Assembly (NCBI GenBank): GCA_018902385.1
Contig: JABSSW010000043.1
Coordinates: forward strand, 362,436-426,435
Length of the DNA stretch: 64,000 nucleotides
Direction of reading: 5' to 3'
Origin: Physcia stellaris
Taxonomy: Eukaryota; Ascomycota; Lecanoromycetes; Caliciales; Physciaceae
Shown here: positions 1-64,000 of the stretch, piece by piece
Position numbering within the stretch: position 1 is the first letter of the stretch
Layout: every line of letters starts with the position of its first letter
Translations under genes and position numbers: made by a program
The notes under the pieces: generated by a model
Seen by the model: only the letters and a program-made list of their open reading frames with translations
What the model was told of the DNA's origin: nothing
Database searches by the model: none

Positions 1-3000
1 TTCAAAATTTTTCAAATTAACATGTAAAATTCGTAATTGTTTGTTGCATGTTAATAATGTAAAAAATCGAAATGACATGTAACATATTTTTCATCGTTGA
101 ATTTTCGAATATTATGTTTTTTTTTATTATTCGCGAAATATTTTTTAATCGCATGATGTATAATTGTGATCACAAAAAATATTATAATAAAACGAAATTT
201 ATTGAATATGTTTTTGATGTACATTTGAAAATCGAAATTATTTTTAAAATTTTTGAAAAATATGTCGTAAATCGCGATAATTATAATGTCGACAATAAAT
301 GAAATAAATTACACAATATTTGTTAATTTTTATTATAATAATTAACACGCATTTATTTATTTTCGATTCAAAAATTTTGTAATTAAAACAAATGAAAACA
401 TGATTGTATAACAATTTCGCAATCAATTGATGAAAAATTGACAATTGTTTCGAATTTATAATACGAAATCATTATGTTATTGATTTTGCAAATTGCATTA
501 AATCGAAAAATGTCGATTGAATCGTATATTTATGTTAACGTTAATGTATTTGTATATTTTTTATATAAATAATTTTACGATTTGCGTTTCGAAATTTTGC
601 GATACATTCATGATTTTCGAATATTTTTTTATGTTACGTTTAAACATTTGTTTGCATTTTTTTTACATTTTCAAAATAAAATCGTTGATTGCATCGAAAT
701 TATGTTTTATTCAAATGTTTAATTTGATTTTGATACATTTATTGAATATTAATGTTTGAAAAAAAATTCGTTTTATCAAATATGCATGTTCATCATTTAA
801 AAAAAATGTTTTTTCGTCGTTTAGTAATTTTTCAATATTATTGTGTAATCGATGTTTTTTTCGAACGTTCATGTAACAAAAAATTTTGTCGAAAAAAATG
901 TCAATTCATATTACGTCGATATTTTCGATTGTTCGTTTTTGATAAAAAAAATGAAATCGTTTGATTTGTTTCGATTCAATATCGATTGTTTTTTTACAAA
1001 TAATATAAAAATGTTAAAAATATCGATTGATATCGAAATTTTAATTTGTAAATAATTCAATACGTTGTTGAATTATTCATGAATAATTTAATTTACAACA
1101 ATTGTCAAACGTCGTTTTGATGTAATATTCATGTTTTTTTTTTGAATTTTTATTGTTGTTGTCGTTTTTTGTATCGATTTCGTCGTTCGATATATTTTTA
1201 AAATTATTCGAAATAATTTTGCGTTTTTTGAATAATTTTTGTACGTTTTTTTTGCAATTGTATTTAAATATATTTTATTATGTGCATGCAAATAATGAAT
1301 TTGTTTTTAGATTAACAATATCATTTGATTGAATAATTTAATTTATGAACAATTAATTACAACATTAATTATCGCAAAAAAAAACAATTTCGAATATCGA
1401 TTGTGAATGTTGTACGTGAAATTTCGTATTGTCGATTTTCGCGTTTTTGATTCGATTTAATTTATTTGAAATTATTGAATTAATCAATCGAATCAATCGT
1501 GAATCGAAAACATTATATTGAATTTTGATATAAAAACACAAAAATTGAAAAATAAATGTGTTACAATCAACGCGACATCAAATATGTATCAAAAATAAAA
1601 AAATAAAAAAATAAACAATGCAGTTTAACGCGAAACGTTTTTAATTGTGATTGACGAAATTGATTAAACAAATTTTTTGTCGTCGATTAAAACAACGATT
1701 ATTTGTTTTGATCGTCAAATTATTTTGTTATTTAACGTGTTTCGCGAAAATTTAAATTTATTGATTTTTATCGTGTTTTATCAAATATACGAACATGTTA
1801 TTTATTTTTCGTTTAATTGTTTGTATTTTACAAAATTGTGCGATTGAAATCAAATAAATTATTAAAACAATTTCAAATATATTAAATTATTATTTATATC
1901 AAACATGATTTTTTTTGCGATCGAAATGTTCGATTATAACGATTAACATCGACAAAAAAAATGAAATATCGTTTTTCGTTATATTGATATTTTTTTTAAC
2001 ATAGTTTTTTTTTAAATTTCGAATTCAAAAATTTTAATGAACGATAAATAAAACGACGACAATAATATTTATCGCAATCGTTGTTTTTTATAATTTGTAT
2101 TTTGCGATATTTTTCGAAATATTTAAAATTAAAAACACAATTGCGAAAATTGACAAATTGTTATAAACATTTGATTGCGACAATTCAAAATTTTCGCAAC
2201 ATTATTATTTTTGATGTTAAATTGAAATTCGAAATATAACAAAATATTCGAATTAAAATTAAATCAATCAACGTCGTATTTCGATCGCATTTAAATCGAT
2301 TTGAACATTTATAAATTGTTTTCAATCGTATTCAATGATTTTAACAACAATTGAATGATATTAAAAATAAATATCGACAATGTTTGAATATCATTTATAA
2401 ATCGTGCGATCGCGAAAATTTTCAACATTCGAATACGATTTTCAAAATTTTCACAATTGACGTAATTGTAAAAAATTATATATTGTTTGACATCGAATCA
2501 AATTTGTATTAAATTCAATTTGTTTTCAATTATATTTTCAATTTTTTTGATTTTATTTAGATATATTTTTTGTTGCAATTTTCGTTTTCGATTTTTATGA
2601 ATCGAAAAAAACGAAACAAATCGTGAAAAAAAAATAAACAATAAAAAAAACAATAAAAAATTGAAAAATGATTTGAATACGAAAAATAAATTGAAAATAA
2701 AAATTGAATTGTTAACGAAAAATGAATTGAAAAAAAAAAAAAAAAATAAAAATCGAATTAAAAAAAATGAAAAAAAAAACGAAAAATGAATTGAAAACGA
2801 AAAAAATGAACAAATAAAAAATCGTTGTTGTTGCAACGATTCGCATAATGATATTAACGTTAATATAATTAATATTTTGAATCGAATTGATCGTAAAATA
2901 TTAATTTTTTGAAAAATTGTGCGTCGATTATTTTTATAATTCGTTATGTTAATTTTTAATACAAATCGTTTAATCAAAATGTTTTTTTTTATTTGCATTG

Positions 3001-3847
3001 ATGATTTATTTTGATTTAATTTAATAAAAAATTGCAAATAATAAAATTTATAAAAATATATTTCGAAAATCGCGATTTTTCAAAAACGAAAAAAATTGCA
3101 TCGTTGATTTTTGACATTTTTCAATTCATATAATTCGCAATGTATGAATTTCAATTCGAAATTTATTTTCATATTTTTTTTTCAATATTTGTACAAATTT
3201 ATCAAATTTCAAATATTTTATCGTGATTTTTCAAAAAAAATATTTGAAAAAATTATGTTTTTTGATCGACACATTTCGTTATAACAATTTTTTTTTTCGA
3301 AAAAAAAATGCAATTGTATCGAAAACAACATTGAATAAATAAAATTTTATAATAAAATTATTATTGTATAATTTTTCGAATAATATTAAATTTGTACGTT
3401 TTTTTTTGCAATTGTTGTTGATTTTTTTAATTCAATAAAACAAATATGTTTTTTTTATGCGAAATCAACGTTTTCGAATATTGTAAAAAAAAAAATTTTG
3501 ATTGTAATAAAAATCGATTACAATTTTTTTTTGATATTAACATGATTAAATTTGTCATTTAATATTTCATTTTTAATCAAATTTTTTTTCAAAAAAACGT
3601 ATATTATTTTGTACGTTTTTTCGTTTATTTTTAAATCAATACGAATACGATCATTTGTTCAATAATTTACGTTCAATTTTTTTCAATTTTTTTTTACGAA
3701 AAACATTGAAAATAATTATTGTGATCGATATTTTCGATATGTAATTCGCATTCGCACGAACGCGTTAAACAAACAATTAAACAAATAATTAATATATAAA
3801 TTTGCGAATGATGTCGAATTTGATCGTCGAATTGCACGTTGTGTAAT
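1..3847. other. Hypermutated AT-rich block without recognisable genes
   Basis: This stretch is extremely AT-rich and almost free of CC, CT, GG and AG dinucleotides, while CA, TG and CG are frequent. That is the signature of the RIP-like process seen across the window. Open frames here are short and Phe/Asn/Ile/Lys-rich, and none resembles a known family. An A-rich purine run at about 2630-2830 gives a long Phe-rich frame on the minus strand that is composition only. The block is probably transposon DNA mutated beyond recognition. Confidence 0.8.
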
Positions 3848-4530
3848 TGTTATAACACAAAATCAAATTAAATAATATAAATTTAAATCGAATATTTTGA
3901 CATGATTTTTGACAAAAATTCTGTCGTTATTTTATATTAAATGAATGATAATCAAACAATTGATTCGCAATTATTGTACATAAATTGACATTTTGTCGTT
4001 CATAATTTTTAAATTAATCGAAATTCACATATCATGTTTGATAATTGATAACATTATTCAAACGATAATTTGTACGTAAACAAATTGATATCATCAATTG
4101 TTTTTAACGTATCAATTTTCGAAATAACACAAAACGATTTTAAATATCAATTATTTATTATCGTTGTAATTTGATTTTATCGTCGAAAACTTTATTGTTT
4201 TTTCGATTTGACGTGTCGATCGAAATCAATTATCAACAACAAATATTCAATTGAAAATGAAAATTTCAATTAAGTTTTTTATTTTTTTAACAATTTTCAA
4301 CAAAAACGATTGATTTTTTTTTAATATTCAAAACATTTCGATTTTTCGTGAAAATTCGTATTGTCATCGTTCAATGACGACGCATTTAAATGTCAATTTA
4401 TTATCGAATTTTTGTTCGATTCGAACAATTCAATTTAACGATTTTATTTGTTTTTTCATCAACAAATTATTTGTTCAACAAGTTTTGAAAATTTCAATTC
4501 GTTTTTTTTTCTGTTTTGTTTATCATTTTT
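3848..4530 (+). repeat. Inverted LTR-like copy at the left end of Gypsy A
   Basis: It starts with TGTTATAACA and matches the reverse complement of 10765-11441 along its whole length, with differences mainly C/T and G/A. It lies in the opposite orientation to the adjoining pol remnant, which breaks off near 4510 at the repeat edge. It could be a solo LTR inserted in reverse, or the product of an inversion or recombination. Confidence 0.7.
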
Positions 4531-5804
4531 TTAAAGAAAACGCGAACGATTGTAAAAATCAATTTCGACAAATATTGATTCGAATTGTGCAATAAACACA
4601 ACGAAATAAATTCGTTATGTTGATGACAATTTCAATCGATACGTTAAACGTTCGATGCGTTCAAAAATTCGAAATAATTCGCAACGTTGTTGAAATAATT
4701 TCGAATTTGATTTGTCAAACAGTTTGTAATTTTTGTTGAATTGTAAATAAATTTTTTCATTTTGTTTTAATCGAATAAAAATATAACGTGAATCATAATA
4801 TATTTTGATTTTGACAATTGCAAAATTCGTGATATCGACAATTTTTTGTTGATATTTCATGCGTTGAATTGACAAATTCTGTACATTTGTTGTGTTAAAT
4901 GCGATTAAATTTGATATCGCGTTTTTGATTTTGAATTCGTATATGATTTTATTGAATGATAAATTTGTAACGATGTTAAACGTGTTGTTTAGTTGAATTT
5001 GAATTGCAAAAAAAAATTAAAATGTAATCGATGTTCGAAAATTCGATGACGAAATATTTGATAACAATTTCAACAATTTGATTGATTCGTTTTGACGAAT
5101 CGTTCGTTTGCGAATGATATGTCATTGAAATTAACAATTTCGTGTTTAATTTGATGAAAAACATTTGTCAAAAATTCGACATGAATTTTGAATCACGATC
5201 GAAAATTATAGTTTTAAACATTTTTCAATCGACGATTAATAGTTTGTTCAATAATGCGTTGATTCATTTTTTCGTTTCATAAATGTTTTTGTCGAAAATC
5301 AATGAAATTCGACGAAAATATTTACAAATTGCGAACATAACAATGTTCATTTCGTCAAATATAATTAAAATGAAATCAATGACAATGATATGAAACGAAC
5401 GCGAAACGAATGTGATAAACATGAATTTTTCGTACAATCGATAACGTTTAAATTTGTGTTAATTGACAAATAAAACAATGTTCGATATATTTTTTAATTT
5501 TTCGCGAAAATCGAAATATGTATAACGTATTGAAAATTTTGTCATAATATCGATGAATTTTTGAATGTTAATTCTGATTATAAATTAAACGAAATATTTT
5601 TCGTTTCATTGTGACAAATATACACGATCGACGCGAATCAATGTCAACGTGATATATAATGTCATTCGTATTTATCGCGAAATTGATTTTTGTTTTGAAC
5701 TTTTTTGATATAAATTTCGTATCGTCATTTTTTTGCTCATTGACGTTTCGATTTTTTACGTTGTTTTCGAACGACGACGAAATTTGAAAATTTCGAATCG
5801 ACAA
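4510..5804 (-). pseudogene. Gypsy A integrase and GPY/F remnant
   Basis: Three blocks read on the minus strand. The first, at 5804-5568, holds the segment leading into the integrase HHCC domain (YHVDIDSRR). The second, at 5164-4976, holds the catalytic-core region around YHSQTNDSSKRINQ, which corresponds to the conserved H-P-Q-T-D-G stretch of retroviral-type integrases. The third, at 4875-4510, is the post-integrase region with QRCELF and RLTYRLKLSST. Just after that motif a stop occupies a position where relatives have Trp, and recognisable coding sequence continues to about 4510. Multiple stops make it non-functional. Confidence 0.75.
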
Positions 5805-7100
5805 TTTTTGTTTTTTTTTTGCATTCGAATCGTCAACGATTTTAACATTTTAATCATGTTTCGTCATGTTTTTTTTTTTTGATATTCGTTTTTGATTTTT
5901 TTTTTAAATTTTTCGACATGACAATAAGAATGTTTTGAAAAGCGTAACAGTCGAAATTATTCGAAAAATCGATTATTTCGTCATGATATGTGTTCAAATC
6001 GAATTTATTTTTTGAATTTTTATCGATTTATTTATTTTCAAACGTTAATTTTGATAACGCATTCGAAATCACATGATTTTTTTTATTTATATTTCATTTT
6101 CAATTTAAATTGTGACAAATAAATTGAAACACGAACAAAACGAAAATTGAATTTATCGATGTTGTTCGAATTCATCGTGATTTGTTTAACGATAAAAATA
6201 TTGACGACATGATTCGTGAATACAACAATGATATTTTTGATTGTTTTTATCATATGTCGAATTTTTTTGACAATTCATATTAAATCACACATTTCGAATT
6301 CGATGAATCAATATTTGATTTCGATTTCGTTCAACATTCGATTTAAAAATAGAATAAATTCGATATCGTTACGTTTGAATTTGTTTGAATTATTGTTTGT
6401 TTTGAAATGATAAATTATCGCGTCGAATTCGCGTCGTTTAAACGCGTCGATGTCGATGTACAATTTTCGATCGAAATTGAAATGTATCAAAAATGAAATT
6501 TTGTTAAAAATTTTTGCAATAATCGATATGATTTTAATTTTTCAATTGAAAAATTGTTTATTACAATTTTTGCGAATAGATTTTGCGAATGATGTTTTTG
6601 TTGAAAAAATTGACGTAAAAATAAAATTTTGCGACGTTATAACGCGTTCGTTTTTGAATATAAAACGCGACGAATTTTCGTAATCATTTTGTTAAATTTA
6701 AATAAATTTTCAAATTTTTCAAAATATAAAAAAATTCAATTTAATTATTGTTTTCAATTTATCGATTGCGATAATGAAATCAAAAACGTCAATTTTTTGA
6801 TCAAAAAATGCGATCGTAAAATAGTCGAAAAATGATTTTTCGACGACAAATTAATTTCATAAATATTAATCGTTCGAATATCGAATGAAAATGAATCATA
6901 TGTTTTTCAAAAATATTGAAAAAAACGATAATGTCGTTTACGTAAACACGAACAAATTCGCGAAAATTTCGAAAAATAAAATCGATTCGTCGTTGTACGT
7001 ATGATGATGAATTTTTGAAATTCATCACGACGACGTTAAATTGTTTTTGTTTTTTATGTGAAACGACGATAAATTTATGTTTGTTTGCAAATTTTATCAA
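5805..7100 (-). pseudogene. Gypsy A reverse transcriptase and RNase H remnant
   Basis: Positions 7100-6801 encode an RT palm fragment with RRIDFIFRNFREFVRVYVND. The YxDD catalytic box reads YVND, so one catalytic Asp has become Asn, a G-to-A change on the coding strand. Positions 6490-6308 encode the start of RNase H, with YIDIDAFKRREFDAIIYH followed by FILFLNRML, a common arrangement in fungal Gypsy elements. The stretch between them is in pieces. No intact polymerase is possible. Confidence 0.75.
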
Positions 7101-7496
7101 TTATTGATGAAAAAAATTCGCAACGTCAAAAACGAATATGAATTTGCATTCGACGACAATTGAAATAATGTTTGATTGAAAAAACATAAAATAAAAATCG
7201 ATTAAAATGATTTTGTTTAATTCGCGTATATTCACGACGATTCGATTTTTGCGTTTTAAATCATTTGATTCAAATATTGTTTTTTATATTGCGAAAACAA
7301 AATAATCATGCGAAATGAATTGATTGATGTATTTTATGCGATTTTGAACGTGCAATTTATCGAAAATTTCATCAACGAGTTTTCGATTTGCAAAATCGAA
7401 AAAATAAATTTTCGTTGTTTCAATTTTCGCGTCGAATTTGAATTCAATTGATATTCATTTTTCAAACGAAATTCGTACAATAAATTCGTTATCATT

Positions 7497-8501
7497 TTAC
7501 AATTTTGAATAATTTTCGATTACATTTGCAAATTTAATTCGTGCGTTAATATCATCGTAAATCGTGATATTTGCAAACAAAATTTTTTCAAAATTAATGT
7601 TTGAATTTGAAACAAAATTGTTAAAATTTTCGCTCGAATTAATTGAAAAATTGATCGCAAAATTGAAATTTGTATCGACGAAATTAATCGCGATCGCATC
7701 GTGCAAATTTTTATAATTAATCGCGATAATCGCGTCAACGATCAAAATCGAAACATCAAATTTCAATGTTTGTTTGAATCAATTTTTAAAAACAAATTTA
7801 TGAACATTAACAATTAAATGAACGTATTTCGAATTAATTAAATAACATTTTTTTTTTCGTATTTTTGTACGAATTTCAAACGCGTATTTTTGAAAATGTA
7901 AACATTTTCAAAATTGACGTTGTTAATTTGAATCATTTTTGTATAAACATCGATAATATGAAAAAATACGTTTTCATTTAAATTTAATCGTTCAATTCGC
8001 GAAAACGTGAACATAAAATCGCGTTCAATAAATAAATTATTTTTTTCACGTAATTTGAAAAAAATCGTAAAAATTGATTTAATTGAAATTTTAATAATTT
8101 CGTTGACACGAATCACGCGTTTGATCGACGATTCAACATTAATGACATTTAATTGAATTTTAATGTTTTTGCAATTTTCAATGATAATCATTTGTTTGTT
8201 TACATTTATATTCATTCGTTTTGAATTCAATATATCATTGTCAAAAAAAATTTTGTTTTAATTTTTTCATTATGTAAATTTGTCGAGTGAACGTGACAAT
8301 CGCATTTTCGTCATTAATCGAGATTTCGAAAATTCGAAAAATTAATGATATATGATTCGTCGTGATTATGACGACATTTTCGATATCGCGAATTTTGAAA
8401 AATTTCATGATTTGTCGCGCATGAATTCGATAATCAAATATTTTTTGCATCAGAAATTTGCGATCGATTAATGACGTATCGCATTCGATATCGACGCACA
8501 T
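7497..8501 (-). pseudogene. Gypsy A protease and linker remnant
   Basis: Positions 8501-8241 encode a retropepsin-like fragment whose active-site region reads VDIECDTSLIDRKFL. The D-T/S-G triad has lost its Gly, as expected when GG becomes GA/AA. Positions 8230-7838 and 7766-7497 hold the linker between protease and RT that is typical of this fungal Gypsy lineage (KLREKNNLFIERDFMF). The relative order fits a minus-strand element. Confidence 0.65.
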
Positions 8502-8744
8502 ATCAATAAAAAATTGTTTTATGTTTGTTTTTATCGTGACGTAACGTTACGAACGAAATTCGAAATTGAATCGTGTATTTGTTTTAACATTTGATTGTAT
8601 GATAAATGTTTGATAATTATGAGCATTTTTCGTCGACGATGTGTCAAATTTAATCGAAATTGTTTGACACGAACGCAAATGTCGATGAAATTTGTTATTA
8701 AAATAAAATTTCGATTGACAACGTTTGCATGAATAGATTTTTGT

Positions 8745-10129
8745 TTATTTGATTGAAATATTCACAAAATACTCGAATGATTCATGAATTACATAATTTT
8801 CATTAAATTTTTGAATTTCGAAATGTTTTTCGTCATGATATTTATCATTTATTATAAATATTTTTGACGCGTTTTCAATATTCATGTTGTAATCATTTTG
8901 ATAATTTTTTTCATCGAGTTTGAATAATTGTTTTTGCTTTTTTTTTCGCAAAATACGTTCGTCGATATAATGTTTCATTTTGATTTGACGTTTTATTTTG
9001 ATTGAAATAAATATCTTGTTTAAACGAAAACGAAAATGAATTTGAAAAATCAACAAAATATTGATTAAAACGTAAAAATTGCGAATATTGAAATCGCGAA
9101 TCGAACGTGTTTCGATTTTTTTGAATTTCGTTTTGTTGCGTTTGTTGAAATCGATATTGTTGATTTTCGTATGAACGTTTTTGCATATTTTGTGTCGATT
9201 GTTGTCGATTTGAATAGTTTGACTGATACGAACGCTGTTGAAAAATGTAAACGTTATTTTGTTTTTCAAATTGATACGATATCGAATGTTGAATTTGACG
9301 AAATTGCGAAAAAAATTCATTGAAATTTTCGTAATTTACATTACGTTTATTGATGAAAAAAAAAATATTATACGAATCGAATGATGTTGACAATGTTGAT
9401 AATTGAAAACGATAAATAAATTGAAAACGACGTTCGTTTTCGTGTTGAAAATAAAAACGATATCGATTTTCGATGTTTCATTATATTTTTTTTTATCATC
9501 AAATTGTTGAAAAAATTCATTCATAATAATTTTTTCTGTCGATTTAATTAAATTTCGTCGAAATTTTAATTTCAATTCATTGTAAATTAAATAAAATTGT
9601 GAATAAATTGATATCATAATCGATTTAACATTTTTGATTATTATTTCGACGAAATCGAATGATTTTTTATGTTTGCGAACATTTTTTATAATGTATTTTT
9701 TTTCGTGATCATCGTCAACGTCGTGAACGACGATTTTTTATAACGTTTTAACAACAAACGTTTTCATTTTTTTACGTTTTTTTTTAATTTGATCAAATTT
9801 TTTTGATCGTCATTGACGATTTCAATATATTATCGTAATGCATGATCACGCATACAATTATAAAAATTTGTTCGAATCACATCAACATTTTTGAATAATG
9901 TCATATTTTTAATTTTTTCAATATAAAAATGAATATTTCGAAAATATGTATTTTTGCTCGAATGTTCGATCGAATTGTCGATAATAACGTTTTTTTTTTT
10001 CGTATCACGAATCGAAAAATTTTGTTTTTTGAACATTTTATTTGACGTCATCGTCATTGTCAAAAAATTCGATTGAATTTGATGATTCGACAAAATTTTG
10101 AAATTTTGTTTGAACATCGTTTCGAACAT
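8745..10129 (-). pseudogene. Gypsy A gag remnant
   Basis: Overlapping minus-strand frames (10129-9830, 9617-9336, 9393-8911, 9320-8745) sit where gag should be, between the 5' LTR and the protease. The segment at about 9393-8911 is Gln/Asn/Tyr/Arg-rich, like the disordered region found in many fungal gag proteins. I see no intact zinc knuckle. Gln codons are abundant and intact, which fits a mutator that spares CpA. Confidence 0.55.
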
Positions 10130-10764
10130 TTGTAATCAATGTTTGAAAAATTTGTCATTGTTGTTGCGTGAATTTCGTGTTTTGTCAATTGTTATTTTCA
10201 TTCGTCATGTTTGTATTAAATGCAAAAATAAATTCGATATTTTTTGTGTTTCGAAAAATAATATTCAACGAAATTATGATGTTGTTTCGTCGTTGAAAAA
10301 ACGACGTCGACGAAATGATTTGAAATTTACGACGTAAATTTTTCGAAAAATGAACGTAAAAAATATCAAAAAAAATATTTACAATCGTCGATTTTAAATC
10401 AAAAATGAATGACGTAATTCGATCATTAATTCAATCGAAAAATGATTGATTGTTTCGATACGTTTCGATGACGATCACGAAAATTTTAAAATTTTTGCGA
10501 AAACGAATTTTGTCGACGATTCATTTTGCTGAATAAACAATGTTTGTTGAAATTGAATGATTAATGACAAATAACGATGTTAATTTAAAACAATTAATTA
10601 CGATATTGTTTACAATAGCTTTTGTTGATGTATTGACAAAATAAATTCGATTAATTGTATCGATGTAATCGAATAATTCAAACGCAATGCGAATGATTTG
10701 TGATGTAAAAACAATCAAAATGATTTAAATGAAAATGATGTGTCGTATTGAAATTTGAAATAAA

Positions 10765-11441
10765 ATGATAATAAACAAAACAAAAAAAGAAAAACAAATT
10801 GAAATTTTCAAAATTTGTTGAACAAATTATTTGTTGATGAAAAAACAAATAAAATCGTTGATTTGAATTGTTCGAATCAAACAAAAACACAATGATAAAT
10901 TGACATTCAAATGTGTCGTCATTGAACGATGACAATGCGAATTTTCACGAAAAATCGAAATGTTTTGAATATTTGAAAAAAAAATCAATCGTTTTTGCTG
11001 AAAATTGTAAAAAAAATGAGAAATTTGATTGAAATTTTTATTTTCAATTGAATGTTTGTTGTTGATGATTGATTTCGATCAACACGTCAAATCGAAAAAA
11101 CAATAAAATTTTCGACAATGACAACGACAACGATGATAAATAGTTGACATTTAAAATCGTGTGTTATTTCGAGAATTGATACGTCAAAAACAATTGATGA
11201 TGTCGATTTGTTTACGTACAAATCATCGTTTGAATGATGTTATCAATTGTTATGCGTAAAATGTGAATTGATTTATTTTGAAATTATGAACGACGAAATG
11301 TCAATTTATGTACAGTAATTGCGAGTCAATTGTTTAATCATCATTCATTTAGTATGAAACGATGACAAAATTCTTGTCAAATGTTTTGCAAGAATATTCG
11401 ATCTAGTTTCAAATCATTCAATCTGATTTTATGTCATAACA
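10765..11441 (-). repeat. Probable 5' LTR of Gypsy A
   Basis: On the minus strand it begins TGTTATGACA at 11441, a normal LTR start, and it lies upstream of gag in the coding orientation. It is the reverse complement of 3848-4530. It keeps more CT/AG dinucleotides than the left copy, so it is less mutated. Confidence 0.65.
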
Positions 11442-11678
11442 ACGATGCAAAAATCATTGAAAAAATGAAAATGACGAAACGAATAATATTTGATTGATAA
11501 AAAGCGAACTGTTCGAACTCAAAACTTGTTAAAATAGAAATAATTCATTGATTATATCGATGATGATGCTAAGTGTACAAAATTTGAAATTGAGATTTTC
11601 ATCCGGCTTTCTGCAGCTCTAACTCTAGATGAATTAACTGCAACAGATATTTCATGATCTGATAATAAGAAAAGAGAA

Positions 11679-11890
11679 TAATTAGCACAGATGTAAATCG
11701 TACGAAATCGAGATTCAATGAGATCAATTATCAGAATCAATGAAGCAGATGTAAGATGACTTCAATTATGACTAAACAGAAAAATGTTACAAATGATTAT
11801 GTAAAAAGTCAAATGTCAAGCATTTAAAACTAATCACGTGCAATCTGTCAATTGACTTTTCAATCAATTTTTTGTTATTTCTTTTCAACA
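11679..11890 (-). repeat. 3' LTR of Gypsy B (mutated copy)
   Basis: Direct repeat of 19446-19657. All differences are transitions towards A or T: CC to TC or TT, GG to GA or AA, CT to TT, AG to AA. All CA and TG dinucleotides are retained. The copies diverge immediately after CAACA. Confidence 0.9.
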
Positions 11891-12240
11891 ACTTTCTTAC
11901 ACAACAGATCGTTGCTTTCAGCGACAATCTACTAATCTTTTTTTGAGCGACAGCGTCGATATTCATACGTCATCGCTATCTTGTCATTGAATTTCAGACA
12001 GATTAGTGAAATGTGTGATCGTTCAGCAATTTTCGAAACATCAAGATCATTGAAGAAATTTACATCAAATAATAAACAAAAATTCAATTTGATCAGCAGA
12101 TTTCGCATACGAAATATCGCTTCGCAAATTCGAAGTGTCGAAATCGTATGCTGATTCGAAAATCTCGTTTTTGAACGATTTGAAATCTTGCAATATATCG
12201 ATGACGTAACTTCGATTTGTATAACAATTAAATGAATTTT

Positions 12241-13041
12241 TTATCGATGCTTGATCGAAATCGAATCATACTGAATAAATTGCTCAAGTGATTTTTTGAC
12301 TTTTCGCTTTTGCTTCGCTTTTTTCATCGCCTTTTTTCTCGTTTTTCTCAAGTTTTTCATGATTGATAAAACCTTCTCGTTGACCGAGCGCAAGTATTTT
12401 TCACGAGCAAAAAAAGATCGTAAATGATCATCGTGAAACTGATTCGAAATTTTCTTATCATCGAGTTTCAAGAAATGATAACTGAATTCGTGTTCGCTTG
12501 TTGAATCAACAATAACAAACGACTCACGTCATCGAAATACGTTCTTGTCAAAAATGAGATTGATGTCACGAAAAAACACGTATTGATCGAGCACGAATAG
12601 TTTGAACTTGATTTCACGATCGTAACGTTTTTTCATGCGTTGTTTGATTTTCGTCATGCGTTTTATCACATTTTTATGAACTTTTTCGCGTTTAGTCATA
12701 TGATTTCATATCAGCGATAACATCTCGTCAGAACTGAGAAGCATTATCTTTTCGAACAATTGTAAAAATTGTACAAATCGAACGACGACGAAATTGAAAA
12801 ATTCGATATCATGCAAAATCTGATTGAAAATGTATTCAAAATGCTTTATGTGACGATCGTTACAGACAGAAATTGCTCGTCGAAAAATATCAAGAAAGTT
12901 CTCGTTGAATTTCTTCATCTTGTTCATAGCATGTCTGAATATTTTATTGTTCCGTTCAATCATATCGACGAATTTGTGAAACTGATTTGAAACAAGTATA
13001 CAAATAATGTCACGATCATCAAGCATATCTTTCATTTTCAT
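12241..13041 (-). pseudogene. Gypsy B integrase remnant
   Basis: Positions 13041-12706 encode an integrase-core fragment with FVDMIERNNKIFRHAMNK and a downstream arginine-rich helix, matching the region after the catalytic DDE aspartates where host-like helices sit. Positions 12471-12241 encode the C-terminal tail, which is strongly basic (runs of Lys/Arg) and may bind DNA or chromatin. Stops occur between the blocks. Confidence 0.65.
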
Positions 13042-14069
13042 CGATTTGAATGTCGAGTTTGCGTCTCAATACATCGCTGCAAACATAAAATGCTCACTAT
13101 TCTGATGATAATCAAAAGTCTGTTTCACGTCAAGAGCGAAAATATCGAATGTTGAATACGCAAATAGTGTTTCAGCGAAATAATCGATCATATTCAAAAT
13201 ATTTTTGTATTCGTGCTCAAAAAAATCAAATCAATCGATGAAATCGATGTCGAACAAATCGTAAAATTGATACGTTTAAACTGAATGTAAAAAAATTTGA
13301 CGTGCAATCACGATTCACTGAACACATTGCAGACAATTCAGTATGTATGATTTCACATCTGAAATCATGAAAAATCAATATACTCGATTCTTGATGCGAT
13401 TAAGAACGATGTTTGACGAGAAATGCTCGGTTTCGTCATAAACTTTTTGCAACAACGATGCAATTTCTGCTTTCGTGATACAGATACATCATTTTTCAGC
13501 GTAAATATGCAACAATCGATCTGTTGATTCGTCTCATCGATAATTGTTGATTTTACGTTTGAATGAAATCATCGTTGTTCTGTTCAGATTTTTCGATGAT
13601 TTTTCTTGTGCGTAATATGCATAGATATTCGAGTATCAGATTTTTTGAATGTAATTCGATTTTCTCTCACAAGTTATATTTTCTGCTTGAAGATTTCGAA
13701 TCATCGCATGTAATTTCGAGTCGTATTTTGCATTATATGACGTAGAATCGGGCAAAAAACATTGCTCTTTTACACAATAAAACGTTCAGTTCATTCGAGC
13801 AATGATTTGTTCATCGTATTTTTCGATTTTTCGCTTTTCGTTTTTTGCAGACAATTTTTTCAACGTATCGCGATATTCGTTCTTGTCGATTTTTCAGAAT
13901 CATTCGATATCGTTTTTATGCTTGATGATTTCACGATGCAAATTCTTAATCAATTGATCGAATTCGCAGTTCTTCTTGTTGAAAATGACGCGTGAAAAAT
14001 CGTCGATCATTTGATTTTTTTGTTTTCAATGTATTTGATTTGAATATTGTGACTTCGAAGTTTGTTGAT

Positions 14070-14991
14070 TTAGCGAGCATAAATATTTTCGTGTTTTTGC
14101 GCATTCATGAATTTCACGAGCGATTTGTGATCGATGTGAATTGTGTTTCGATTTTTCGAGTCAAAAATGTGCTCATACTTTTTAATAAAATGAACAATCG
14201 TGAACAACTTTCGTTTGTAAGTATCGTAATTACGCTGAGCTGAGTTGAACGAGACGCAATCATACAAAATTGACTTGTTTTCATCGTTTTGCAATTGACT
14301 GATGTAAATGTCATCATCGTATGCTGAAACGTCAGTATAAATCTCACAGAGCAACGTGAAATCATGATCAAACATGTTCATTACGTTGAAACATATTCTC
14401 TTCAGAATCTGAAAGAACAAGTTTTCGAACTCGAATCATCGTCATTCGATCTTGCTGTCGCAAATACGTTGTAATGATTTTGCGATTTCATCGAAATTGA
14501 ACATTCAACGTTTAATAGATTGTATCGTTTCTAAAAACTTCGTATTGCAGTGACATTTTGAAAGATTGATCAATTGCGTATTTTATTCATGAATTTCTGC
14601 TTGATGTTCAAAATCTCATCGATTCGATATAATTGATCGAATGTCTTGAGTTCAGTGACTTCGATTCTCAGCTTGAATAAAGAAATTCGCATTTGAAATC
14701 ACAATAATCGAGAAAAAAAATGATTTTTCAAAAACTGTATTGTTTTTCGAAAATACGATGTGTTCCGAAGATGTCATCAATGTAAAAAAATATGTCAAAA
14801 AACGATGTTCTTCTCAATGCATGTAATAGTGACGATTCTGCATTCGAACTTGATATAAAATCGAGTACTATGTTGATTAACTCGATAAAAATAAATGACG
14901 AAGTTCTCGTTCTTTGAAACATGCGAATAGATTGCAATTGATCGATATCTGATACATGAAAAATCAGATAATGACGATTTTCAGAATGCAT
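14070..14991 (-). pseudogene. Gypsy B reverse transcriptase and RNase H remnant
   Basis: Positions 14991-14728 encode an RT palm fragment with FFYIDDIFG, the YxDD box with both Asp retained. Positions 14420-14070 encode a Gypsy-type RNase H with YTDVSAY, then NSAQRNYDTYKRKLFTIVHF and HIDHKSLVKFMN. These correspond to the family's catalytic Asp/Glu region and the DHK-L motif. The fragments lie in separate frames with stops between them. The element is recognisable but dead. Confidence 0.8.
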
Positions 14992-16004
14992 CAGAACGTT
15001 TCAATAATCATATTTCATATCAGTCGAGAAATAACAACGATGATCTGAACGTCTCAAAAAATCGTGAATACGTTGTGCGAATTTCATCATATTCTCGTCG
15101 AGTTTCTCGTATACGAAATGATAATTGAACGTTAATTTTGATTCTATCTGCTTTGCTTTGAATATTAGAACAGATGCAGCATCTCATTGAGACGTGCGAT
15201 CATTGACGATGACGATACGTTCGTACATGTCGATTTCAAAATTCTTCTGTATGATTGTCTGATATCATCACTTCTTTTCAGACGTGAATCGATGTTGTTT
15301 TGCATTGTAAAATTTCAGATCAAAACGAAAGCAAACTCGATGTACAATAAGATCAATAATCGATATATTTTTCAATTTTTTCGCATTCACATCACGATAT
15401 GTTCAGATAAATTGCAAAATTTTCAATCGCATATTTGCATTCGATATGACGTCATTCAACGTGATTTTTTCACTCTTGATTCACTTCTCTAGAAAATCTG
15501 AGAACATTGTATCGTCAATAATGCGACGAATAATGCGACGAATAATAGAAAATTCAAAATCTGATTTCTCGTTTATGAAAACGTTCCTTGAATAAATCAT
15601 CGAAAATTTTGATTTCAATTTATTCTGCTGTTCGTTTCAATGAAATATGCAGACGTATTCGAACGAACAACGACATTCTGATTCATCTGTCTGATTGACA
15701 AAAACTTTGTAAATGCGAATTTTCTTCTGACGATTTCAATGAGATATACAAGCGAATTTGATTTCACATCTGCACTCGAATTCGATATCGAAATCATTGA
15801 ACGATTGTAATGTTGCGTTATTGACTTTGAATGTTGTATTTTTCGTTTCGTGTCAACGAGATGACGATTCACATGTATCGACGTTCTTATTCGAATAATT
15901 TACGCAGGAATTCAGATGTTGATATATTATCTTTTTGAATCGACAAAAATTCTTTTTGCTCTTCATTTTCATCGCTGAATTTTCTTTAAGATCGTCAACA
16001 AGAT

Positions 16005-16661
16005 CTATTGAAAACTCGCGTCTCTTGAATCAGAATCTGAAATAAGAAACTCGTTAAATTTTTCATTCGAATTCTCAAATTTCTTCTCGAACTCGAAGTC
16101 ACTGAAAACGATTTTTTTGACGATGATACGTTCGAGCGTCTTCTGTACGTTGATTTTCTTTCGTTCAAATGAAATATTCGAATTATGAACGTGTTTCACT
16201 TTTGTCAAATCAAAAATCTTGATTTTCGAATTGATATTTTTGGTCATTTCACTCTGAGCGAAATTTTCTATTTGAATTTTCTTGTTCTTGATGTCAATTT
16301 GTGCGTGCATCGACTGAAATCAAGATAAATCGAGTAACAGTTTCGTATTGTTGTCATTGTGATTTGAGTTGACGAAAATTCATATTTGACGTTTAATGCT
16401 CTCAATCTCGATGTTCAGAATAATTCAGAATTTCAGTTCATGACGATTTTCATTGATCATCATCATGCGCATTTCGTTAGAATCGAGCAATTTCGATGAA
16501 TAAACGTTCAGTTTCATGTTCGACGCGAGTTTCGCATTGATGATAATAAGATTCGAGTTTTGATTTGCTTTGATCGATTCAAACGATAAATCGATGCGAA
16601 AAAACTTCGAATTCTTGTAAAATATGCAGGAAATTTCATATGCATTATTGATGATTTTCAC
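16005..16661 (-). pseudogene. Gypsy B protease-region remnant
   Basis: Positions 16661-16425 contain ANQNSNLIIINAKLASNMKL, which resembles the retropepsin active-site context (D-x-G-S-D/N-L, then I and L-A) with Gly and Asp changed to Asn. Positions 16310-16005 are acidic and Lys-rich, as in the linker before the protease. The position between gag and RT supports the call. Confidence 0.55.
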
Positions 16662-16685
16662 GATTTCATAGTATTTCTTGATTAT

Positions 16686-19100
16686 TCATTGCACGCGTTT
16701 ATTCTTGTTCGAGCGAACGGATGTGAAATTGATTTTGAACATTGACGTCATTGTTTGATTGATCTTTTCAACTTTCTTTTTGCGAAATTTCCGGAATGCA
16801 TTAATAAGACGTTTCGTTTCATCGCGAAGATGAAAAAATAACTGAAATAAATGTAATGTCGGCAAAATAATCGTTTGATTCAACAACAACTTTTCAATCG
16901 AAATTTTTTGTCGATCAATCATATTCGCAATAGATTTCAGAGTCTTCTTAACGTTTTTCTGTTTCACTTTTTTTTTCTTCGGTCGCTTCGAAATTGTTGC
17001 AAAAAATTTCGCGAAAAATTTGATTGAATTCTCATTCGACTTTTTATCATTACTTTTTTTGACTTTTTTCTTGATTGCGTTTATCGCAAAATGTTGAATT
17101 CGAACGATTGAATCGATGATATTTGACTGAAAAAAGACAAAATGAATTGCAAGAAAAAAAAAAGTGTTTTTTGCATCGATATTCGCAGTGTAATTCGTTG
17201 AAATGTCAATTGTGAAAAAGCGAAACGCAGATTCGCAACAGTTGACAAAGATATCGTCGTCTTCATATATGTAATCGATGAAAGAAAATGATGCGGCGAA
17301 ATTTGCAAAAAGATGATTTTCGAATATTTCGATATAATATGTGATTGATTTCGCAAAAGATTGAAATACATTCGACTGCGAAAATGATATTGTTGATTCG
17401 TCTGATCTGTATAGTCTTGATTGATATGATGTAAAGACAAATGATATATCTGAAAATAATTGTTCTGATTGTATAAAAATCGAATTGTAATAATCTTTCT
17501 CACGTGATCTGTATGCAATGATTTGTTGTAAACGACGTTTTGCGATCGGAGTAAATTTCTGATGCTCGTTACATGTGCACTTCTTGAAGATATGATCACA
17601 ATCGTCGCATGTATGACAACAAATATCGTGTTCTATTCTGTTGTACGTCACATTTTCGTTGATAAAGCGATTGGAATGAACTTGAGCGTTGAATTTTCGA
17701 TCTGTTTTCTCACGTTGTTTTTTTCATCTGATCTCGTCACGAAGAGATGATATGACAGTTTGTGATTGACTTCGAAAATTCTGGAAAAAATATTCTGAGT
17801 ATTGTTGCAATTCTGAAGTATTTGAAGTGAATGATTTTGTGTATTCGATTGAGTTGATCTTTTGTATACGTTCGTTACTTGAAATTCTGATTGATTGTCG
17901 TTGAGAACGTCGATTGTTGTTGTATATCACATCGATAAGAAATTCTTTCTCGATCAACACACTTTGCACGATCCTGATTGTTTTCGCTTTGATGTTGAAG
18001 TCGATTGAATTCAACTGTTCAAAATAGAATTCGAGAATTTTAGATCGCTCGTTCTTGATGATTTTCTGGATTTGAAGTTCGTGACGTTTTTCAGATTGCA
18101 TGACGTTGAACATCTTTTCTGTTAAAACGCAAATCTTTGTCAAGCTTTTCATCTTTGCGATTATGCTCTCGATATATTTAGCATACATTCGCTGTCGTAA
18201 TTTCAGATTTCGTATATCGTTGATGAATTGCTTGATGAGAAAAATCAAAAACATGCGTTCATTCTCTGTCAACGTGTTGTTCACGATGTAATCTTGATCG
18301 TCGTTCTCGACAAAAATTTTGTTGAGTCGTTCGTAATACTTTCGAAAAATCTCATTTGTTCGCTGAATTGTATTCAGAATTCGATCGATGCGTTCGTCGT
18401 CAATGAAGATGAATTTTTTCTTGACAGAATATTTATCGCAAATAATTTTCTTGAACTTTTTCTTGTCATTCTCAGTGACATTCTTTTTTTTTTGTTAATC
18501 AACGTTTGAGTTTTCTTATCGTTGTCAATTCAGTTTTTGAATGTCTCAACGAACAAAGTTCAAAGTTGCAATATGTATTTTCCAGACGTCAGATTCTCAT
18601 GTTTGAATTCGTGATTGAGATTCACGAGTCACTGAAGTTTTTGCATGAAATCGTCAAATTTTCTAAGCATCTTGCGTGAGAACTGACGAGTAAAATGAAT
18701 GAGCGTTGTTGATTGAAATTTTGAAAAAAAAAAAATATCGATTGCAGATTGCGTAAATGTCTTCGAAATGAAATGAAAATAATCTTCACTGACTGTACTT
18801 CTCGTAGGTGTAATTCAGAACTTGCAATCGTTGCAAAAAATCTTGAAATCGTAATATATGTGTGATCGAGAAACTTCGCAGTTCGGGCAGTTCGCTGTGA
18901 TCTTCAATATGATATTCTTGAGTTTCTTGATCATTAACGTAAAGAGAAAGTGTTTTGATCGTTGAGCAATACGTAATGTTCGTGCTGATGTCGTTTATGA
19001 ATGTGCGCTTTGATTGAATCGTTTCAGAGATTATTTTGCTCAATAATAACAATTTTTCGTAATCGTTTTTTTTCACTATTCGTAATGAAGATTTCAACAA
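16686..19100 (-). pseudogene. Gypsy B gag remnant with CCHC zinc knuckle
   Basis: Three minus-strand frames form the gag region: 19100-18786 (N-terminal helical part), 18284-17724 (capsid-like, charged, coiled) and 17651-16686. The last holds CHTCDDCDHIFKKC near its start, an exact C-x2-C-x4-H-x4-C zinc knuckle in which the usual Gly positions are Asp, as GG-to-GA mutation would produce. The C-terminal part is Ser/Lys-rich. Breaks between frames make it non-functional. It lies directly inside the right LTR, as expected for gag of a minus-strand element. Confidence 0.75.
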
Positions 19101-19445
19101 TCGATTCGAAGATATGTCTGATGTTTTGCTTGCAAACGATGCAAAATGTCAAATCAAAAAAACAATTCGGAAATATACAGATTTAAGTTCGAAAAATTCA
19201 ACAACGAAGAATGCAACGTGTTGATTTGAATTTCGTCGTCAATTCAAATCGTATGCAATTGAAATTTCGAGATTTGATAATAGTGATATAGAAAACTTCG
19301 TCGTTCGAAAAGATAAACAATCGATAAAATGATTGTCGTATAGTAAAAAAGCTCGATTTTGTTGCCTCTAAAAGATAAACAGTGAGCGATCAACGGCGAT
19401 TTTTATTGTCAATCGTCTTCCGAGAATGAGCATCAGAAAAAAAGA

Positions 19446-19657
19446 TAATTAGCACAGATGTAAATCGTACGAAATCGAGACCCAATGAGGTCAATTATCA
19501 GGATCAATGGAGCAGATGTAAGGTGGCTTCAATTATGACTAAACAGAAGAGTGCTACAGATGGTTATGTAGAAGGCCGAATGCCAAGCATTTAAGGCTAG
19601 TCACGTGCAACCTGCCAATTGGCCCTCCAACCAATTTCCTGTTACTCCCCTCCAACA
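19446..19657 (-). repeat. 5' LTR of Gypsy B (nearly unmutated copy)
   Basis: This copy retains CC, GG, CT and AG dinucleotides and marks where hypermutation stops on the left side of the gene island. The element interior immediately to its left is depleted of CC and GG. It serves as the reference for reading the mutation spectrum of the left copy. Confidence 0.9.
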
Positions 19658-20461
19658 TAATAAGTGGTGCTAATTTTTAGGATACACCGACAGATCTACG
19701 ATTACCCGGCTTGAGGGCGAAATCAGAAGATGATGTTGTTTATATATCATGTTGTTACCGTCTTCATGACGTTTTCATATGCTTTGTGGTAAGCGATTTA
19801 TCATATTGAGTGTATCGGTGGCGACGCATGGGAGACAAGATAGCACCACACCAGACCATGGGATATAGTCCATATGCACTGTTCAAATCCACGGAGATCG
19901 AGTCCTTATACCGGTAACCCTGCCGAAATATAAAACTTCCCAGCCGGTGACATCCAGTCATGAAAGCCAAGTGGTTACCCCAAAAGAATCTCGCAGTTCA
20001 GCAGTGGCTGTTACAGTATCTCATAGCCTGGGATGTGGGCGTACAGACTTCTTCTGGGCAGGTGGGTCCAATCTTAGACGCCCGAATCAAACTAAGGGAC
20101 AAGCAGGAGGGTTCAATACCTGATCTGCAAAGACTTTTCTCTAGACGAATTAGCTTGAGGGCAAAGATAATGCAGATTCTGGATATACTTTGCTATATAC
20201 CCATTGTTATATTACAATAGTCATCTTCTTTAGACACTTCCATTTTGCGTAGACAGACTGGTCTTTGGCGGAAATCAACCAAAAGAAAGAAATTTGGTTC
20301 AATGATACAATATCCATACATATACAATATTCTGTCCTCTCCCATAACTTAAATTGGTGGTTAGATCATTGCCGCACCTGAGCCAAAGTATCCATCCATT
20401 ATAAAACCCTCATCCTCCTTTCTCCTATCTTTTACTTGACCCACCATCACCACCAATTCCT
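19658..20461. other. Intergenic spacer at the left island edge
   Basis: Normal-composition DNA. Short open frames are present (for example 19960-20220, plus) but none resembles a family or shows exon structure. It probably includes the 3' flank of the minus-strand secreted-protein gene. Nothing else can be supported. Confidence 0.6.
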
Positions 20462-23333
20462 TTATGGACATCTCTGTATCCCATTATACCCAAAGCTATC
20501 TCCAATATTCGAATCCTGCACATTGAAGTAGCTCGTATCATCATTGCCAGCAGCATATATTGTGCAAACCCATTGGTCCTCGTTCATGAGGTAGTAGAGG
20601 TTGAAGCTAAAAAACATAGAATTGTCGGCAATTCCGGCGCATTCTTGGATAAGCTCGCAGACGGGGGCGTCATCACTGTCGCTACCTTAGTAGAGTTCAC
20701 GAACCAAAGAGCAAGAACGATAGCTGTTCGGCAAGTAAAGAGAGAGGAGGGGAACGGAACATGGGCAGGACATACAGCGTAACGGTAAACGGGTTGTACC
20801 CCAGATCTACAGGATTCCCAGGATTGTTATCATTTTCCCTGACACCAGAACCTGTGAAGTATTCGGTGTAAGTGGTTGTGCGGACGCCGCAAGAGCACCA
20901 TTCGTCGTCGTCGCAAAACGTGACGCTAGTGCATGTTGCTGGGTCATTGCCTGTGGCTGTCGGAGCGTTGCAGGTGGGACAGCCCGGTGTCGCGGATGCG
21001 GATGCGGATGCTGTGGGCATCGGCATCGTGGGTGTGGCGATCGGCACAGTGACTGTTATGGTCGCTAGTGACGATATTCTGTCAACGCCTTACTTGATTC
21101 CTAAATAGTTCTCGATGGAGGGGGCCGTGGGTGTGTGATTGTTGCGCTTCGCGAATACACAGTTATGGGGCAATAGGACTATGGATACTCACTTGGTGCA
21201 GCAGTAATAGAGCTGACGACAACGTTAGTGGTCGTCAGTCCAGAAGCAGTGACAGTAACTGTTGGGACGGCGATGGATTTAGTAGCTGTCTCTGTGACTG
21301 TCTGTTCGAGATGTTAGTATTGATCTTAATTGTTACACAATGCTGACGTCTCTGGAGACGGGAACAATCTTCGAGAACTTCATCATCCGGACTTCGAACT
21401 AGATTTTGGAATGTTGACAATGAGGCTGCCGGAAGACAAGTACTTACGATAGTCTTGGCAGGTGCTAAAGTAGTCGAAACTGTGGATGCAGTATTTGCAA
21501 CGGTCACGGTTTTTGTATTGGTAGTCTACACGCGGGAAAGTAAGCCAGTGCAACAGGGAAATCTCGAGTCTGGTGGTAGACGAACCGGGCTAGCTGTTTG
21601 CGTGCTCACAATACTCGTCTTCGTGACAGTAGAGGTCGAGGTTGGACAAGTGGATGTTACGGCTGTTTTCTAGGCGAATCTAAGTCAGCATTTCTTATCT
21701 ACAACCATGGACTCTGCAGAAAACCCTGCGCTGCAAGCAGAGTAAAGTCGTCAAAGACAAAGCGGCAGGATTGGGGAACACTCACGGTGACCGAAGTGAC
21801 AGTCTTGGTCGTGCGAACAGAGACTTCATCCTGAAGAAGGAAGCCACAGTCAGCAATCTGGATCCAAAGGACAGCTCAGTCGTGAAAACCCGTTATATCA
21901 AGTTACAGCTATCTGTCAAATGCAACAACCAAAGAGGCTGATCTAGGAAGGGGAGCTTGATTCTTGATTGGGACGTACCGCGCAATAAACCGCTTGTGGG
22001 TAACTTTCCCGACGACCGATGGCATGAGCATGAGCAAAAATTGGGGCAGTCTGGTCTCGCTTCTTGATACTAGCATCAAGCGAGATTGTCGCTGTGACTG
22101 TAATGCCTGGCAGAGTGGTCACAGAAACGGAGGTAACGGTGATTGGCGGTGGTGTGATAGTGACTTGAGCCGTGGTAAGCGATGGGGTGATAGTGCTTTG
22201 AAGAGGTTAGCTATCAACAACAACTCATATGTATGTTCGCCTAAATGTCACGATAAACGCACTCGCCCCTGGCAAAAGAGTACCGGTCTTTCACCAAGTT
22301 AAGGCGTTTTCGTGCTTGGGATATCTAATTGATATGTGGTATTAATGGGGCTTTGGAAGTGGTGGTTTCCCCAAGTGAGGTTTCCTGGTTTCATATTGAT
22401 ATTGAAACCGCCACTCAAATTTTGTTCAGAGCGAGTGAAGTTCAATGTAGGGATGCGCAGCAAAGGATAAATACCTTGTTACAGTTACTGTGCTTGTTGG
22501 CGTCGAGGTTGTAAGGATGATTTTAGGAGATCCAGTTGTGACAGTCACTGTTTGAGTCTGAGGCGCTGGAGTGACGCTTGACGTTATCGAAGCCTAGGAG
22601 AAACAACTGGATTAGTGTATGTTTTTCCATTCGAGAGAAAAGAGCATTGGATATGCTTGCTGGACTCAAAAATACTCTGCTATATCCTGATAGCAACGGA
22701 AGAGGAAGCTTTTGCACTTCTACGTGTCTGGATCGACGAGATGTGGGCCCGAACAGTGATTCGACTTCGCATCGAGATTGACGAGCTGTCGACCAGCAAC
22801 TCTGTGTCGTGAGACATTCGAAACACGAGGAGAAAATGGGCAAGCATGGCTCTAGCTTGACCTTATCAAGGCCCATGCCTGGAGAGGGGCAGTCTTTCAG
22901 GAGTGCAGGGCATGGGGAGCTACAGACACCGCTGGTGGGTTGAAATCTATGTCGAGACACTCACCGTCTTTGTAGTTGTTGTACAAGATGGAGTGTTGCA
23001 TGTTACAGTCGTAGTCGTAGCAGTAGCTATGGTGGTTGTTATTGTGCCTATGAAGAGCCAAGGATTAGCAGAAAGGTCCAGTCTAAACCAGAATGACAGC
23101 CGCAAAGCTTTAAGCATCTTGGATTTTCAAGAGACGACTAGTTTTAGATTCGACGTACTCGTTTTAGATGTCGTATATGTCGTAGTCGGCACAGACTTTG
23201 GCTTAGTTACACATGTAGAAGTTACGCAACCATAGTGAACCGTCGTCGTGCTAGGATTGGCAGGGTCGTCGCAAAGGACAAAAGGAACAAAAGCTATCAA
23301 GGCCGAGAGCGAATGAAATGTGAAGAAACGCAT
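20462..23333 (-). CDS. Secreted Thr/Val-rich wall or adhesin-like protein, ten exons
   Basis: My model joins complement 23333-23159, 23047-22965, 22593-22475, 22195-21979, 21830-21786, 21669-21610, 21525-21448, 21301-21193, 21064-20776 and 20681-20462. All introns are GT-AG, and the product is 464 residues. It starts with a signal peptide (MRFFTFHSLSALIAFVPFVLC). The middle is built of Thr/Ser/Val blocks such as TTTTVTCNTPSCTTTTKT, and several exons are a whole number of codons, so each encodes one block. The C-terminal part is Cys-rich (CPTCNAP, DDDEWCSCG, then VCELIQECA and EDQWVCTIYA), ending in IQRCP; this looks like a folded extracellular module. It is probably a wall-associated or secreted protein; ligand and function are unknown. 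There is no GPI-like tail. Exon edges are inferred from phase and splice sites. Confidence 0.72.
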
Positions 23334-25378
23334 GTTGAATGGAACCGCAATTCAGCCCGGACAGAAATGCGAAGAAGGACAGATGGCTATATCAGGACTT
23401 CTGGGTGGGAGAGACATATATATTTCTATCTTTTCCCAAGTTCAAAACTAGTGTTGCGCTCGACCGGGAATTTCTCCCAACGATATAGGAAAATTGTCCA
23501 CCAGGGTCTGGCTGGGCCTCTGAGGTCTGTGATGGTGGTCCGAAGTAGCCATGAGCACTGCTGATCTGGCAAATATACTTTTATTTCATTGAGGTAGTCG
23601 TGACCGGCTTTCGAGTACCAAATTTATGTTCAATTCATTGCTAATGGCGGAGAACTACGAGTTCTCAAGTGGGCAACGCTTGTGCTAGGCTGTCAATAAC
23701 ACCTTCACTGGTCTCCCAATAGAAGATTTTAGGCTGGGTACATCCTGTTCGCCCCTTAGCATGGCCACTCTACATTCCTGTACTTGTACAAGTCAGACAG
23801 TATCGATCGGCTTAAAACACCTTATTCACTGGAATGTAAGTTTGATACTGTACTCCATTGACGCTGAGGCAGGATTAAAGTGGAGAACCATATATCCATG
23901 GACCACCTTCAGTAGTGTGCGCTTGCCTACCATGGGTCGAGTGCTGCGCATTGGTCCGATGGGTCGCCTGACTTAGGTAGGTACCGTAGTGCGATAGTGC
24001 GCGGTTTTTCAGGATGACCATCTTTCTCGCGTTTGTTGTCTAACGTCTTACATCAGTTATGAGCCCTTTCTGCTTGTGGAAGGATCAATTCAACAACGTT
24101 CTGTGGACAACGTGTTGAGCACAATGGTCTCGACTTGGTGTTCACTTTGGAACTCTGTTAATTGACGATGCATTGGACCTACGAGGGGCGAGGCAATAAT
24201 GGTTGAGGACGCAATCCATGATGAAGGGATTATGCTTTCCCGCGTTCGCAAGGACATCCATGGTACAACCTAGCCCGACGCTTCCTCCTTACTAGAAGGC
24301 CCAGGGATAACTAACATGATCTTTGAGTCTCTGCCGACCTTTAATTAAAGTGTAAAATTTTCACTCTTGTTTGGGCAGTCAAAGCGTGGCGCTCACGACT
24401 ACTTCGGTTAGACAAATGCTGAGATGCGGGGAAACCCCGAGCAAGACTAACCGTCTCGTCTCTCACTTCGCTATTGTCCGGGAGCCTTCGTGTTATTGGA
24501 CAGTATTGCGGTCTGGGTTCCTGATGGATGCCAATTAGTGGGACCGTTGGAGGATCAACGTTTAGGGGTTGTACTCTAGTGCTTGGGAATAGTACCCGAT
24601 TGCGGAGATTTGAATGCCGATGTTGCACAAAATGACAGGGTTGAGCGATCATTCCCTGGAAATTATACTCAGTTCCGAAGAGTAGTATCGTCTCTAGATA
24701 GTTCCTGGCTACTCGTATACCTTAAGTTCGACCACGAGGGACGAAGCTATGCACCTCTTGTGAGCCTCTTGTGCGACTAGTCGGCTCCTATGTGCCTCAA
24801 TGACACAAATACAATTTTGTGTCTAGGTCGTTCCTGAATCCTGATTCCTCTGCTCCTATCCGTCGTCGCAAAGTAAGAATAATTCAAAGGTACAACAAGG
24901 AGAAATCCATAGAAACAGGTACTACGTAGGCCGCAGCTGCAGAGTTTGGACAGAAACTCCAGTACATTATCGTGACAGCACGCTGATGGAAAGGACCCTT
25001 GAGTATTCTCCCGATCTGTGACTGGGGAAGTCAATTATGAGAGCATTATATGTCCAAATACATGTCGAAAACTTGTCTCAGCTCAAGATCCTGTGGCCAT
25101 CAGTGTAATTTTACAGATTCTTGCGTGAGATACTCAAGCATCGATACCGATCTAAATGTATGTCGGTATCCTGTATTCATCAAAGTTTCGTCCAATCCGT
25201 TCAATGTTGAGAATCTTGACCGTGATGATTGATGTCTTTGAAGAGGTGAAATGATTCAACCAGCCGAGGCACGGAAGGACGGCGGAGAGATTCCGCTATC
25301 CGTAGATTCTATCTTTAGCTACATGTAAGCTGCGAGGCTGTCCTGAGCACCTATCTAGCATCTTCGTTCCTTTACGCC
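23334..25378. other. Intergenic region, about 2 kb
   Basis: This lies between two divergently transcribed genes, so it should hold both promoters. TATA-like stretches occur near 23390-23425 for the minus-strand gene. Small open frames (for example 24341-24652, minus) show no recognisable family. Confidence 0.6.
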
Positions 25379-27149
25379 ATGGAAAGGCTACCTGAGGAGC
25401 TCCTTCTACACATTGTATCATGTCTGCAGCTCCAGTCCGTAATGTTGGGCTATAGCTGATTGATCGGTAGTCTTGGACGGCTATGACCTCTTACCACTTC
25501 ATCTTGTATCGAAGCATTTCTACAAAACTGCCCGTGATAACGAGCTTTGGAGAGCCCTAGTTGCCAAAAGCAGCTTCTCTACTGCTGCTGTAAGGCGCAG
25601 AGACTTCCTCTCCGGCGCACCAATTCCCGTACCAGATCCAGTGGCACTTCAGCTGAGAGCTGCCGCACGTTCAGCTGCAGCTAATGCTGACAATCATGAT
25701 CATGGATCAGTGGAGGGACATGAAAAGATAATACATAGTCACAATCATTCGGCGAGAGGGAGCTTAGCCCCAGATGGAGATGTGAACTTCTACCACGAAT
25801 ATATTGCTAGACACGCCCCTATCTCCCTTAGCTGGTTGCAGAATCCAAGCGAACCTCGGAGCAAACATCATCATGAAATTCGAGGGCTAGCCTTCACCGG
25901 GAGAGCCGGTGAAATCATAGTCGCGCCCCTGGATAATGACAGCATTTGCCTGTGGGATCTTGGACGTGATGAGGATAGCCCGAGCGAGTCAACCGGCCGC
26001 GTTCTGGCTCGGAGCAAGCCTGGTATCCTCTCTGCTGATGGGCTGCAAAAATCTTCCCAGGATCTATGGAACGAGGGGCGGCCGTGGCAGGAGACTATCG
26101 TTGAAAGTGTCAGCGTCGACAAAATTCGTAATAGAGCCTATTTTGCGATTGGGAATGGTCTGAACGAAGTCGACCTCAATACTCTACAGCTCGTCTCTCA
26201 TTGGAAATTCCCTTCCTCTATCTGCGCTCTATCCGAGATATTTCATTCAGATCCTCTAACAGTTGCCACCGACTCTGGCTTACACCTCCATGACTATCGT
26301 TCTCCCCAGAAGATATATGCGAACGATCCGGCCAGTGAATGTCTCAGTTCTTCCCCATTGAGCAACCCAGCCAGCCCCAACGACTTCGATCGTCTTATTT
26401 CAGGCGACCGATGTTCCAGTCACGCCCCACTTATCCACTCCCCCCTCTCCATCGTCCACCTTCATTCAAGTCAGACAATCCATGTCGCTGGTCGCTTCCC
26501 CAGCATCCTGAGCTTTGACCGACGTACCTTCCCAAAAATCCACTCCACAATCCACTCAGGCGCCCGCCTCTCCAGTTTGACATCCAAATCATCTCTCGAG
26601 GCGGACACCCTGATAGCATGTGGGGAGTATAATGGCAAAGGCTCCCTCGAGCTCTACCAAACCCCTACATCCTCTCCCTACACTTCTCCAACATCAAGGT
26701 ACCAGAACCGGACCTCCGCTGCCCGCTCCAAACTTCTCTCCGTTGCCTCTCATGGCACTCGAATTGTCTTCTGCGATGGTGATGGGATGCTCAAATGGGT
26801 CGAGTCCGACGGCCACACCTTGGTCCGCCGCTGGAACATCAACTCCTTCTCTCAACGCGAAATGCCTCGCGGGCTCTTTGGCGGGCCATCAGAAGCTGGC
26901 GAAAGCGACGTGGCCCGGAAGATTGTGCCACTGAATGGGGGTAGCAAGAGCGAGTTGGCCATTTGGACAGGGGAGCGGATAGGGGTCGTGGGTTTTAGGA
27001 AGAGGGCTAGATTTGGGCCGTGGGATGAGGAGGTAGAGGCGGACGAGGATGTGAAAAAGGAAAAGGAAATGGAGGGGAGAATGAGGAGGGCGTTGGAAAG
27101 ACAAGCGGATGAGGTTCGATTTGTCAGAGGGCTGGGTTTGGGAATATGA
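25379..27149 (+). CDS. F-box protein with WD40-like propeller
   Basis: Exon 1 is 25379-25421 and exon 2 is 25471-27149. The 49-nt intron has donor GTCTGC and an acceptor preceded by a CTGAT branch-like site. The splice restores a textbook F-box at residues 4-45 (LPEELLLHIVSFLDGYDLL, then VSKHFYKTARDNELWRAL). The product is 573 residues. The rest looks like a beta-propeller: IRGLAFTGRAGE followed by ICLWDLG near residues 150-175, with further repeat-like strands. The C-terminus is a charged helix rich in Glu/Lys/Arg. By family knowledge it is a substrate receptor of an SCF ubiquitin ligase, with the F-box binding Skp1 and the propeller binding the target. The target is unknown. The donor is non-consensus, but no other donor keeps the frame. 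Confidence 0.8.
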
Positions 27150-27204
27150 GAAGGCTGTTGAGATGACGCTGTGCCTGGAAGCTAGATGAGTCCAGGTTCA
27201 AGGT

Positions 27205-27282
27205 GATCATGGTCATACCTGGTCTTGGTTCATGGTACTGTAAGATCGTGGTCATTCCTGGTCTTGGTTCATGGTCCTGTCG
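27205..27282. repeat. Two-copy 39-bp tandem repeat
   Basis: Units 27205-27243 and 27244-27282 each contain CCTGGTCTTGGTTCATGG and differ at a few positions. They lie just downstream of the F-box stop codon, in the presumed 3' UTR or intergenic DNA. Confidence 0.85.
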
Positions 27283-27379
27283 GTACTGTTGTGCAGAATA
27301 GAGATCGGTTTGGCATCATAAATTCGACCCTACGTCTCTACCCCAAACACCAAACGACCTAAGGCTTAGGAGTAAGTTC

Positions 27380-29301
27380 ATGGCTTTCTATATTCTAAAC
27401 ACAGCATCAAACGCTCAACTCTTTCTGAGCAAATTGATGAAGAGCGTGACATTGCTTACATGCGAGCAGTTGCCAAATGGAATGAGTAGCATTGTGGAGA
27501 AGCATTCATTGGCTGTAATCAGAAACCATTGGCCCACTTGACATCTGTGCTCGTCCAGGAGTTCATGACGGCAGTACCACATCTTCGGAGATCTAGGAAG
27601 AGAGGTGCCGATGGGAGAGTAATAGATGATAATACTCATGCAAGATGGATCAATGTTGAAAGATGCCCAACGTCAGATCCTGTCAGTGATGACTGTATCA
27701 AATCGGCGTTATACACTCGCTTTGAAGAGCTCCATAATCGTGGCGAATACGCGATGCAGATAAATGACCGACCCTCCAGGGTGCGTAATGGAGATGTAGT
27801 CTGGGCAGATCCACCGTTGCTATTCAGATATACCTATGCGTCAGCGCCGAAACCTTCAATCAGTGGGCACGAAACAAATACTTACGATTGCTCTTCCGGG
27901 ATCGATGTTGGTGTGCCGTGTAGATGCCTAGAGCCAAACGGCACAAGAACAAGTGTGTCGGCATTTGAACCAGTTGACCGGATTGGTGCATACACACTGT
28001 TTCTGAAAAGGAATCCGACGTCAGGTTTCAACACGCAATATAAGGACATGGACGTAGCAGAGTCAATTTCTAGGTTACGAGACGCATCGATCGATGCTAA
28101 CATCGTCTCAACGTACCTTCGATATCTAGTAGAGCCCAGGGCGACGATGCAGAGTAGGGAAGACGATAACATCTCTGATGAGGACGAAGATCAAGATCAG
28201 GAATACAGTATCCCTAGACACAAAGACTTCAAGCAGAAGCCTGGGAGTCTTGACGACAAGAAGCATTCTATCGATGTTACTTATTTATGGGAAATTGCCA
28301 ATAAACACCCAATGACTGTCGAGCATTCCTGGTCTTTGATAGCTCTTGTCCTTGCTACCCAGGTTTACCATCAACTTGAAGGAGCGGGCATATCCTTGAA
28401 GATCATCGACAGGCCTTTGAGCACGGCCCCATGGCTCCCTAAAACGATGCAACGGAATGAGGAAAGAACGATTGAGGGCATCCGCTTCTGTCCGACGACT
28501 CTACCAGCAACATTAAGAAGGCTTCACATACTTAGTTGTATTGCACACTTCGAGTCAGGTACTCTACTCTTGCCACCCAAAGAATTTGACCAAACTTTGG
28601 CCATCGCGTCAGGCAACTCTATATTTGTCATTGGTACCCTGATCTCTGATCCATTCGACGTCGAAGCCGGCCAGAGGGTGAAACGAATCGTCGGTAACAT
28701 CGGCCGCAGTGGAATTTGCCTCCTGATTGCACCAACCGACCCCCAGATAAGACCTTTGGGTCACGAGTACAATCTTGTAACTCATGCAGTTTACGATGGG
28801 AAGAGGGAAGACAATTTCCCAGGTACTTCGCTGCATTTGTCCTTCACCGACTGGACTTTACCGCTCGAGGTTGAAGGCTTGGAGGCGAGAACGATAGACC
28901 AGGAGGCTTACTTTGTGGAGTCAGTCATTTCGGTCTTGGACTCTGGCAAATGGGTGGCCGATCTGGACATTCTCTGTATCGATTTCGGGGCTATAATAAG
29001 GCTGGAGATGGACAAACATTGTCCTGGTCATCCTGGCAAGTCTTCTGATTTCGATTATACGTCTATCGACAGCTGGGAAGAACTCCTGGACCAATCGACA
29101 TGCGTAGGCTTTTTCCGCGCTCACGGAAACTGGGCGGCGCGTCTCGCAGCGGTGAGCATCATGTGCCAAAAGAACCAGGCCCACAGCGTTGGGATACTGG
29201 GACCTGAAAACTTCTGTCTTGAGTGTCTGTGTATCATGCACGGCGGTTATAAAGGCCTGGAACAATTCGAGTCACCGCTTCCTTCGATATGCATCGATTA
29301 A
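27380..29301 (+). CDS. Large protein of unknown function
   Basis: The main exon is open from 27559 to the stop at 29301. Adding an upstream exon 27380-27514 across a 44-nt GT-AG intron keeps the frame and gives 625 residues. A simpler model starts at ATG 27565 (578 residues). I recognise no catalytic motif. An acidic low-complexity segment (EDDNISDEDEDQDQEY) lies in the middle, and the C-terminal 250 residues look globular, with landmarks such as VESVISVLDSGKWVADLDIL and HGNWAARLAAVSIM. No signal peptide or membrane segment is obvious. Similar-looking C-terminal regions occur in uncharacterised ascomycete proteins, but this is an impression without a search. It lies head-to-tail after the F-box gene. 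Confidence 0.65.
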
Positions 29302-29533
29302 AGTAAGGTGCTTTTCCTCAACGACTTTCGCTCTGGTCATATCAAACAAACCCTAATCTCGAGTCCGGGTACAAGTAGCCTCTGTGCCTTTACCCGGAGC
29401 GGGGGACTCGTGCCTCGGTTGAATTTACGAGGCATTCACAGAGAGAGCCAATGTCTACTCCATACCTGAAATTCAAAGATGGCCTCTCGAGAACTTCTAC
29501 ATCCCCGACTCGAGGATTTCATTGTGGGCGACC

Positions 29534-30675
29534 ATGCGGGCCATCCAGGTGAAAGAATACGTCAAAGTGCGCAGAAAACCCTCCCATCCTTCATGGCACC
29601 TTACTAACAGGAACCCACCACGCCAGGGCCCGCACGAGCTCACCGTCTCCAGCCTCCCCGATCCTAACCCCTCCCCCTCCCAATACCTAATCGCGATCCA
29701 CGCCACCGCAACCAATTTCTTCGACCTCCTCCAGATCCGCGGCAAATACCAACACCAGCCCCCCCTCCCCTGGATCTCCGGCAGCGAATTCGCAGGCATC
29801 GTCCTCTCCACCCCAACCAACACCCCCTCGCCGAAACACCAAGTCGGCGATCGAGTCTTCGGCGCGTCGCAGGGTGGCTACGCGACGCGGATATGCGCCG
29901 AAGAGGAGAGGCTGAGGCCCGTTCCGCCAGATTGGGGCTTCCTGGACGCGGCGGGCTTGATGGTCACCGCGCCGACGAGTTACGCGGCTCTGGTCACGAG
30001 AGCGGGGTTAAGGAGGGGGATTATGTCCTCGTGCACGCTGCTGCTGGGGGAGTGGGTCTGGCGGCTGTGCAGGTGGCCAAGGCGTTTGGGGCTACGGTCA
30101 TAGCTACCGCGGGGTCAGCGCGGAAGCTGCAGGTCGCGAAGAGATTCGGGGCTGATTATGGGGTCGATTATACCCGGAAGGGTTGGGAGGAGCGGGTTAA
30201 GGAGCTTACGCCGGGGGTCGTGGTGTGGATATTGTGTTTGATCCTGTGGGTTTGGTTAACCAAAGCTTGAGGTGCATAGCGTAAGTTTCTCTCGATCTCC
30301 CCTCTCCGCTTGGCTCTATGGTAGAACAATCAGCGCTGATTGTGTTCGCGCAGGTGGAATGGCCGGATTCTGATCATCGGGTTCGCGGCTGGTGACATTG
30401 AGAAGGTAGCGATGAACAGGGTACTTTTGAAGAACGTGAGCTTGGTAGGTCTGCATTGGGGTATGTATGCGAAGGAAGAGCCCGAAACCGTGGAGTCGGT
30501 ATGGGAAGGATTATTCAAGCTCATGCGGGAAGGGAAATTCAAGGGGACAGGATACACGGATAAGAGATTCGTGGGACTAGAAAGCGTGGGTGAAGCGCTC
30601 GGCAGCCTGTGGAGGAGGGATACTTGGGGGAAAGTGGTGATTACTGTACCTCAAGACGGGGAGAGCAAATTGTGA
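29534..30675 (+). pseudogene. Quinone oxidoreductase-like MDR protein with two frameshifts
   Basis: A zeta-crystallin/quinone oxidoreductase-type medium-chain dehydrogenase starts at MRAIQVKEY (29534). The N-terminal half has ISGSEFAGIV and VGDRVFG. The NADPH-binding loop reads HAAAGGVGLAAVQVAKAFGA, and an intron (30281-30353) precedes the C-terminal WNGRILIIGFAAGD segment. Two single-base deletions in G runs break the frame, one near 30005 (before the nucleotide-binding loop) and one near 30216 (after ELTPG). Allowing both gives about 356 residues, normal for the family. By family knowledge it would reduce quinones or enones with NADPH in the cytosol. Both lesions are in homopolymers, so sequencing error is as likely as real decay. 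Confidence 0.75.
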
Positions 30676-30932
30676 GAATGCAGGTAAATTCTGACAAGTG
30701 ACTCGAAAGGGAATTTTCACGGTTGCTCATCGTTCCAGACTAGCCCGGTACGAGTGACTGGGAGTCTCTCTTGACAGCACTTGGAAGAATCGATTGCTTG
30801 GATGTACATGTTTGTGGTAGCTCCAATGTTGTATGATTTCGATTCAAGATCGGAATTTGTGAGCTACATAGTCTGTATGCTGACATTCGACGCTGAAAAG
30901 AGCGGACAGGCTAAGATGCCCATTGAATCGCT

Positions 30933-32880
30933 TCAGAGACTTTGCTTTCCCCTTGTCTCAATAGGAAAGCAGCACATAGCTATAAAAGCCACAATGATCA
31001 GAGATCCAGACGCGAAAACAGGAGCATTTGGGTTGGCACCCCCTGCCTGAACCGCCACAATAGGTGCGCAGAGTCCAGCTATCCGGTTCAAGCATGAGGC
31101 GATTCCGGTACCTGTGCCTCTATTTGGAGCCGGGAATACCTCTGGTGTACTGCAACCGTCTTAGTATGTCAACTGTCAGATCATTCTTCAAGGATTGACT
31201 TACTATGCGTACAGAACGCCGTACATGATGTTTTGGAAAAAGGCCTCCAAGCTTGTCATGGCGAGTTGGAAATCCGGTTTCGAACTGATGGTGAACACGA
31301 ACAGTAGAATTCCAGTCACGAGGGTCGATGAGGCGATTGTCCCTTTCCGCCCAATGTATTTGATGTCCACTGTATACGCTGCAATGATCGAGCCAGGAAC
31401 GCCAATGATTGATGTAATCGCATAATTTCGATAGACAACAGAGGTCGGCGTTAAGGGTTGATCTTTCCCTGCGTTCTGCAGGTACTGCGGCAGGAAGGCA
31501 TTGAAAAGAGGGTAGCCCATACCGATGGTGGTCCAGCAAAGCCAGATCAAAGCTGTCATAAATCCCAGTCGTTTCGTACTGAACAAGGGGCCGATCCTTT
31601 GAGTCGAAAATTTACTGAGATTCCGCTTGAAGATTTCCGACGTTGAAAGTTTGACTTCTCTGTCATTTTCAGGATATCCTCCGACCTCATTCAGAACTTC
31701 CACACTGAGCCAGGTCGTGCGATTGTTCGCATGCGCGATACCGTACACAGTGGCTACCGCATCTGCTTGGCGCCCCCGAGATAGAAGGAACTTGGGAGAC
31801 TCGTAGAGGTGGAAAAAGAAGAAGCGGCAGACGAACATCGAAAAGGTGATGGCGCCAAGGGTGATGTTGAAATATCTCCAACCCATGTTCTGGCCTTATT
31901 GCAACATGGTGGAGCAGAAAGATTGCATGACACCAAGTCCTCGCTGCACGAGTAATTGGGAATGAAACCCCATGCAATGAGCGAGCCGATCAATTGACCA
32001 ACAGGCCACCAAACCGAGAGCAACGTTAGAAGGTTGCCGGAAGCAAATGGAATAAACTCCAAAAACAGAGCTCCATCGACTGGTCTACGGATTTTCTGTG
32101 TCAGCATTCGTCTTTATGAGGGTCTAATTCAAACTCCAGTGTAGCACCAGAATAGGAATGGACAGTTGCGTAGGGAGTTCGTCTTCCGGCTATGAAATCA
32201 CAGCGAATAATGGAATGAAACATTTTGATGATCACGTACAAATTGCCGCCAACACCGAGTCCAAGACAGGAGTATAGGGCGCACGTTCCAACCCAAGAAT
32301 TACCGCCTCCAACCGCAAGGCCAAAAACGCCAGCGATGAACAGTGTGGCATTGAAAGCTAATCGACGCCCGATCACGTCGGAGGCCACTCCCCAAAAGGA
32401 AGCGCCTAAGCAAAGTCCAATGAATGTGGCACAAGTGGTGTAGCGGACTTGGGTTGAACTGGGCCCAAACTCGGCAGTGAGCTGGGGAAGGGTGAGGGCA
32501 ACTCCTTGGAGCCACATGTTGTCTGCCAGCCATCCGAAACCGCAGAGGCCGAAGAGTTTCCATTGGTATGGACCCATGCCGATGTCCTGGATAGCTTTAT
32601 TAATCACCTTTGACTTTCGGTCATACATCGTGTCATGTCCGGAGGCAGCAATATCAGCATCAATCTCTGCTTTTAGGCCTGCTAGAGTGTTTGCGCTAAC
32701 CCCTTTCTCACCGTCGGCACCTGCCTCGATGGCTTTGAGATCAGGCTCGTCGGCAAGGTCCATGTCTAGACCTTTTTCATGGGCTGCCACAACTGAGGCA
32801 TGACGTTCCGCTCGGGCGAGGGGGACGTAAACATCGAAGTCCTCTGGCTTCGGTTGCTTGAACTGACTCAGGAAGTACAT
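30933..32880 (-). CDS. MFS transporter (sugar/phosphate-transporter-like), possible frameshift
   Basis: Exons: 32880-32240, 32084-31204 and 31149-30933, all GT-AG. The protein has a long acidic cytosolic N-terminus. The MFS loop-2/3 signature WGVASDVIGRR is followed by more membrane segments (GQLIGSLIAWGFIP, ITLGAITFSMFVCRF). The second-half equivalent is DIKYIGRKG, and the end is YTPEVFPAPNRGTGTG plus two helices. In exon 2 the frame changes near 31890, between CCNK and MGWRYF. Either one base is missing, or a 44-nt GTGTCA-CCAG intron is removed there, which would give 564 residues. From memory, relatives keep the CC-x-K stretch, so I favour the frameshift. It is a plasma-membrane permease; the substrate is unknown. 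Confidence 0.75.
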
Positions 32881-34467
32881 GATGCTGAGAGGTGCGTTCG
32901 ACGGGCGCAGGAACGGTATCAATGGACTCGAGCCTCACGATGTACAATTGATGATGGAAGATGTCCTCGTTCGGAACTCGTAATGCAAGACTGGGCTGAG
33001 GTTCTATCGCTTCTAGATACGACGTTCTAGCAAAGGCTGCATATAGTACCTGAACACAGCGCACTATGGAATCGCTGATAGTCTATCAGGGAGATGCCGA
33101 CCTGAGCCAGACAAGCTGAGACTGAGAGTATGTAATTGAGGCTGCGGTATAGATACAGGTAATGGATATTGTCAATTACCTTTAGCGACAACGAACAACT
33201 GTAGGGCGTAAAAGCACTCGAGGTTTTAAAGCTGGGTGAGGTGGAAAGAAATGTTGAAGGCGGGAAGTCCGAAGCATGGGGCACTCGGTGCTCTTAAGCA
33301 ACCCCATGGCTTTATCAATGGAATTATCCAACAGGCAAAGAGCAGCTAGTGTCGTGGTGCCGCCCATTATTATCGTCCCTTGGTGTTCGTAAGCTAGCCT
33401 GCAATGGATAATTGTCTGTCGAGCAGTCGAATGGTGAGTTGGGAGCGCTGCTTGGCGACGATGTTTTTCATGCCAAGCTAAGCCCGATCAAACCTAGGTA
33501 GGTCAGGGTCTCATTCAGGGTCCTCCAACCAAGGGCAGCTGCCAAGAATCAACCCACGCTATCTGCCTGGGCCGAGGCCTTCGGCAAGGCGGTTCGACAA
33601 AACTCCGCCATGATTCCCTTGCTTTGAAGGGCGGACACTCGAGGGTACAATTCATCGGTAAGACGCATTCCCGTCCTCGGAACCAAGCAGCACCAAAATG
33701 AGTTGGACGAGTAAGCCCTTGGGACTCCGTTCCACGTAGTCCAGTCATCTGTGAGCGGCTGCATCTCGGAAGGATCGCACCCACTTCCTCAAAACTCACC
33801 AAGTCATGGGATAGCTAATTCTCCACAGAAAACAAAATCAAGGTTTGCCGCAAAAAGTGCCTGAGGGACGCTTCTCGAGCCATTGAAAGGAAACCTGCAA
33901 GCTGGGATTCTGCCGTGCTCCGCTTGGCTTCCAGTGCCCCAAAGGTTGAGCGCGAAGGCGAAAGGGTAGTGTCTATGTAAGATTTTAGAGTCATCGAGCG
34001 GAGTACAACAGTGATAATAAGCAGCTGGAATGTCATTGTGCAGTCTCACTGACACGTATGACCCTATCATCTGATGTATGTTGCCCAGAAGCCTTGAAGA
34101 TCAATTGGATAAAGCTCGTTCACTACCTACTCTTCATCTCACTCGAGTCACATGGGCAGACCGAAGGCATTTTCTTTCTCCACTCGTCCTGCACCAAATC
34201 CGAGCGATCCAACAGTGTAAAGAACTTCGTGAAACAGAAATTACCCGCCTCGGTATTTACAAGAAGGATTGTGCCATGAAGGAAGCTTTGCCAACGATGA
34301 TTTTCCTAAAAGTCCAATTATCTACCCGACCTTACGCCACACATCTGCCCATCCGGTCATTACCCTTACTAACGTACAAAATCATACGAATCATTACATA
34401 TATCATTCCAGACCCTATAGTTGTGGTTGCCTTACATCTTCCGGACAAACGCATTGTGCCCCAGCAC
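32881..34467. other. Intergenic region, about 1.6 kb
   Basis: It lies between the 5' end of the MFS gene and the 3' end of the next minus-strand gene. A plus-strand frame at 34078-34503 is fairly long but runs into the neighbouring gene antisense and has no recognisable domain. No gene is supported. Confidence 0.55.
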
Positions 34468-35946
34468 TCATGCTACCTCAGCATTAGTCAAGGTAGGCGG
34501 TGAGGTTACTAGTCTTGCGACGAGAGCAGCGAGCCCGACAACACCGGCGGCAACCAGGGCGCCCCATTGCCCAACATGCTTGAATGATTCTCCCCCGGGA
34601 TCATCATTCCATATATACCATTCACTCCAAATCACAAAAAACAGCAATGCCATAGGACTAATCATTCGTGCATAAAAGGAAACTATACTAACATAGAAGC
34701 GTCGGATCGAGGATAGCAGATTTCGATGCCTACGCATCTTGTTGCCCAGATACACAAGCCATTTCCTGGAAGGAGACCCCGATGATGCGTTATGACTCCT
34801 TTGCACAAAGAGGATGCCTGCCTTTAGAAATGGCTTTGTCATCGCTCGTCTGATGGAGATGTACGTTGGGTTTTGAGAGCCGAGGGTCTTATCATACACT
34901 TTGCGGATCCAGGTGCTAAAGTGATTTTTGGACTGACTGGAGATATCGATAGCGAAGACGGTCAGACTTGATATGCATGAAGAACATACCACGGCATACA
35001 CAGCAATGAGGAGCCACCATCCAGTGTTGCTATCAGCATTGGCACCAAAATTTTGACTTAGGACCGTGATCTCTGATGGATCCCTCAATGGCCACGTGGA
35101 TGAGAAGCATGGGTATATGCAGGCTCCATTGAGTTGCCCTTGTGGGCTTCTGAAATATCCATTGACTGTCCGATTCCAGAAGTAACCATCAACTTGGTCC
35201 AGTAGGATGTCAGTGATGCTTGGCCTGCTGTTCGTGAAAGGAAATGTATCATTCATCCCATGGGGACAAAATCGTAGTTGGGGAAACGTCCATAGGTCAA
35301 CATACAGGGCATTAATTAGGGCTGATACGGTACCAATGAACAGTAGTCCGCTCCACAGAAAGAGTATAGTTTTCGCGTTGGACGTCTTGAATGTGGATGA
35401 CCACAATTGCATGGGCAATAGAGCAAGAAATGCGGTCCCAACGATAGCAAGGACGGCATCACCATCGCTGTCCCAGGCCATTGGCAGAATGGGCAACCAA
35501 AGAGCATCAGGCTCCAACCCATCATTAACGCCTGAGAGCGTAGTCCCAGCGACAAGTATTGTGAACCACTTGTTCAGGACGTAGTCCGGGATGATCTTCG
35601 TCCGGACCACAACCAAGACCACGGCGTGGACTGCTGCCGTCGCGCTGTAGGTCATGACCGATCCTAGTGCAGCAGTAACCACCCATGCGCTCTTCCTTTT
35701 CAGGATTGCGAACAGTGCCAGAATGTAAAACAGGTAGCGTGGAGTCGGTCCATAGCCACCACTTATTGGATAGGAACACTGTACCCGCTGCGTGTTGAAA
35801 AGTGGGTTCCCATCGACTGGAGTCAGCCAGCCCTCTGCATTCTCGTAGGTGATTGGCAGTCGATTCTCAGCCTTTGGGAGGAGCGAAATGAGGAAGGGAT
35901 CCGTAATTCCAGGGGCGGGAACGGGGACATTAGAATAATCGGCCAT
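34468..35946 (-). CDS. Polytopic membrane protein of unknown function
   Basis: A single open frame of 492 residues. I chose ATG 35946 (MADYSNVPVPAPG) over the upstream GTG. The N-terminal about 65 residues are extracytoplasmic-looking, followed by roughly eight hydrophobic segments. The approximate positions are 69-83, 87-114, 126-138, 163-181, 190-215, 310-335, 428-455 and 468-488. The loop between the fifth and sixth has Cys residues and N-glycosylation sequons (NDT, NRT), so it is probably lumenal or extracellular. Fungal genomes contain many such uncharacterised membrane proteins; I recognise no transporter or enzyme motif. The coding region has no obvious lesion. Confidence 0.75.
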   Translation of the reverse strand: MADYSNVPVPAPGITDPFLISLLPKAENRLPITYENAEGWLTPVDGNPLFNTQRVQCSYPISGGYGPTPRYLFYILALFAILKRKSAWVVTAALGSVMTYSATAAVHAVVLVVVRTKIIPDYVLNKWFTILVAGTTLSGVNDGLEPDALWLPILPMAWDSDGDAVLAIVGTAFLALLPMQLWSSTFKTSNAKTILFLWSGLLFIGTVSALINALYVDLWTFPQLRFCPHGMNDTFPFTNSRPSITDILLDQVDGYFWNRTVNGYFRSPQGQLNGACIYPCFSSTWPLRDPSEITVLSQNFGANADSNTGWWLLIAVYAVVCSSCISSLTVFAIDISSQSKNHFSTWIRKVYDKTLGSQNPTYISIRRAMTKPFLKAGILFVQRSHNASSGSPSRKWLVYLGNKMRRHRNLLSSIRRFYVSIVSFYARMISPMALLFFVIWSEWYIWNDDPGGESFKHVGQWGALVAAGVVGLAALVARLVTSPPTLTNAEVA

Positions 35947-38900
35947 ATATCGAATGCGGGCCAAGGGTCTCTTCACGGAGCCACTGCAGCGTCAAATAAC
36001 AATGGAATTGTGCTTAAAGGACAAGTAAAATTGAAATATTGGCGTAACATTGAAGACTGCTTGTTTGACTTGGTCGAGAGATCCGCCGGCTTTTTGAAGT
36101 AGCTGCAGTCAGTCCATGTACATTGGCCAAGCCCATTCAAAGTTTTTCTTCCCACTAGAAATAGAAAAACCTGAGGGATGACAATATCCAAATATATATG
36201 CGTGAAGGCGCAATGACAACAATGCGGCTGCACCATAATAGAGTGCCGGGCTTACTCCGCCAACAGCCATGAACGAACCAAGATTGAAGAAGATTCCCCT
36301 GGAAACGCCAAAGGCGCTTGAGGGCATGTTCCAATCGACTGACTTGACGAGACTGAGATTCTGTAGGTGACGATCAAGTCGCTAAGCGCCGACATGTGTT
36401 TGTTGGAAGACTGCATTCGGGTAATAGCTTGACTGTGCATGTTTCATCCTTGCATGCATGGCTCTCCTGAGCGTCAAACCAAACATCGAGAAACCCACAC
36501 AGGCAAGAAGGACAAATCCTCAGAAAAAGAACGGAATGGTAGTCTGCCTTATATCTACATGGGGTAGCTGTAAGTGCGTATGTTCAATGTGCGCATTTCT
36601 GCATGACTTGAGCAGCCTCTTAAACTACGTAATCCTTTTGCTACAGACCTTTCTCGTCGAATGGAGGGCTTAGGTACCAGAACAAGGAGCTTGGTGACCT
36701 ATTTCTTTATGAATGCAACGACATGCCATTATCCATGTAAAAGTTAAAGATTTCCCCATCTTTCTGATGGTTATGGTGGTATCAAGGACCTTGGTTTCAT
36801 AAAGTTCTCCTGCGTTCTCAAGGCTTCAAAGCTGTAAAGCGTTTGCTCAAAGAATCTCACATGTTTTGCTTTTGGAGTGGCGCGGTTACCTGCAGAAGGA
36901 TAAATCGTGCTAAGAGGCACTCTTGCCCTGGCCTTACATTCAACGTTTTCGTTGAGACTACTTTCGTACAAAGAACAACCTCGAATCTTTGGGTATTTGG
37001 TTGTCGAAATCTCATCTAAGCCGTCAATGGAAGATCTCAGTTTGCTTCGAAAGAGTCTGACCGAGAGAGGATCATGGGGGACGTATTCGCTTTGGGCTGG
37101 AACCTGATATAGATTCCGTATCTGCCCATGCGCAATGCTCCCTCGAGGTACGAGGATAGGTATGATCCGAAATCCACGAGCCTTATTGCTGTCTTTTCTA
37201 GTAATCCAGGGCTACGGTTCTTCTAGAAAGGCAACTTCAAAATGAAGCTCAAGACCGCTGCTTCAAAAATGCACAGACCAAAACTGGATACACTAGCGCA
37301 TAGGCGCTGATAAATAAGCCTATGCGACTCCAGTCGACTATTAGCTTTAAATATTACCTCGCTCAGAGCTGAGGGTCATTGTACCACCGTGTCAGAGAGT
37401 ACGAGACAGTGGTTTTAACGCTCGTGTTGGGAGATACGTGAGGAAGTGACAGTTCATAAAATTGTAAGAGAATGGGCCAAAAACCTTTCATCAAAGAAAT
37501 GAATAGAGTTCCGTATCTGTATAAGCACATTGCAAGCGTTGGCACGGAGACCTACTGATATTTGATGATTTCCGCTGTGATTTTGTGTGTTGACACCGCA
37601 AGATATGGCCATTATGAGATTCCCTGCTATGCAATAATGTGGCCCCATCCTCTTACATTGAATCGTGTGATCTGAACACTGTCAAGCTTTAGCAAGGTGC
37701 AGCCCCGTTAGCAAGGTGCAGCCCTTGTGGAGCCCATGTGGAGCTACGCGCTCAATTTTGGGAACGCTATTACCAGTTCATTTTTTGAAAGCCATGAATG
37801 CCACCAAGCACGTTCGACGTCTAATGATTAACATTAGCGCTAGTAGAGACATATCACTATTGCCATCGAACTGGATTAGACGAATCCAACGACAGATCTT
37901 GATCGCGAGACCATGCGTCGGGTACAAGGAGCCATAGGAGGGGATTATCATCGCTTCGAGCTTGGCCATGAAATGTAAGCCTATTTCTATACACGCCGCA
38001 GAATGCAAGTTTCTTGAACTCTTGCTAGTAATGTGACACCTAGTTTGAATACCAGAAGACGGGTTCTTGGATCAAGCTGTTTACTTCTCGTTTAGTCAAG
38101 CTGAAGTCCATAGCGATGATCCACGACTAGCTTTGGTTGAATCGTAAATTTTGATTTGTTGCAGCTCCGTCTTTGTAGATATTTTACTTCTGCAGACGGC
38201 CGTAATCTTTTCCTCATGCTGTAGGCTATGACAGTCCTTGACAAAGGCTTATTGGAATACACAGTAATGAGGTCAATCTGCCTTAAAGAGATCGTCCTGC
38301 AGAGCAACCGAAGTTGCCAGGAATGTCAATATGTCGGTGTGCTGTTCCAAAACTCAGTTTGAAGACTGCAATATTATCATGAGATGTCAGTGAGATATTG
38401 CGAGCATTTCCGTGGGCGCTGTGCCTGATATCACAAACTTTTCCGAGTCAATTTTGGTCTTGACCGGTTTTGATAGAATTAATAATTCCCTATGTTGAGT
38501 CTTCTAGCAGTACCTCGATTGCTGTTTGAGCCTCAAAATTCGTAGCATCAGTATTAACCAGACCGTGGTTTTGTCGATCTTAGCTTTACTTTGGGCCGAG
38601 ATTGTCTTGATCGTTGTAACATTCTGGATCCGTTTCACTACGACTGCGTCACATATTTGCATCTCATGTAATACAGCCGAGCCTCTGAGTCGCGGCAGAG
38701 CGGTCGAGAAACATCCCATGACTGTAGGCGCCACCTTAGATACTGATGATTTACCTGACTTCGGTGAAGGTAGGCGCAATGATAAGGGACTTGTGTTTCA
38801 CTCCAAACATCTCTTGCGCCTTCCACTTGTACTCTAATCTAGCTCTCAATAATGGCTCAAATCTGAATGTAAGACATGAAGGGGCCATCTGAAATCCGTA

Positions 38901-39579
38901 ACGTGAAGGGCTCTAATCCTCTCCAGAGCATAAATGGCGCCTTGCTCGAAGTTTGTCTTAGATCTTGGTGTTCGGTATGCAGGGAGGGACGAAACCATTT
39001 GATTTGCGGGCATGGAAGCGCAGTGACAAGCACCGAGTAAGGCAATCCTCTTGTCAAGATTTACTGACAGGGTAAACACTCCTCTAGTGTCTTATAGGAA
39101 AGGGATGTAAAAGAGAGAGTATTAATTCCTGAATAATGCAGAGCTCTTAGAAGTATTACAATTCTGTCCCTGTATCAATTTACTTTCAATGGAGTGCGAA
39201 GTACAGAGTAAAGTACGAGTACTTCAGGTTAGGATAGTTACGACACAAAGGTGAGGTAGGGCTGAGTCCGGGGCTAGTGGCGGGCTCAGGCGGGCTGTTA
39301 ACTCCGCCATTGGATCTGCAAAAGGATGTGGCAGTGACGATGATGAATTTGCCATCTTATTCAATCTTCCTTGACAAACCTTTTACGAACCCGGCTCAGT
39401 ACCAAACATATCAATCAGTTTGCTGCACAGAACTGACACTCCTATTGTCTCTTTGTTCATTTGTCATTGCCTATCGCAAAGACACCGAAAAGCAACCAGG
39501 CGCAACTTATTCGCTCTACCCGCAGGCACATAGAGCGCATTCACACCACCTTACCCATCACCGCTTCCCTATTCCTACA
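35947..39579. other. Long intergenic region, about 3.6 kb
   Basis: This is the largest gene-free stretch of the island. All open frames are short, overlap on both strands and look random. A direct duplication of TAGCAAGGTGCAGCCC occurs at about 37689-37724. The 5' ends of the flanking divergent genes should lie here. I see no transposon remnant or RNA gene. Confidence 0.55.
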
Positions 39580-40439
39580 ATGAAGTCTTTCGCCATTATA
39601 ACTACCTTGCTCCTAAGCGTTTCCATTACCTCATCGTTTACCATACGTTCATCCAAATTCGCTCTTTCACGGCGTGAAGCCGAGACAGCGGTTGAGATAG
39701 TCAATACACCGTTGACTGAACGTTTCGACGAGACTCTGCTAAATTACTTAGAGAAGAGGAGGGGTGGAGGAGGCCCCGGTGGTAGTCGCGGTGGCGGCTC
39801 GTCTGGATCATCAAGCTCAGGTTCCTCTGGGTCGAGCTCTGGTAGCCGTGGCTCAGGAAATACTGGCACTGCAAGGTTAGTGACGCCATATATCAATTGT
39901 GTGAAGGTTTCTGACGGCATAGCTCTTCATCGAGTGCGAGACCTTCCTACGGCGGCGGCAGATACTACGGCGGCGGCGCAACAACAGCGTACAGATCTGG
40001 GGGCCGCTCCCCCCTCGGCATCGCGCCTTACGCCATTGCAGGAGTAGGTTTGGGCATCTTCCCAGGCCTATGGCTCGCCGGCGCATATGGATACAATTTC
40101 CACAACCCATATCGTTTCCACAACGCCAGCAACAGCACAGCCAACAACGAGAGCCTCCCGGTGACCTGCCTCTGCCAGAAATATTCAGCCTGCGGATGCG
40201 ATGACAATGGCAACACAACCTACATCGACGATCTGCTCGGGAACGGCAGTATTGCAGATCAGAATTCAACGCTCGTACACGTGGGCAATGTCAACGGCAC
40301 AAAGACAGTGGTCATCAATGGTACCCTGCCCAACGGCACTGACGACAGTGTCTCGAGTGGAACTACACAACAAACCGTACTTGAACTGTCAGGGTTCTGG
40401 GCTGTTGGCGCGGTCGTCATAGCTACAGTGTTCATATAA
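39580..40439 (+). CDS. Secreted Gly/Ser-rich N-glycosylated protein (DUF7732-like)
   Basis: Exons 39580-39875 and 39923-40439 (47-nt intron, GTTAGT to ATAG) give 270 residues. The start is a signal peptide (MKSFAIITTLLLSVSITSSF) with RR nearby. A Gly/Ser-rich low-complexity stretch follows at about residues 60-120, continuing across the splice as SYGGGRYYGGG. A hydrophobic segment (GVGLGIFPGLWLAGAYGY) precedes an Asn-rich domain with many N-x-S/T sequons and a Cys cluster (CLCQKYSACGCDD). The C-terminus is hydrophobic (SGFWAVGAVVIATVFI), which suggests a GPI or membrane anchor. This layout matches a family of fungal secreted proteins that I recall as DUF7732; the role is unknown. Confidence 0.75.
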
Positions 40440-42228
40440 TGCAAGGTGTCGTTGTTCGTGGGCTGTTGATGGTTCGATTGCTTGTCCACTACGGGGCATT
40501 GCACATATCTTGGCAAGTATAAATACAAATTGGTCTTCGATACGCTATTGGCATGAATGGAAAGTCATGATCAGAAGCCACTCGTTGAAAGGACGACTGA
40601 TTTATGACGCATCACGAAGTTTCCCAGCCGACCTACAGTCTAGACTTCGTAGAAAGTTCGTGTGCTTAAAATAGATACCCCTCCCGAGGCAAATCTTTAT
40701 CCCCACACCCACTTTTCATGACGTGTGCACTTTCCATGTTCTGTCATGCATCCGTTCCAGCTTGCTTGCCCGCCCTATGCCGAACGCTTAATCGAGATTT
40801 TCACAAGGAATTCCACAGGCCCGGTACCATGACACCGGTTAGATGCTACAATCAACACTTGACACTTGACTGACGGTACAGAGCGATACAAGGCAAAATT
40901 CAAGGTTTCAAGCAAGGCATCTTGGCACAGATTTGGTATCACCAAATTCTTGGCTGGTGAGGAGGGTGTCTGGTCTTGATGCGATAAGCGTGCTTTTTCA
41001 AGCAGGTGGAGTTTCAAGATCTGTAGCTCACCCCTCCGAGCTTCCACAGCTGCAGGCTTGTCTCGACTTTTTGCAGCGTCAATCCTGTCAGGAGAAGCAT
41101 CCGAGGTTTCTGATTAGGCCCGCTTCACGGCTAGGCTCTGCTAGCATCATCCCTTGGCGCTGATCGCTCGCGTCTTTTGAATCCTGAATCACTCGCTGAA
41201 ATTGTCCGATTCGACCGTCTCTGTGTCGATGCTCAATTAAAAGCAGGCTGGTTCACGACGATATGCGGCTCTCGAGAGAGTAGAGCTGTGTCTTAGTCCC
41301 GCATCTCAACTGATATTTCGAGCCCACGAATTCGAACGGGGGTAGGGAACGAACAGTTGAGGAGGATGAGCTAGAGGGGCAATACGAGGACAGAATTGGA
41401 GGAACCGATAGGAGACTGTGATTCTAATGCACGCCATACCCAAAAACCCCAAGCCTGGAAGCTCCAAGCTGGAGGCTTGGCCAACAAACCTTTTCAGCCC
41501 CCTGCCAACCCCCGAGCAACCGAGACCATTGATGCAACCATAACGCAGAAAAAGAGCGAATCACACCATCGACAGGTTCCGCGACGAGCATGAAGGATCT
41601 TCGTCCGACATCAGTAGTGGTGACTGTGCTCCCATCAGCGTCCATTACGGCGATTACGCAGCTCAAAGGGTCATGGATGCTGCAGAGGCAGTTCGAGCAA
41701 GGCCAGTCGAAATCTTTTGGGCGTATGAGGGCGAGGAGCTAAGATGGACGATGCTGTTGAATTCGCATCTCTCTGGACGGGTTTAAGGCGATCTTGATGC
41801 TGGTCAATTGACGACGCCGTCAGAGAGTTAGCGCTGCAAAAGAGTTGGGGTGGCATTGACCGGCCGGCTGGTGGTTGGACGGTCAATGGTTCGAGACGAA
41901 AAGAGATTGGTCGCTTAGCAGAGTGGCGGGGGTGGAGATACTGCTCGTCCTGCCTGTCTCTCTTTGGCCCGCGGTCTGGGTAATTGTGGGAACGCTTACT
42001 GTGCCGTGCATTTTATTGATAAACAACCACCTCCCCCGTCTGCATTCCTCTCTCCTTTTATTTCCCACTTTGCATCCATACAAAAATAAAGCCATCTCTT
42101 TTTTTTGCAAAGTCATCATCAAAACCACACTCGCTTTGACAAGTCCTCGATTAAGATCTGTTCACTCTACATAATCACTCCCGTAATATCAACTTCCTCA
42201 CCCTCAAGCCACATATACCACTTTCGAA
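40440..42228. other. Intergenic region, about 1.8 kb
   Basis: Only short unsupported open frames. The last about 200 bases before the PIR-like gene are pyrimidine-rich with CACC and CTCC runs, as in fungal core promoters and leaders. Confidence 0.6.
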
Positions 42229-42711
42229 ATGCCTTCCATCAAGAACGTCCTTTTCGTCACCTTCGCTGCTCTTGCTGCAGCCCAGCAACAGGCTGATGGC
42301 CAAGTCACTGCCTCAACCTCCCTCGCTGGCCAACAGACCGACGGCCAGCTCACTGTTGCCACTTCAGTTGGACAACAAACAGACGGACAGCTGACCGTCC
42401 CTACCTCAGTCGGTGGACAGCAGACCGACGGCCAGGTCACTGTCCCAACCTCGGTCCCTACCGTTGCACCAGTCAGCCAGATCACCGACGGCCAAGTTCA
42501 AGCCCCAACCCTCGTCCCCGTCAGCCAAATCAGCGACGGCCAAATCCAGGGCCCAACCGGCGTATCACACGGCCCAGTCGTCCCAACCAACGGCTCCACC
42601 ATCGCTCCCGCCACTCCGAGCCCGTCTTCTTTCACTGGTGCCGCCAACATCATGGCATGGAGCAATGCCGCAGTTGGCGTCGTGGGTGTCGCTGCTCTCG
42701 CTCTCCTATAA
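42229..42711 (+). CDS. Small PIR-repeat cell wall protein, GPI-like tail
   Basis: An intronless gene for 160 residues. A signal peptide (MPSIKNVLFVTFAALAAA) is followed by six repeats centred on DGQ: QQADGQVTASTS, QQTDGQLTVATS, QQTDGQLTVPTS, QQTDGQVTVPTS, SQITDGQVQAPT and SQISDGQIQGPT. The last two match the PIR consensus (Q-I/V-x-DGQ-I/V-Q) exactly. In yeast PIR proteins this repeat links covalently to beta-1,3-glucan through its Gln. A Ser/Thr/Pro stretch with a hydrophobic C-terminus (SNAAVGVVGVAALALL) suggests a GPI anchor. It is smaller than classical Pir proteins and lacks their C-terminal Cys domain. Likely role: wall cross-linking. Confidence 0.85.
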   Translation: MPSIKNVLFVTFAALAAAQQQADGQVTASTSLAGQQTDGQLTVATSVGQQTDGQLTVPTSVGGQQTDGQVTVPTSVPTVAPVSQITDGQVQAPTLVPVSQISDGQIQGPTGVSHGPVVPTNGSTIAPATPSPSSFTGAANIMAWSNAAVGVVGVAALALL

Positions 42712-43481
42712 GCATAAGACCACCGGTTATACAGTTATGGGGAATGAAGGATTATGGGGAGGAGAGATTGGATTCGTTCTGGAGTATCTATTTACAAAAG
42801 GTTTCTTGGTATAATGTGGGCAGCATCATCTTCATCTGTATTTAGGCATGACAGGACACCTTGAGCATCTTACTCTTGTTTTGGCGGTATTTGCGAGCGC
42901 TTCGTGGTACCTCGACAGGGCCACTTCAGGATACACTAATAATAAGCATAGAGAGTTCGGGACCAATCTTACCTTACCATGACCTGCATTGCCGTGGTTT
43001 AAAGCTTGATGAATCTGAGATCATTTGCTTTGCCTATATTCAACTTGATTGCCATAGATGATGTCCTCGTTGCCTTCACTTCCCACTGATCCTACGATGT
43101 TCCTATCAAAGTTCTTCCATGTGTCCTTCGAGTATCGCCCAAATAAAATTTCATCAGCTCCAATCGAAGTCATGCATATTGAGCAGCTGACTTTGAAGAC
43201 TTATCCCGGCATCGGAACCCTCCGCCCGTGCAAATTTGGGAGTGGCGGCAAATAGCGGCACACAATTCGATTGATAAAGCACGCTATGACAGAATCTTTC
43301 AAAAGAAAAACCTTTAATTTCTCTATACCAGAAGCCCCGCCCAAAACTCCCATCAACGTCATGTCCCTTCCTATACCATATCTTAGAGCAGCTGCTGCTG
43401 CCACTGACGAGAATTGTGAAAAAGAGAAGCGTGAGCGAAGAGACAAAGGATTGTCAAGAGCTTGGACGGGAACAGCTGCTG
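42712..43481. other. Intergenic region between PIR-like and MFS genes
   Basis: It contains the 3' flank of the PIR-like gene and the promoter of the MFS gene. Short open frames on both strands overlap one another and carry no motif. Confidence 0.6.
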
Positions 43482-45114
43482 ATGAGCAACACAGATCTTG
43501 GACACCATGTCCTTGATCAAACTTTCTCTGCTCATCCTCGAGGGCAGAGTGAAAGCAAGGCAGAAATTTCGAAGCAAATAATAGGGGATGACCAAAACGA
43601 GGGTACTGACACCGGTCTGGCTCCAGTCCCCTCCCTCGCACACACATTGCATCCGACAAATATCGACGCCGAAAAATGTAGTGAAAAGAGGTCGAGGGCG
43701 GTCTCTGCCCATAACTCGATCACAGATACAGCCGCACACTGCACACAACAGTACCCTACCATCGAAGGCGAAAATGACGCCAAATCCTATCCCGAAGGTG
43801 GTCTACGCGCCTGGCTTGTCGTCGTGGGTTCCTTCAGTGGAATGGTAGCTTCATTCGGCATCATGAATACAATGGGGACCTTTCAGACGTACTTGACTAC
43901 GCATCAATTGGCCTCATACTCGCCCAGCGCTGTTGGCTGGATCTTTAGCTTATATGTCTTCCTCAGCTTCTTCTGCGGCGTACAAATCGGTCCTATCTTT
44001 GACGCCAAAGGACCCCAATGGATAGTGGCAGCAGGAACAGGGTGTCTGCTTGCTGGTATCGTTGGTGTCGCATTTAGTACTGGTAGCTGTTCTCCAATCT
44101 TCATATCCAATGCGATTTTCTGTTACTGACATGCTGTTACAGAGTTCTGGCATTTCATTATCACATTCTCTATTTTGTGCGGCCTCGGGACATCTTTGAT
44201 CTTCACCCCGGCTGTTGCCTCAATCGCACACTTCTTCCTGATACGACGTGCGAATGCAACGGGCATCGCTGCCACCGGAGGCAGCGTCGGCGGCATTATC
44301 TTTCCCTTGATGCTGCAATCATTGTTCCCCCGAATCGGCTTCCGTTACAGCACACTTATCATGGCGCTCCTCATCTTCTTTCTGCTACTCCTGGCCAATG
44401 TCCTCATCAGGTCTCGTCTTCCCCCGGCCTGGAGCAAGCGTTTTGCCCGATTTCCGGATCCTCAGAGATAAGATATTCACATTGACAACAATGGGTGTCT
44501 TTTTTCTAGAATGGGGACTGTTCGTACCATTGTCTTTCATCTCCTCTTATGCTCTTCGGAATGGCATAGATCCATCATTGTCGTATCAGCTCCTAGCTGT
44601 CGTCAACGCAGGGTCTGTCTTTGGACGATGGCTGCCAGGCTATGTAGCAGACAAGCTTGGAAGATTCAACACAATGATTATAACCCTGGCCATGTGCCTG
44701 ATATGCGTCCTGGGCTTATGGCTTACGGCTGGTGGGAGCCTGACTCGATTGTGTGTTTTTGCTGTGGGTTTTGGCTTTGCGAGTGGCAGCAACATCAGCT
44801 TGACGCCGGTTTGCGTGGGGCAGTTGTGCGACACGGAGGTTTTTGGAAGGTGGTACGCTACCTGTTACACCATCGTCAGCTTTGGGTAAGTCTCTATTGC
44901 TTCCCTTTATTGTATCAAAATATCGCTTAGTGCTTCGCTAATCGCTCGCAGTTGCTTGACCGGAATACCCATTGCCGGCAAAATCCTGGAATACAACCAC
45001 GGCGACTACTGGGGCTTGACCGTCTTCACTGGGTTATGCTATGTTGCGGCATTAGCATGCTTCATAGCAGCAAGAGTTGGAAAGGTTGGCTGGGATCCGA
45101 GAAAGATCTACTGA
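43482..45114 (+). CDS. Monocarboxylate-permease-like MFS transporter with a one-base insertion
   Basis: Exons: 43482-44082, 44143-44885 and 44952-45114, all GT-AG. After an approximately 110-residue disordered cytosolic N-terminus comes EGGLRAWLVVVGSFSGMV, the N-terminal signature of the MCT family. Later landmarks are GPIFDAKGPQWIV, GIAATGGSVGGIIFP, the second half beginning TLTTMGVFFLEWGLFVP, and GRWLPGYVADKLGR. In exon 2 the frame changes at the C run 44421-44425: five C are present where four keep the frame (RSRL to PRPGAS). Allowing for this, the product is 501 residues, typical of the family. By analogy it would move monocarboxylates or similar anions across the plasma membrane; substrate unknown. 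Homopolymer sequencing error or a true mutation could explain the lesion. Confidence 0.78.
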
Positions 45115-45186
45115 AAGGACTTTCTACAATACATTGTGGTTCGCGTCCTGCTCTACAATAGAGGGCTGAGCCATCGGACGACTTTT

Positions 45187-45320
45187 ATGATATGACAGCT
45201 CTACGGCTGCTATATTTTGATGAACTTACGCCTATTATAATGTAACGACTCTGCGGCTGTTATGCTCTTACAACTCTATGGCTGTTATGATATGCCGGCT
45301 CTACGACCCTACGACTTGAC
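45187..45320. repeat. Degenerate short tandem repeats
   Basis: Copies of a unit like ACGACTCTGCGGCTGTTATG recur: CAGCTCTACGGCTGCTAT, CGACTCTGCGGCTGTTAT, CAACTCTATGGCTGTTAT and CGGCTCTACGACC. Spacing is about 30-50 bases. They lie just downstream of the MFS gene. Confidence 0.65.
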
Positions 45321-46429
45321 GATCTGCACGAGAGGATGGAAATAGAAAAGTTTAGATATTATTCATCTTTGGCTGAGCCTTTTGGTGTGGCCCAATCTGT
45401 ACTCCAGGCCTACCATAGATACCCTTAGTAAATCCAACCAACCAACCTACTGTCTCACCTTCTTCTTCTCCCTCTTCTCCTCCTCCTCCTCCTATGAAAT
45501 TGATGCCCGGCGTTCGTCCCAAGGCTTGACAAAGAGCCGCTACCGTCATTCATAAAGCTAGTACGAGCCGGCAATTCCAGACATATCTGGATTGAAAAAA
45601 TGCCATCTAAACCGGGATTATTTCGATTCAAGGATGTCCAGCAAATCGAAGCGAAGGCATTCGCTGCAACATATATTTTTCCTTCCCCTGTGTTTTTGAC
45701 ACCACCGCCCATATTGAGATCAGACACCATCACGTGTCCAGCAAGGTGCAAGCAGTGATTGACAGGTGATGCACGAGTACGAGTGCGAATTACAAACCCA
45801 GACTCGGTTCTCAATATTAATTTTTTGTTCCGTACATGCGATATAACATCCAGATATACATAAGCGAGATAAGGTACTGTTCAGGGAACGCTGCAGCCGT
45901 TGACTTCATGCAAACCATCTTTTCCCCATCACATGCGCTGGCGCATCCCTATTCTCTGCATGGAACTACTCTTGGACGCTCTTGTTGATCCTTCCCGAAA
46001 CAAATCCACTCCACAGCAAAATTTAATTTACCAAGCAGGACAGGATGCCGAAAAGAGAACCCCCGCAGGTTTCTGGATATGCGAAGGGGCCCGAATGCGG
46101 GAATGTGGAGTAGTAATGATCTGCAGGATATTTCAACAAGCGAATGATGCTATCTTCCGCGCCAAGTGAACAGTAAATAGTCGCCATCAAAGCCACCGTC
46201 CGAAGCATTTCCACACAACCCTTTCCGTCGATTCAGAAGCAAGACCCTTGACCAATCATTCAATGCAAGATTTTGCAATGACCGTCACTGCAATCCGCCC
46301 AACTACCTCGAGATAAACACTCGTACACGTGCAGCCTGCATGTAGCAGCTACTTGCTTCTGTGGATCGTTGTCAGATACTACAAACCGGAAGGGACCAAA
46401 TCCGTAGCAGCGACGGGCCTGCATACCAA
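45321..46429. other. Intergenic region, about 1.1 kb
   Basis: No supported gene. A CT-rich microsatellite (CTTCTTCTCC repeats) occurs at about 45460-45495. Confidence 0.55.
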
Positions 46430-46588
46430 TCACTTGTTCGACTGCGGGAAAGTGTGGGTTTCCTTTCCCGTACCGCCACAGGGTGCACACGAGGCGCCGC
46501 CGCTCACGCTCCCGTATTGGGGACCGTAGACTTTGCCCTCGCCGGCGCAACTGCTGCAGGAGTAGACGACGCTTTCGTAGCCTGGCAT
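46430..46588 (-). CDS. 52-residue CxxCxGxG zinc-ribbon-like small protein
   Basis: A short frame from ATG 46588 to TGA 46430. The sequence contains CSSCAGEGK at residues 11-19 and CAPCGGTGK at residues 34-42. These are two CxxCxGxG-type motifs with similar spacing and composition, resembling one half of the DnaJ central zinc-binding domain. The start has a good context (AAAATG) and the protein ends hydrophilic (THTFPQSNK). Four Cys in two pairs could hold one zinc ion. It could be a free-standing mini zinc ribbon. It is missed by simple length cut-offs, and a longer overlapping frame in another phase is likely a shadow. No neighbour suggests a role. Confidence 0.6.
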   Translation of the reverse strand: MPGYESVVYSCSSCAGEGKVYGPQYGSVSGGASCAPCGGTGKETHTFPQSNK

Positions 46589-47642
46589 TTTCAGGTATGC
46601 AGCGTGGTAATAACGTAGCTTGAATTCAATAGTAGTAATGCCTTCTTTGCGAATGTCGGCAGGAACTAATATAAGTGTGGAGAAGTCAGATTTGCGGGCT
46701 CAGGTGAGGAAGAAAGAGGAGCGAGAAGGCCGGAGACCGTGCTCAATTATTTGTATGTAGTCAATGAGAGTCTCGCTTGCTGATGTTATCGCGGGGGCAC
46801 GCTCGGGCTACGTTTTGTACGACCTCGAGATCGATGATTGCCATGGGGTTTCGCCAATAGGTATGGGACCTCGGCCACCCTCTAAATGAACATGAAGACC
46901 TCAATTATTGTAGCGGAGGGTCGCTAGGCGTTTGGAATGCGCTGATGACGCAGACAGAGTATGATGATAGTCCCTTCTCAGCGTATCAAGAAGGCGTGAG
47001 ATGACCGAGGCGACCAATGAAAGATGCATTGGACCGAGTGGCTTCTCTTCAGCGTGTTTATCAGAAACAGCTGACCTACAGATCAGCCATAGACGAGATA
47101 CCTGACTTTCCAACGACAGACACATCTCTTGACACGATGACGCACTTTTCGTTCTCTGAAAATTCTCTGCTTTAACTTCCCGTGTCGCATCATGCTTAAT
47201 TTCGGAGAAAACCGTCCCAGGCGTTTATGTGCGGAACTCAGACGAGGCGCTCCCACTCCAATAGTAATTTCTCCGCAATTTCAACCAAAAAAAACAGGAA
47301 GAAAACTGAGCAAGGAAAATAGTAATGGAGAAAATGAGAAATGAGGTACAACACCAAGCCTTTTTTCGATTTGTTTGCCCCATTGAGTTCGATTTGGGCT
47401 AAGGTAGAACATGAATTGTAAAAGAATGTGGAGAAAATGTAAAAGCCATTTGAGTAATTAACAGCCGAACAGCCCATGTGGCTCTGGCAGGTAGAACGAG
47501 TAGCAAAAAAACCATCCCGACAAAAAGCAATGTAAACCAATCAAAAAATAACGCCAAATGATGATGTGATGCGAATGTCACGGACCAAGCCTGGATCCCC
47601 TTCTATAGACTTCTATCGCTCAGCCGTAAATCCCTTCTATCT
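46589..47642. other. Intergenic region, about 1 kb
   Basis: It includes the upstream region of the small Cys protein and the 3' flank of the wall-protein gene. No supported gene. Confidence 0.55.
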
Positions 47643-49082
47643 CTATAGTCTATAGTCGTAGCCATATCCACGCGCCGCGCTCTCAGACGGTGCGGCGGTG
47701 CCAGTAGGATGGTAGACAGGTGCGGTTCCGCTGCCGATGGGGTAGTGAGGCGAGCTTCCGTGGCCTGAGGGGGTTGGGTAAGGCGCATTGTGAGCGGGCA
47801 CGGAGCTAGGGTTGCCGTTGCCAGGGCCAGCTGGTGGCACGACGATGCTGGTGGGGTAGCCGTTGGGCAGCGTGATGTGATACGTTGAGCATTTTGCGCA
47901 CTCGGTGGGAAAGGTGTCGACGCCGGCAGTCTTGGTCACGACGAGGGTCGAGTAGATGGTCGTCGCTGAGGGTGCGCAGGTGCCTGCTGTTGGTGCGTAG
48001 GTGGGGCCGTAGGTAGTTGAGGCTGGGTATTCTGGTGATGGGTGGCCGGCGTAGAGGCTGGAGGTGGGGATGGCGCCGTAGTTGCTGGATTCTGGACCTG
48101 AGCCGTAGCCGCCGTTGTTGTGGCCTGGGTGGTAGGGAGTGTTGCTGGGAGTTATTTCGGGGCCGTGTGGGGAGTTACCGGTTGCGGATGGGGCAGAGGT
48201 GGCGGGGCAGATGACTTCCACCTCGGTGGTTGTGGCTGTCACCGTTGAGGTCTGGTAAGAGGTTGTAAGATAGGTGCTATAGTAGGTCTTGCCTGACGCG
48301 GTTCCGACCGCTGAGCTGCAGGGGACAAAGGTCGTGATTATCTGGACTGCGGTTGTCGTTCCAGTATGGGTAACTGTGTATGTAGAGGTTCCAGTACCGG
48401 TGCTGTGAGTCAAGGTAGTTGCAGATTTGGAGGTAGTGATTGGCACAGATGGTATGACCGATCCGCTACCATGAGATCCAGTACCAGATCCTGTGGGCTT
48501 ATGAGAAGTATAGCTGCCGGTAGGATGAGAATAACTACCAGTTCCCTGAGAATGGGAGTAGCTTCCAGTCCCATGTGGATAAGAGTTGCTCCCAGTTCCA
48601 ACCGGGTGAGAGTAAGTTAGGCTTCCCGAAGGCTTGTGAGGTAAATATCCGGTTGAGGATGAGACTGGATAGTGGGGAACAGTCCCTGTCGGGTATGACT
48701 GGGAAGGAATGGATCCGGAAGGAGAGTATGAGTATGACGCGGTGCCAGTGGGGTATGAGTGAGAAACGTATCCGGAAGGCGAGGAGGACGGATGTGAAGA
48801 ATAGCCAGACGTAGAGTAGGAGTGCAAGGAAGCAGTCCCAATTGGGTAAGATTTCGGAGTCTCGCTGCTGTATGGATAGCTGGCAGACGAGCTCGATGAT
48901 CCAGCGTAAACGCCGGAACTTGAAGATGGCGCTGGGTAGGCAGTACCCGTCGGGATGCTCTCTGTCGTCTGCCCATATCCTCCACCGCCATAGCCTCCAT
49001 TGTTCCCTCCATATCCTCCTGGCATGTAGGCAGCAGATGCCGAGCCGACGGCAGCGGCAACGTAAGCTAGAGAGTAACGCAT
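47643..49082 (-). CDS. Secreted Ser/Tyr/Gly/Thr-rich repetitive wall protein
   Basis: An intronless gene for 479 residues. The signal peptide is MRYSLAYVAAAVGSASAA. Next come a Gly/Tyr-rich stretch (YGGNNGGYGGGGYGQ) and, over residues 75-200, about eight degenerate copies of S-Y/H-P-x-G-T-A/G-S (SYPIGTAS, SYPTGTAS, SYPTGTVP, SHPVGTGS, SYPHGTGS). A Thr/Val-rich region with single Cys residues follows (TTFVPCSSAVG, VEVICPAT), then CAPSATTIYSTLVVTKTAG with ECAKCSTYHITLPNG. It ends YGYDYRL, with no GPI-like hydrophobic tail. The composition fits a heavily O-glycosylated wall or extracellular-matrix protein. A function cannot be assigned. Confidence 0.82.
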   Translation of the reverse strand: MRYSLAYVAAAVGSASAAYMPGGYGGNNGGYGGGGYGQTTESIPTGTAYPAPSSSSGVYAGSSSSSASYPYSSETPKSYPIGTASLHSYSTSGYSSHPSSSPSGYVSHSYPTGTASYSYSPSGSIPSQSYPTGTVPHYPVSSSTGYLPHKPSGSLTYSHPVGTGSNSYPHGTGSYSHSQGTGSYSHPTGSYTSHKPTGSGTGSHGSGSVIPSVPITTSKSATTLTHSTGTGTSTYTVTHTGTTTAVQIITTFVPCSSAVGTASGKTYYSTYLTTSYQTSTVTATTTEVEVICPATSAPSATGNSPHGPEITPSNTPYHPGHNNGGYGSGPESSNYGAIPTSSLYAGHPSPEYPASTTYGPTYAPTAGTCAPSATTIYSTLVVTKTAGVDTFPTECAKCSTYHITLPNGYPTSIVVPPAGPGNGNPSSVPAHNAPYPTPSGHGSSPHYPIGSGTAPVYHPTGTAAPSESAARGYGYDYRL

Positions 49083-50647
49083 ATTGAAAGCGAAGGTGAT
49101 TGAAAAGCTGAAATGGAAAAAGAAGAAACTGATATAGCGATCGACTTCTCAGGACTAAACGAGTGTGCCTGTAAGATGAAGAGCCAAAAGGAAATAGGAA
49201 AGAAATGTTACTGAGAGATGATTATTGAGATATGGAATGAGAGGATGTGAACAGATGGAGCAGAGAGAATCCTTATATGGGAGTGAGATGTCATCGTAAA
49301 CAAATCTTAGCATTTTCCCATCAGAAGGCGATGCAGAGCCGGGGCAGGCAGAAATACGACGTTACGACATGCTGACCCCGGACACACCGTTCTGGCAGAG
49401 TAGTCAGCGATGAGACCTGCGGTATCATACGAAGGAAAAGATACAGTCACCCTGGACCGCAGTGGGCGGCACTAAACCAACAAAAGCGAAAGAACGAGTT
49501 GGAAGGAAAATTAGCAGCAGCTCGCCTGAGCGTAGGAGTGCTAGTCATCGCCCAATACGAACAAAGAAATCTTCGGTGGTTGGAACTACCGAGAAGGAGC
49601 CATTTGCGATTACGACCATGGCCTATTTACAAGCCACAGGGGATATCCGACAGCAAGAAGGCTGACCAAGCATCAAAATGGGCCTGTGCTGAATTTAGGC
49701 ATCTCCATCTGGTGATTCGAGGCGTGAGGCTGCAAAAAGACTGGACGGTGACTATTTCTGGGCCATTCACGTGCGCTCGCTTCAGGCCCGCCAAGGCCAC
49801 GCCACCACAAGCATCTGCTTGGGTTACATGTCCAGTGCAAATTAGGGCTGAACACTAACAACAGTCTGAGGCGATGCACACCTACCACCACGAACCCGGA
49901 TCGTTACACCGTAGACCGACATCGCTTTTCCACCTGCTCAGCTCTGAAGATTCATGTTTCAAGGCTTCCCAGCTGATTATACCAACTCACATCAAACGTT
50001 ATCCTTTTGCTCCCATCTCAGCTGTTCATTTCTTCGCTGGTGCCGGGAACCAGTATGGTATGGAGCCATGATCCAGATTCCTGGCGGTAGGATCCATCGT
50101 GGCTTCCAAATTCTTCTGGCATGTCCCGTCTCTTTGTTGCAGATTTCCCCACTGTGAACACGAGCCTCGCTGTCCGCCGAACCGCCAAAAGCCTTAGCGG
50201 TCCTTCAACTGGATCTTCAAAGACACTACTCCTCAACGTTACAACGGCCTTTATGTGATACGAATGGAAGCTCGCGCTTCCCAACGCTCATGAGCTAGTC
50301 GCAGCCGGCTGTTCAGATCTGATGTGTAACCCTTCTGGTACCGGTTTCGAGCCTCAAATTTGCCACAAGAATTAATAATCGATATACGACGGACTGACCT
50401 ATTTCCATTCAGTCGAGGAGATTTGTAGACTCCTTCCCGCCTTGAGTTTCAATCATTTATCGTTGGCAAGAACATGCCCCACTGGAATTTCACAAATAGA
50501 GTTGTGTGATACGAACCGGTGCTCCTTTCTAATTACCTCCAATGTTGGGTATTCGTCTGCCGGAGTAAGAGGGGATATCACACATATTCCTGGCAGCTCG
50601 GACTAAGATACAAATTCAAACATCGAATGAGCATACATGTCTACATA
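49083..50647. other. Intergenic region, about 1.6 kb
   Basis: Short frames only. It includes the promoter of the wall-protein gene on its left side. Confidence 0.55.
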
Positions 50648-51589
50648 CTAACGAAAGAACCAATTCGTATATGATTTCTCCGCTGAGGCTGCTGATGGCC
50701 CTGCCCTTCGTGACGAGGATGTTCTCCTCAGGTGGGCCGGCTCTTCCTCGGCTTTGCAAGCTCTGAAACTCACGGCTCGTGCTCGCTTCTCTGTGGAAAG
50801 AGCCGAGTCCTTGCTCGGTTCATTATCTTTCGCGGAGATTAGACCAGAATCTCTCTTCAAAGCTTCGTGCCTTAGACTGCTTCTACCCTTCTTACGGCTA
50901 CTTGCAGTACGAGACAGATCGATTCCGTTCGAAGCGTGCCTATTTTCGAATCCAGTCTCAGCTTCCACCCGAGAAGCCTGCTCTTTGCCTCTGTTCTTGC
51001 TGCTTGTGCGTTCACTCTTCTCTCGTGTTTTGTCTTCCCTTTTCTGCTTTGTGCTCTGGGGCACCTGTGCCTTCCTGAAGGACTGGTTCGTAGAAATACG
51101 GTCCTCAGCATGGTCTAAGCTCTTCTTACCCAGCCATTCGAGAACTTCTCCCTCATGAGGATGCCTACGATAATTGTTCTCCGTATTGCGAGATCGGGTC
51201 GACTTAGTTCTCTCAATGTCGTTGATTTGGGAATCCTTGTTGGCATTTTCTACTATAGACCGAGGTCGGAATTGAACAAGATATGGTGACCTCGTCGGCA
51301 TATCACCTGCCCTTGTTCTCGGGCCATTTAGTTCAACGAAGTCAAGGATAATCTTGTCAACCTCATCCGTGATCGACTAGACATCCCGAAGTAACAGGTA
51401 CGGCGGCCATGACGAATCTTCTTTGTCATCAAGCTTGTATGTATGCGCGGTGCGGGATGAGTAAGGGCTTCCTGGTCTTTTCTCGGATTTTCGTAAAGTA
51501 AGGGATCTGGGGATTAGCAGCAAGTCTGATGCTTTGAGGTTAGGATCATCGATCGGATTCAGTGGGATACTTGGAATGAGGGATGCCAT
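50648..51589 (-). pseudogene. Basic disordered protein with an in-frame stop
   Basis: From ATG 51589 the minus-strand frame is open to 50648 except for one TAG at 51379-51377 (codon 71). Both sides look coding in the same frame: PRSLTLRKSEKRPGSPYSSR before, EVDKIILDFVELNGPR and TRSPYLVQFRPRS after. The C-terminal 200 residues are Arg/Lys/Ser/Glu-rich and predicted disordered. There are two explanations. One is a nonsense mutation. The other is an 84-nt in-frame intron (GTACCT to CCCGAG) that removes the stop but also removes coding-looking sequence. I recognise no family. A TATA box lies 76 bases upstream. Confidence 0.5.
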
Positions 51590-51664
51590 ATCAGCTGTCT
51601 CTTCCAAATGCCTAGCTGTAAGACGTGAGTGATGGGCTGGTGTAATATAGGCTCCGGTGTTTTC

Positions 51665-51672
51665 TTATATAG
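51665..51672 (-). promoter_or_regulatory. Candidate TATA box
   Basis: TATATAAG on the minus strand, 76 bases upstream of the ATG at 51589. The spacing fits a short 5' leader. Not tested beyond the match. Confidence 0.45.
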
Positions 51673-52678
51673 AAAGTGTGTTATTTGGAACCAGAATCAG
51701 TCAGGATCTCAATGATCAACAATGACTGCCATGGTAAAGCTCTTGATGGGTCTTTCCACTCCCCTCATATAGACCAGTATCATCCAGCGGTAGATGACAA
51801 AGGCATTGTGAATTTCTTTGTTCGCCTTTCTACGCATCTCATGAAGAAATTCCCCTTGCCATTGTTCGTTGTGGACTGCAAAGAAAGAGGCCCGGGAGCG
51901 GTATCACCTAGCCGAAATGAGTGACACCACTGAGCATAGCACACGGGTTGAGTGTAAACCCGCCTCATCAGTATTCATCAATTTCCGTGGTCTAGCATAG
52001 TTGCCAATTTACAACCTGATCAGACATCTTACGGTGATAATGTATCTCTGGAAAATACATGCTAAGTGCTCCCTCCTTCGATATATTTTCAAAGTCAGGC
52101 AGAGGCATGCCTTACCCTTTACATTTCAAGCGATCGGACGACATAAGCACGTGGAAGCCCGACTCGGGAATGAGGTTAATTCCGAAGATCTTTTGATGAC
52201 ACACAATCAGCTATTGCCCCGAAAGTGGCTATCATAATCCAATTTTTTTGTCCATTCCGTTTTGGCGCTCTGTTTTGGCAGGGGAGGGTACTATTCTTAA
52301 GATTGTTGGAGACCTTTTGGTGTTTGAGAATACTTCAAGCTCTACTGAGCGATATATGAATAGGGCATTTAAATATATGTAGCTAAGATCATTATAGTGA
52401 GCTTGACCACGGCATCGTCATCATCCACTGTGTGCGAGCCTTTAAGCAGAGCATCGTAAAAGCACGTGTGCAAGAAGCTTTTATTCCTTTCGACGTTGGC
52501 TCACGAAAGGAACATGGAAATGTATTGGTGAATACCAGTGAGGTGATACTGCTGAGTGACAGAGTCAATCAGCCCGTGATCTTTTTTGATGATGGATTTT
52601 GATTGTAGGGTTGAAGCAGCGGAAGTTGACCCGATCTCGCGATGTTGCCTCGTTGCCAAGTGTCACATGTCAACCTTA
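51673..52678. other. Intergenic region at the right island edge
   Basis: Short frames only (51676-51924, plus, is the longest). Composition stays normal up to the TIR element. Confidence 0.55.
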
Positions 52679-52837
52679 CTCGTAGTCATCTGGAAGTGGG
52701 TCACACCCAGTAATGGGTCACGGGTTAGGGTTACCCGCAAAAATAGTTATCCGCCAGGGTTAGGTTTTGATCTTTAAGCAAGTAACCCTAATCCGTGATC
52801 CATTACTGGGTGTGACTCACTTCCAGGTGATTACGAG
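52679..52837. mobile_element. 159-bp TIR element (MITE-like) at the island boundary
   Basis: Arms 52679-52734 and 52782-52837 are 56-bp inverted repeats beginning CTCGTARTCAYCTGGAAGTG, and the element is flanked by TA on both sides (52677-52678 and 52838-52839). The arms differ at five positions, all transitions in CC/GG or CT/AG contexts. There is no coding capacity. Size, TIRs and the TA flanks fit a Tc1/mariner-type non-autonomous element. The inner arm end contains GGGTTAGGGTTAC, which resembles the telomere repeat. Confidence 0.8.
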
Positions 52838-52839
52838 TA

Positions 52840-53797
52840 TCCAAAAGAAGTCGAATTTATGTTACAAATTCAATTTTTGAAATAACTCAACAACGAAACG
52901 TGATATTGATTTGATTAACGCGTCATTCGAATCGTCGAATTTTTGCGCATCGATCAATGAACAATTGATAATAATGAAAAAAATAACATGATCGTTGTTA
53001 AATTAAACGAACGAAAACGTTTACGAGCAAAAAACAATGTTGCTAAAAAACATCAAAAAATGTCGAAAATTCGTTCGAACAAAAAAGAAATCATCATCAA
53101 AAATTATTGAAAATTGATTCACAATCGTCGTGACATATTTTGAAAACACGCAATTTGCATTCATTCAAAAAAACATGATGAACGCAATGAATAAAATGAT
53201 TGTTCAATTCAACAAAAAACACGCGAAAATAAAAAAAAACAATGTCATGATTCGTCATAAAATTACAAAAATAATTATTTTTTTCAAATTTTTTTTTTTA
53301 CGATCAAAACGAGTTCACGCAATTGAACAATCGTCGTTGTAATTTTTTCAACGTTCAAAATTATCGCAAACAAAAACATCGAAATCATAATACGTTTAAA
53401 CGACAACGAAAAAAAACAACAATTGAATCAATACGAAATTAAACGTATCGTCAATGAAATCAACACGTGTATCACAAAAAAAAACATACAAATCAAAAAT
53501 ATTCGAACGATCAAAAAAATTTCGAATAATAATTTCGCGATACACGCGATAAACGCAAAAAAAACAAAAAAATTGCGAAACAACAATGCATGAACGACGA
53601 TATTCGATAAAAAAACGAAAACGATCGTTTCGATTTACGCGATTATGATCAACGAAATAAAAATCAAAAAATTCGATTTAACAACGACAAAAAATAAAAA
53701 AACGACGATGCGTAAAAAAAAAAAAAAAAACGAAAACGTGAAAAAATTAAAAAAAATGAAAATTTTGTACGTGTTTTGAAAAAACAAATTCACGACA
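52840..53797. other. AT-rich hypermutated DNA
   Basis: Composition changes abruptly after the TIR element. CC, CT, GG and AG are nearly absent. It is likely the 5' part of the LINE that follows, but no domain is readable. Confidence 0.65.
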
Positions 53798-54505
53798 ATG
53801 CAACAATATTATTTTTTGATTATTGAAATTATTATTTCAAAAATGAATAACAATATATTGAACAACAACATCATGATCGAAAAAAAACTGAAAATTTGTT
53901 CAATGTTCAACAAAACATACAAAATTATTCAATGTTATAAATGTTATTATCACGAACACAATACAATTCAATGCACAAAAAAAACGATGCGATTATTGCG
54001 CAAATGCACATGTTACAAAAAAAAAATGTACAAAAAATTACAAAATCAAATGTTATGTATGTAAAAAAACACATAATTCATGAAAAAAAAATGTAAAAAA
54101 AAAACAGAAAAAAATCGAAAAAATCATGTATTAACGTTCGATTACGTTAACGAAATTCGAAATTCAAAAACAGCAATATATTGTCGTCAACAAAATGATA
54201 ACGATTTTGAAATCGATAAATACAATTCACGAAAATTCAAAAACGACAATCGTTACGAAAAAATTCAATTAATTAAAAAAATTACAACGACGAAACATCG
54301 AAAAATTACAAAAAAAAAATTATTTAAACGAAATCAACAAACGCAAAAAAACGAACACGCATAAATTTCACGTGAAAATGATTTTGTCGATCGAAATAAT
54401 GATATTATCGCAATTATTTTCAAATTCACAAAAATTTCGAAACAAAAAAAATGATAAATCGACGTCATCGATCAAAAATAAAAAAACATCAATAATTCAA
54501 AAAAA
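53798..54505 (+). pseudogene. Tad1-like LINE ORF1 remnant with zinc knuckles
   Basis: The frame at 53798-54064 contains CYKCYYHEHNTIQC, a C-x2-C-x4-H-x4-C knuckle, followed by further Cys pairs (CTCYKKK). After a stop, 54080-54364 continues with KKCKKKTEKNRKN and DNDFEIDKYNSRKF, as in LINE gag-like ORF1 proteins of filamentous fungi. The remnant is cut at 54505, where Gypsy C is inserted. The knuckles probably served RNA binding. Confidence 0.65.
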
Positions 54506-54742
54506 TGTTACGAGCATGTTTGACAAATAGATTTGACAAATAAATAATTGATATGATAAATGATTAAACAAATATGTTTGAATCGAATTATGTTTTAATT
54601 TTTTGACGAAATTAACGTGATTTGAAATTTGACGTTCGCACATTGTTTACAATTTCATCATTTTGTATTTATTTGTTTTTGCAAATTTATTGTTTTCGTT
54701 TAATTAATCAATAATACGTTTATTCAAACACGATTCATGATA
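54506..54742 (+). repeat. 5' LTR of Gypsy C
   Basis: 237 bp, starting TGTTACGAGC and ending TCATGATA, where the expected terminal CA reads TA. Slightly more mutated than the 3' copy. Confidence 0.88.
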
Positions 54743-54972
54743 TTACAATAAATTTTCAATTTTTATCGCTCGTCGAAATACGCGAACGTTCAAAAATAAA
54801 ATTTCAAATCGATCAAGTTTTTTTGACGAGACAAACGACGAAAAATTCTGCTGATCAAACAAATGATTTGAAATTTTTTTTGACGAAACAACGACGAAAT
54901 TTTCGACGATAAAAAACGAAAATTGATTCGATTAATTTTTTTTTTATCATTTTCAATTTTTCATTTTCAATT

Positions 54973-56321
54973 ATGATTCGAAATCATCACGAAACAATTT
55001 TTTTCGAATTTTTTATTTCGATGAAACAACGTTTCAAAACGTTACGCGTCAACGTGAATCGTATGTTGCATAAAATTAACGACAATTTTTTTGACGAAAA
55101 TTTCGTTGATCAATTCAAACGTCGTCGATTTGTATCAACGATCGATTTCATAAAAATGAAAAATGAAAAAATCATTCATTTTTTGAATATCGTAATTATC
55201 GATCAATTGAAATAATGAATCAATCATAAAATCGTCGATTTTTTTAAAAAATTTGATCGATTACGTATCGATCGTGACAATTATCTGAACGTTTTGATTT
55301 AATATCAAAATTTGTACAATATTGTCAACGTCGATCGTGACGAATTGATCAATACGAATGTCGAATTAAATGAAATTCGTCGAAAATTGAATATTTTGAA
55401 AAACGAATACGAAAAACAACGTGATTTATTTTTGATCAAACAAAAAAATTACATTTTTTTGAAAAAAAATCACGACGTTTTGTTGATCAAAATTCGCGAT
55501 CGTGTACGAAACTCAAACGTCGACGATAAAAAAAACGACGATGAAATCAACGTAATTAATTTTTTTCAAAAAAACAAACGACGTTTTAAAACACATTCAA
55601 ATTTTTTTAAATTTATCGATGAAATAAAATTCATTTGACGTGTTTGAAAAACAAAAATACACGATAAAATAACGATCAACGTTGATCATTACGACACGAA
55701 CATGATCGCAATCATTATTATGATTGATTGAATTAAAAATAATATCGATAATCACATACAATCGATTCGTGACATTGATATGAATCATTTCAAAATTTGA
55801 CATATGATGTTGAAATTTTTGAACATTATTTACGAAAATTTTGATTTCAAACGCAATATGCGTAATCAATTTCGAACATTGATCATGAATATTCAAAATT
55901 TTCAATTTTTTTATTTCATTTTTTTCGTTTAAGCAATTCAATTAATTATAACGAAATCATCAAAATCGAAAAATTGATGAACAAAATTTTTGAAATTTGA
56001 AAAAAACGATGAATATATATTCACGTGAATTTATCACGTTCGATAAAATTCGAATCATTTTGCAATAAATATACAATCGACAATCGAATTTTCAAAAAAA
56101 AAAAATCGCGACACGTCAACAACGTTTTGAATTGTTTCAATTCAAATCAATTTTTGTCGTTTCGATTTCGATGTTTTTACGAAATTTGTCATTTCGATTT
56201 TTTCGTGAAATTCACAATTCATTTACATTTCAACGTTGAAATCAAGATTCGTGATTTGATAATCGACAAATTAATCGTCACGAACAAATATTTCGCATGT
56301 GACGAATTGAATTACGTTTGA
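54973..56321 (+). pseudogene. Gypsy C gag-region remnant
   Basis: Plus-strand frames at 54973-55215, 55312-55638 and 56025-56321 lie between the 5' LTR and the protease. The second is highly charged and coiled-coil-like (NVELNEIRRKLNILKNEYEK). No zinc knuckle is clear. Stops separate the frames. Assigned mainly by position. Confidence 0.5.
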
Positions 56322-56491
56322 AAAAAATGTTCGAACGATTACAAACATCAAAAACGTCATTGACACAAAATGCAAATATCGTACATGAATTTAATCGTCG
56401 AATCGAATAATTTTGATTCGAAAAATTAACAATTCACATCAAAAACGCGATTGATGAGTGTTTAAAAATTTTTTTTATTCATAACGATGAT

Positions 56492-56704
56492 TTGTTTGAT
56501 TTTTTTATTCAAAAATTTTTAATTATCAATTGTACGTTATCATTCAACGATAATAAACATAAATTAAAAATTTTAATAAACATTGATGCAATTGATTATG
56601 CATTCATTGATAAAAAAATCGCGCAATTTGTATACAACATGTTGAACATGAAATTCGTATTTTTATTAAAATCGAAATCATTGATTGAATTCGACGATCG
56701 TTAA
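56492..56704 (+). pseudogene. Gypsy C protease remnant
   Basis: Contains LKILINIDAIDYAFIDKKIA, matching the retropepsin active-site context in which D-T-G-A has become DAID-like through Gly-to-Asp/Glu-type changes. It is immediately followed by the RT region. Short but well placed. Confidence 0.6.
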
Positions 56705-56991
56705 ATTTTTTCAATAATTCACGTCATATATTTTAAATTAACGATAAAATTGCATTTCGAATTGATCGTTTTTTGTTAATCATCGATTTGAATAATCATT
56801 CGATAATTTTAAAAAAATCGTGAATAAACAAACATGAAATCATATTGAACATGATTTACGATAAATTGATTTTCAAATCGTTCAAATGTAATCATCATGA
56901 CAATATATTTAGTCAAATTGTTCAAATTCGACGTTTGAAAATTTTCAAATCAAATCGTCGTTGAAATGTATTTAATTGACGTCGTGATATT

Positions 56992-58915
56992 GTGTTATCG
57001 CAAAAAAACAATTCGAAACATATAACGATAATAAAATTTCGATATATCATTTTGTTTCGTTTCAAAATCAAATTTTTGTTTTTTACAATCGAGAATAAAT
57101 CAAATGTATTCGATTCGAAATGTTTCGAATATTCAATTCATTCGAACGTCGACGACGATGACGAATCGTTAATCATCGAATCAAATAATTCAAAAATTGA
57201 TATCACAACAATTACGAAAACGACATTTATCAAAAAAAAATTTGAAAAGACAACGCAACAAACGTTGAAAAATCAAAAACAACAATTCGAAATTTTTTCA
57301 TTATCGAAATTGAATTCAAACGATTCAATGAATATCGCGATGATTGATACAATTTTTTTTTGTTTATTCGTCGATTTCAAAAATAAAAAACAAAAAATGC
57401 AATGTTTTTTCATTACGATCAATCAAATCGATTTCGCGTTCAAAACATTGCGAACAAATTTTGAATCGTTGAAAATTATTGTCATGATCAAAAAATTTTT
57501 GAAACACGAACAAATCAAATCGATTTTTGAACGCATAATGAAAAAAATATTCAAATATTTCAAATATTTGTCAAAAATATTCGATTTTCAAAAAACAATT
57601 GAATTGTTATCGTATCGATTTTACGATCATAAAATCGAATTTTTAAACGATAACAATTCATTGTTTCGAAACAAAATATATTTTTTGTTCAAATTCAAAT
57701 TTCAAAAGTTCAAGAAATATTTGAAAAATAATTTTCAAAAAAATTTTATCGTATTCAATCAAATTGTATACGTTTCGTTCGTTTTATTTGCAATCAAATC
57801 GAACGATCAATTGCGTTTGTGTGTAAATTATCGACGATTTAATCACATCACGAAACGCAATCGATATTTCATTTTTTTGATCGAAAAAATTTTAATCAAA
57901 ATGCAAAATTGCAAATATTTGACGAAATTGAATATTATATCGATTTTCAACAAATTTCGAATAAATGAAAAAAGTGAAAAATTCATTACGTTCGTTATTT
58001 TTATGAAATCATACAAATATCGAATGTTATTTTTCGAATTGATCAACGAATTCGCGAATTGACAGCATTATATGAACGATTTGTTATTCAATTTTTTGAA
58101 CGATTTTTGTCAAATTTATTTAAATGATATTTTCATTTACAGCAAATTCAAAAAGAAACACATCGTTCACGTTCGTAAAATATTGAAAAAATTCAAAAAA
58201 ATCGAATTACAGATGAATATTGAGAAATACGAATTTTTTAAAAAAAAATGACATTTTTGAACGTCATATTATCGATAAATAATTTTCGCATGAATTCGAA
58301 AAAAATAAAAATTATTGTCAATTGAAAACGTTTTACGAATTTGAAAAAAGTACAAATTTTCGTGAATTTCGTCAATTTTTACAGACGATTCATTCGTGAT
58401 TTTTCGAAAAAAATTCGAATTCTCATTCGAATGATCAAGAAATTTGTGAATTTCGAATGAATTGAAAAAATCGAAAAAATTTTCAATTTTCTCAAAAAAA
58501 CAATAACGAAAATTTTCATATTACGACATTACGATCGAATCAAACAAATCATTTTGAAAATCGATTTTTTTGATTACGTCAATGCAAAAATATTATTTCA
58601 ATATGACGACGAAAAAGTGTTGCATTTCGTTGTTTTTTACAATCGCAACATGATTTCAATCGAATGCAATTACGAAATTTATGACAAAAAATTATTAATC
58701 ATTATTCGCTGTTTAAAACATTGACGTTTTGAATTCGAAAACATCGAAAAATCGATCAAAATTTTCATCGATCACAAGAAATTGAAAATTTTCATGACGT
58801 CAAAAAAATTTATTTTTCGTCAAATTCGTTGAACAAAAATTCTTTCGAAATTCAACATTGTTATTCAATTTCAATTCGAAATTCAAAACGTCAAAACAAA
58901 TGTTTTGATTCGTAT
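56992..58915 (+). pseudogene. Gypsy C reverse transcriptase and RNase H remnant
   Basis: The longest frame (to 58062) reaches the RT core: LRLCVNYRRFNHITKRNRY, then KYLTKLNIISIFNKFRI and MLFFELINEFAN. After a stop at a Trp position, the next block has IYLNDIFIYSK (YxDD with Asp to Asn). The RNase H part follows at about 58500-58800, with CNYEIYDKKLLIIIRCLKH and FIDHKKLKIFMTS. Most stops are TGA at positions where relatives have Trp, as expected from TGG to TGA. No functional enzyme remains. Confidence 0.82.
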
Positions 58916-59171
58916 GTTTGATTTTCGATTCAAAAACGAAATTAATAAACGACATCAATATCGAAAACAAATATTGTTTATTTTCGAACGATTCGAAATT
59001 CACGCGATAAAAATTGACGAATTTATTTACGAACGAATTTTGATTGTCAATAAAATTGACGATGATTGCACGACATATCGTGAAATCATCGAACAAAATT
59101 TCATATCAATGAACGAAATCGATTTACGAAATTGCAATGAAAAAAACGATGTTTTATATCGAAATGATCGA

Positions 59172-60485
59172 TTATGAATGTTTGTCGACGTTTTTTATTC
59201 GTTGATTTTTTCAAAAAAATTCATGAATTTTCGATTTCGAAACATTCAAATTTTAATTGTATGAAAAATTTTATACGTCGCGATTATTATTGATTTAACA
59301 TACGCAAATTCGTTCGTCGATACGTACGCAATTGTTATAAATGTTAACGTATTAAAATTTTTCGAAATCGAAAAAATGATTTATTCATTTTTTAATCATT
59401 TTTTTGCAACGTTGAATCGACATATTCATGAATTTTATTATCGAATTGTTCGACGTTCACGATCACAACGTTATTTGCACGATAATCGACAAATTTAATA
59501 AAAAACGTCATTACGTGTTTTGCATCGTCGACGATGAAAATACAAATGCGAAAATCACGATCAAAATATTTATCAATTACGTGTTTCGTACGCATGAATT
59601 ATTTTTTTTTATAACGTTAAATCGAAAATTTCAATTCATATCATTCGTTTGACAAACATTTTGCAAAATTTTCGACATTAAATGTAAATTTTTCATCGTT
59701 TTTCATTCAGAAATCGATGAACAAATCGAAAAAATCAATCAAAATATCGAAAAACAATTGCGACAATATTGCAATTACATGCAAAACGATTGAAATGTTT
59801 GATTGTTCATGATCGAATTTGTAAACAACAACGCGATATTTGCAACAACAAAATTATCATCATTTTTTATCAATAAAAATTTTCATTTTAATATGAATTT
59901 TTCATCAAATTTTATTTCGTATGTTACGACAAAAAAGCGATTTTTGATCGTCAAAACAAAAAATATCATCGACACGATGCAAAATATTTTCAATTACGTA
60001 CGAAATCATGCAAAAATAATTCAAAAACGTATGACAATTCAAATCAACAAACATCGAAAAATCGTGAAATACGTCGAAAAAAATTTCGTTTTTTTGAATC
60101 GACGAAACATCAAAACGATCAAATCATTTAACAAATTTGATGACAAAAAATTAAATTCGTACAAAATATTAAAACGTAAAGACAATTTTTATCGATTCGA
60201 ATTGTCAAAAATCATGCGAATTTACGATGTATTTCATTGTTGACTTTTTCGCAAAAATTTTCGTAATTTTTTCGAAAATCAAATCAATGAATTTTTCGAT
60301 TTCGTCATAATCAACGAGAATTTCGAATGAAAAATGAACAATATTTTGAAATTTCGATATTATTACAATCGTTTTCAATATCGTGTCAATTGATCGAATT
60401 GATTTCATGATCGAACGTGATATTATGTCGATAACGAAAAATTCGATAATGTTCGCGATATGATGAACGATTTTCATCATATTCA
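59172..60485 (+). pseudogene. Gypsy C integrase and chromodomain remnant
   Basis: The integrase C-terminal region is clear at 59803-60243, with DTMQNIFNYVRNHAKIIQ, then FVFLNRRNIKTI and YRFELSKIMRIYDVFHC. About 60322-60480 encodes a chromodomain-like segment: LKFRYYYNRFQYRVN, then FHDRT and YYVDNEKFDNVRDM, interrupted by TGA at three positions that are Trp in chromodomains. Chromodomains target such elements to heterochromatin. The integrase core upstream is poorly readable. Confidence 0.7.
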
Positions 60486-60964
60486 TTTCACGACAGCAAA
60501 TTCAAAATCGTTCAAAACGTTGATTTCAATATTTCAAATCATCGTCAACGAATCAAATTTTTCAGCGAATCGTCGTCGTTTTCGAAGAAAAATCGTCATG
60601 TTAACATTAATCGAAATTATTTTCGATTAACATTTGACGTCACGAATTCAATTTTCATTTATTTGCTTTTGATTTCACGATTTTTATTCAACAATTCGAT
60701 TTTTATTATTTTTTTCGTGTTATTTACAGTCAAAACTTACATCGCATGAAAAATTGAATCGTGTCAAAAACATTTTTAGAAATTGTCGTCAAATTTTATC
60801 GAACGTTGAAATGACACTAAAATATTAAAAAATAAAAAATGATGATCGTAAAATTTTTGAATTTTGCAATCATACAATTTGATCAGCAAAATTTTCAACA
60901 AAATTTTCAAATTTCGCAACAACAACGAATCGTCGAAACGACGTTCGCGAAAAAAAAAAAATAA

Positions 60965-61201
60965 TGTTACGAACATGTTTGACAAATAGATTTGACAAAT
61001 AAATAATTGATATGATAAATGATTAAACAAATATATTTGAATCGAATTATGTTTTAATTTTTTGACGAAATTAGCGTGATTTGAAACTTGACGTTCGCAC
61101 ATTGTTTACAATTTCATCATTTTGTATTTATTTGTTTTTGCAGATTTATTGTTTTCGTTTAGTTAGTCAATAATACGTTTATTCAAACACGACTCATGAT
61201 A
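60965..61201 (+). repeat. 3' LTR of Gypsy C
   Basis: 237 bp, about 97 percent identical to 54506-54742 (eight differences by hand count). It retains several AG and CT sites lost in the 5' copy. Confidence 0.88.
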
Positions 61202-61316
61202 AAAAATATGAAAAATTTGAAAAAAAAAATTTCGTTCACGATCATCAAAACATTTTTATTTGACGTTACAAATCGAAATACGAAATTCAAAACAGTAAAA
61301 AAATGTTAAAAAACGT

Positions 61317-62030
61317 TACATTATCGATATTACAATACAACGTTAACAATTCGAAAATTCAAATCATGATATCGTTGTTCGAAACAAAAAACATAAAAAA
61401 ATTCGATATATTGATCATGTAAAAATCATGAAAATTTTTTTTTCAATTCACGACAAACAACAAATTTTCGCAACAATTCGAATTATTGTATATGTTCGAT
61501 ACAATTACGAAAATGTGCATGTTCGTCAACAAAAAAATAACGAAAATCGAATATTTTTACACGTTTCACAACAAAAATTTGATTTCGTTAAAAATGCAAA
61601 TCGCGAACGACAAAATTATCAATATTCACAACATATACAATTTATACAAAAATAACGAAAATTTCAACGCAATATTCAATTTTAAAAACGCGATACAAAA
61701 AAAAAAAAAATCAACGAAAAACACGTTGTCGTAAAAAATTTTAATTTGTATCATTTCAATTGAAAGAAATTACATGTGAAAACAAACGCGAACGCATACG
61801 AATTCATAATCACGATAAAAAAATATAAATTGAAAAAATCATATCAATCGAATTAATTACATGAAATAAACACACGAACGAAAACACAATCGATTTCACA
61901 TATAAGATGTTATGCAATGATATGATACTATTACATAATTACACGAAAATATCGAAATGAGAAACAAATACATGAAAATTTGTAAAAACATATGTAGAAA
62001 ATTTGATTTCTTGAATGCGTCAAGTCGAAT
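61317..62030 (+). pseudogene. LINE ORF2 endonuclease remnant (continuation of the split LINE)
   Basis: Just after Gypsy C the plus strand reads LSILQYNVNNSKIQ and NIKKFDILIM, the start of an exonuclease/endonuclease/phosphatase domain. The next segments are FVNKKITKIEYFYTFHNKN, ANDKIINIHNIYN, a region corresponding to the D-F-N motif near 61740, and a degraded tail to about 62030. Frames change several times. It pairs with the ORF1 remnant at 53798-54505 as one LINE split by the insertion. The RT domain is not recognisable further right. Confidence 0.6.
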
Positions 62031-64000
62031 TTCGATTTTAACATTCGATGTGATAAAATAACGATATTAATTCGATGTTAATTTTGTCAAATGTTGAATT
62101 CGATATACGTTCGTCACATTATTTTTCGTTTTTTCAATTTCGTTTCGAAACGATCAATTGAATTTTTTTTTCGACGAACGTTTTGCGCTGATCTAAATGC
62201 GTTGTTGAATGACGTTGAATTGAATGATTGATAAAATGAAAAAATAAATTCGAAATGTTGTGAAATCGATTTCGTTCGCGAAATCGATTGAAATTCGTGA
62301 AAACATCAAATCGATTTACGATGAAATAAGCAATTTGATCATGTTAATAAAATCATCGTAACAATGTTTAATGCATTGATATTTTCGCGTATGCGAAAAT
62401 TTGCGCATACATTGCATACGACAAAACGTGAATATAACGAATGTTTTGAAAAATGATTGATTCACACAATTCGTTAAAAGTAATTTCGACGAACATTAAT
62501 AAGCAAACAATTAAAAATTCGATTTCGCGTATGAACAAATTTAAAAATTCTTGCAATATCAAATTGATATCACGAGACGAATCGTTTAAACAAATCGATA
62601 AAATTTTTATTATCACGATTAATTCGTTGATGCTATCGCATATACGACGTTTGATTCGTACATTGTATTCAACGAAATATGCATGTATTAAATTTTTTGA
62701 AAAGCAAATATTTTGAACGAATTTTACAAATAAATTCGCGTGTCATTAATAAACAATTGAGAATCTTGTTGACGAATTCGTAAATATTCGAATTTTTTTG
62801 ACAATTTGCGTTTATTCATTTCATTGCATGACATTTTACATTATTATTCATTGTTCAATAAAATTTGACGACAATTTCTGAAAATGTTTTTGACACGATT
62901 GATTCTTTATGCGACGTAAATTCTGACTGTAAACAACGCGAAATGATAACAAAACGAATGACAAAAAAAAAAAAATTATTAAAATCAATTTGAAAATGAA
63001 TTGTAACGAATTCGATAACAATTTTTGATCGATCATAAATAATAAAATTTTGATTTAGTCATTTCGCAAAACAAATTTTGTTGTTTTTGAATTAACATCG
63101 TGAAAAACATTCACGATATTTTGAACATTTTGAAATTCGTCGTCGTCGACGTAATATCAAAATGTTCGATCGTAAAATTTTCATTCGAATCAATTGCAAT
63201 GATATTGTAATCGATAATAATGATATCGAAATTTTAATATATTATCGAATTTTCATTCAGACATTTCATTTGCAATAATTGATTTTGAAAAATCGTTATG
63301 TTGTTTTTTCAACGAGTTTTTAAAATTTTTTTTTAACAATCAGAAATGAAAAATTGAATGAATGTGCATATCGTCGAGCAATTTCAATTTATAAACGAGA
63401 TTTTTTTTTTGATTATTTTGTATGAATTCAATTTTTTGTCATCGAATTTGTTTGATGAACGAATCGTTTTTATATGACGACGATTTAGTCAAAAATAATT
63501 TTCTATTTCAAAATTTATAAACAAGCGAAATTTGTTAATTCGAACAATCATTTTTTGTTTCGCGTTGACAATATTGATTTTGACGTATTCGATAATACGA
63601 TTCATTTTTTCAACAATGAATTCGTTTTGTTTAATCAACAAACGTTTTTAATGATTTCGTAATCATTTAAATTCGATTCAAAAATCGTTCGAAAATGATA
63701 ATTTTTATTAATGAAAAATTGAATTCGATGATCGTTGAAACATCGTTATTGTCAACGAATTTCATGATATTTATTCAATCAATTCAATCGTTTGACGATA
63801 ATTGCAATATAAACGCAATCGAATTTCGATATTTTGATTTGTTCGTTCGATTTGATCGTCGATTTCAAATTGAAAAACAATGAATAATTTACATTTGATT
63901 TTTAATCGTTTACAAAAAATTTTTCAAACGCGATTTACGAATTGATCATTTCGATTTGAAATAATGAATGAAAATAATTCAGCTGAATACGAAATACATA
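62031..64000. other. AT-rich hypermutated block without recognisable domains
   Basis: Same CC/CT/GG/AG-depleted composition. It presumably includes the rest of the LINE and other repeats. Frames at 62453-62716 and 63695-63883 are short and unassigned. Confidence 0.65.

Follow-up and report, generated by a model that had tools for sequence, protein, structure and literature searches.

Repeat-associated C-to-T mutation in the lichen fungus Physcia stellaris favours CpC and CpT and largely spares CpA and CpG

The repeats of the lichen fungus Physcia stellaris, the origin of the 64-kb stretch of DNA analysed here (the window), have lost almost all of their CpC and CpT cytosines, while those in CpA and CpG are mostly kept. 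The order of mutation by 3' neighbour is CpC > CpT >> CpA > CpG, and the base 5' of the mutated cytosine, or the one two positions 3', has small influence. This context is roughly the reverse of that of classical fungal RIP, and standard detection indices are therefore blind to it. The pattern extends well past the single LTR pair of the window, and we judge it to be a previously undescribed variant of RIP, unreported in those portions of the literature that were searched.

Results

The window contains a Ty3/Gypsy-type element flanked by a left (11660..11890) and a right (19427..19657) LTR, both on the minus strand. The RNase H match places the coding sequence on the minus strand, and the right LTR is thus the 5' LTR of the element and the left one its 3' LTR. 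In an ungapped comparison of 231 bp (11660-11890 vs 19427-19657) in which the right LTR served as reference, the two differ at 40 positions; 35 of these are C>T or G>A in the left copy, transitions of C:G to T:A being dominant, and both strands are affected (18 C>T, 17 G>A). The left LTR is mutated at 21/24 CpC, 13/29 CpT, 1/10 CpG and 0/36 CpA sites (Fisher p = 2.5e-13 for CC vs CA, 4e-6 for CT vs CA and 0.0016 for CC vs CT). The sequence-only reading had listed 34 changes; its counts for CpC (21), CpG (1) and CpA (0) are reproduced, as is its statement that the CpA sites of this LTR are intact, but its 12 changes at CpT become 13 and its total 35. Heavy CpY mutation has left no CpC in the left LTR, and the right LTR, our reference state, has a normal CpC density. 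Eight LTR copies lying between flanks of ordinary base composition support the polarity, having T at just 5/179 of the right LTR's CpC sites.

The interior of the element (11891..19426, minus strand) is at an intermediate stage of mutation, with observed/expected ratios of 0.08 for CpC, 0.62 for CpT, 1.23 for CpA and 2.22 for CpG. It includes the RNase H part of pol (14070..14420, minus strand; PF17917, E 8.4e-15; PF17919, E 2.7e-11) and an open piece of 321 aa (16686..17651, minus strand), which is gag-like by its position and has no Pfam support. This latter piece contains 0 Gly and 3 Pro residues, and five homologues from other sources are Gly/Pro-poor as well; the gag-region comparison covered the window and two others among the 7 matches listed.

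The two AT-rich blocks of the window (1..11602, mostly 20-25% GC and with long inverted repeats within; 52843..64000) are devoid of CC and GG, with 0 observed in 22.6 kb vs about 666 expected. The gene-bearing control stretch (20500..52500) has 49% GC and normal CpN densities. In the AT-rich blocks CpA and CpG are near their genic level, and TCA and TCG are still plentiful. At 116.9 per kb, vs 103.0 in genic DNA, CpG gives no indication of 5mCpG decay; the loss of CpG expected of CpG-type RIP or of methyl-CpG decay was not found in the blocks relative to genic DNA, and we rejected such decay as a cause, as the sequence-only reading had argued from CpG retention. Nor did the window's AT bins carry the Neurospora-type signature (CpA as main target, TpA/ApT up, CpA+TpG down), and 0/60 of them passed the RIPper/RIPCAL thresholds.

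Among 40 listed matches to the LTR, 30 loci were used, one as the reference and 29 for comparison. In the 21 copies with mutated flank, mutated sites amount to 282/427 for CC, 269/558 for CT, 42/682 for CA and 6/205 for CG. Graded intermediates have lost 9, 14, 16, 16 and 21 of their 24 CpC. The same preference for CpC over CpT, with CpA and CpG spared, is present in 2 kb of the interior in seven copies. One interior alignment comprised the 7 longest of 26 listed matches, and the tally of single-copy changes was based on 6; 26 of the 38 single-copy CpA changes fell within one heavily mutated copy. The sparing of CpA is strong yet not absolute.

A second element family was compared with its unmutated copy on C5. 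Results were obtained for 8/9 loci, L053 having been left out as lacking a 250-bp match to the reference; three loci were little or not mutated and five were counted as mutated, two of them 97% alike. These five copies are mutated at 359/496 CC, 362/621 CT, 66/575 CA and 32/486 CG sites. Ordered by declining GC (0.53 to 0.21), 89 one-kb bins from around 30 loci show a drop in CpC (142 to 0) and in CpT (165 to 5) that CpA (98-151) and CpG (64-142) do not share. Of 60 one-kb bins sampled, 10 had a GC below 0.40, and the pattern was present in 10/10 of these (CC 0-8, CT 1-50, CA 104-142, CG 92-140); one bin of the sample (GC 0.414) lies outside the three group means. The sequence-only reading of RIP-like mutation that prefers CpC to CpT and spares CpA and CpG thus holds in the 21 LTR copies, the interior, the second family, the AT blocks and the low-GC bins, and in none of the sets examined was CpA the main mutated context.

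Mutation ends within about 200 bp of the element ends, and the adjoining DNA is normal (five right and three left edges); the window's left LTR adjoins another AT block. Sharp edges of this kind are shared with RIP. Mutation is absent from six isolated LTRs that match the other loci examined over at most 226-238 bp. Two of the eight LTRs with normal flanks, L024 and L025, delimit an element of 3.4 kb on C5 (L024/L025/L058), which is itself unmutated and counts against a RIP-type process. Its relatives on C26, C32 and C37 share 79-88% identity with it over 0.9-2.2 kb and may be too diverged to pair with it; the C37 copy has no CpY excess, the excess is weak in the C26 and C32 copies (CC 33/214 and 45/185), and further copies of the family are mutated. 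In addition, the 5' LTR is unmutated or just partly mutated in 5/5 copies, a state that targeting of whole repeats does not predict.

The methyltransferases that the sequence-only reading had proposed to look for are present: Physcia stellaris encodes a DIM-2-like protein and two RID-type ones, RID-A (on C5) and RID-B (on C6), both with catalytic motifs. With 104 of 120 proteins aligned, motifs I-VIII of RID-A showed no change accounting for the specificity, its deviations being scattered and each common to some relatives.

Discussion

C:G to T:A transitions on both strands, their 3' context, sharp edges, graded stages and wide genomic reach characterise the mutation of repeats in Physcia stellaris. 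A process of RIP type very probably acts in this fungus and, given such a process, the catalyst is likely to come from the RID family; the complete explanation, a RIP-type process with changed 3'-neighbour specificity and a putative RID-family catalyst, is one that we somewhat favour. By analogy with Neurospora, repeat-directed C:G to T:A mutation with altered 3'-neighbour specificity would be triggered by repeat pairing near the sexual cycle. It would be catalysed by a RID-family cytosine methyltransferase, one of the two paralogues, whose target recognition would accept a 3' pyrimidine.

The presence of the DIM-2-like gene lends some weight to the idea that DIM-2, not RID, methylates repeats at CpC and CpT, with deamination of the 5-methylcytosines taking place either during RIP or gradually while the fungus grows vegetatively. 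A 2026 review gives CpT as the preference of Neurospora DIM-2 methylation, which agrees with this idea as regards CpT but does not name CpC. Moreover, CpC exceeds CpT both in the LTRs and in the second family, and CpA is almost spared. We find this route unlikely; nothing in the data separates DIM-2 from RID. Alternatively, a methyltransferase could mark CpG and CpA, and a deaminase of unmethylated cytosine remove the remainder. What DNMT-type enzymes usually prefer outside CpG is approximately the mirror image of the order seen here, and three matches to PF14441 (OTT_1508-like deaminase family; on C38, C34 and C17) and 8 to PF00383 were found. However, the deaminases are family matches only and CpG is equally dense in AT blocks and genes, making this scheme quite unlikely. 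Its broader form, a distinct system in which CpG/CpA methylation protects and either a deaminase or a methyltransferase acting on bare cytosine converts the other cytosines, is also unlikely; if true, a distinct repeat-mutation system would have left the resident Ty3/Gypsy lineage with proteins nearly free of Gly and Pro.

APOBEC-type editing of retroelement cDNA and UV damage to the exposed thallus both produce C>T, and lichens are sun-exposed. APOBEC and UV target cytosines that follow a pyrimidine, whereas the 5' base has weak influence here (mutated in 17 copies: ACC 85/97, GCC 98/126, TCC 55/74, CCC 30/44) and TCA and TCG are abundant in the AT blocks. The two strands are both affected, in the LTR pair and in a count over five copies (51 vs 76), and the DNA beside the elements is normal. 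Both were rejected on these grounds, the one-strand bias and 5' pyrimidine context of APOBEC-type editing being absent; we give the two next to no credence. The LTR states might also be old subfamilies, and a diverged LTR subfamily does exist (8 copies at 75-79% identity), but it carries the unmutated state and the graded series contradicts such an origin, as the intermediates link the two states. As for a sequencing artefact, the assembly was polished with Illumina data (PMC7513301), and the Gly/Pro-poor homologues from other sources and the graded series again argue against it. Old subfamilies and artefact were both rejected as extremely improbable.

MIP in Ascobolus is reversible methylation without mutation; in Physcia stellaris, unlike MIP, the sequence itself is mutated. 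RIP in Neurospora crassa shares with the process in Physcia stellaris the both-strand C:G to T:A changes, the AT-rich repeat blocks and the RID and DIM-2 homologues, but its order is CpA > CpT > CpG > CpC (quoted in PMC5496416), whereas here CpC comes first and CpA is nearly spared. Trichoderma reesei, in which RIP has been experimentally shown, also has a shifted context, CpA and CpG preceding CpT, but CpC is last there too; CpC is thus ranked last in both species whose published order was compared here. Botrytis, Sclerotinia and Magnaporthe, with RID-type genes and CpT-type signatures (PMC4352252), share the CpT target but also target CpA; the term CpC has 0 occurrences in the main text of that paper. 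The CpG-type signature of Tuber and TpCpG of Microbotryum are likewise repeat-biased C>T changes beyond CpA alone, but differ in that CpG is the most spared context in Physcia stellaris. Cladonia rangiformis, also a Lecanoromycete, has RIP with sharp AT-rich repeat blocks and RID and DIM-2 homologues; its ripped GC peak, near 16%, is below that of Physcia stellaris, and CpA, CpT and dinucleotide are absent as terms from the text (PMC12542154).

From 1,239 surveyed fungal genomes it has been concluded that a CpA preference is common to RIP-like defences (PMC12543289); Physcia stellaris, with CpC first, is a clear counter-example. CpA-based indices score the window's AT blocks as unmutated, and comparable systems may therefore be overlooked elsewhere. 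The fungus offers a natural specificity variant for learning how RID-type enzymes choose cytosines. Reasoning from the genetic code, TGG to TGA is the only stop gain possible by CpY mutation, so that proteins lose Pro and Gly instead of filling with TAA/TAG, and gene damage in Physcia stellaris differs in kind from mutation that fills genes with these stops.

Direction and context of mutation in the LTRs

Comparison of the two LTRs of the window element, the 3' copy on the left (11660-11890) and the 5' copy on the right (19427-19657), over 231 sites shows 40 differences. In 35 of these 40 the left copy carries a C>T or G>A change, and both strands have been mutated. A PF17917 RNase H match on the minus strand (E 8e-15) marks this as a Ty3/Gypsy-type element coded from right to left. 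With the right LTR as reference, changes in the left LTR affect 21 of 24 CpC, 13 of 29 CpT, 1 of 10 CpG and 0 of 36 CpA sites, bearing out the CpC > CpT context proposed in a sequence-only reading of the window.

Of 40 matches to the LTR listed genome-wide, 30 were used: the right LTR plus 29 more copies. Eight of these copies lie in DNA of normal composition and are diverged (75-79% identity). Where the right LTR has a CpC they show T at just 5/179 sites, and where it has a CpT at 18/218; this scarcity indicates that the right LTR is close to the ancestral state. The remaining 21 copies, each with at least one flank under 40% GC, are mutated at 282/427 CC, 269/558 CT, 42/682 CA and 6/205 CG sites. 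The five closest copies have no CpA changes (0/178). The proposed retention of CpG holds in both data sets, and the sparing of CpA, complete in the LTR pair, is strong though incomplete among the 21 copies. Neither the base preceding the C nor the base two after it has much influence in the LTR copies. When LTRs were paired by contig and orientation, the 5' (right) LTR was unmutated or partly mutated in 5/5 copies (L005-L009) and the 3' (left) LTR heavily mutated in 4/4 (L010-L013), three of which adjoin normal DNA.

Stages of mutation in two element families

Across a 2 kb interior stretch of six full-length copies, CpC falls from 13 to 0 and CpT from 159 to 14, with CpA (248-280) and CpG (210-230) both held; a seventh, shorter copy follows the same pattern. 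In the interior alignment, 38 columns have T at CpA in a single copy, 26 of them from one heavily mutated copy, which indicates that CpA is attacked late and slowly. The target order in P. stellaris is CpC > CpT >> CpA > CpG.

An unmutated 3.4-kb LTR element on contig C5 (L024, L025, L058) served as reference, with a polarity of its own, for a second family. Five mutated copies, two of them 97% alike, are changed at 359/496 CC, 362/621 CT, 66/575 CA and 32/486 CG sites. Little or no mutation is seen in the copies on C37 (CC 19/208, CT 13/220, CA 19/219, CG 16/191), C26 (33/214, 20/232, 17/226 and 14/194, respectively) and C32 (45/185, 24/198, 12/194 and 5/172), which have 0.9-2.2 kb in common with the C5 copy at 79-88% identity. 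Copies with little or no mutation (L024, L025, L058 with L056, L057, L059) coexist with strongly mutated ones. This escape is evidence against unconditional targeting of repeats, unless the copies are too diverged to pair; RIP, the repeat-directed C:G to T:A mutation, has an identity requirement in Neurospora, which would allow diverged repeats to escape.

Reach across the window and the genome

CC and GG are absent from the two AT blocks of the window (1-11602 and 52843-64000; 22.6 kb), where base shuffling predicts ~312 and ~354. Per kb of both strands, CpC stands at 0 in the AT blocks versus 119.6 in the genic stretch (20500-52500), CpT at 7.0 versus 129.8, CpA at 118.1 versus 141.0 and CpG at 116.9 versus 103.0. 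When 60 AT bins from the window were scored against CpA-based RIP thresholds, none passed. Inverted repeats of ~680 bp (3847-4533 and 10761-11442) flank a 7.6-kb stretch without CC or GG, a second LTR-like direct repeat pair (54432-54742 and 60909-61201; 244-bp core 96% alike) lies in the right AT block, and a tandem 83-bp repeat (42286-42455; 72% alike) occupies a GC-normal stretch.

The genome of the lichen fungus P. stellaris (Caliciales, Lecanoromycetes) comprises 43.97 Mb in 147 contigs, with the window at C43:362436-426435. Of 60 one-kb bins sampled from contigs C1-C40, 10 were under GC 0.40; all ten display the pattern (CC 0-8, CT 1-50, CA 104-142, CG 92-140) and none is depleted in CpA. 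As the sequence-only reading had anticipated, CpA is not the main mutated context in the 21 LTR copies, the five second-family copies or these ten bins. The genome paper, in the parts covered, describes an axenic culture raised from ascospores, Nanopore sequencing polished with Illumina and a GC of 43.3%; the word RIP is absent from its main text (PMC7513301).

Consequences for the encoded proteins

When C is changed before a pyrimidine and G after a purine, the genetic code leaves TGG to TGA as the sole possible new stop. Four of the five stops in the gag-like frame (16686-17651, minus strand; gag-like by position) are TGA, all four opposite Trp in one open homologue and three of four in another; the remaining stop is the shared end. 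These stops recur in two more P. stellaris copies, one of which has an additional TAA. Five homologues, which may come from other species or from P. stellaris itself, are 269-421 residues long and contain 0-1 Pro and 0-1 Gly each, whereas their Gln plus His content is ordinary. Two of the five, P0197 and P0198, are open over 421 aa, with 0 Pro, 0-1 Gly and 3-4 Trp. Retention of Trp without Pro may point to a lineage that has survived by adapting to the mutation process, in which Trp was selected for after the CpC sites were lost.

A probable RIP-type process and candidate enzymes

At five right and three left edges the mutated tract, which spans the element, ends within ~200 bp of the element end, and the DNA outside is normal. 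In six of the eight normal-flank LTRs the longest matches to other loci compared are 226-238 bp; these six are unmutated, as would be expected if such repeats are too short. From these edges, the unmutated short LTRs, the changes on both strands and the methyltransferase genes present, we infer a probable RIP-type process, along with its enzyme, timing and pairing step.

The order of targets differs from those described in the parts of the literature covered. CpC, the first target in P. stellaris, is the last in N. crassa (CpA > CpT > CpG > CpC) and stands behind CpA and CpG in T. reesei, where these two precede CpT and CpC (PMC5496416). CpA, CpT and CpG signatures are reported in PMC4352252, whose covered part never uses the word CpC, and section 9 of a 1,239-genome survey gives CpA preference as common to RIP-like defences (PMC12543289). 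A Rhizoctonia table has CpC SNPs spaced closer than the other three types; its authors label that process CpG-biased and the data concern SNPs (PMC4014442). No report of CpC-first or CpA-sparing RIP was found in the literature searched, which was covered in part, with Clutterbuck 2011 represented through citations.

The sequence-only reading had pointed to RID and DIM-2 as genes to seek, and the assembly indeed holds two RID-family methyltransferases, in separate clades (support 100/98 each), plus a DIM-2-like protein. Catalytic motifs are kept in both RID-A (on C5) and RID-B (L001, C6:790057-794028). The RID-like gene on C5 matches a protein labelled P. stellaris at 98% identity. RID-B forms a separate clade that is present in Heterodermia too, and in a tree with midpoint root its neighbours are methyltransferases of Aspergillus and Talaromyces. 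The genome also contains three loci that match the OTT_1508-like deaminase family (L064-L066).
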